A stretch of 31,611 nucleotides of DNA from a virus: IMG/VR virus record IMGVR_UViG_3300048835_000486, positions 1 to 31,611 of that record. One strand, 5' to 3'. The position numbers and the translations under genes were made by a program. The stretch's first letter is position 1. The number at the start of each line of letters is the position of its first letter. Below, piece after piece: positions 1 to 31,611 of this stretch. The notes beneath the pieces are model-generated. The model was given only the letters and a program-made list of their open reading frames with translations. It was not told the origin of the DNA and ran no database searches.

Positions 1-705
1 TCCGTCGATTATGCCTCGCAGGAACCACGGCTCGCCATCCATTGGGCGGTGGCCGGCGGCTCTCGTCTAGCTGCCAAGATGGCCCAGGAATTTCACGCTA
101 ACCCGAGACTTGATCTGCACCAGAAGGTGGCAGACATCATGGACATCAAGCGAAGCAAGGCGAAGATTCTCAACTTGGCCCAGATGTACGGGCAGGGGGG
201 TGGTGCTCTATGCCTGGCTCTAGGGCTTCCTGCGGCCCCAGATAAATTCGTGAATGATTCCGGTCGGGAAATCGAGTACCTGGCACCGGGCGAAGAAGGG
301 AAGTCTATCATCGACGAGTACAACCGAATCATGCCATTCATGAAGGCGACAGCCAAACGGACTGAAGCTGAAGGCAGGGAATCTGGGTTCATCACGACCC
401 TTATGGGCAGGCGGTGTCGGGTGTTCTATTATCCCGGCGGAGGCGATGATGCGAGAAAGATGTTCAACAGACGTATTCAGGGCAGCGCCGCCGACATGAT
501 TAAGAAGGCGATGCTTGATGCCTGGAAGGCCGGCTACAAGCTGCGAATGACCGTACACGACGAGAACGTGTTCAGTGTCAAGAACAGCAAGGAAGCGAAG
601 GAGTGCGTGGAAATCATGAACGCCGCGGTCTCTATCGCAGTGCCTGTCGTCTGTGACTTGGCGATGGGCCCGACCTGGGGAACCATGAAGGAGATAGTAA
701 CCTAG
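1..705 (+). CDS. polA: DNA polymerase I family A, C-terminal part (5' end outside window)
   Basis: The reading frame is open from base 1 and ends with TAG at 703-705, so this is the 3' part of a replicative family A DNA polymerase. Visible motifs in order: motif A DYASQEPR (codons 3-10, metal-binding Asp3), the O-helix motif B KRSKAKILNLAQMYG (Arg51, Lys55, Leu59, Tyr63), and motif C VHDE with the catalytic Asp codon at 559-561. The QGSAADMIKKAM stretch between B and C is also typical. The usual Phe/Tyr of motif B (E. coli Phe762) is Leu here (codon 175-177). It probably copies the phage genome together with helicase and primase genes upstream of the window. A GTG at 49 lies inside motif A's domain and is not a plausible start. 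Assignment is very secure; only the palm and fingers are visible, so presence of an exonuclease domain is unknown. Confidence 0.97.
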   Translation, partial: SVDYASQEPRLAIHWAVAGGSRLAAKMAQEFHANPRLDLHQKVADIMDIKRSKAKILNLAQMYGQGGGALCLALGLPAAPDKFVNDSGREIEYLAPGEEGKSIIDEYNRIMPFMKATAKRTEAEGRESGFITTLMGRRCRVFYYPGGGDDARKMFNRRIQGSAADMIKKAMLDAWKAGYKLRMTVHDENVFSVKNSKEAKECVEIMNAAVSIAVPVVCDLAMGPTWGTMKEIVT

Positions 706-731
706 TCACTCAGGCGCCGGTGTGCTACCCT
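703..731 (+). promoter_or_regulatory. Promoter-like element P1 (extended -10)
   Basis: TAGTCA (703-708), a 17-base spacer and TACCCT (726-731) preceded by TG (GTGCTACCCT). It lies between the polymerase stop and the next gene. The -10 half sits inside an inverted repeat GTGC-n9-GCAC (722-738), which could be an operator. It matches three other sites in the window (1503, 6355, 8668), which raises confidence, although the -35 is weak. Confidence 0.5.
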
Positions 732-757
732 AGGGCACCGCAACCGGGGGATTAGTC

Positions 758-790
758 ATGAAAGACTTTGGGTCAGGGGAATGTCGATGA
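758..790 (+). CDS. Possible 10-codon leader ORF coupled to the next gene
   Basis: ATG at 758 is preceded by a GGGGG(A) ribosome site ending 7 bases upstream and encodes MKDFGSGECR. Its TGA (788-790) overlaps the ATG at 787 as ATGA, the same coupling used between most genes here. It starts about 20 bases after the predicted P1 transcription start. It may be a translated leader that sets up initiation at 787; its small size makes chance a real alternative. Confidence 0.3.
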   Translation: MKDFGSGECR

Positions 791-981
791 CCAAGCGAAT
801 CGTCGAGTTACGCTGTCCGCTTGGTCGCCCAAGCCTGTTCATGTTTGACTTCAGGGGCGCTGCCGAATGCGACCGAAAGGCCGCAATGCGATTCACTGAA
901 GAGCAGGCGCGCGAGATTGCGCGTAGGGAGAAGAAACTTCGTCCGGCAAGAAAAGTCCTGATAATCACGGTGGAGAAGTGA
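787..981 (+). CDS. Small hypothetical protein (64 aa)
   Basis: Unrecognised protein: MTKRIVELRC followed by a hydrophobic-to-basic body and a charged helix rich in Arg/Lys/Glu (EEQAREIARREKKLR), ending in a short beta-like stretch (KVLIITVEK). Start choice: AGGGG at 775-779 is 7 bases from the ATG at 787 but almost touches the in-frame ATG at 781, so 787 is preferred. It is the first gene after promoter-like site P1 and one base separates it from the next gene. No function can be assigned; the size and charge would suit a small accessory or nucleic-acid-associated protein, but that is only a guess. Confidence 0.6.
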   Translation: MTKRIVELRCPLGRPSLFMFDFRGAAECDRKAAMRFTEEQAREIARREKKLRPARKVLIITVEK

Positions 982-982
982 C

Positions 983-1315
983 ATGGAACTGCGGACAGCT
1001 TATCTGGCGACCAGGAAGATTTACAGCCAGAAGGGAACGCTGCTGGGGACAGTGACGTACCCCGAAGAATGGGATAGTCAAGTCGTCCAGCGCGGGGGGT
1101 TTCGTATCGCGTTCTTCGTGGACAAAAGGTCCATACGAGAACTACTGGAAACTGACGCGATTGCTGTTCCAGATGTTCGGACTCTACTTATCGTTCCATC
1201 CGTGCATGAAAAAGGAGCGGTAAAGATAATCGGAGTTTCTATGGAGGAATTTGAGCAGATGCCCTTCTGCTCGTTCCAACCGGGGGCTTCGTACATCAGG
1301 AGTCTGATGGAATGA
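983..1315 (+). CDS. Hypothetical protein (110 aa)
   Basis: Starts with ATG after GGAG (7-base spacing) right behind the preceding stop and ends in an ATGA overlap with the next gene. The sequence alternates beta-like and charged segments (YLATRKIYSQKGTLLGTV; FRIAFFVDKRSIRELL; TLLIVPSVHEKG) with no transmembrane segment or signal peptide, so a small soluble alpha/beta protein is expected. I do not recognise the family. Context, a string of coupled small phage genes downstream of the DNA polymerase, suggests an early host-takeover or accessory role, which is inference only. Confidence 0.75.
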   Translation: MELRTAYLATRKIYSQKGTLLGTVTYPEEWDSQVVQRGGFRIAFFVDKRSIRELLETDAIAVPDVRTLLIVPSVHEKGAVKIIGVSMEEFEQMPFCSFQPGASYIRSLME

Positions 1316-1509
1316 GCAGGTACATCGTGGTTGACAAAAGCCGATTTGGGGAGATGCACGTTCTCAAGAACGGCAACATGTCGTTCTTCGGAACCCCCCG
1401 CAAGTTCCTGTCCAAGGAAGCCGCTCGAGAAGTGGCTGCCTCGTGGGCGCAGCATTTCGCAGACTGCGGGAGAGAAGGACATAAGGTCGTGGTACGGACT
1501 GTGGTCTAG
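1312..1509 (+). CDS. Small hypothetical protein (65 aa)
   Basis: ATG at 1312 overlaps the upstream TGA (ATGA) and is preceded by AGGAG with about 9-base spacing. The product (SRYIVVDKSRFGEMHVLKNG... ending VVVRTVV) has beta-strands flanking an amphipathic helix (SKEAAREVAASWAQHFADC), a small alpha/beta fold without membrane segments. Family not recognised. Another reading frame (1331-1519) is open over the same stretch but lacks a ribosome site and looks like a shadow. Confidence 0.7.
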   Translation: MSRYIVVDKSRFGEMHVLKNGNMSFFGTPRKFLSKEAAREVAASWAQHFADCGREGHKVVVRTVV

Positions 1510-1531
1510 CGACAGGTAGCCGTGCTAGGCT
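1503..1531 (+). promoter_or_regulatory. Promoter-like element P2 (extended -10)
   Basis: GGTCTA (1503-1508), a 17-base spacer and TAGGCT (1526-1531) within GTGCTAGGCT, matching P1 and P3 in the extended -10. It ends 24 bases before the ATG of the 49-aa membrane protein, leaving a short leader with a strong AAGGAGG site. The -35 is poor, so activity would rely on the extended -10 or a phage-specific factor. Confidence 0.45.
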
Positions 1532-1554
1532 AGCGGCAGGCGCGTAAGGAGGTC

Positions 1555-1704
1555 ATGGTGCGTAAGGGAATGCATATCCTGATCATGTCAGTAAGTCTAT
1601 GGGCCGCTATCTATTCTGCGGCTGTATCTAGATGGACGATGCTGTGGATCTTCTTGGCGCTGGCGTTCGCAACCTCTCGCCTGAGCAGGAGTTCCATGAA
1701 ATGA
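1555..1704 (+). CDS. Membrane microprotein (49 aa, two TM segments)
   Basis: One of the best ribosome sites in the early region (AAGGAGG, 2-3 bases from ATG) starts a 49-codon gene. The product is mostly two hydrophobic stretches, residues about 7-24 (HILIMSVSLWAAIYSAAV) and 28-41 (TMLWIFLALAFATS), with a basic start (MVRKG) and a basic tail (SRLSRSSMK), so an inner-membrane hairpin is likely. Its TGA overlaps the next ATG (ATGA at 1701-1704). Promoter-like P2 lies directly upstream. It could be a holin-like, antiholin or host-modifying membrane peptide; position away from the endolysin argues for caution. Confidence 0.65.
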   Translation: MVRKGMHILIMSVSLWAAIYSAAVSRWTMLWIFLALAFATSRLSRSSMK

Positions 1705-1994
1705 TCAACCGTGCCGGATTGATTTTCTGGCTGCGAAGAAACGGCTGGCAGGAAAGCGACACTGAGGTCGAAACATTCTTCACCATGCCGAGTGTCACTC
1801 ATCGGGGCTTTTATCTACTGCTCACGCTGTGGAAGACCCGGGTAACCCTGAGTGTTTGTATTCTGACAGACGACTCATACGAAGAAGTGATCGGTCGAGA
1901 ACTGTACAGCCGACTGGAATATCGAAATGGCCTGCCGACGATTCCCGGCTTGGCTGATAGCGTCCATTCACCACATCGGAGGATAAAGGCGTGA
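1701..1994 (+). CDS. Hypothetical protein (97 aa)
   Basis: The frame is open from an ATG at 1632, but ATG 1701 has AGGAG at 9 bases and forms the ATGA overlap with the membrane microprotein, so 1701 is chosen. The product (MINRAGLIFWLRRNGWQESD...) has a helical start followed by beta-rich sequence (GFYLLLTLWKTRVTLSVCILTDD) and an acidic/basic mixed tail ending HSPHRRIKA. The hydrophobic stretches look like core strands, not membrane spans. Family not recognised. Ends in a GTGA overlap with the next gene. Confidence 0.65.
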   Translation: MINRAGLIFWLRRNGWQESDTEVETFFTMPSVTHRGFYLLLTLWKTRVTLSVCILTDDSYEEVIGRELYSRLEYRNGLPTIPGLADSVHSPHRRIKA

Positions 1995-2686
1995 GATCTA
2001 CTCTGAGTGATCGTCCTCGAGATAACCGCGGGTTCATCATACCGTGGTTTGTCACGAACAAGAAGCCTGACGGTCGATGGGATTTCGTGCGGATATCTCC
2101 AAGTCAAGTCTTGCGAGCAGTGGAAGAGGATGCGTGTTGGATCTGCGGGGGGAAGCTGACGCCCTTTCGCACATTCGCTGCCGGGCCGCTGTCTGTGATG
2201 ACCTGCTGCGTTGCAGAACCCCCCGGGCATCTGGACTGTATGCGATATGCAGTCGTCACCTGCCCGTTCATGACCACCCCGACTTACCAGCGATCGTTTG
2301 TTTCTGGTGAAATGCCGGGCTTCGCTATTCCGCGGAATCCCAAGGTGAGTGTTCTGGCCTCTACGAACAGAGTTCGGGTCGCCGTCAGAGATGGGGGAAT
2401 CTTGTTTCATCTTTCCGGCATATTCAAGGCCGAATTTTACCGAGAAGGGCGAAAAGCGACCGAGGAAGAACTGGCAGAATCCATTGAAGAAGGACTGCCT
2501 ATGCTGCTCCCGCTGGTTAAGTCGAAGAAGGATCTTGTTTCACTGGTCCACATGGCCTGCAATGTCTGGACGCTATTTCTCGGGCACGCTCACCCCGAAT
2601 ATGACAAACTTCGAAAGAAATACCTGGGCCTTCTTACGAATGGTACCGGGCGCCATGCCCGGCCGGCAAGCGCCAGCCAGTCGTAG
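1991..2686 (+). CDS. Putative zinc-binding conserved phage protein (231 aa)
   Basis: GTG start with GGAGG 8 bases upstream and a GTGA overlap with the previous gene. Residues about 45-100 carry a Cys/His cluster: CWICGGKL, then CC near the middle, then an H-x2-C, and CPF (DACWICGGKL ... AEPPGHLDCMRYAVVTCPF). Similar clusters of CWxCG...EPPxHxxCxxYAxxxCPF type occur in uncharacterised proteins of phages and GC-rich bacteria, so a structural zinc site is inferred. The C-terminal third is helical and charged (EEELAESIEEGLPMLLPLV). No catalytic motif is evident, and I know no function for the family. Codon use and spacing match its neighbours. Confidence 0.75.
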   Translation: MRSTLSDRPRDNRGFIIPWFVTNKKPDGRWDFVRISPSQVLRAVEEDACWICGGKLTPFRTFAAGPLSVMTCCVAEPPGHLDCMRYAVVTCPFMTTPTYQRSFVSGEMPGFAIPRNPKVSVLASTNRVRVAVRDGGILFHLSGIFKAEFYREGRKATEEELAESIEEGLPMLLPLVKSKKDLVSLVHMACNVWTLFLGHAHPEYDKLRKKYLGLLTNGTGRHARPASASQS

Positions 2687-2691
2687 CAGCC

Positions 2692-3042
2692 ATGAAGATA
2701 ATTCGCACGAATAAGCCCGCCCCGAAGGTGATCAAGAGGACTCCGAAAAAGCCAGTTCCGGAAGTTCTGCGAGAGGGCACCGGCTGGCCCGTTCACCGGG
2801 GAATTCCGCAGAGTTCCAACAAGGCGGCCCATCACGCCATAGAGGTAGAAGGAAAGATACATGTCTTCTTGTGGGAACCAGATTCCCCCCTGGAGGCCAT
2901 GTGGTCGTGCGGATTGTATAGATGCTCGGCCTCGGTCATGGGCCGACATAACTACCGGGGGGAAGTGTCGGTTGTCTATCGACTAAGCCCTTCGGAGCCT
3001 GCTCCCATCCAACCTCAGCAATTCTGGAAGAAACGCAGATGA
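2692..3042 (+). CDS. Hypothetical basic protein (116 aa)
   Basis: Begins five bases after the upstream stop, without an obvious Shine-Dalgarno sequence, so it may depend on re-initiation. The first 25 residues are very basic and Pro/Lys-rich (APKVIKRTPKKPVPEV), the middle is beta-rich with Trp and His, and the end is FWKKRR. The profile would fit nucleic-acid or phosphate binding, which is inference. Family not recognised. Ends in an ATGA overlap with the next gene. Confidence 0.65.
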   Translation: MKIIRTNKPAPKVIKRTPKKPVPEVLREGTGWPVHRGIPQSSNKAAHHAIEVEGKIHVFLWEPDSPLEAMWSCGLYRCSASVMGRHNYRGEVSVVYRLSPSEPAPIQPQQFWKKRR

Positions 3043-3374
3043 GCACCTTAGATGATCTTCTCGACTTCTACATCAAGGAAGCCTGGACAAAGGATGAAGA
3101 GGACGGCACTCTTCATCCTTCCGACATGCTTATCGCAGATAAGGGGAGACGAGCATACGAATTCAAGCACCCGACAGAAGGAAAGCCTCTGGTCACTGAA
3201 GATGTCCGGAAGGCGGCTTACATTGTCGCCTTGGCTGAGATTGCGGATGCAATGCGAGATCTAGCTCGCTGCATCAACATGCCTCACTCGGAACATCGAG
3301 TCCTCACCATCGGTCTCTGCATCCAGAATCTGCAGAATGCAGAATTCGCCATCCGGAAAGTCACTCGCACATGA
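3039..3374 (+). CDS. Hypothetical helical protein (111 aa)
   Basis: ATGA-coupled at both ends. The first half is acidic with a possible short beta hairpin (DKGRRAYEFKHPTEGKP), and the second half consists of two helices (RKAAYIVALAEIADAMRDLARCI and LTIGLCIQNLQNAEFAIRKV) typical of a small helical bundle. The pattern of an Ala/Ile-rich helix pair suggests self-association. I do not recognise the family and see no catalytic motif. The preceding ribosome site is weak (GGAAGAAA), consistent with translational coupling. Confidence 0.7.
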   Translation: MSTLDDLLDFYIKEAWTKDEEDGTLHPSDMLIADKGRRAYEFKHPTEGKPLVTEDVRKAAYIVALAEIADAMRDLARCINMPHSEHRVLTIGLCIQNLQNAEFAIRKVTRT

Positions 3375-3649
3375 GCCTGAGACCCTACAATCTGGCGAAG
3401 ATCAGGCAGCCGGGCAGCCGGGCGGGCGCCGCGTGGCTCCTGGTGGATACGGTTGAAGGACCAGGAATTCATCACCCCCAGGTGATTCAATTGCTGGGAG
3501 ATAATCCTTCCATCCAGGATCTCACCATGCTCCGGGACACGCTGAATATCGTGTTCGTCATTGGCCGCCGTTCATGCCAGAATGAACTCCGGCTGGCGCT
3601 TGGGATACGATCCTGGGGAGAAGATCTCACACTGGACAAGGAGTCCTGA
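3371..3649 (+). CDS. Hypothetical protein (92 aa)
   Basis: ATGA overlap with the preceding gene at 3371-3374. The protein has a basic N-terminus (LRPYNLAKIRQPGSRAGAAW), a beta-like segment (AWLLVDTVEGPGIHHPQVIQLL) and an acidic C-terminus (LTLDKES). No membrane segment. It immediately precedes the spanin pair, separated by one base, and may belong to the same transcript. Function unknown. Confidence 0.65.
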   Translation: MSLRPYNLAKIRQPGSRAGAAWLLVDTVEGPGIHHPQVIQLLGDNPSIQDLTMLRDTLNIVFVIGRRSCQNELRLALGIRSWGEDLTLDKES

Positions 3650-3650
3650 C

Positions 3651-3905
3651 ATGTCTCTGTATCTGAAAGCCGTCCTCTACGCTGTCCCCGTCCTCATCGT
3701 CTTGGCTGTCGGGGGATATATCTGGTATCTCAAGGAACAGCTGAACGGAACACTGAAAGAAGTGTCCGATCTCAGAACGGAGGTGACAAATGTTCGTGAA
3801 AGCATCGACAATCTTCAGACGCGCCTGGGTATCGAGGACACTGTCCGCCGCACTCCTGACCCTGCTGGCGTCTTGCGCGACAGATACTCCCGTCCCACGG
3901 AGTGA
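3651..3905 (+). CDS. Rz-like inner-membrane spanin (84 aa)
   Basis: The frame is open upstream, but ATG 3651 has AAGGAG with 7-base spacing and is followed at once by an N-terminal transmembrane segment (residues about 5-26, KAVLYAVPVLIVLAVGGYIW). A periplasmic coiled coil follows (KEQLNGTLKEVSDLRTEV, then NVRESIDNLQTRLG), and a Pro/Arg-rich tail. This is the architecture of class II signal-anchor i-spanins such as lambda Rz, although it is shorter. An Rz1-like lipoprotein gene begins inside it in the +1 frame, the diagnostic arrangement. It would join the o-spanin across the periplasm and disrupt the outer membrane after the endolysin has degraded the wall. Unusually, it is not next to the endolysin. 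Confidence 0.85.
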   Translation: MSLYLKAVLYAVPVLIVLAVGGYIWYLKEQLNGTLKEVSDLRTEVTNVRESIDNLQTRLGIEDTVRRTPDPAGVLRDRYSRPTE

Positions 3906-4047
3906 CAGATGCGCAGGCTGGAGAGTCATCCTCATCAGCCCGGCTGATCAGCTGACGAGAGGAACTGCTGAGCAGATCCTTTCGCACAACGAAACAGGTC
4001 TGGCCTTTCATTGCTGGAACGATAAGACCCAGAATGTGAGATCCTAG
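3790..4047 (+). CDS. Rz1-like outer-membrane lipoprotein spanin (85 aa)
   Basis: Starts inside the Rz-like gene in another frame with its own GGAGG site 6 bases from ATG and runs 142 bases past the Rz stop. Residues 18-29 (LSAALLTLLASC) form a signal peptide with lipobox L26-A27-S28-C29, so processing would leave a 57-residue lipoprotein starting at Cys29. The mature part is short and Pro/Arg-containing at first (TDTPVPRSD), followed by a C-terminal module (GWRVILISPADQL...TAEQILSHNETG) like those of other phage Rz1-type proteins. Two further Cys (CAGW and HCW) could form a disulfide. Partner of the i-spanin; confidence is high because lipobox, overlap and context agree. Confidence 0.85.
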   Translation: MFVKASTIFRRAWVSRTLSAALLTLLASCATDTPVPRSDRCAGWRVILISPADQLTRGTAEQILSHNETGLAFHCWNDKTQNVRS

Positions 4048-4070
4048 ACTTCAAACCTTGGAAAGACAAA

Positions 4071-4388
4071 ATGATCTACAGGCATCTACGTCGAGGCACC
4101 ACCTATCGTCTCATCACACGCTGCCCGCTCACCTGTCAAGGCAGCGTGGCAGAAGGGATGGTTCTCAAGATGGTCGTAGGAGTAGACAACTCCATGCGAA
4201 TCATGCCGGAAATGAACTGCCACTACGATTATGAAGGTCTATGGGCCAGGGGGGAACTGCAGAGCGATACCCCCCTGCCGGCCGGCACAATTCTGGTCTG
4301 CTACCAAGAAACATCCGGGTCGAATATTTTCTGGTTCAGGCCGGAAAATGAATTCGACGATGGGCGATTCGTGGAGGTGCCTGAATGA
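4071..4388 (+). CDS. Conserved phage protein, DUF1653-like (105 aa)
   Basis: ATG preceded by GGAAAG at 5 bases. The protein begins with YRHLRRGTTYRLI and ends with SGSNIFWFRPENEFDDGRF, the paired features of a widespread small phage/bacterial SH3-like family (YxHxkGxxY ... YR/YQ ... W.RP..EF.DGRF). It is soluble and its function is unknown; such proteins often occur as single accessory genes in phages of proteobacteria. It ends in an ATGA overlap with the next small gene. The family similarity is from recollected motif patterns, not a search. Confidence 0.7.
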   Translation: MIYRHLRRGTTYRLITRCPLTCQGSVAEGMVLKMVVGVDNSMRIMPEMNCHYDYEGLWARGELQSDTPLPAGTILVCYQETSGSNIFWFRPENEFDDGRFVEVPE

Positions 4389-4546
4389 GTATGGCCCACG
4401 CCATGATCCTCATAGCCAAACTAGAGGAAGAGTTTGAGCGGCAGCAAGACGTTGCCGCTCACAACGGCAGCTTTCAGGGAGGAATGATCATCAGCGCGCA
4501 GCAGGATCTTATCCGCAAAATCAAGGAGGCTTTGCTCAAGCCATGA
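4385..4546 (+). CDS. Small helical protein (53 aa)
   Basis: Fills the gap between two recognised genes with ATGA overlaps at both ends (4385-4388 and 4543-4546), which strongly supports it being real despite its size. The product is a charged amphipathic helix pair: SMAHAMILIAKLEEEFERQQ and a second helix (ISAQQDLIRKIKEALLKP). No membrane segment or metal site. Function unknown. Confidence 0.7.
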   Translation: MSMAHAMILIAKLEEEFERQQDVAAHNGSFQGGMIISAQQDLIRKIKEALLKP

Positions 4547-4893
4547 CTGTCTATATCGACGACATGTATCGCTATCCTCTGGGCCAATTCGGCAGGATGA
4601 AGATGAGTCACATGTTCGCCGAACAGGATGAAGAACTTCACCTGATGGCCGACAAGATAGGTGTCTCACGTCGTTGGTATCAGGGAGATCACTATGACGT
4701 CTCCATGACGAAGCGCGATTTGGCGATTCAGAACGGGGCCGTCCCGGTGACTCTTAATATCGCAGCGAAGATGATGCTCCAGAAAAGATCGAATGGAGTC
4801 CTTCCCAAACCCGGAGAAGTGATCGATCCTCGGGTGAAGAAACTCGTGGCTGAAACCAAGCCCGGAAGAATTATCAGGAGAACCTCGCGATGA
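4543..4893 (+). CDS. DUF4031-like protein (116 aa)
   Basis: The N-terminal 75 residues have the conserved pattern of the DUF4031 family: TVYIDDMYRYPLGQFGRMK, then SHMFAEQDEELHLMADKIG, then RRWYQGDHYDVS. The family is widespread in phages and actinobacteria and has no established function; the conserved Asp, His and Trp residues suggest a metal- or nucleotide-binding site (inference). The C-terminal 40 residues are basic and look less conserved. It is translationally coupled on both sides, directly upstream of the SNF2 helicase with an ATGA overlap, so co-expression with the helicase is likely. Confidence 0.85.
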   Translation: MTVYIDDMYRYPLGQFGRMKMSHMFAEQDEELHLMADKIGVSRRWYQGDHYDVSMTKRDLAIQNGAVPVTLNIAAKMMLQKRSNGVLPKPGEVIDPRVKKLVAETKPGRIIRRTSR

Positions 4894-6335
4894 GCCAGAC
4901 CTACACCAACGGCAGACTTACCAAGCCGAATCCTCAGCTCCCCCCGCCGAGGGATCACCAAATCGAAGCGCTCAAATTCACGCGGAAAAAGCGGAGACGG
5001 AACTACTTCGGCCTGTTCATGGATCCAGGCACCGGAAAGACCAAGGTTGCGCTGGAGAAGATGGCCGAACTCTACAACAATGACACCATCGAGGTCGCCC
5101 TGGTGTTCGCGCCTAATGGTGTCCACACGCAGTGGATCGAGGAACAGGCTGCCGAACACTGCCCGGTTCCCTGGCGGGGCATCATCTGGAGTCCACATCG
5201 CACCCGCAAGTGGAAGGACGAAACTCTCTACACTCTCAAGAAGTCGGACAGTCTCATTATTGTTTCCATGAATTGGGAGTCCCTCACCACGAAGGACGGA
5301 CTGAACTTCTGCCGGTGGCTGCTGAAGAACAAACTCGTCGGTATCTGGGCCGACGAGAGCAGCCGGATTCGCAACCCGAAGGCGATTCGCACGAGGAGGG
5401 CTCTTGAGTTAGCGCCGCTTGCTGAGACGAGATCCATTCTCACTGGGACTCCCATCGCAAAGGGAATCGAGAATCTCTGGGCTCAGATGCAATTCCTCAG
5501 CCCAGAGATTCTGGATTGCAGAACCTTCGTACAGTTTAGAAGCCTCTACTGCAAAACCCGGCCAGTACCCGGCCGCAGGGGGGCTGTGATGATCTCTGGA
5601 TATCAGCGAGTCGACGAACTAATGTCGCTGATCAAGCCGCACATCTTCACGAAAACAAAAGAGGAATGTCTCGACCTCCCGCCCAAGATCTACACGAAAT
5701 CTCCCGTGATGATGACCGCGGTTCAAGAGAAAGCATACCAGACGATGCGAGACGAGTTGATCGTCGAATTGTCGGAACTGCAGAAAGTCACAGTCGCACA
5801 TCTCATCTCGGCCAGGGCCAAGTTGCGGCAGATCGCTATCGGCTTTATCCTGGACAAGAACAGGGTCGGCAATCCTCTGCCCACAATGAGATACAAGAGG
5901 GCTTTGGAACACATCGAAGAAGCCCCGGGAAAGATCATCCTGTGGACGTCTTTTCGCTGGTGCCTAGCAGAGTGGGAGCGTCTGCTAACCTACCACGACA
6001 TCGGGTATGTTCGCTACCAGAAAGGCGATAACGATTCCATCAAGTTATGGAAGAGGGATCCAAAGAGAATCGTGTTTCTGGGCAACCCTCACTCGGGCGG
6101 CATCGGATTGAATCTTGCTAATGCAGACACGATGATCTATTTCAACAACACTGACGACGCCGAGATTCGGTGGCAGTCCGAAGACCGTGCTCACCGTATC
6201 GGGCAGACGGAGCACCTGAATATCATTGATCTATTTTCGCCTGGGACTGTTGAAATAAAGATGCAGAAACAGCAGGCCGCCAAAGAATCCCTGGCGAACA
6301 TTGTGATGAGAAGAGGGTGGAGAGCCGCACTTTAA
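4890..6335 (+). CDS. SNF2/SWI2-family DNA helicase-translocase (481 aa)
   Basis: Superfamily 2 ATPase with all main motifs: Q-like RDHQIEALKF (21-30), Walker A DPGTGKT (45-51), Walker B DESS in IWADESSRI (about 155), motif III LTGTP (about 185), a C-lobe with KIILWTSFRWC, motif V GGIGLNLANADTMIYF (about 403) and motif VI with QSEDRAHRIGQ (about 435). Length fits compact phage SNF2 proteins, with no extra nuclease or HIRAN domain. It would use ATP to translocate on double-stranded DNA, probably in replication, recombination or displacement of bound proteins. AGGAG lies 9 bases before the ATG. Walker B is DESS where DEAH/DEGH-type SNF2 proteins have His at the fourth place, which is common in phage members. 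Confidence 0.95.
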   Translation: MSQTYTNGRLTKPNPQLPPPRDHQIEALKFTRKKRRRNYFGLFMDPGTGKTKVALEKMAELYNNDTIEVALVFAPNGVHTQWIEEQAAEHCPVPWRGIIWSPHRTRKWKDETLYTLKKSDSLIIVSMNWESLTTKDGLNFCRWLLKNKLVGIWADESSRIRNPKAIRTRRALELAPLAETRSILTGTPIAKGIENLWAQMQFLSPEILDCRTFVQFRSLYCKTRPVPGRRGAVMISGYQRVDELMSLIKPHIFTKTKEECLDLPPKIYTKSPVMMTAVQEKAYQTMRDELIVELSELQKVTVAHLISARAKLRQIAIGFILDKNRVGNPLPTMRYKRALEHIEEAPGKIILWTSFRWCLAEWERLLTYHDIGYVRYQKGDNDSIKLWKRDPKRIVFLGNPHSGGIGLNLANADTMIYFNNTDDAEIRWQSEDRAHRIGQTEHLNIIDLFSPGTVEIKMQKQQAAKESLANIVMRRGWRAAL

Positions 6336-6354
6336 TTGCCACCTGGCAACGGGC

Positions 6355-6383
6355 TTGCTTGTCAGCTTGGGGGGTGCTACCAT
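6355..6383 (+). promoter_or_regulatory. Promoter-like element P3 (TTGCTT-17-TACCAT, extended -10)
   Basis: TTGCTT (6355-6360), exactly 17 bases, then TACCAT (6378-6383) preceded by TG. It lies just after the helicase stop. It shares the GTGCTACC core with P1. The in-frame TTG and ATG codons inside it would then be upstream of the transcript start, which helps place the start of the next gene at 6433. Confidence 0.55.
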
Positions 6384-6432
6384 GCTTACGGCGACGCCCA
6401 TGGGGGGCGGCGTTCTCCTGGGGATATACGAC

Positions 6433-6915
6433 ATGCTGGTCTTGTTTGAATTCGAAGGTCGGGATTTCGTGGTGCGGGCCACGCCGTTTGGGAAGAACGG
6501 GTACCATCACGGCAGGGTGCTCTATGCGGATCCGGTGAAGGTGCCGTTGGAAGAACGAGTTTCACTCCCCCCGGCTGTGGTGGAAAAGCCGAAGCCCGTG
6601 GAAAAGCCGAAGCCCGTGGAAAAGCCGAAGCCCGTGGAAAAACTGACGAGCAGGGCGATCGACACGGCGCGTCGTCACCCGAATCTGGCCATCTGGGATT
6701 CTCAGGCCAAGGCTTTCTGGAATTGGTTGGTGGAGAAGAATAAGTTGAGCGGGCTGGTCACCTCGCTCCACCAAGAATTTCGTGAATCGCGAGGGGAAAA
6801 GCGGTCGCCCGGCCTTGCCTTTCAGGTGGCCGCGTGTGGGGAACGTCTGGGCATGTGGAAGGTCATCGAGAACAAGAAGCGCACCCGGTTCAGCCTGCAA
6901 GTGGCGAAGGCGTAG
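6433..6915 (+). CDS. Hypothetical protein with Pro-Lys linker repeats (160 aa)
   Basis: The frame is open from a TTG at 6355, but that overlaps promoter-like P3; ATG 6433 has GGGGA at 8 bases and begins a clean domain (MLVLFEFEGRDFVVRATPFG). Two parts are separated by a flexible linker: an N-terminal beta-rich module of about 45 residues ending YADPVKV, a linker of VEKPKP repeats (codons at 6580-6642), and a C-terminal helical domain (DTARRHPNLAIWDSQAKAFWNWL ... RTRFSLQVAKA). The repeat is a stiff, charged spacer like those joining domains in TonB-type proteins, but there is no membrane anchor here. I do not recognise either domain. Confidence 0.7.
   Translation: MLVLFEFEGRDFVVRATPFGKNGYHHGRVLYADPVKVPLEERVSLPPAVVEKPKPVEKPKPVEKPKPVEKLTSRAIDTARRHPNLAIWDSQAKAFWNWLVEKNKLSGLVTSLHQEFRESRGEKRSPGLAFQVAACGERLGMWKVIENKKRTRFSLQVAKA
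6580..6642 (+). repeat. 18-bp tandem repeat, three and a half copies
   Basis: Unit GTGGAAAAGCCGAAGCCC repeated exactly at 6580, 6598 and 6616, then a partial copy to 6642. It encodes VEKPKP. Perfect identity between copies indicates recent expansion or slippage; copy number changes would keep the frame and lengthen or shorten the linker by six residues. Confidence 0.95.
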
Positions 6916-6920
6916 CGTGA

Positions 6921-7241
6921 ATGGATATGGATATTCGTGGCCGGGAATGGAACCCGGCGATCAAGAAATTGATGATGTCGCCGGGGGCATATCGCGCTCG
7001 TGCGCTTGTCCGCAGAAACATAGCCGCCCAGGATCTTGTCGAGGGGGACACATGGGCGGCCCACAACAATCTGCGTGAAGCGGAACGTCTTGAGAGGGAG
7101 GCTCATGCGTATCAAGGGGATGATGTGGCAAGAAGTCCGCAAGTGGAACCGAATCCGGAAGGAACTCGGATACCTGCCCCACTACCACCACGTCGGCCGG
7201 ATACGGATGGAAGTCCGGTTCGTCCTATGCCGAAACGATAA
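6921..7241 (+). CDS. Hypothetical protein (106 aa), long overlap with next gene
   Basis: The first 70 residues look like a genuine protein: charged and helical (WNPAIKKLMMSPGAYRARAL, then TWAAHNNLREAERLEREAHAY). The last 35 are Pro/Arg-rich (TRIPAPLPPRRPDTDGS), which could be a disordered tail or simply the shadow of the overlapping gene that starts at 7105. Ribosome site is weak (GAAGG). The overlap of 137 bases is unusual for this phage, where genes overlap by 1-14 bases apart from nested pairs. Family unknown. Confidence 0.5.
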   Translation: MDMDIRGREWNPAIKKLMMSPGAYRARALVRRNIAAQDLVEGDTWAAHNNLREAERLEREAHAYQGDDVARSPQVEPNPEGTRIPAPLPPRRPDTDGSPVRPMPKR

Positions 7242-7374
7242 GCGATGGTGGACCGTGGTGAACCTGACAACAGGTAAGACCCACGAGTTCCACAAGAATG
7301 GCACCCCCCGGAATGGTTCCAGGGGGCGTCTCGTCGGACCACTAATCGTTAAACGGAGGATCATCCGGCTATGA
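7105..7374 (+). CDS. Small basic hypothetical protein (89 aa)
   Basis: The frame is open from 7036, but ATG 7105 has AGGGAGG immediately upstream. The product is strongly basic (RIKGMMWQEVRKWNRIRKEL at the start and GPLIVKRRIIRL at the end) with a central segment WWTVVNLTTGKTHEFHKNGT that looks like a small beta structure. A nucleic-acid-binding role is possible but unproven. It ends in an ATGA overlap with the 40-aa membrane gene. It shares 137 bases with the preceding gene in another frame. Confidence 0.65.
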   Translation: MRIKGMMWQEVRKWNRIRKELGYLPHYHHVGRIRMEVRFVLCRNDKRWWTVVNLTTGKTHEFHKNGTPRNGSRGRLVGPLIVKRRIIRL

Positions 7375-7493
7375 ATTTCTTGTCGCAGGTCTCATTCTGG
7401 GCAGGGCTGCTTATCGGCATCGTTGGAACTGCCATGATCGTGGGGGGTTTCGCCCTCTGGGCTCTTCGTGATGTCCAGGAGGATGCGGACTGA
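7371..7493 (+). CDS. Membrane microprotein (40 aa, one TM segment)
   Basis: ATGA overlap with the previous gene and TGATG overlap with the next one support translation. Residues about 8-32 are hydrophobic (SFWAGLLIGIVGTAMIVGGF, then ALWAL), with an acidic end (RDVQEDAD). A single-span membrane peptide is expected. Function unknown. Confidence 0.6.
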   Translation: MNFLSQVSFWAGLLIGIVGTAMIVGGFALWALRDVQEDAD

Positions 7494-7900
7494 TGTTCGA
7501 ACCATATCCGGCTATGCCGATTCCTCATCAAGATGCCGCAAAGGAACTGAAATGGGTAAGACGGTCATTCTCCGCAATGTTCTCCAACACGGAGCATCTG
7601 GCAGACTCTCTGCTGTTCATTCGCTCAAAGCAGCAGGAACCCGTGTTCCTAAAGGCCATCAGCGAAGTGTTGATGAAGCTTCACCCAAGCGTCACACCAT
7701 CGCTCGAAGCAATCTACCGGAAAAGTCCCCCCGGAGGGATTCGCGTGGTGTTCAGCCCGGACAGCAGGGTTCGTCCGTCCTTCAGATGGAAGGGGATAAT
7801 AGCTCCCGCCGTCTACGTAGCGCCGGATCTGGACAACATCGTACTCATGCGGGGGGCGCTGCTATATCGCGACACCGCTGGGTGGAGCATTCACACGTGA
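7493..7900 (+). CDS. Hypothetical protein (135 aa)
   Basis: ATG at 7493 overlaps the upstream TGA and is preceded by AGGAGG with about 10-base spacing. Helical N-terminal half (DAAKELKWVRRSFSAMFSNTEHLADSLLF begins after a Pro-rich start) and a beta-rich C-terminal half (GGIRVVFSPDSRVRPSF, then AVYVAPDLDNIVLMRGALLY). No membrane segment or known motif. Family not recognised. A second frame is open across the same region from 7468, but its own ribosome site and codon pattern favour it only from 7897 onward. Confidence 0.65.
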   Translation: MFEPYPAMPIPHQDAAKELKWVRRSFSAMFSNTEHLADSLLFIRSKQQEPVFLKAISEVLMKLHPSVTPSLEAIYRKSPPGGIRVVFSPDSRVRPSFRWKGIIAPAVYVAPDLDNIVLMRGALLYRDTAGWSIHT

Positions 7901-8100
7901 ATGGCACCATATTCAAGAATCGGCGAATCCACCCGTCGCGAATCTTCCTGGCCCTGAATCGCACGAAAAACAGTGTGCGAGGGGTGCTGGTAGAAGCCGA
8001 CGGAACCTCGATCCAGGCCACGGTGACCCTGGAGTCGTTGACTGTCGACTTCCCTTTCGTGTTCTGGATGCCGCCCCATGGAGATAACGATGTCCGATAA
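7897..8100 (+). CDS. Small hypothetical protein (67 aa)
   Basis: GTG at 7897 overlaps the upstream TGA as GTGA, with GGAG about 9 bases away. The product (VNGTIFKNRRIHPSRIFLAL ... VTLESLTVDFPFVFWMPPHG) reads as a small beta-rich protein. The frame remains open much further upstream (to 7468), but that part is antisense-like low-quality sequence overlapping a better gene, so the short version is chosen. Family unknown. It shares 11 bases with the next gene. Confidence 0.5.
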   Translation: MNGTIFKNRRIHPSRIFLALNRTKNSVRGVLVEADGTSIQATVTLESLTVDFPFVFWMPPHGDNDVR

Positions 8101-8659
8101 CATCGGCGTGAGCCGCGCCCGCCTGATCCAGGAATTGTCCGACGGCTTGGTGTTCAAGATGTCGGGAAGTCAGCTGGACGAGTTTCGGGAATTCGTTTTC
8201 AAAGCGATGTCCTCGATAGACTCAGCCGAAACCCTCGATGTGGTGCTCGCCATAAAGGGGTTCGCAGAAGATAACAGGGGCGGCCATACTGGAGAAAGCC
8301 GGTTCGAGTCCATATTTTCGGTTCCCAAAGATGCGGCAGAAAGTATCATGAACGATACCTTCCTGAATTCCGCGACGTCTGTACTGGAAGATGATCAGCT
8401 TTCAACTCTAGCCAACACCACCGGATCCATCTTCTGCCGTCAGAAGGAGCATCTTAGTAGTGACCCAATTGAGGTGGAGAGCAATTCTATCAGCGATATT
8501 CTGGTAAACCTAATTCTGAATCTGGTGCGGAGACGAAAACCCGGATTCAACCTAGACAGTAGGGCGAATTCCAATTTCTTGATTATTCACTACCGCTACA
8601 GAGACATGAAGGGGGTCATTCGCACCCACTTCTCTGCCATGTGGCAAATGCGGAATTAA
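8090..8659 (+). CDS. Hypothetical protein (189 aa)
   Basis: ATG 8090 is preceded by GGAG with 6-base spacing; the alternative ATG at 8078 sits on that ribosome site, so 8090 is chosen. Mostly helical soluble protein (VSRARLIQELSDGLVFKMSG, SQLDEFREFVFKAMSSIDSA, VNLILNLVRRRKPGFNL) ending with a beta segment (NSNFLIIHYRYRD). No catalytic motif seen. It is slightly more AT-rich than its neighbours, especially in the 3' half. Last gene before promoter-like P4. Family not recognised. Confidence 0.7.
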   Translation: MSDNIGVSRARLIQELSDGLVFKMSGSQLDEFREFVFKAMSSIDSAETLDVVLAIKGFAEDNRGGHTGESRFESIFSVPKDAAESIMNDTFLNSATSVLEDDQLSTLANTTGSIFCRQKEHLSSDPIEVESNSISDILVNLILNLVRRRKPGFNLDSRANSNFLIIHYRYRDMKGVIRTHFSAMWQMRN

Positions 8660-8667
8660 ATGATTGT

Positions 8668-8696
8668 TTGCAGCTCGTAACGGACCGTGGTACGGT
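8668..8696 (+). promoter_or_regulatory. Promoter-like element P4 (TTGCAG-17-TACGGT, extended -10)
   Basis: TTGCAG (8668-8673), a 17-base spacer and TACGGT (8691-8696) preceded by TG. It sits in the 83-base gap before the first secreted-protein gene, leaving a leader of about 40 bases that contains a small GCCCG/CGGGC hairpin. The best -35 of the four related sites. Confidence 0.55.
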
Positions 8697-8742
8697 GGCG
8701 TTGCCCGGCATATCGTCGGGCGTAAAGGGAAAGTGTCTTATC

Positions 8743-9180
8743 ATGACCAATCGCTTCATCTTGGCGGCCGCGGTCGCCCTCCTGGCCCTCCCCGCCTACG
8801 CGGCGGAAATCGGGGTTGGCGTCGGCTCGCTCCAGACGGGTGCCGGTGCGGCCGGCGTGACCGGTGCGCAGTCGTCCTCGCAGGGGGGCTCCGTCACGGC
8901 CCTCGCCGGCATCTCGGCGGGCGGCGTTCGTTCGGGCCAGACCTCGCAGACCCAGGGCCTCGCCGGCGGTCAGGCTTCCTGTGTGAGCGGTCCGAGCTGC
9001 ACGTCCATCGGCGAGTACTCCGGCACGTCGTCCACGACGGGCGGTGTGGTCCATGGCGGCTTCTCGCTCGGCGGCGCGGCCGGAGTGCAGTCCGGTCAGG
9101 CGCAGGGCGTCGCGGGCGGCATCGGTGCGGGTCAGGCGGGCACGAACTACTCGTTCGGCAGCATCTTCGCCAACCCGTGA
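8743..9180 (+). CDS. Secreted Gly/Ala/Ser/Gln-rich protein (145 aa)
   Basis: The frame is open from 8641, but ATG 8743 begins a textbook Sec signal peptide (MTNRFILAAAVALLALPAYA, predicted cleavage AYA|AEIG). The 125-residue mature part is low-complexity, with repeated GxG, GQ and SGQ patterns (VGSLQTGAGAAGVTGAQSSS; then GGVRSGQTSQTQGLAGGQ) and only two Cys, in CVSGPSC. It is unlike any enzyme; the composition resembles extended beta or surface/periplasmic proteins. Base composition is clearly more GC-rich than the gene before it, with strong preference for C/G third positions. Promoter-like P4 lies directly upstream. Function unknown; a role at the envelope is inferred only from export. Confidence 0.8.
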   Translation: MTNRFILAAAVALLALPAYAAEIGVGVGSLQTGAGAAGVTGAQSSSQGGSVTALAGISAGGVRSGQTSQTQGLAGGQASCVSGPSCTSIGEYSGTSSTTGGVVHGGFSLGGAAGVQSGQAQGVAGGIGAGQAGTNYSFGSIFANP

Positions 9181-9324
9181 TCTGACGAGGGCGGGCGTCC
9201 GCAAGTCGCCCGCCTAGAGATCCGGCCCCTCAACGGGTAGCGATCCGTCCCGTTCCGGATAAGTCCTGGTGGCCCCAACTGAGGGGACGGGTCATCAGGC
9301 ATCTTCTTTCAAGGGAAAACCGCT
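9181..9324 (+). promoter_or_regulatory. Structured intergenic leader with several inverted repeats
   Basis: A perfect 8-bp stem GGCGGGCG/CGCCCGCC (9190-9197 with 9207-9214) follows the stop codon; it has no T-tract, so it is a doubtful terminator. Further on, CCCCTCA (9226-9232) is complementary to TGAGGGG (9280-9286), and CCGTCCC (9245-9251) to GGGACGG (9284-9290); the two pairings compete for 9284-9286. A ribosome site AAGGGA precedes the next ATG. This could be a regulated leader or processing site; no known riboswitch class is recognised. Confidence 0.4.
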
Positions 9325-10056
9325 ATGCAGAAAACCATCTTTCATGCGAGCGTGTATCTGGGTGTAGCGCTCGGCCTCATGGCCGCGATCGTCAGCCCAG
9401 CAAGCGCGCAGGTCAGCGCCACCGGAACCGGGCAGGCGGCGGCGGGAGCCGATGCATCTGCCGGGGCGGCGAGCCGGTCCGGGGCGAGCGTCACCCAGAA
9501 CTACTACCAGTCTGGTGAGTCACGTACCGTCGTGGACTACACCGGCGGCACGAACAACCGCACGACCGTTCAGGGGGGAACCCAGGACACCTATCGAGCG
9601 ACGATTCGTAACACGCCGGATGTCTACGCCCCGAATGTGAGCGGCGGCACCAATTCGTGTCTCGTAGGCATCAGCGGTGGTGGCTCCGTCGCCGGCTTCG
9701 GTATCGGGCTCGGCGGAAATTGGTCCGATCCGGATTGCGAGCGTCGTCAGCTCGCGGCCCTGCTCTACAACACGGGTCAGCAGAACGTGGCGCAAGAAGT
9801 TCTGTGCGCTTCCAGGGAAGTCCGCGAAGCCCGCCAGCGGATGGGCCAGCCCTGTCGTGCTGATCAGACTCAACAGATTGCGCAGCAGCCGGTGATGGTC
9901 GCCAACACGACCGCCGGCCCTGTCCAAGTCATCGGTGGCGGAGCTGTCCCCCAGCCCACCGCCTCCGTGAACACCGTGCCGGACTGGTGCCTGACGGCCT
10001 CCCCCCAGGAGCGTAGGCGCTATTCCCAGTGCGCGGGTCCGACAATCGTGCGATAA
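9325..10056 (+). CDS. Secreted cysteine-containing conserved phage protein (243 aa)
   Basis: ATG with AAGGGA at 8 bases; signal peptide of about 29 residues (ending SPASA|QVSATG). The mature protein starts with a Gly/Ala/Ser-rich stretch, continues with a central domain (SCLVGISGGGSVAGFGIGLG, then DPDCERRQLAALLYNTGQQN, then CASREVREA), and ends in a Gln/Pro-rich part with WCLTASPQERRR. Six Cys, an even number, suits disulfide bonding in the periplasm. The central pattern (C...GGS..GFG...G...C.rr..A..L...G...A...LC) is one I associate with exported proteins in several proteobacterial phages, function unknown. High GC, like the preceding gene. Lies between a structured leader and a strong terminator, so expression may be independent. 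Confidence 0.85.
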   Translation: MQKTIFHASVYLGVALGLMAAIVSPASAQVSATGTGQAAAGADASAGAASRSGASVTQNYYQSGESRTVVDYTGGTNNRTTVQGGTQDTYRATIRNTPDVYAPNVSGGTNSCLVGISGGGSVAGFGIGLGGNWSDPDCERRQLAALLYNTGQQNVAQEVLCASREVREARQRMGQPCRADQTQQIAQQPVMVANTTAGPVQVIGGGAVPQPTASVNTVPDWCLTASPQERRRYSQCAGPTIVR

Positions 10057-10094
10057 TCCCCGAACCCCCAATCGCCGATCGTCTGTCGCAACTC

Positions 10095-10125
10095 GGGCGG
10101 GGCCGCAAGGTTCCGCCCATTTTTC
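10095..10125 (+). terminator. Intrinsic terminator with GCAA tetraloop
   Basis: GGGCGGGGCC (10095-10104), loop GCAA, GGTTCCGCCC (10109-10118): ten paired positions including two G-U pairs, closed by a stable GNRA-type loop and followed by ATTTTTC. It lies 39 bases after the secreted-protein stop and ends 15 bases before the next ATG, so downstream genes need read-through or another promoter. Confidence 0.85.
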
Positions 10126-10139
10126 TAGGATCAGCAGCC

Positions 10140-10319
10140 ATGCGCCGCGTCACCTACAAGGTCACCGTAGACGTACCTGACAGCCTGACGAATACGGAAA
10201 TGGCCGAGTACATCAAAGACGAAGTTGACAGCGGCGGGGGGAATCGTGAACCCCTGGATCCGCTATTCCTGAAGAAGAACACCGTCGTTAAGATTCACAA
10301 CGTGAAGGGATCCAAGTGA
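10140..10319 (+). CDS. Small hypothetical protein (59 aa)
   Basis: ATG 10140 has AGGA at about 9 bases. The protein has a beta-alpha-beta look: RVTYKVTVDVPDS, a helix NTEMAEYIKDEVDSGGG, and a final strand NTVVKIHNVKG. Small proteins with this layout (VxVPDxxxxxEMxEYIxxAV...LxxxTVxV) are common in phages of proteobacteria, with no known role. Located directly behind a terminator; ends in a TGATG overlap with the next gene. Confidence 0.7.
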   Translation: MRRVTYKVTVDVPDSLTNTEMAEYIKDEVDSGGGNREPLDPLFLKKNTVVKIHNVKGSK

Positions 10320-10507
10320 TGGAGACGGTGGATCCACATCTTCTTCGGCTCATGCAGCTCGAAAAAGAAACTGACGAATACTTGGCGGAAATGAAGAGGT
10401 GGGACCAAAGACACCGCCGGACACTCCGCCACAGCATCTGGCTTCTTTGGGCGGCTACGATATTCAATGTCGTGGCAGGGGTTTTCAATCTGCTGGGTGT
10501 TTTCTGA
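10319..10507 (+). CDS. Small tail-anchored membrane protein (62 aa)
   Basis: Starts at ATG 10319 (TGATG overlap; a GTG at 10316 is the alternative) with AAGGGA at 8 bases. The first 40 residues are a charged helix (RLMQLEKETDEYLAEMKRW, then DQRHRRTLRHS), followed by one C-terminal membrane span (IWLLWAATIFNVVAGVFNLL). The cytoplasmic helix probably forms a coiled coil. It could be an envelope accessory or an antiholin-like factor; family not recognised. Confidence 0.65.
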   Translation: METVDPHLLRLMQLEKETDEYLAEMKRWDQRHRRTLRHSIWLLWAATIFNVVAGVFNLLGVF

Positions 10508-10776
10508 TGCCCTGCCCTCGCTGCAACAGTCATCGCCTGTGGGATGATAATCTTGCATGGGGATGCTGCGATTGCGAATTCTTTACTACCGGCGAGATTC
10601 GCAATGTCGGCCACACCAGCCGGGATGTTTTTCACACACCAGGGCCGAAGCCCGGCACCTGGAACCCTGAAAGGAATCGAGATGCAACGTCTACTGAAAG
10701 AAGCGTGGTGGGTGACGAAACTGGTGATCTGCCTGCTGGCGATGGCCTATCTGACATTGACGAAAGCGAAAGCTGA
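10507..10776 (+). CDS. Small Zn-ribbon-like protein (89 aa)
   Basis: ATG at 10507 overlaps the previous TGA. The N-terminus is a compact metal site, CPRC (residues 3-6) and CCDC (about 23-26), with a beta-rich intervening stretch, typical of a zinc ribbon. The rest is polar and acidic at the end (DIDESES), probably disordered. The last 95 bases overlap the signal peptide of the barrel protein in another frame. It could bind nucleic acid or protein; no family name can be given with confidence. Confidence 0.6.
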   Translation: MPCPRCNSHRLWDDNLAWGCCDCEFFTTGEIRNVGHTSRDVFHTPGPKPGTWNPERNRDATSTERSVVGDETGDLPAGDGLSDIDESES

Positions 10777-11281
10777 CGAAACCCCCCGCGCTGGGCAGTT
10801 CTTCGTCAACGTATTCGCCGGGATGATGGTGTTCGACAGCACCGTCACTGTCGGCGGCATCAAGCTGATCGACCAGGGCGGCGACGCTAGCCAGGGGGGA
10901 ATTCGTGCAGGCTGGATCAACGGTGGCGCCTTCCATCTAGGAGTAGAAGTGGAGGGCTTGCTGGCGAGCGGACGTTCCCGTGCGTACATCCCGGCAGGCA
11001 ATGCCACCGGCGGGGTCACGGACATCTACAGCCGGGACGTCAGCGGGGGATATGGAATCTACGGCCGCATCGGTTGGCGCACACGAGGGAACAGCATCAT
11101 GTTCCTGCGGCCGGGTATCCAGTATCTGAATACGAGCGCGGGTTGGGACACCGCCCCGGCGATCGGCGTTTCCGCTGAAGTCCCCATTGAACAAGACTGG
11201 GCCATGCGTCTCGATGCGACCTACGCCAAGGGTGACATCGAATACTACAACGGCACGATTGGCATCGTATTCCGCTTCTGA
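10682..11281 (+). CDS. Outer-membrane beta-barrel protein, Lom/OmpX-like (199 aa)
   Basis: The frame is open from 10544, but ATG 10682 has AAGGA at 6-7 bases and starts a signal peptide (WWVTKLVICLLAMAYLTLTK, cleavage near AKA|DETP). The mature chain of about 168 residues alternates polar and hydrophobic residues with aromatic girdles (GQFFVNVFAGMMVFDSTVTV; VSGGYGIYGRIGWRTRG; ATYAKGDIEYYNGTIGIVFRF). It ends in Phe, the signature recognised by the Bam insertion machinery. Size fits an 8-stranded barrel like OmpX or lambda Lom. Such phage proteins are made from prophage or during infection and have been linked to adhesion, serum resistance or receptor masking; which applies here is unknown. Last gene before the rightward terminator. 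Confidence 0.8.
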   Translation: MQRLLKEAWWVTKLVICLLAMAYLTLTKAKADETPRAGQFFVNVFAGMMVFDSTVTVGGIKLIDQGGDASQGGIRAGWINGGAFHLGVEVEGLLASGRSRAYIPAGNATGGVTDIYSRDVSGGYGIYGRIGWRTRGNSIMFLRPGIQYLNTSAGWDTAPAIGVSAEVPIEQDWAMRLDATYAKGDIEYYNGTIGIVFRF

Positions 11282-11306
11282 AGCGCCACGGGAAAATCGC
11301 TTAGGG

Positions 11307-11339
11307 AGCCCGGCTGGGAGCGGCCGGGCTTTCTTTTTT
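11307..11339 (+). terminator. Intrinsic terminator ending the rightward genes
   Basis: AGCCCGGC (11307-11314), 8-base loop, GCCGGGCT (11323-11330), followed by TTCTTTTTT. Perfect 8-bp GC-rich stem and T-tract 26 bases after the barrel-protein stop. On the other strand the stem is not followed by T residues, so it should act only on rightward transcripts. Confidence 0.93.
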
Positions 11340-11646
11340 GCCCAAAACCAGGGAGCATGCCTAGGCATATATCAACAGCCGCTAAGGCATTCCCAGAGCC
11401 TTTTAGCCGCCGGCCAGTACTACCCTAGCGCCCTAGGGGCCAGGGGGGCTCCTACGCCCCTCTAAATAGGCTGCATTTTAGGTCGCCGCCACCAGGGCTT
11501 AGGCTCCCGGCGCGGGCAAGGGGCGGAGGATAACCCCCCGCCCCTTCAACGGCCCGGTCTGGTCGATTAGCTTCTAGAGCGTTGTCCTAGCTAGACCCAT
11601 GGGGATGATGTCCGGTTTTCGGATATGACCAGCGCGGGCCGAAGTT
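11340..11646. other. Non-coding convergent junction, rich in CTAG palindromes and hairpins
   Basis: No convincing gene in about 300 bases between the two converging gene blocks. It holds a perfect 12-bp palindrome ATGCCTAGGCAT (11357-11368), a bulged hairpin GCTAAGGC/GCCTTTTAGC (11381-11407), the sequence TACTACCCTAG (11418-11428) recalling the -10 of P1, a CCCTAGGG palindrome (11431-11438) and a hairpin 11518-11546. CTAG is usually scarce in bacterial and phage DNA, so several in 100 bases stand out. No T-tract terminator for the leftward genes was found. Confidence 0.7.
11518..11546. other. Strong hairpin between converging operons
   Basis: AAGGGGCGG (11518-11526) and CCGCCCCTT (11538-11546) are perfect 9-bp complements with an 11-base loop. 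It has no T-tract on either strand, so it may be a factor-dependent stop or an RNA 3'-end stabiliser for the leftward late transcript, which ends at 11647. Confidence 0.6.
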
Positions 11647-11955
11647 CTACTTCTGCGAATCTTCGAACAGGCGCTGTCTGAGAAGATATCCTTCCAGCTG
11701 CCACAGAGGCTTGAACGCATTGTCGAATGCGTACCGCTTCCCGACCTCGGCGTCGTAGTTCTCCGGGCTGGCCGGAGCAGACACGCCGGTGGACAGCCAG
11801 CCGTTCTCCATCGTGATGATGCAGATGGTGAGCTGATCCCGCAGGACGTAGGACACATTGCTGATTCGAGCCCGGATGGACTCTTCGGTCACACGCGGCG
11901 CGGTCTTGGTGGCGACGACAGCCTTGGCTTCATCCAGACTCAGTTCGGGTTCCAT
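11647..11955 (-). CDS. Gp49-family phage protein (N4 Gp49 / Sf6 gp66-like, 102 aa)
   Basis: Starts with ATG behind AGGAG (6-base spacing). The body fits the small phage family named for N4 Gp49 and Sf6 gp66: TKTAPRVTEESIRARISNVS, then LTICIITMENGWLSTGVSAP, then NYDAEVGKRYAFDNAFKPLW and LEGYLLRQRL. The family's function is not established; members are small soluble proteins found widely in phages of Gram-negative bacteria. It is the last leftward gene, separated from the tailspike by a hairpin, so it may be made at a different level from the virion genes. Confidence 0.88.
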   Translation of the reverse strand: MEPELSLDEAKAVVATKTAPRVTEESIRARISNVSYVLRDQLTICIITMENGWLSTGVSAPASPENYDAEVGKRYAFDNAFKPLWQLEGYLLRQRLFEDSQK

Positions 11956-11988
11956 GATATTCTCCTGGTGATGGGGGGCTAGAAGTTC

Positions 11989-12017
11989 TCGGCAGCGTTC
12001 CCCCCGCCCGCTGCCGA
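11989..12017 (-). other. Hairpin between tailspike and Gp49-family gene
   Basis: TCGGCAGCG (11989-11997) and CGCTGCCGA (12009-12017) are perfect 9-bp complements with an 11-base loop. Read leftward it follows the tailspike stop by 16 bases but has no T-tract. It could attenuate transcription or protect the upstream mRNA. Confidence 0.65.
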
Positions 12018-12033
12018 ATTCAGAAACACGATG

Positions 12034-14016
12034 TTAGATCTGCGCCCAGGTCAGGGACATCGTGCGATGGTGGAATGCCTCGAGGTTCACATCGAAGCTC
12101 GTGCTGTTCACGCTGGGCGGGGCTTCGTGCGTCAGCGTAAATGTCAGAACAACGGTGTGGTCTCCGGTGCCTCCGGTCACTTCCACGGCGGCTGCCCCGG
12201 ACATACCCGCATCCGGAGTCTGCGCTTCACGCCAGATATCAACGAGATAGGAGGGTGAATCACCGTTGAAATACCGAGAGTACAGGAAGGTCATACGAGC
12301 CGTGTACCTGCGAGCTCGTGGCGTGGTGCTGTAGGATGCAGCCACGTCGATCTCGAATTCCAGTCGAGAGCCGGATCCTGAGATGGCTGCCGGAACCACC
12401 ATGGTCACCTGGAACTTGGTTTCCGTGCCACTGGACAATCTGCCCGAGATAGGAATCGGGATATTGCCCGCGATAGGATCAGTTGAGCTGACCGACTTGG
12501 AACGGATTCTGCCGTTGAACTCGGCCCTGTGATAGTTATTCCAGTGACGCTCGGCGATGATGACGCCCCCCGGATTCGCCGCAGAGGTAGACCAGCGGAA
12601 AGGCACCGCATCATCGGAAGATCCGCCTCGTACGAAGATAATACGGGAGGGATCATTGAAGTCGTGTATGATGTGGGCCGCCCCGGTCAGGTGAAGATCA
12701 TTCACCAGAATAACTGTGGGGGAGGAAGACCCGCCTTCAGCCCGGACAATCAGCTTGCCAGTGTTGTAGATCAAGTTGCCGGGTCCGAACTGCTGGTTCG
12801 TTCCCACGGCGTTGCCGCTCTTCAGGACCACTGTCCCCTCGAAATTGCAGTTCATTACCTGCGACAGGCCGAACTTTCCGGCCTCGAGATCCACGCCATT
12901 CGGATTCGAGACGGTGTTGCCCCAGAACTTGCACGCGCTCATCTGGACACCGACGGTGCTTGCCAGTATGAACCCGGTGCCGTTCGTTCGAACACGGCAC
13001 CCTATGAAGTGCGCGTCGGCGACCAGCAGCGTGTTCGTGAACGCGGCCCCGACGTTGCTGATCCAGTCACAGTCGATCCAGGTCTGCCCCCCGATGGCGC
13101 CGGTTGTGACAGTACCGTTCTCGGTCTCTCCTGTCCAGTGCTGGCCGGATACCGTAGCGCCCGTGAATCGGCAATTCAGGAACTCCGCCTGGGCGGTCAT
13201 GTGGATGCTGCAATGTTCTTTTATGCTGTTCGCATTGAACGTGATGTTGCGAACAGACAGCATCCAATCTGCCGAAGTGTCATTCGAGACCCAGGCGTTG
13301 CTCGCCATCAGGTAGCGAACATCTCCGGCGTTGATTCCGAGAAGTGTGGCATCTCCGCTCGAGACAATGTTCAGCCGCTTGTCGGGAAGGACCCAATTCG
13401 ACAGAGCGTAGGTTCGCCCGCTGGCGACTTCGATGGTTCCGGACACCGGCGCGTAGACTGTCGACTTGTCGAAGGCCGGCTTGTCGTCCGTTGCTCCGTC
13501 ACGAACTGCCCCGAACATTTCGGGCTTGACGATATCCGTCTTCAGTTCGTACCAGTTTCCGGCAGTGTCCTGGAACCGGCCGTCGTGCGAAGGCTGGCTC
13601 ACGACTCGAACATACGGAGCCTGACCGCCATCGCCTGGAACGGCGTAGGCGGCTGTCGATATGACAGCGCCGATGGGTAGCGCCAGCGCCGCCACCAGAG
13701 CCGCGGCTTGAGCAACGGTGCTGAAGACCAGACCAGCTCCTCGCGCGACGGCGAACCGCACTTGATCCATGAGAGTCATCCGGCGATTTTCATCATCTTG
13801 AAAGACCGGAAGGATTTCATCGCCAGTCAGGCTAGTCACAAGAGGGTAGTCGGGATTGGCGGGTCCGGGGTACTTCACCCAATTCCCGCTCTGCCGCATG
13901 TACGGATCCCCGTTGTTCGGGGCATCCACAAGACCCTGGCCTGGTCCGGCCAGGAACACGTTGACCACCGGAATGGGAAAGGCCGGCTCGACCTTCACCT
14001 GTATGACGTCGGACAT
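12034..14016 (-). CDS. Tailspike / tail fibre with beta-helix (660 aa)
   Basis: Excellent ribosome site (AAGGAGG, 5 bases). Residues 1-90 form a virion-attachment head, with an Ala-rich helical segment at 95-125. A pectate-lyase-3-like beginning of a right-handed beta-helix follows (FGAVRDGATDDKPAFD, 168-183), then long Asn/Gly/Val-rich beta-helix sequence to about residue 520. The C-terminal 130 residues (from about SGRLSSGTETKFQVTMVVPA) form a separate beta-sandwich-like domain with repeated T-F-V strands, possibly for trimerisation or sugar binding. Depolymerase activity is plausible, but no catalytic residues can be assigned by eye. Probably a trimer that recognises or degrades host surface polysaccharide. 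Confidence 0.88.
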   Translation of the reverse strand: MSDVIQVKVEPAFPIPVVNVFLAGPGQGLVDAPNNGDPYMRQSGNWVKYPGPANPDYPLVTSLTGDEILPVFQDDENRRMTLMDQVRFAVARGAGLVFSTVAQAAALVAALALPIGAVISTAAYAVPGDGGQAPYVRVVSQPSHDGRFQDTAGNWYELKTDIVKPEMFGAVRDGATDDKPAFDKSTVYAPVSGTIEVASGRTYALSNWVLPDKRLNIVSSGDATLLGINAGDVRYLMASNAWVSNDTSADWMLSVRNITFNANSIKEHCSIHMTAQAEFLNCRFTGATVSGQHWTGETENGTVTTGAIGGQTWIDCDWISNVGAAFTNTLLVADAHFIGCRVRTNGTGFILASTVGVQMSACKFWGNTVSNPNGVDLEAGKFGLSQVMNCNFEGTVVLKSGNAVGTNQQFGPGNLIYNTGKLIVRAEGGSSSPTVILVNDLHLTGAAHIIHDFNDPSRIIFVRGGSSDDAVPFRWSTSAANPGGVIIAERHWNNYHRAEFNGRIRSKSVSSTDPIAGNIPIPISGRLSSGTETKFQVTMVVPAAISGSGSRLEFEIDVAASYSTTPRARRYTARMTFLYSRYFNGDSPSYLVDIWREAQTPDAGMSGAAAVEVTGGTGDHTVVLTFTLTHEAPPSVNSTSFDVNLEAFHHRTMSLTWAQI

Positions 14017-14026
14017 GTCGGCCTCC

Positions 14027-14368
14027 TTACGGCTTGGATTCGGTTACATCAAGTACGAAGGTGACTGCCCCGGCCAGGACAGTCTGCACATCACCTCCGG
14101 GGTAGGTCAGCTGAAGATCCCATACCCCCCGCAGGGTGGACACGTCCGTATCCACCGGGCTCATGGCGAGATGAACCTGATTCGGCAGGATGATCGTGCA
14201 GCCGATATCCTTGATGATTATGCCGCGTGGAGCGGTGCGAATTTCGGCCTTCGCCGTAACGCCTGTCAGATCTGCGGGCTCGGTCATAGCCTTGTCGAGC
14301 CACAGATCAACCTGCTGCCGGAAAGAATCCCGGCGGTAGATACGAAGGTCATGGTTTCCGGGCAGCAT
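14027..14368 (-). CDS. Small baseplate/tail accessory protein, BppU-N-like (113 aa)
   Basis: AAGGA at 8 bases from ATG. The pattern LPGNHDLRIYRRDSFRQQV, then DLTGVTAKAEIRTAPRG, then STLRGVWDLQLTYPGGDVQT is the Ig-like domain often seen as a separate small protein beside tail fibres or fused to them (as in baseplate upper proteins of Gram-positive phages). It probably mediates attachment of the tailspike made by the next gene. Soluble; no signal peptide. Assignment rests on motif resemblance. Confidence 0.6.
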   Translation of the reverse strand: MLPGNHDLRIYRRDSFRQQVDLWLDKAMTEPADLTGVTAKAEIRTAPRGIIIKDIGCTIILPNQVHLAMSPVDTDVSTLRGVWDLQLTYPGGDVQTVLAGAVTFVLDVTESKP

Positions 14369-14380
14369 GTCGATTATCCT

Positions 14381-15229
14381 TCAGGTCAGGGGCGGCCAGG
14401 GAAGTCCGAGGATGCCGTGGGTCACGGGGCCAGCGATACCGTCTTCCGTGATGCTGGCGGCCCTCTGCTGTTCCCTTACAGCCTGCATCGTCTGCGGGCC
14501 GTAGGCGCCGTCTGCGGGAAGACCCAGGCGAACCTGGAGCGTGCGAACAGCATCCCCCCGGCTGCCGAGCCGCAGAGGAGGCACGTAGGGGGGTGGTGCC
14601 CCGCCGCCGCGCGCATGCCGTTCGTACGAGCTCACGATTTTGGAGTCGTAGTGGTTCTCCCTGTAGGCTTCACCGTTGTAGGCGCGAGCCAGCCGGGCAG
14701 CCGCCTGAGGATCCGGCAGCTTGCGCATGTCGGGTTCGAGCTTCTTGGCCCGAATGAATCCGGCGAACGACCGCAGCTGACCGGCCATGCCCGAAACCTG
14801 GTCCTCCACCATTGACTGGACAGAGTCATAGCCGACCATCTGGTAGTTGAACCCCATGATCTGGAAGGCGCCCCACGAAGTCGCCTTTAGTGCGGCATCA
14901 ACATCCAGAGCCATGGCATCGTTGAGGCGCTCATATTGATGTTCACCCGGACGACCATAGAGCGAACGATCCCATTTCTGGCTGGAGAGGAGAACGCCGT
15001 TCCTGTCCTTGGCCCCGGAGAACTTGCCCTTGGTCTCGCGATGAAAGACGTGGGCCTCGTAGAGAATCTTGGGTCTACCGTCCGGTAAGAACCCCTCTCC
15101 AGAAGCCTCCACTTCTGCGAATGCACGAACCGCAGCCTCCGGAACGTTGAGCCCTTCCGCGACTTGTTGAAAATCCGCATCGGTCAGTTCCCTGATTGCG
15201 GTGGTGTTGATGAACACGATTTCGTTCAC
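14381..15229 (-). CDS. Endolysin: N-acetylmuramidase with C-terminal peptidoglycan-binding domain (282 aa)
   Basis: GTG start, GTGA-overlapped with the upstream gene, AAGGAG nearby. Residues about 25-205 match the N-acetylmuramidase family (formerly DUF3380): VPEAAVRAFAEVEASGEGF with the probable catalytic Glu41, PKILYEAHVFHRET, SWGAFQIMGFNYQ, and ARAYNGEAYRENHY near the end. After an Ala/Pro-rich linker, residues about 218-275 form a PG_binding_1 domain (RLGSRGDAVRTLQVRLGLPADG). It cleaves the glycan strands of peptidoglycan. There is no signal peptide, so release through a holin is required. Most family members from phages of Gram-negative hosts carry the binding domain N-terminally or lack it; here it is C-terminal. 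Confidence 0.92.
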   Translation of the reverse strand: MNEIVFINTTAIRELTDADFQQVAEGLNVPEAAVRAFAEVEASGEGFLPDGRPKILYEAHVFHRETKGKFSGAKDRNGVLLSSQKWDRSLYGRPGEHQYERLNDAMALDVDAALKATSWGAFQIMGFNYQMVGYDSVQSMVEDQVSGMAGQLRSFAGFIRAKKLEPDMRKLPDPQAAARLARAYNGEAYRENHYDSKIVSSYERHARGGGAPPPYVPPLRLGSRGDAVRTLQVRLGLPADGAYGPQTMQAVREQQRAASITEDGIAGPVTHGILGLPWPPLT

Positions 15230-15678
15230 GTAACTTCTCCTTGTCTTTCCACTACACGAAGTAGCGGGGGTTTTGGAATCTTGAGCGGAACAAAGTCTTC
15301 CGTTTTCGCAGCCCCTGAATTTATCAGGGCTTGTCTGGCATTATTCGCCGCATGGTACGCATCTCGCCAGTCACCATACTGTTCGTACATCTTTATTCGC
15401 TGGAGTTCCACAAGCTGTTCTGTCTCACGCAGTCTAGCTCGAAACGCCTGGATGTCGACCCGAAGACTTTCTATCTCGTGTGCTTGTCTCTCCCACAGTT
15501 CTCGCTGATCTTCTCGAATAGACTTCTGCATCTGGTCATTCAGTGACGCGATGCGGGCATCCCGACCTCGGAAGTACGTGACTAGCATAATGCCCATCGC
15601 AATGAACACTACCCCCCAAGGACCATAAGCCGCCAGCATGGCACTGGAGAATATCGTCCCTATAGTGCCAGCCTCCAT
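15226..15678 (-). CDS. Membrane-anchored coiled-coil protein in lysis cassette (150 aa)
   Basis: AAAGGA precedes ATG. One transmembrane segment near the N-terminus (residues about 17-36, YGPWGVVFIAMGIMLVTYF), then a long charged helix (about 38-105: RDARIASLNDQMQKSIREDQ, ERQAHEIESLRVDIQAFRAR) predicted as a coiled coil, and a Pro-rich end. It directly precedes the endolysin with a GTGA overlap. The layout also resembles an i-spanin, but an overlapping lipoprotein gene is not visible here and a better Rz/Rz1 pair exists at 3651-4047. A pinholin, antiholin or lysis-timing role is possible. Confidence 0.7.
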   Translation of the reverse strand: MEAGTIGTIFSSAMLAAYGPWGVVFIAMGIMLVTYFRGRDARIASLNDQMQKSIREDQRELWERQAHEIESLRVDIQAFRARLRETEQLVELQRIKMYEQYGDWRDAYHAANNARQALINSGAAKTEDFVPLKIPKPPLLRVVERQGEVT

Positions 15679-15680
15679 AC

Positions 15681-16151
15681 CTAGACATCCTTTCTAGTAG
15701 CGAGGCGGATGCTGTACTCCTCCTCCCACAAAACGTGCAGCGCAACGTAGACATTACCTATCGAGCAAGCCAGATAGATTGCTGCGGTAGGATTCCAGGG
15801 GGTGGCGATTAGCGAACCGCAGGTCATCGAACCCCAAAGACAAGCCAGTAGGCCGGCGGTCAGCCAACGGATCCATTTTCCGCAGTGCTTCATTCGCTCT
15901 CCCGAATGACTGGTTAGGGCCATGCCGCTCTGTAAAGTTCCACCTAGAAGACCAGCCCACTGCCAGAAAGCCTCAGGCTGGACAGAAGAAAGAACCAGCA
16001 AAGATCCGAACGGCGGGCCGCCCTTCCAGTCCAACCACTGCAGAAAAAAGAACATGGCAGTAGCCACCCCGAATAGAACCTCGAATATCCAAGGTTCTCT
16101 CCTGAATATCCAGCGAAAAGTGCGATAGGCTCGCTTGACTGGTGTCGGCAT
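15681..16151 (-). CDS. Multi-spanning membrane protein, holin candidate (156 aa)
   Basis: Start chosen at ATG 16151, where GGGAG is 8 bases upstream; ATGs at 16157 and 16166 are possible but poorly spaced. Basic N-terminus (KRAYRTFRWIFRREPW), then hydrophobic segments at about 21-40, 62-80, 95-115 and 122-140, i.e. three or four spans, and a charged C-terminus (EEEYSIRLATRKDV). Located two genes upstream of the endolysin between two other membrane proteins. Holins are small multi-span proteins in this position, so this is one of three candidates; 156 residues is on the long side for the class. No family motif recognised. Confidence 0.65.
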   Translation of the reverse strand: MPTPVKRAYRTFRWIFRREPWIFEVLFGVATAMFFFLQWLDWKGGPPFGSLLVLSSVQPEAFWQWAGLLGGTLQSGMALTSHSGERMKHCGKWIRWLTAGLLACLWGSMTCGSLIATPWNPTAAIYLACSIGNVYVALHVLWEEEYSIRLATRKDV

Positions 16152-16187
16152 CCACATGGCTCCCATCCCTGTATTGTTGACACATAG

Positions 16188-16451
16188 TCACCTATCTAGC
16201 CCAGAGACAACACGGGACGCACATGACCGAAGAGCGTACATGAACTCTTCGTGCCTATTCTCGGCATTTACTCGCAACGCCCAGAAAAACATTCCATTCA
16301 GCACCACGATCATCGCCAGGAGAGCCAGCATGTTAGCATCAAGTCGCGTGACTGTATGTTTCACCGCCTCCAGCACACCCGCCTTCATAGCCGGATCCTC
16401 CACATCTCTGGGTGCGGGGGGTTTCGGCGTGATGACGGGTGCCTCGCTCAT
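16188..16451 (-). CDS. Small single-span membrane protein, holin/antiholin candidate (87 aa)
   Basis: ATGA overlap with the fibre gene, and a very strong ribosome site (GGAGGGGGG) 3 bases from ATG. N-terminal 40 residues are Pro-rich then helical (DPAMKAGVLEAVKHTVTRLD), followed by one span (41-59, MLALLAMIVVLNGMFFWAL) and a charged helix. This resembles the single-span class III holins or antiholins (T4-T-like topology), or a tail-to-membrane factor. It is the first of three membrane proteins before the endolysin. Confidence 0.65.
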   Translation of the reverse strand: MSEAPVITPKPPAPRDVEDPAMKAGVLEAVKHTVTRLDANMLALLAMIVVLNGMFFWALRVNAENRHEEFMYALRSCASRVVSGLDR

Positions 16452-18118
16452 GTTCCCCCCTCCAGCTCAGCCACGCGGGCGGTCAATTGCTGAACAGCGC
16501 GAACCAGCCACGGAATCAACACACCGGGATCTGCCGACAGCATTCCTCCCTCCAGCTCAGCCACTGGCCGGGAGACGACTGCCTCGGGGAAGACTTCCTG
16601 TAGCTGCTGTGCGACGAAGCCCGCGCGGGTGTGACTGTCCGACTGAGGAGCGAATTCCAGCTCTCTGTTCCAGTTGAAGGATACGACGTTGACCTGGTTT
16701 ATCAGGGACAGCGCGTCTTCTGATATTGGCGTGATGTCTTTCTTAATCCGCTCGTCGGACGGCGAGACCCACTGAACCTGATAGCTGTCCCCAGAACGAA
16801 CAATGACACCGCTATTCTGTATCTCGAAGTAGCGGTCGCCGTTCGACGTGTTGAGTCGGAACCCATACCACTGACCGGAGATGTGGCACATCTGCATCGA
16901 AGGCGTAAAGCCGCCGAGATTGTTGTGCTGAAGACATCCGGTGACGTAGTTTCCGTCATAGGCGAAATTCGTGAACGACAGACCGGAACCGGCACCAGTG
17001 ACCACAAGGCTCTCGCTATTCACCGAGCTGCCAAATCCCCCGGAACCGGCCACGGACAGATTACCGGAGAATCCAGCGTTGGTGGCGTTGATGTTTCCGG
17101 TCGAGGTGAGCTGAAATCCGCGAATTTCCCCTGGGGATTCCACATCGCCCGAGAAGGTGGCCTTCTTGTTACTACCAAGGTAGAGTACCTGCGAAGCAGT
17201 GCCGCCGACATAGGTGTTGAAGGACAGATATCCGTTGTTGGTCGCGCCTTCCTTGCCGCCCTGAATGGACGACCGGGTGGCGTTGCTGCCCGTAGCGAAT
17301 TCCTGAACGAACAGCGCGTTATCGCCGGAATTTGCGTTTAGGAAGGTCACACCGACTTCGTAGGTGGTTGCCGCATTGCTGCGAACTGTCAGGGTTGCAG
17401 ACCCTACCGCCAACCCGTTGAGCCCGATCTGCTTCGTGCTGCGCTTGATGTGCAGCATATTGGACAGTAGCGACCCGGCATCATCGTATGACTGCAGATA
17501 GAAATCGCTTCCCGCATTTCCGCTGGATTCGGCACCGGAAACATTGAACTGATAGCGATTCGTACCGCCGCTCTGGAACCGGATAAGCGAAGATCCGGCC
17601 GCCCCGGAAGAACGATTCAGCGCGAAATTGGGGGAACCAGCGGTGACACTCAGAGCGGGCGAGGTTATCGCTACCTCGGACGCCGAGACTGACATGCGAA
17701 GTGCCCCGGCCGTGGCGAGTCCCAGCTGATCCGCGGCCGCCCTGTAGATTCCCGTATTCGAGTCGCCATTGAAGGCGACACCGGGGGCAGCCGCGGTCCC
17801 ATATGCGGCCAGGATAGGGCCAGTCAGCGAACCTCCGGTCAGGCTGAGGTTGCCGGCGACCGAGTATGTTCCGGCAGTCCGATTCAGCGTACCCATGGTA
17901 CGGAAAGTCGTACCGTCATAGATCTTCATGACGTGCAGGGAGGGGGATCCCCCCTCGCCGCTCGTATCCACCCAGGGCTGACCCAATTCCGGGCTGGGTG
18001 GAGCCGCTGCGCCCGCGTGGTTGGTGTATAGGGCGGCTAGCGCGTTGTTAAACTTCGTCGCCAGCGTGATGCCATCGTCGACGGCGGCGTTGAGAGTCGG
18101 GCGGGCTGCCTGCGTCAT
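16448..18118 (-). CDS. Tail fibre with S74 intramolecular chaperone domain (556 aa)
   Basis: GGGGAG at 9 bases from ATG. Residues 1-60 form an attachment region (PTLNAAVDDGITLATKFNNA, then PPSPELGQPWVDTS). The middle is Gly/Ser/Asn-rich with short repeats typical of trimeric fibre shafts (NLSLTGGSLTGPIL; GFSGNLSVAGSGGFGSS). The last 105 residues, from SPSDERIKKDI (about 452), are a peptidase S74 chaperone: Ser454 and Lys459 are the likely self-cleavage dyad, with cleavage just before Ser454. A C-terminal coiled coil (VRAVQQLTARVAELEGG) ends it. The chaperone trimerises and folds the shaft, then is released. Likely a receptor-binding side fibre, encoded next to the tip protein. Confidence 0.93.
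   Translation of the reverse strand: MTQAARPTLNAAVDDGITLATKFNNALAALYTNHAGAAAPPSPELGQPWVDTSGEGGSPSLHVMKIYDGTTFRTMGTLNRTAGTYSVAGNLSLTGGSLTGPILAAYGTAAAPGVAFNGDSNTGIYRAAADQLGLATAGALRMSVSASEVAITSPALSVTAGSPNFALNRSSGAAGSSLIRFQSGGTNRYQFNVSGAESSGNAGSDFYLQSYDDAGSLLSNMLHIKRSTKQIGLNGLAVGSATLTVRSNAATTYEVGVTFLNANSGDNALFVQEFATGSNATRSSIQGGKEGATNNGYLSFNTYVGGTASQVLYLGSNKKATFSGDVESPGEIRGFQLTSTGNINATNAGFSGNLSVAGSGGFGSSVNSESLVVTGAGSGLSFTNFAYDGNYVTGCLQHNNLGGFTPSMQMCHISGQWYGFRLNTSNGDRYFEIQNSGVIVRSGDSYQVQWVSPSDERIKKDITPISEDALSLINQVNVVSFNWNRELEFAPQSDSHTRAGFVAQQLQEVFPEAVVSRPVAELEGGMLSADPGVLIPWLVRAVQQLTARVAELEGGT
16458..16564. repeat. 17-bp direct repeats 90 bp apart in the S74 chaperone
   Basis: CCCTCCAGCTCAGCCAC occurs at 16458-16474 and 16548-16564. 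Both encode VAELEGG in the same frame, exactly 30 codons apart, so recombination between them would delete 30 residues of the released chaperone tail without a frameshift. Confidence 0.9.
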
Positions 18119-18119
18119 G

Positions 18120-21100
18120 TCACGATACTCCCCGGCCGTAGCCGATTGCCTGCCAGTCGATGCTCCGGTCTACGGAGGTGCCGGCAGCGTTGAAGATTTC
18201 TACGGTGAGAGCCGTAGTCGAAACGGACTTTACCAGACGATCCCCAGATTGTCCGTTGTTGATAGTTACCGCGACTGTGGGGGGATCGAAGAACGGATAC
18301 TGGAAGTCGATGTTGATACCCCCCGTGCCGGTGGACACATCGTCGCCGAACTCCCTGCGTTCAGAATGATCAACAATCAACAGGGCATGCTCCACCGAAG
18401 GCGTGAGGTCTGCTCTCCGCGATACAAGCCTGATTGCCCAATTGATCAGCCGTCCTTCAAGATCCGTATTCGCTACGGTGCCCAGCGGAATGTACGTGTC
18501 CGGACCGCCGGCCAAGGGAATCGCGGTCGACAGTGGGTCGAACCATGGAGAATCTAGCTTCGGGGCAAACTTCTGAATGGACACCCAGATCTGCACATTC
18601 CAGTTCCCCTTGGGGTCTGGCGTGAGAGGAAGAGCGTAGGATTTGATGGACCCACGAATGCGGAACACCCAAGAAGCAGGGTAGTCCACTGCGGATGTCG
18701 GATAGAACCAACCCTCGGGATAGTAATTCCCGCTGGTGTCCTTCGCCAATCGTAATTCTCCGCTAACCACTTCAGTGTTTTCGAAGACGCCCGTGAAGGT
18801 CGGCCCTTCGGTCAGGCGAGTCAGCTCGTTGACATTCGGCAGCACCCCTATCTTGGTAACGGACCAGGATACGACGCCGAAGTTTCCAGAAGTGTCGAAT
18901 GCGCGAATCGCGTAGGTTCCGGTCTGGCTGTGGACAGTCAGCGACGTCAGCACCGGAGACACGTTGTCCACGACCGACACCATCCGCTCCCATTCTGGAG
19001 CAGCGCCGGAGATAGGGCTATCCTCCTGTGACAGAAACCTGATCTGATAGCCTCCCAGATCAGGAATGTCCGGCGCATCCCAGATAAGCATGGTGGTTTC
19101 GGATAGAACATTGGTGGTGAAGTTGATCTTCGGCGGCCCGGTAAGGTCCGGGTAGAATACGTCCGACACGCTGACCACGGCACCTCGCCGACCAGAAGCA
19201 CTGATGGGCAGAACCTCGTAGCGAATGGTCGTACCGATCTGGCGCAGCGTGCGAGTATCGATCGTATCCCGGAAATTCGGGGTTGCCGTAGAGCCAATGT
19301 CGATACGAACATTCTCGTCTGAGTACGGAACCAGGGGGCTGTCCCCGGGATCTGGTACGATATAGGTCCGACGAATCATGTACTCCCGAACTTCGTAGCC
19401 GGGAGGATCCCATGTAAGCGAGATCTCGTGTGTCGGAACTTTATCGGTCGTATAGACATACAGCGTGGAAGACAGAATGAGATTACTGACACCCCCCAGC
19501 TCGCCCAGAATTCCGTTACCGTTGTTCGGAACGTATGGCGGAATAGCTCCTCCGTCGGCGGCGAAGATCCCGAGGGCTTCCTCCATGAACTCTATCTGAG
19601 CAGAGAGATCTGGGCCAGGAGTTATCTTATCGACAATCCAGTTTCCCGTCTCAGTGGTCAGCTGACCAATCGCGATGAGATCGCCCGGCCGCATGTGCTG
19701 AGCCCAATCAGCCGAGAAGGTGAGTTTATCGGCGGCCGGAGCCTCCATGATAGATATGGAGTTCCACAGATCTCCATTGTACGCGCGAATATCGGCGTAC
19801 CACCCAGCGGGGGGAACGGGGGTGGGAAGACTCGCAATCAAATCAGTGTCGCCAAAGACAGGCAGCCTGAATCGGATAGTCGTGTCGCATGGCTGTCCCG
19901 ACGCCGGGGTTATGTTCATCATGGGGCGGGCTATCGCAGCAGTCGGAAACCCTGCGAATGAGGAAGCTAGTGTCACCCGAGTTTCGAAGGACGTATCGAG
20001 AGTGATAGCCCCTCCGGTGTTGTTGCTGACGAACGCACCACCGCTGGTCTGGGCTTGGTTTATGAGACGAACAGTCGGCGCGGCGGTGGCGAGAGCCAAT
20101 TGTCGCATCTGTACCGAAGACACCACGCCTTTATCGGCGGGAAGAGGCACGGGCGACCCGAAGGCCATCGTGCATGTCCCGGTTCCGGCGGGCGCCTGGA
20201 ACCGAATGTCTACGTCCCAATAGCTCCACGTCCGCTTGGTGGCTACGATCTCTTTAGTCCAGCCCGCCCAACCGACGAATACCCAGTCGTCGGGCATGAC
20301 CCCGATACCGGAGCCGGTGACAACACCCAGGTCTGCTCCGACACCTTGAGGATTCGCGATTAGCTGACCCCCCTGGGCGTTCACTCGCTGAAGCAGATCA
20401 GGGTTCTTATTCTTTACGCGGACGCGAGCTCCGGAGATGCGAAACACCATGTCCAGGCTAGTGCCGGCCACAGTCGGGGTTATCTGAATCCGCGGGTTGA
20501 TTCCGACAACCACACCGAGCGTGCTGCCCAGCGTCATCTGAAAGACGTGGTTGCTGATCGAGTTATTGCTGAGATCAATGTCCGTGTCGATGACTGTTCC
20601 GAACCCGGCGCTCAGGTCAGCATTTATCCGCTGTCCAGCCAGGTGAACGGTGATGTTGGCGCTGTTGTCGATATCCGAGATTAGATCAATATATTGCTCG
20701 TACATGATCTTATCATCAGAGTTCACGAACACCATGCCGTTGTCGACCGGAACTGGTTGACCCGTACGGAATTGGTAGACGCCGATCAGCGTAGACGTTA
20801 GAGTCTGCGACTTGACCTGGATATCCACATAGTCCCTGCCGTCGGGCAAGACTCCTTTTCCGAGAACCGTGTGTGTGAGGCCAGAAGCAGCGAACCCGCT
20901 CGCCTGCCATCCGGGTGGCAGAGTCGTATCGGATCCAGCATTAGCCGGGCTATACGGCATGATATCTGCGCTGGTCATGGGGGGAGTCAGCGCGGGGAAA
21001 TCGATTAGGCCATCGTGGGTGATGACTTGTCCGTCCACATTCCTAGCCCGAACAACGATGTTCGAGAATAGGCGATCCTGAGCAATTTTGACAAGATCCC

Positions 21101-23381
21101 CTCGTTGGCAGACCAGGTTCTCCACATCGGTAGTCAAGGTCAGCTTTTCACGACGCAGCATCGCCGCGGCGATGAAGTACCGTCCGGCACGCCAGACTTG
21201 CCAGGGTCGAACGCATCCGGGAAACTCCATAGTCTCAAACCGAAAGGCGTTCGCTGAACTGTAGCCGTCTGCATAGACAAACAGTTCTTCTTGATTCCAG
21301 GTATTCTCCGACATGTACTTCGCGCGAATCGCGTGGGGGAAGTCCACCCAGCTCCTGGTGGCTGAAAACCCGCTGGCATTTCGGTTGGTGAACATCTGAA
21401 CCGGGTTACGGACTTCTTCTTCCTCCATCACGGAGTAAAGCCCATCCCTCATCGTAGGCGCCGCCCGGCCCGCCGAGCACACCGTCTGGCACAATTCGCC
21501 TATCGTGCTGCGGAAATCGATGACCATATCGAAGGTGCATTTGGTGTCGCCCTGAGGCGCGGCCGCGTCGCAGTTATTCGCCCATTGCTGACAGCGAGTC
21601 TGATCAATCTGCGACCACGGCACCGGACGAGGGTTGGCTTCGCCAGTCAGGATATCCTGATAAATCACACCAGGATTTCTGCTGGGCACCATCTGCCCGA
21701 CACGGGCATCCCACAGGATAGAAGTCGCCAGGGCGTTAACCGCCTGGATCTGTCCGGTCACCTGCTCCGTAGCGGTGACGGCCAATTCCATGATGGTCCG
21801 AATGGACTTCGGATAAATGGGAGCCGACCAGCGCCCCGCGCGCATGGATCCCCAGGTGATGGCATTCGATACCAGACTGCTGTTGCTGACCGGCGTGCTG
21901 CGACGAACCATGATTCGCCACACATCTTCGTACGGCATCTGCAGGACCACAGATACGGTACGGGGGGAACGCGTCTGCCCGTGGAATTCCACATCGTACG
22001 GCGAGGGGCCAAAGGTCACCGTAAGCGGTCCGAGGATAACTCCCCCCGCGTAGGTCGTGATGGTTCCCTGCTGACCTTCGTGGCCCGGCAGAATTCCCGT
22101 ATGGGTGTAGATATAGTTGACCCCGTCAGGGTTGCGATCCAGCTTCACCAGATACTGGCCGGGATTGTGAGGCGCGGGGTTGTCTATTCCCTGGACCGTG
22201 TAGTTCTGGCCAAGAAAGTTGAAGAACGCCCCGGTCGGAATGTTCAACGCTGCGGGATCTGAAGTGGTGAAGCCGGGCGGCTCCCTGTTCCAGATGTATG
22301 TTCCGAAGGATGCAACCTGAGCCTCTCCGGAAGTGTCGGTTCCTCCTTCGCCATTGAATATGGCGTACGGAGAAACATTGCTGATCGGCTGCCAGTTATT
22401 GGGATCAGAACTGGGAGCGTAAAAGACGGTGACGTGCTCGTTGCGTTGGAACGACGCTCCCTGCTGATTGTACTCGACGAGTCCTCCAGGGAATTGAAAC
22501 TCCAGCACGACGGTAGAGGCGGCCTGCGGCACCGCCCGAATATTGTCTTGCAGCTGAACCAGAACAGCGTTGACCTCCATCGTCGCCTGGTCGTTGAGGT
22601 AGATGGACAAAGGCTGTCCGGCCGTGTAGTACGGATGAATGAACCACCGGGCTGTCGTAAATTCGCCGATCGGAGTATTTCCGATACGAAGATCTTCGAT
22701 GAGCAATGGGCCTTGGCCGAAATCGAACAGGAGATGAAGTGTCTGGGCAGTCCCGCTGGACACGACATACGGTTCGGCTGCCAACGGCGGCGTGATACGA
22801 TGACGTCCGTAGACACGGGGGACCACCCCATATGGATTCATCGTGTTCGTGGCGCCCTTGAGTCCGTAGGTGCTAGACTCGGAAGCGGCATTCCCACCGG
22901 AGCCTGAATTTCCAAGAAGCTTCGGACCCAGCTTCCCGGGCTGCACAAGAGCCCCTAGAGCAAGGTTGCCGGCAATAGCTATGCCCGCCGTAACCAGAGC
23001 AGTCGCTACAGGGTAGGCCGCCGCCGCAGCCGTTGCTCCGAGACCAGTGAATGCGCCCACGATGGCGGGAGCAGCATACCACGCCACGACTGCGATGGCG
23101 ATAGCTGCGACAGCCAGACCAATCTGTTTTCCGGTGCTGCCGCCTCCGCCTCCGCCGCCGGACGGCCTCAGTATGACAAGAAGATTGCGCCCTTCTTTGG
23201 GCCGGGCGCTGCGCCACAGATGTTCGGGGACGTGCTGACCGTCTACCGTCACATGGGTCCAGGGGCGGAGTTCTGAATTCCAGTTGACCGCGGCCAACAT
23301 CTCATCGATAGTCAAACCCTCGGGAAGGACATGCTGTTCCTGCTCGTTTGATAGGAACCGCTCCCGGGTTACGACTTCCAT
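18120..23381 (-). CDS. Tip attachment protein J-like, host specificity; gpI-like N-terminus (1753 aa)
   Basis: A start at 23438 is possible, but ATG 23381 has GAGG at 8 bases and overlaps the NlpC gene by only 13 bases. Residues 1-72 resemble lambda gpI's small fold (IDEMLAAVNWNSELRPWTHV), followed by a Gly tract (75-81) and a hydrophobic, Ala-rich stretch (87-146) that could span a membrane. The rest is J-like: ITPPLAAEPYVVSSGTAQTL and LLFDFGQGPLLIEDLRIGNT near the front, phage_tail_3/TipJ core, several FN3-like domains (for example EISLTWDPPGYEVREYMIRR), and a C-terminal lectin-like beta-sandwich ending SIDWQAIGYGRG (H-type lectin resemblance). It closes the tail tip, contacts the receptor and probably forms part of the DNA channel. 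Longer than lambda J (about 1130 aa). Confidence 0.9.
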   Translation of the reverse strand: MEVVTRERFLSNEQEQHVLPEGLTIDEMLAAVNWNSELRPWTHVTVDGQHVPEHLWRSARPKEGRNLLVILRPSGGGGGGGSTGKQIGLAVAAIAIAVVAWYAAPAIVGAFTGLGATAAAAAYPVATALVTAGIAIAGNLALGALVQPGKLGPKLLGNSGSGGNAASESSTYGLKGATNTMNPYGVVPRVYGRHRITPPLAAEPYVVSSGTAQTLHLLFDFGQGPLLIEDLRIGNTPIGEFTTARWFIHPYYTAGQPLSIYLNDQATMEVNAVLVQLQDNIRAVPQAASTVVLEFQFPGGLVEYNQQGASFQRNEHVTVFYAPSSDPNNWQPISNVSPYAIFNGEGGTDTSGEAQVASFGTYIWNREPPGFTTSDPAALNIPTGAFFNFLGQNYTVQGIDNPAPHNPGQYLVKLDRNPDGVNYIYTHTGILPGHEGQQGTITTYAGGVILGPLTVTFGPSPYDVEFHGQTRSPRTVSVVLQMPYEDVWRIMVRRSTPVSNSSLVSNAITWGSMRAGRWSAPIYPKSIRTIMELAVTATEQVTGQIQAVNALATSILWDARVGQMVPSRNPGVIYQDILTGEANPRPVPWSQIDQTRCQQWANNCDAAAPQGDTKCTFDMVIDFRSTIGELCQTVCSAGRAAPTMRDGLYSVMEEEEVRNPVQMFTNRNASGFSATRSWVDFPHAIRAKYMSENTWNQEELFVYADGYSSANAFRFETMEFPGCVRPWQVWRAGRYFIAAAMLRREKLTLTTDVENLVCQRGDLVKIAQDRLFSNIVVRARNVDGQVITHDGLIDFPALTPPMTSADIMPYSPANAGSDTTLPPGWQASGFAASGLTHTVLGKGVLPDGRDYVDIQVKSQTLTSTLIGVYQFRTGQPVPVDNGMVFVNSDDKIMYEQYIDLISDIDNSANITVHLAGQRINADLSAGFGTVIDTDIDLSNNSISNHVFQMTLGSTLGVVVGINPRIQITPTVAGTSLDMVFRISGARVRVKNKNPDLLQRVNAQGGQLIANPQGVGADLGVVTGSGIGVMPDDWVFVGWAGWTKEIVATKRTWSYWDVDIRFQAPAGTGTCTMAFGSPVPLPADKGVVSSVQMRQLALATAAPTVRLINQAQTSGGAFVSNNTGGAITLDTSFETRVTLASSFAGFPTAAIARPMMNITPASGQPCDTTIRFRLPVFGDTDLIASLPTPVPPAGWYADIRAYNGDLWNSISIMEAPAADKLTFSADWAQHMRPGDLIAIGQLTTETGNWIVDKITPGPDLSAQIEFMEEALGIFAADGGAIPPYVPNNGNGILGELGGVSNLILSSTLYVYTTDKVPTHEISLTWDPPGYEVREYMIRRTYIVPDPGDSPLVPYSDENVRIDIGSTATPNFRDTIDTRTLRQIGTTIRYEVLPISASGRRGAVVSVSDVFYPDLTGPPKINFTTNVLSETTMLIWDAPDIPDLGGYQIRFLSQEDSPISGAAPEWERMVSVVDNVSPVLTSLTVHSQTGTYAIRAFDTSGNFGVVSWSVTKIGVLPNVNELTRLTEGPTFTGVFENTEVVSGELRLAKDTSGNYYPEGWFYPTSAVDYPASWVFRIRGSIKSYALPLTPDPKGNWNVQIWVSIQKFAPKLDSPWFDPLSTAIPLAGGPDTYIPLGTVANTDLEGRLINWAIRLVSRRADLTPSVEHALLIVDHSERREFGDDVSTGTGGINIDFQYPFFDPPTVAVTINNGQSGDRLVKSVSTTALTVEIFNAAGTSVDRSIDWQAIGYGRGVS

Positions 23382-23764
23382 CTGCCGATCCTCACGATGG
23401 CGTTCTTCCAGAACCCTTCTTCGATGGACTCCAGACAAGACATGCGACCCGATAGGGTATGAAGCATTTTACCACGCCCGGCATAGACACCGCAATGGGT
23501 GGCTGCCTTTATCCCGAGTCTGAGAGCCAGGATATCGCCCACTTCGATGGCCTCTCGCGGGATGATTTTCCACTCCCCCCAGCGGCCTGAAATGTAGTCC
23601 TTCATGACATCGGTATCGCCCGAGTTCTCGTAGCCATCGTACCTGGGTATGAGATTGTGGAGCTCTTCGGCATGGAACAGCCACACGAGTCCCCAGCAAT
23701 CACATCCCTGAAAGGTTGATCCACGATTCTCGTATGGAATCCCGATGTATGGCGAAAGATTCAT
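23369..23764 (-). CDS. Tail tip NlpC/P60 cysteine peptidase, gpK-like (131 aa)
   Basis: ATGA overlap with the L-like gene. NlpC/P60 fold with catalytic Cys23 in CDCWGLVWL (Cys21 nearby), His90 in ATHCGVYAG and a third polar residue at His102 (KMLHTLSG). Corresponds to the C-terminal half of lambda gpK, here without the N-terminal Mov34/JAB domain. It probably cuts cell-wall peptides during genome entry or acts in tail-tip maturation. Position between L-like and J-like genes is as expected. Confidence 0.92.
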   Translation of the reverse strand: MNLSPYIGIPYENRGSTFQGCDCWGLVWLFHAEELHNLIPRYDGYENSGDTDVMKDYISGRWGEWKIIPREAIEVGDILALRLGIKAATHCGVYAGRGKMLHTLSGRMSCLESIEEGFWKNAIVRIGRWKS

Positions 23765-24249
23765 GACGTGAACATTCCTGGATTCTGCGAGGGGTCGAAA
23801 TCATACCGGGGATAGCCGAGCTGCCAAACGGAATCCACCAGCATCTTGACACGGATTTCCTGATTGGTTCCCTCGGCCTCCCGAAGGCGCAGCCAATCAG
23901 CATAGATGACGATGTTGTCAGGTTCCGAAGCCATGACCACCATGAGAGCGGCCCAGGCGGCATCCCCGGTCAGCGCCCGAAGACCCTGCCAGATACGAGT
24001 ATCCACATTGTCAATGGTGATTTGGGAAGCAGAAACAGAAACATCGTTCGTATCAGGAAGGGATATGCTGAAAGGGCAGGCGATGTACGTGACCCCATTC
24101 GACACGACACTTTCGGTGTTGTTCACCAGATATATGTGTCTGTCCGGACCGTCTACTCCTGTGTCGATGTGCAGCAGGACCAGGAACACATCGTCGCCAT
24201 TCTCGCGCTGCGATTCGCGAATAGCTTGAAGGGTAAGACCACGGGCCAT
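23761..24249 (-). CDS. Minor tail protein, DUF1833/gpL-like (162 aa)
   Basis: TAATG overlap with the upstream gene. Begins MARGLTLQAIRESQRENGDD, continues with HIDTGVDGPDRHIYLVNNTE and YIACPFSISLPDTNDVSVS, then ITIDNVDTRIWQGLRAL; the pattern (hxhpx...pxRhxxx..........Y.a.pF.i.LP......a.l.idNv) is that of DUF1833 and related gpL-like tip proteins. It should form the tip complex around the hub. In lambda gpL binds an iron-sulfur cluster through C-terminal Cys; those are not present here (only one Cys in the chain), so this function is not expected. Confidence 0.8.
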   Translation of the reverse strand: MARGLTLQAIRESQRENGDDVFLVLLHIDTGVDGPDRHIYLVNNTESVVSNGVTYIACPFSISLPDTNDVSVSASQITIDNVDTRIWQGLRALTGDAAWAALMVVMASEPDNIVIYADWLRLREAEGTNQEIRVKMLVDSVWQLGYPRYDFDPSQNPGMFTS

Positions 24250-24605
24250 TACGAAAACACCTCCTCGAGAGTGCCGGACACTTGAATGACCGGCTTTGTG
24301 TCTGCGCTGCCTGCGATCGCGGGGGGCTCCTTCCAGCGGACAAGAACCTGCGCCTCAGTGTACGGGTTTTTGACGTAGAAGGGTTGAGCGCCGGCCAGAC
24401 AATCCTCGTTAAAGAATTGCAGCACGGCAGCCTCGTCCTCCCAATCCATCAGCCATTGAACCGTTATCTCGGTCCAGGTCTTGGTGAACCTTCTGCGAAC
24501 CTTCGGATATCCGTCATCGACTGAGCTGCGGATAAGCGAAGGGACAGGCTGCCGTGACCATGAACGCGGGCACGAGAAGGGCCATGTTGGATAGGTTTCG
24601 GACAT
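24249..24605 (-). CDS. Minor tail protein, gpM-like (118 aa)
   Basis: GGGGAGGG ribosome site 4 bases from ATG and TAATG overlap with the tape measure stop. Compact beta-rich sequence with many aromatics: YPTWPFSCPRSWSRQPVP, KVRRRFTKTWTEITVQWLM, then EDEAAVLQFFNEDCLAGAQP and FYVKNPYTEAQVLVRWKEPP. The size, position immediately after the tape measure and alternating strands match lambda gpM or distal-tail type proteins that cap the tail-tube end. Assignment relies on order as much as sequence. Confidence 0.72.
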   Translation of the reverse strand: MSETYPTWPFSCPRSWSRQPVPSLIRSSVDDGYPKVRRRFTKTWTEITVQWLMDWEDEAAVLQFFNEDCLAGAQPFYVKNPYTEAQVLVRWKEPPAIAGSADTKPVIQVSGTLEEVFS

Positions 24606-27016
24606 TAGACCCTCCCCTGGCGCTGCGCGCCGAACGACGTCCCGAGCGCATTGTCGAACCGTCCGTTAGTCATGCCGCGTTGGACAACTTGCTCGATGTA
24701 GATATCAATCTCTTTGCCGCCCAGACCATTCGTGCGTTCCTGCTGACGAGTCGTGGTGCCCTGAGCTTGATTATAGATGTTGACCACCGTCCCCCCTCCG
24801 CCGCTGACATCGGGATAGATATGGCCTGCTCCGGTTGGGGAGAACAGCTCTGGTCCGCGCTCTCCAACGATGTAGGCCGAGCCAGGGGACACTGGACCGC
24901 CAGAAGCACGACGACCAAGATTGATTCTCCCTCCGGAGGCCGCGCTCACTCCCTGAACGATGGCCTCGAAGATAAGGAATTCCAGGATCATCTTCTGCAC
25001 GGCCTTGGCGAAATTCAAGGCCATCTCGTCGAACTTATCTTCGCCGGTGGAAACGAAATCCACAATGCTCTGGGCAAGATCGCCAGAAAACGTCTTGGCC
25101 GCCTGCTTTCCGATATCAAGCAGCGTCTGTTCGGCTTTATCCCTCAGCTGATCGACGCTGCGAGTCGCCTGATCCATAGTGCGGGTGACCGCGGCACCCA
25201 CTTGTTCAGCAGGAACGCCGGCGGCAATCAGTCTATCTCGAAGAGTTTCGAGTTCTGTCTGCAGGCGACGAATCGCTTCTTGCGGATCTTCCCCAGACCG
25301 GTATAGCTGAGCGGCGGCAGTCTCGGCTTCGCGACGCACTGCCGTGAACAGCGTAACGATGGATTCTGTGCCGGTAGCGATACGCTGGATGAAGAGATCG
25401 TAGTTCGATTCCACATCGTGCTGAGTAGCATCCCAGTCACGTAGCGTCCGGTTGAGACCCTCCATGCCTCGGTCGCCGGCGCGTGCGATCTCTTCTACCT
25501 GACGCTGGCGCCGGTTGTTGAGCTGTTCAGCTTGACGCTCCTGGCGCTGTCTTTCAGCCAGTGATCGAGCAGCCGCCGCGCGGCCGGCCGCCCCAGCCTG
25601 TTCCAGTTCTCTGTTGTATGTGGTTAGAGAAGCCGCACGTTCCTCCGCGAGCTGACGATCAAGCTGTGCTTCTGCTTCACCGCCCTGCCGACGAGCAACA
25701 ATACGACGAGTTGTCTCAGATGCGGTGATTGCGGTCAGGCGTTCTTGATGTTCCCGCAAAGCCTTAGCCTCGGGACGAGCTTCTTCGAGAATCAACCGAC
25801 GACGCGCTGCCCATTCCGCCGCCCGCTGTTCCTGGCCCTGCTGAATTCTCCGGGCGTCTGCAGAGTATTCCTCCATAGCGCCGCGTTCTTGAATATCAGC
25901 CCGCTCACGGTTGATAGCTTCCAGCTGCTGACGGGCTTCGGCGAGCTGCTGCTCTTGCTGCGCTCTGTTCTGTCCGGGCGCGCCACCTCGTACGCCAAAC
26001 GGAGTCACTTCAATCCGGCCAATCGACCGAATGCTTGTCTCTAGTTCCTGAATTGTCCGATTGGCTGCTCGAGCCTGCTCATCGAGATAGACAATTCTCG
26101 CCGCCGGCCCGGAATTCGGGTTGGCGCCCTCGATTCCCTGGGCCGTGAGCGCCGTCACCTGACCAAGGTTGTTCAGCAGTCGAGCCAGAAATTCCGTAGC
26201 TCCGATACGACGGTCGATAGCCGCGACCATCGCCAACGCGGCATCCTGCGCGACCTGCCAGCCCTGGCGAAGTGTCAGGGGGAGACCCTGAAGCTGAGCC
26301 TGTAGAGCACCCCCCGCACGGAGCAAGGCTGGGAATACACGATCAGCCGTCAGCTTTCCCTCTTCACCCATCTGGCGAAGCTGCCCAACGGTGACCCCCA
26401 ATTCACGGGCCAGCGCCTGAGCGAGCTGGGGCATGTTCTCAAGAACAGATCGCAGTTCATCACCATTCAGCCTGCCGGATGCGAGACCCTGGGACAGCTG
26501 AGTGATGGCAGCGGCTGCCTCCTGTGGCGCTTGACCAGATAGCTGGGAGAAGCCGGCCAGCGTATTGACCAGACCTAGAAGCTGCGCTCTCGTAGCGCCT
26601 AGAGAGGCGGTGGCTACCGAGAATCTTTGGAATTGGTTGACCAGGTCTTGAACAGGCTGCCCCGTACGAGCAGCGATGTTCTGGATATCGGTGAACAGAC
26701 CGACCGCAGAAGCTCGCGTGGTTCCAGTGATGACCTGAAGACGACGGATGGACGAGTTCAGATCATCAACCTGAACAGCCAGATTTCCGAGTGCCTGAAG
26801 TCCCTGTAGTCCCACATAGGCCAGGACGAATGCCTTCACGCTCTTCGCCGCCTCGTCGAACGACTTAGCCATCAGGCTAGTGCTCTGTTCGATCTTTGTA
26901 TTGGCGCCTTGAGCCCGGGTCTCTATCTGACCCATCCTCGTCTCAACTCGCTTCAGCGAGGCTTCGAGGCCCTCCAGCTTCGCACTAAATGCGACGACGA
27001 GTTCGGCGGTAGCCAT
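24605..27016 (-). CDS. Tape measure protein (803 aa)
   Basis: Starts in a TGATG overlap. N-terminal coiled coil (LEGLEASLKRVETRMGQIET), a conserved tape-measure core (IRRLQVITGTTRASAVGLFT, AAITQLSQGLASGRLNGDEL, MPQLAQALARELGVTVGQLR), a helical Arg/Gln/Glu-rich stretch (about residues 300-530), and a C-terminal end ASGGPVSPGSAYIVGERGPE typical of lambda gpH-like proteins. It sets tail length and is ejected with the DNA. At about 0.15 nm per residue 803 residues suggests a tail near 120 nm. Hydrophobic segments are few and short. Confidence 0.95.
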   Translation of the reverse strand: MATAELVVAFSAKLEGLEASLKRVETRMGQIETRAQGANTKIEQSTSLMAKSFDEAAKSVKAFVLAYVGLQGLQALGNLAVQVDDLNSSIRRLQVITGTTRASAVGLFTDIQNIAARTGQPVQDLVNQFQRFSVATASLGATRAQLLGLVNTLAGFSQLSGQAPQEAAAAITQLSQGLASGRLNGDELRSVLENMPQLAQALARELGVTVGQLRQMGEEGKLTADRVFPALLRAGGALQAQLQGLPLTLRQGWQVAQDAALAMVAAIDRRIGATEFLARLLNNLGQVTALTAQGIEGANPNSGPAARIVYLDEQARAANRTIQELETSIRSIGRIEVTPFGVRGGAPGQNRAQQEQQLAEARQQLEAINRERADIQERGAMEEYSADARRIQQGQEQRAAEWAARRRLILEEARPEAKALREHQERLTAITASETTRRIVARRQGGEAEAQLDRQLAEERAASLTTYNRELEQAGAAGRAAAARSLAERQRQERQAEQLNNRRQRQVEEIARAGDRGMEGLNRTLRDWDATQHDVESNYDLFIQRIATGTESIVTLFTAVRREAETAAAQLYRSGEDPQEAIRRLQTELETLRDRLIAAGVPAEQVGAAVTRTMDQATRSVDQLRDKAEQTLLDIGKQAAKTFSGDLAQSIVDFVSTGEDKFDEMALNFAKAVQKMILEFLIFEAIVQGVSAASGGRINLGRRASGGPVSPGSAYIVGERGPELFSPTGAGHIYPDVSGGGGTVVNIYNQAQGTTTRQQERTNGLGGKEIDIYIEQVVQRGMTNGRFDNALGTSFGAQRQGRV

Positions 27017-27627
27017 CAGAGATACTTCCTATTCAAGCGGTTTATCTCGGCCTGGATACCTCGATCGTAGGCATCACGTAGCTGAGCCCCGACCTCCCCC
27101 TGCGCATAGGAAGTTCCCTGCGCAGTAGCCTTCTCCCAGAAATGCGGGTTCTGCTTGCGTCCCCACATCATACCGCGGTTCGCACCAGCGCGAGTCTTGC
27201 GTTGACGCGTCCCTAGAACAACTAGATGAAAGTGCGCTGCCCTGGGCGCCAGCACCGTCATCTGTGCCGCCTTGCGGGACTTACGCGCCCTGCCGGGAGT
27301 GCGGCCGCTGCTCTGTCGAGTCAGCCGAGAAGACCGAGTAGAAGTCGCCCCATATGCGATGGCACGCGATATAGTGTTCGGAAACGACTTCACCCGGCGA
27401 ACTCGAGATGCCCGGATAGCCCGCCACAGCCTTGCAGATTCCGGCTTGCGACGAGGCTTCCTTCTGTCTCGGGGAGCCAATCGCTTGGCTATTCTGGCTG
27501 TCCGCTGCGCTTGCTTGAACACCCAGGCGTCCATAATCTTCTTGACCACCCGCCCAGGCAGATTCTTCATCGCGCTGACGAATTCTCGCCTGCCCAGGAT
27601 TACGGCGCTTCCGGTGTTCAGGGCCAT
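27016..27627 (-). CDS. Basic HK97 gp10-like tail protein (203 aa)
   Basis: TAATG overlap with the GT stop. Very basic, with Arg/Lys runs (RIAKRLAPRDRRKPRRKPES, then RLTRQSSGRTPGRARKSRKA), and a C-terminal stretch with HFHLVVLGTRQRKTRAGANR ... NPHFWEKA. The pattern A.H..lVE.GT....(G)..p.pFl..A is the C-terminal signature of HK97 gp10-like tail-completion/neck proteins. Usually these sit between the stopper and tail terminator; here the gene is between the chaperones and the tape measure. The N-terminal half is longer and more basic than the family norm. Role uncertain: a tail-completion protein or a DNA-contacting tape-measure partner. Confidence 0.65.
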   Translation of the reverse strand: MALNTGSAVILGRREFVSAMKNLPGRVVKKIMDAWVFKQAQRTARIAKRLAPRDRRKPRRKPESARLWRAIRASRVRRVKSFPNTISRAIAYGATSTRSSRLTRQSSGRTPGRARKSRKAAQMTVLAPRAAHFHLVVLGTRQRKTRAGANRGMMWGRKQNPHFWEKATAQGTSYAQGEVGAQLRDAYDRGIQAEINRLNRKYL

Positions 27628-28204
27628 TACAGCGAACCCCCCATCTGCAGGATGAACGCCTTCATGTGAATAGCCTCGCGGTCTTCACCTTCTTGTTCGG
27701 CGTATGTCTTCTCAACACCACGTCGTATCAACATGAACGAGTCGATGTCGTACCGATGCCGCTTGGAATTGATGTTCGCCATCGTGGACGCGATGATCGC
27801 GGCCCCCAGGTCTACCCTCTCTTCCACAAACGGCTCCATGGCGTAGAACTCCTGCCAGTCGTGATACTCAGCTAGGGAGAGTCGCTCTCCGAGTTCATCG
27901 ACGGTAGTTCCCCCAATGGCAATGGCGAGCCGGTGGAGGAACCGCTCGTCACGTCCAAAGGGCTCTTTCTCGGCTGGGATAGTTTCCCAACCGCCTCCGA
28001 CAGAACGTCGAACACCCGAAGTGGCAGTTCGTAGACTCGTTCGATTCCAAAGGATTTCCCCTTGTCGTCGATGAGCATGCCGGCGAGCATGCGGTAGGCG
28101 AATTCGTCGTTGGGATGCTTCCGGGTCTCCAGATAGTCCGCAAGGCGCGGTTCCCGAAGACGGAAGATGTCCCCGTCGATATTCAGCTCCTGGACTTTCA
28201 ACAC
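27627..28204 (-). CDS. Tail assembly chaperone GT fusion, made by -1 frameshift
   Basis: The frame one base back from the G-like gene is open and continues from near 27960 to 27627 as a typical GpT-like segment: DERFLHRLAIAIGGTTVDEL, LSLAEYHDWQEFYAMEPFVE, then ERVDLGAAIIASTMANINSK and ending MKAFILQMGGSL. This segment has no start codon and ribosome site of its own suited to a T-only gene. As in lambda, where G and GT are made in a fixed ratio from one start, a -1 slip inside the G gene would join the two. Candidate slip sites: 27908-27914 and 27956-27962. GT would act as tape-measure chaperone recruiting tail-tube subunits, and is absent from the mature virion. Confidence 0.85.
27872..28204 (-). 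CDS. Tail assembly chaperone G-like (110 aa, GTG start)
   Basis: GTG start with GAGGAG at 8 bases, 12 bases after the major tail protein stop. The protein (VQELNIDGDIFRLREPRLAD, then YLETRKHPNDEFAYRMLAGM, LIDDKGKSFGIERVYELPLR) has the usual small helical chaperone layout, and its last 30 residues (RKSPLDVTSGSSTGSPLPLG...) are low-complexity, as expected for the region that is read in the other frame in the fusion. Unshifted ribosomes make G; shifted ones make GT. Located exactly between the major tail and tape measure genes, the conserved position. Confidence 0.85.
   Translation of the reverse strand: MLKVQELNIDGDIFRLREPRLADYLETRKHPNDEFAYRMLAGMLIDDKGKSFGIERVYELPLRVFDVLSEAVGKLSQPRKSPLDVTSGSSTGSPLPLGELPSMNSESDSP
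27908..27914 (-). promoter_or_regulatory. Candidate -1 slippery site GGGGGAA
   Basis: Read leftward the sequence is TTG GGG GAA CTA in the G frame; GGGGGAA allows -1 re-pairing of the Gly codon exactly and the Glu codon partly. It is about 36 bases before the G stop, as in other phages where slippage occurs near the end of G. A second site CCCTTTG (27956-27962; C CCT TTG in frame) fits the X_XXY_YYZ form better but is earlier. A mass-spectrometric junction peptide would decide. Confidence 0.5.
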
Positions 28205-28216
28205 GACGGGGACTCC

Positions 28217-28861
28217 TCAGGCTTGCTTGTCGAGATAGACCGGCGCTTCCTTGATCTGGAACGTGCCGTTGAACGTCACGGCCTGTTCCACACCCGGCGG
28301 GGCGGCAGCCCAAGAAGATACGACGCCCGCCATGATGCCCGTCTGCCCGCCACGGGTGATCCAGATCATGTTGCGCGTCAGGCCATCCTTCTGGGCCTTA
28401 ATCAGCTCCTTTTGTCCGGCATCGCTGAGATCCAGCGGGCCGCTGAAGGTGGCCGAACCGGGGCTGCTGAGGCCGGCGACATTCCGACGTTCCAGGTCAC
28501 ACATCGTGGTGACGTCGACCTCGCCCGGCTGCGAGGCTTCATTGCCGAATTCGGAGAAGCAGGTCTCGACCAGACCAACCTTCCGCATGGTGCCGGCCGT
28601 CGCCGTTCCGGTCTCGGCCGTGGTGTCCGTCTCGACAGTAACGCTCGTGGCGGTTGCCAAGAATACCCGATGCGCCGTCAGCCGGTCGAGCGTCTTGAAG
28701 CCCGTGCCCTGGATGACAATGAAGTCACCCTTGACCAGAGTCGCACCGACCGTCGTGAGAACTGCCATCGTCGCCTTGGTTGCACCCGTGGCCGGCGTGG
28801 TTGCGGCGGTTGGCATGGTCTCCGTCTTGAAGACCGAGCCAATGGTGGATTCGCGTGCCAT
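28217..28861 (-). CDS. Major tail protein (214 aa)
   Basis: The strongest ribosome site in the tail block (GAGGAGGG, 9 bases) suits a highly made structural protein. Sequence pattern: REST-starting N-terminus, TGATKATMAVLTTVGATLVK with GDFIVIQGTGFKTLDRLTAH, a central CFSEFGNEASQPGEVDVTTM, and a final VEQAVTFNGTFQIKEAPVYL, the usual tail-tube beta-sandwich with a conserved W/Y-rich end. Many repeats of this subunit form the tail tube. It is flanked by the terminator and chaperone genes as in lambda V/HK97 gp13. Confidence 0.9.
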   Translation of the reverse strand: MARESTIGSVFKTETMPTAATTPATGATKATMAVLTTVGATLVKGDFIVIQGTGFKTLDRLTAHRVFLATATSVTVETDTTAETGTATAGTMRKVGLVETCFSEFGNEASQPGEVDVTTMCDLERRNVAGLSSPGSATFSGPLDLSDAGQKELIKAQKDGLTRNMIWITRGGQTGIMAGVVSSWAAAPPGVEQAVTFNGTFQIKEAPVYLDKQA

Positions 28862-28864
28862 GAA

Positions 28865-29287
28865 TTAAGACCCTCCTCTGGTCTGGTATCGGTAGTTGAG
28901 ACTCACTGCCAAGCGATACATGTCGCCGACAGCTTCGGTATCGGGAGCGGTCGGGGGGTCCACCGACTGGATCCAGAGCGTGCGCTCAGGATTGATCCAC
29001 ATCTCCCAGGCTTTCGTGACGACGTCGGCCATTGCGGCGATATCATCGTCGGATATACCCGAATAGCCGACCAGCGCAACCGAGGCACTGCCCTGCTCTT
29101 CGATCCAGGGGCGGCTGCCCATGGTCTCGTGGTTGCGGACAGAGGCGTCGAATATGAAGCTGCCCCATATCGGAACCTCGGTCTCGCTGAAATCAACGGG
29201 TTCGTTGATCGTTGCCACAAAGGGCAGCGAAGGCGTGAGAATAGGCCAGTACGCGATAAGCGTCTGACGAACGTAGATATTACTCAT
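28865..29287 (-). CDS. Tail terminator, gpU/DUF4128-like (140 aa)
   Basis: GAGGG at 7 bases from ATG. YVRQTLIAYWPILTPSLPFV, DFSETEVPIWGSFIFDASVR, then VALVGYSGISDDDIAAMADV and SVDPPTAPDTEAVGDMYRLA followed by YRYQTRGGS. This is the fold pattern of tail-terminator proteins that stop tube polymerisation and bind the head. Three bases separate it from the major tail protein gene; overlaps the upstream gene by four bases. Assignment from order and from resemblance to DUF4128. Confidence 0.78.
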   Translation of the reverse strand: MSNIYVRQTLIAYWPILTPSLPFVATINEPVDFSETEVPIWGSFIFDASVRNHETMGSRPWIEEQGSASVALVGYSGISDDDIAAMADVVTKAWEMWINPERTLWIQSVDPPTAPDTEAVGDMYRLAVSLNYRYQTRGGS

Positions 29288-29580
29288 CCTCGCACCCTCA
29301 GCATATACACGATGGGTTCGCCCCTCAGGGTCTCCTCGTGTGCTTCCTCCACCGCCCGTATCTGACCGCGGACCTTTACGCGATCAAACTTCGTGGGCAG
29401 AGAGGGAACATCGCCAACACGAATGTAGACGATGAAGGCCCCCACTTCGAAATCGTTGAACAGTGAGTCCGCAACGGGGGACTGAACAGACGCCGTGATG
29501 AAGAGGGTCGAGCCTCCCTTTGGGGTGAACTCGATGGGTTCCCCGTACTTCGCGATCGTCTTGTCAATGGAGTCTTTCAT
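29284..29580 (-). CDS. Head-tail closure (stopper)-like protein (98 aa)
   Basis: ATGA overlap with the adaptor gene. Small beta-barrel-like sequence: IAKYGEPIEFTPKGGSTLFI, a middle strand series FIVYIRVGDVPSLPTKFDRV, and VKVRGQIRAVEEAHEETLRG ending YMLRVRG. Position between adaptor and tail terminator, plus size, match the stopper (HK97 gp7, SPP1 gp16, lambda gpFII class). The stopper plugs the head after packaging and forms the tail-docking surface. Confidence 0.7.
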   Translation of the reverse strand: MKDSIDKTIAKYGEPIEFTPKGGSTLFITASVQSPVADSLFNDFEVGAFIVYIRVGDVPSLPTKFDRVKVRGQIRAVEEAHEETLRGEPIVYMLRVRG

Positions 29581-30248
29581 GTCCCCACCAGAACGAACCT
29601 GGACCGCAGAGGATCCAGAACGCCCTTGTAGGGGGAGAGAGCATCGACGGACAAACCCCCCGCGCCGGAAGTGCGGATGGTCTGCAGATTGCCGGGCACG
29701 GCATACTCGACCCGAAGAGTGCCGATTGTGACAGCCTTTTCGGGAGGAACTCCGGAGGCATTTCCGCCAAAGTCCTCGTACCCGAGAGCGATCATCTGCT
29801 GCTTGATCAACTCCATGACGACCATGCGAAGACTGGCCGGCAGGGTTTCGTAGCCGGCGGAGTATAGGACCTCTGTCTCGGGGCCGGCCGGAATGAGGAC
29901 TCGCGAAGTGGCTTTGTTGAGAATGATCGTGTCGTTGATCGATGTGATCTCGTCCAGCGGTGTTTCGCGAAGGAACCGATCACCATTGCGATCTTCGATA
30001 TCGCGCCACACTTCCCTGAATTCCATGTAGCTTAGATACCGTCCGGTGTAATCCCGAATCAGCTGGCTGACGGCTTCGATGGAACCGATCAGCTGGATGT
30101 CCATCGGAGATTCCAGCGGATAGGTGATGCCGAACCAGTCTTTCGTCTCCTGCTCGGTGACCAGGCCCGGGATAGGATCGGTCACCACGGAGAAGTCAGA
30201 GAACCGGCTGCTGGTGATTCGTCCGGGCTCGTATAGATTCTGGCTCAT
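29577..30248 (-). CDS. Head-tail connector adaptor, gp6-like (223 aa)
   Basis: GGAGGG at 6 bases from ATG, ATGA overlap with the collagen-repeat gene. After a 50-residue N-terminal segment it has the helical adaptor pattern: [60 protein letters not shown], and the long C-terminal helix [20 protein letters not shown]. That is the HK97 gp6 / phiE125 gp8-like family, which forms a ring below the portal. The C-terminus ([15 protein letters not shown]) matches the conserved 'LdpyR/Rf' end. Confidence 0.88.
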
Positions 30249-31611
30249 TCTTCGCCCTCCACCTTCATGGGCACCGCGATGACTTCACCACCATCCATAG
30301 TCATGACTACGCCCGAACCTTCCCACAGGACGTTCTGAATTCCCCGACCGCGGGGACCTTCCGGACCCCTCGGGCCTTCTGGACCCGGCGGGCCAGCTTC
30401 TCCGCGCATGCCGCTCTTTCCACGCTGCGAAACCAGCCTCCACTCTGCGCCGGGGGGCTGGGTATCGGTGACGGCGAGTGCTCGCCATGTTGCCCCGTTG
30501 ACCGCGACTTCTTGGTTCGGCTGGTAGAATACGCCTTCGGTCCATGGGCCAACGTGTTCGACCGGAGATAGCGAAAGATCGAATTGCTGACGAGTCCCAT
30601 CAGAAAGGATGTAGGCCAGAGTGGCCTTCTGTCCATCGGGCGCGTATTCGAGGTCCACCTTCTGCACCCCGTTGACGACGAGGAACCAGTTTGCGTCTTT
30701 GTCCGGGGAAGACAACGTCGCGTTTCGCGCATACCACAGACCTCCTCTCCAAACCCCCCAGGTATCCGCAGGGGCACCCTGCCCATCTGCGAGTATCGTG
30801 GGTGGCGGGATTTGCCCCGCAGGACCCGCTGGACCCTGGGCGCCCGGCATGCCCTGCACACCCGGCTCGCCAGCGGCGCCACGTTCTCCGGCTTCGCCTC
30901 CCGGACCCGGAGGGCCAGGAGGTCCCTCTTTTCCCGGGGGGCCGGGGGGTCCAGGAGGGCCCGCCTCGCCTGCTTCGCCGTCTCGCAGGGAGCTGATGCG
31001 TTCTTCGGCCTTCGCCAGCATTTCGGCGTTCTGGGCCTGAAGACGTTCGATTACCTGAGTGGCCTGTTCACGAATTTCCAGGACTTCGCGTTCAGTTTTC
31101 TGGACTGCCAGCCCCGCTGTCGTATGGACATGGGTGGTCAGCTCGGAAAGATCCACTGCGGCCAGGGTGCTTTCCACAAATTCCAGTCGACCACCCAAAT
31201 TGTCGATGGTCTTCGTGGCTTCTGCCAGGACATCAGTGAGATCTGAGCTGTCCACCTTCAGGATGAGTTCCTGCACGGAAGTCTCAGCCTTCTTCTCCAG
31301 CGTCTCGAGTCGCTCAGACAGGAGAATGCGGAACTGCTGCTCGTCTGTGAATCCCGTATCGACTCGTGACGACAGTGACCAGAAATTGTCCCCCCGCTTG
31401 GGCAGGTAGTCAATTGAAGAAAGCACCAGCGACTGAACTCCGCTCAGCGTCACGGATGAATCGCTGAGATTCGCGGTAAACATTTCCAGATCACGAAGCT
31501 TCGAACTGAGCGACTCGACTTCAGCCTGGGTGCGGGACAACTCCGTCCGGGTGTTGTCCAAAACTCTTGCTGCGATGCGCTCGATGTCATCCAGGGTGTG
31601 GACACTGGCGG
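30245..31611 (-). CDS. Collagen-repeat protein, probable head fibre/decoration (5' end outside window)
   Basis: Open to the right edge of the window (the TTG at 31561 is not a convincing start), so the N-terminus is missing. Order: long coiled-coil helices (to about 31000; [29 protein letters not shown]), 19 G-X-Y triplets (about 30810-30985; [20 protein letters not shown]), a Trp-rich carbohydrate-binding-like module ([20 protein letters not shown]) followed by [20 protein letters not shown], 9 more G-X-Y triplets (about 30338-30423) and a short beta end. Coiled coil plus collagen means a trimer. It lies directly upstream of the head-tail connector genes, where capsid and head-fibre genes are found, so a capsid fibre is more likely than a tail fibre. 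The WxxGxxY motifs may bind surface sugars. Confidence 0.78.

Follow-up and report, generated by a model that had tools for sequence, protein, structure and literature searches.

A predicted exported protein pair, P1 and P2, and a putative outer-membrane barrel, P5, together form what gene order among relatives suggests is the conserved core of a gene group in IMGVR_UViG_3300048835_000486. We tentatively favor reading these three genes as an envelope module whose site of action is the outer membrane and whose likeliest role is that of a late accessory to lysis and phage exit. The original prediction had described a cassette directed at the host envelope; of the six genes here, the core of three recurs in other phages while the six together do not. 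A limited search of open-access text found no published description of the P1-P2-barrel group, in line with the earlier statement that no named system is known to have this exact make-up.

The exported-gene group and its components

The window analyzed here is the entire 31.6-kb IMG/VR record. It is probably a fragment of a siphophage genome, because a DNA polymerase A gene is truncated at its left end (1-705). Early genes, namely this polymerase and a DEAD-type helicase (4890-6335), occupy the + strand and virion genes the - strand, and the exported-gene group lies at the junction of these two convergent blocks. Four related contigs are used for comparison: G001 (IMGVR_UViG_3300048587_000396) and G002 (IMGVR_UViG_3300032144_000018), which came from the P2 search, and G003 (3300048833_000212) and G004 (3300035200_000436), which came from a later profile search. 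Coordinates use inferred gene starts; visual inspection and hydrophobicity served to recognize signal sequences.

8743-9180, + strand: P1, 145 aa, predicted to be exported, Gly/Ser/Ala/Gln-rich; homologues precede P2 in G001-G004
9181-9324, + strand: P1-P2 intergenic region with strong hairpins; the part at 9260-9330 is conserved with G001
9325-10056, + strand: P2, 243 aa, predicted to be exported, four invariant Cys; member of phrog_20531
10095-10118, + strand: intrinsic-terminator-like hairpin and T-run at the boundary between P2 and the downstream ORFs; consensus match only
10140-10319, + strand: 59-aa ORF outside the conserved unit; weak likeness to phrog_8773 (E 0.0087)
10319-10507, + strand: 62-aa ORF with a single C-terminal hydrophobic segment, outside the conserved unit; no relative found
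10507-10776, + strand: Zn-ribbon ORF (CPRC...CCDC), overlapping the barrel gene by 95 bases
10682-11281, + strand: P5, 199 aa, signal sequence and predicted outer-membrane beta-barrel (OMP_b-brl superfamily)
11303-11334, + strand: intrinsic-terminator-like hairpin and T-run at the end of the group; consensus match
12034-14016, - strand: spike
14381-15229, - strand: muramidase endolysin
15226-15678, strand opposite to P1-P2-barrel: i-spanin-like ORF
16448-18118, - strand: tail fiber
18120-23438, - strand: J-like gene
24605-27016, - strand: tape measure

The ORFs of the two proteins originally described as secreted and of low complexity are intact. Each begins with a Sec-type signal sequence (MTNRFILAAAVALLALPAYAA in P1; ending ...VSPASAQ in P2), from which export is predicted, and both mature parts are of low complexity, with glycine accounting for 28% of P1. 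P1 carries two conserved cysteines and a conserved C-terminal end (FANP/FAQP), and four cysteines of P2 (C112, C138, C161, and C177) are invariant across 72 proteins. As had been noted, both genes are richer in GC than the gene before them (0.73 and 0.65 vs. 0.50), a difference that extends to third codon positions (0.87 and 0.75 vs. 0.63) and is most marked in P1. A Gly/Ala-rich composition alone pushes GC up. In the comparison with relatives, differences at codon position 3 are about twice as frequent as at positions 1 and 2, the pattern that would be expected for proteins under selection.

Structure prediction for P2 was poor from 3 alignment rows, but from 72 rows the signal segment and a helical core were predicted confidently. 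Foldseek matched the predicted P2 only to hypothetical phage proteins in a viral library, one of them a known family member, and gave no significant match in the PDB. Two candidate features were rejected. Glycine lags in P1 show no consistent excess over shuffles, as a glycine zipper or periodic repeat would, and the supposed conserved RNA hairpin between P1 and P2 beats shuffles in G001 only (z -4.5, compared to -0.9 in the window).

By itself, P5 is a weak barrel call, reaching 12.8 bits (E 0.14) against Pfam PF13505 (OMP_b-brl), below the curated cut-off of 28.7. However, its G002 homologue (42% identity) scores 31.3 bits (E 2.7e-7), above this cut-off, and its G003 homologue scores 27.6 bits (E 3.8e-6), just under it. 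Through these homologues, an outer-membrane barrel is nonetheless probable for P5.

The membrane, Zn-ribbon, and barrel ORFs are likewise open and of the kinds originally described. The tail-anchored membrane protein of the original prediction is recognizable as the 62-aa ORF, and the Zn-ribbon ORF has a homologue in G001 (77% identity over 56 aa) that is remote from the P1-P2 genes there; no counterparts of the 59-aa and 62-aa ORFs were found. These three ORFs look like local insertions, and we left them out of the unit because the homologue is remote from the pair or none was found. The proposed regulatory signals fared less well. No sigma-70-like site lies near 8668, where the promoter had been placed; the only match in 7500-12500 is weak, falls at 8322, and does not exceed the shuffled expectation (mean 1.7). 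As for the two terminators said to bound the group, the site at 11303-11334 does end it, but the other strong site is internal, after P2. Because six terminator-like sites were found vs. 4.2 expected from shuffles, these hairpins are weak evidence by themselves.

Gene order and orientation in relatives

P1 lies directly upstream of P2, in conserved order, in all five contigs (the window and G001-G004). These contigs are uncultured and possibly incomplete, and our collection scans use short patterns that may miss relatives. In G003, a single strand reads J (end), tail fiber, P1, P2, barrel, M15 endolysin, and an ORF with a lipobox-like N-terminus. At this locus (L115), P1 spans 5177-5623, P2 ends at 6423, the barrel (6428-6967) starts 4 bases past the P2 stop, and the M15 endolysin (PF08291, 8.5e-25) begins at 6983. 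The order in G001, again on one strand, is fiber, TM protein, M15 endolysin, P1, P2. G002 is otherwise a different phage, in which only six window genes were matched, including P1 (69%), P2 (61%), and the barrel (42%). We regard P1, P2, and the barrel as belonging together because they are contiguous in G003 and make up three of the six matches in G002.

It is also conceivable that the barrel is one moron and the exported pair another, adjacent by chance and with no joint function. P1-P2 occurs in G001 and G004 with no barrel detected, the G002 barrel is ~24 kb away from the pair, and three ORFs plus a terminator-like site intervene in the window. Still, homologues of P5 were found in G002 and G003 only, so that all three barrels sit in genomes carrying P1-P2, once in direct succession; this is suggestive, within pattern-limited scans, and we consider the chance arrangement improbable. 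For the three-gene core, the sequences point to exported products, homologues with no virion structural assignment, and conservation of the group.

The pair in G001 and G003, and probably in G004, is convergent with early genes and downstream of late genes, the late gene immediately upstream being the endolysin in G001 and the fiber in G003. In G004, the pair is preceded by a cut ORF whose end merely resembles a fiber C-terminus (E 0.035). By contrast, P1-P2-barrel in the window shares its strand with the early genes, while again sitting at the early/late junction. The unit therefore appears to have been flipped in the window by a local inversion, although no inverted repeats of at least 11 bases and at least 1.5 kb apart were found flanking the segment. 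Transcription away from the virion genes, part of the original argument for an envelope function, is thus true of the window but does not transfer to the system, because two relatives, probably three, have the pair on the late strand.

The P2 family in marine and other phages

P2 matches the profile of phrog_20531 (PHROGs v4; family of unknown function) at E 3e-11 over residues 28-186, and 13 of 14 aligned members match this profile as well. Like P2, members have a signal sequence, a low-complexity N-terminal part, and a four-Cys core; named examples are HTVC023P gp45, CRP-810 gp53, and Mosig_00202. The family occurs in Pelagibacter phages (HTVC023P, 033P, 115P, 202P, Baldr, and Mosig), Roseobacter phages (CRP-810 and CRP-207), EBPR podovirus 1, an uncultured Mediterranean phage, and Achromobacter phages JWAlpha and JWDelta, the JWDelta member (JJJA_0025) having been found by tblastn. 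With a pelagiphage profile, it was detected at at least 600 places in IMG/VR, and every match listed was a relative. One candidate, L004, was discarded as its NWSDPDCE match arose by chance and the gene was unrelated on reading. Searches of genome_contigs found no bacterial source for either P2 or the barrel.

Among 74 pelagiphage-type loci, 73 encode an N-terminal hydrophobic segment in the P2-family protein, 49 have a partner of about 450-500 aa encoded downstream, which is exported in those cases that were inspected, and a small single-TM protein is present at 48. The window differs in that P2 has P1 upstream instead of this downstream partner, and P1 itself was seen in only five uncultured contigs by short-pattern and profile scans. 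The P2-family gene is accessory, because HTVC027P lacks it while infecting the same host as HTVC023P. A published transcriptome covers HTVC022P and HTVC027P, the latter being the phage that lacks the gene.

Candidate roles at the cell envelope

Signal sequences and an even number of conserved cysteines (two in P1, four in P2) are consistent with an envelope module. In the sequence of events we envisage, P1, P2, and the barrel would each carry a Sec signal and be exported from the cytoplasm. Once in the periplasm or on the cell surface, P1 and P2 would form disulfides as they fold, and the barrel would insert into the outer membrane. The module may then act late, during lysis and exit, by disrupting or remodeling that membrane. 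The window's copy of the unit would have been inverted across the early/late convergence point and so would now read with the early genes. We place an accessory to lysis and exit first because P1-P2 is late and beside a tail fiber and/or endolysin in two, probably three, relatives. In seven phages (Mosig, CRP-810, CRP-207, ctXG6705, HTVC023P, HTVC033P, and ct7L0027), the P2-family gene also has a gene annotated as holin, lysozyme, chitinase, or M15 within ~3 kb, counted as raw proximity.

However, several observations run against a lysis role. The unit in the window is on the early strand, 4 kb from the phage's endolysin and spanin-like genes, which are encoded on the opposite strand, and in JWDelta and JWAlpha the P2 core sits among early/middle genes. 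Per-family counts recognized no lysis gene near the P2 gene in HTVC202P, Baldr, S28C10, HTVC115P, or EBPR podovirus 1. Across the 74 pelagiphage-type loci, only a minority of the neighbors are lysis genes and DNA polymerase A is equally common, in raw per-family counts that ignore kinship.

These early positions would fit a trio that coats or alters the host surface, blocking adsorption or injection by related phages or keeping released virions off debris. Such surface modification or superinfection exclusion would also suit low-complexity exported proteins encoded together with an outer-membrane barrel, an accessory gene present in HTVC023P and missing from HTVC027P on the same host, and a distribution among phages with unlike virions, which would tie the gene to the host rather than to morphotype. 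Yet the late-operon site beside endolysins in G001 and G003 argues against it, and described exclusion proteins in Pfam and PHROGs show no similarity. We judge this reading somewhat unlikely, though it is a close rival of the lysis role. Of the functions originally suggested, a supplement to lysis appears slightly better favored than either receptor masking or superinfection exclusion because the relatives' genes adjoin endolysins.

The position of the pair directly 3′ of the tail fiber in G003, and probably in G004, could instead mark P1 and P2 as accessory adhesive or decoration proteins of the particle, for which a glycine-rich, low-complexity P1 would be apt. We consider this very unlikely, as N-terminal Sec-type signals (with hydrophobic segments at nearly all P2-family loci) are ill-suited to cytoplasmic assembly, the family spans differing virion types, and no PHROG structural match was found.

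Comparison with known systems bears on the remaining possibilities. The nearest published analogue in kind is provided by the phage curli (type VIII secretion) modules known from pelagiphages (PMC9599517), which likewise are phage-borne and direct exported, low-complexity proteins at the host surface. P1 and P2 might then be amyloid-type subunits with the barrel as exporter. But CsgG was found in none of five records (the window, itself a fragment, G001, G002, HTVC023P, and Mosig), while control genomes were positive, and P1 and P2 have no Pfam match at E up to 1 and so no curlin repeats. Moreover, no significant repeat period was found in P1, and the barrel is one small OMP_b-brl protein rather than a CsgG-type pore. 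Curli-like fiber secretion thus seems extremely unlikely.

Spanins (Rz/Rz1 and unimolecular; PMC6139136) resemble the trio in being exported envelope proteins that adjoin endolysin genes. P1 and P2 differ in having cleavable-type signals with neither lipobox nor transmembrane anchor. None of P1, P2, and P5, which also has a cleavable-type signal, shows the lipobox of an o- or u-spanin or the coiled-coil inner-membrane anchor of an i-spanin, and the window encodes a separate i-spanin-like ORF (15226-15678). Lambda Lom/Ail-type proteins are, like P5, small phage-encoded outer-membrane barrels. However, the only model matched is the general OMP_b-brl one, by P5 itself below the cut-off, and the barrel is linked to P1-P2. 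Neither P5 nor its G002 and G003 homologues matched an Ail/Lom family in Pfam.

A broader proposal, which we consider unlikely, is that P1-P2-barrel could be a self-contained machine, neither spanin nor curli, in which the Gly-rich P1, the four-Cys P2, and a dedicated barrel jointly breach or remodel the outer membrane. P2 would be its widespread component, teamed with different partners in marine phages that are abundant. P2 connects an obscure window with a very abundant family of exported marine-phage proteins of unassigned function. Should the trio, or its counterpart in pelagiphages, prove to act on the outer membrane, it would offer a testable way into how phages infecting SAR11 and other Alphaproteobacteria exit their hosts or mask them.

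Lysis and lipoprotein-like genes of the window

The late strand of the window carries a lysis module, in which the single-TM ORF has a homologue in G001, a related uncultured phage contig. A simple scan of the window detected a single lipoprotein-like ORF, which is on the early strand.

14381-16451 (-), lysis module; within it, an endolysin (muramidase and PG-binding)
15226-15678 (-), i-spanin-like ORF (TM at the N-terminus, plus a coiled coil)
15681-16166 (-), holin-like, multi-TM ORF
16188-16451 (-), single-TM ORF
3790-4047 (+), 85-aa ORF with lipobox (LLAS|C)

DUF4031 and the barrel gene

In G002, another related contig, a single open frame (L009 18820-19761, -) spans the DUF4031 ORF and the outer-membrane barrel gene with no stop between them, whereas the DUF4031-like gene (4543-4893) and the barrel gene are separate in the window.

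Surroundings of P2-family genes

A second exported cluster with a gene of the P2 family (four-Cys exported proteins) was observed in L118, where an exported low-complexity protein, another exported protein and a lipoprotein flank this gene; these partners are unrelated. In JWDelta and JWAlpha (Schitoviridae), the P2 core lies inside a 300-aa protein whose gene sits among early/middle genes, although the position elsewhere is late.

L118 4880-7589, exported cluster around the P2-family gene (low-GC phage contig)
L122 7419-8351, 300-aa protein with P2 core
L021 6499-7884, acidic exported protein of about 450-500 aa (relatives in L028-L107)

In 49 of the 74 marine loci, the P2-family gene is followed by this large acidic exported protein; the version in Pelagibacter phage HTVC023P had no match in Pfam or PHROG. 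The acidic protein encoded downstream is a candidate functional partner of the P2 family.
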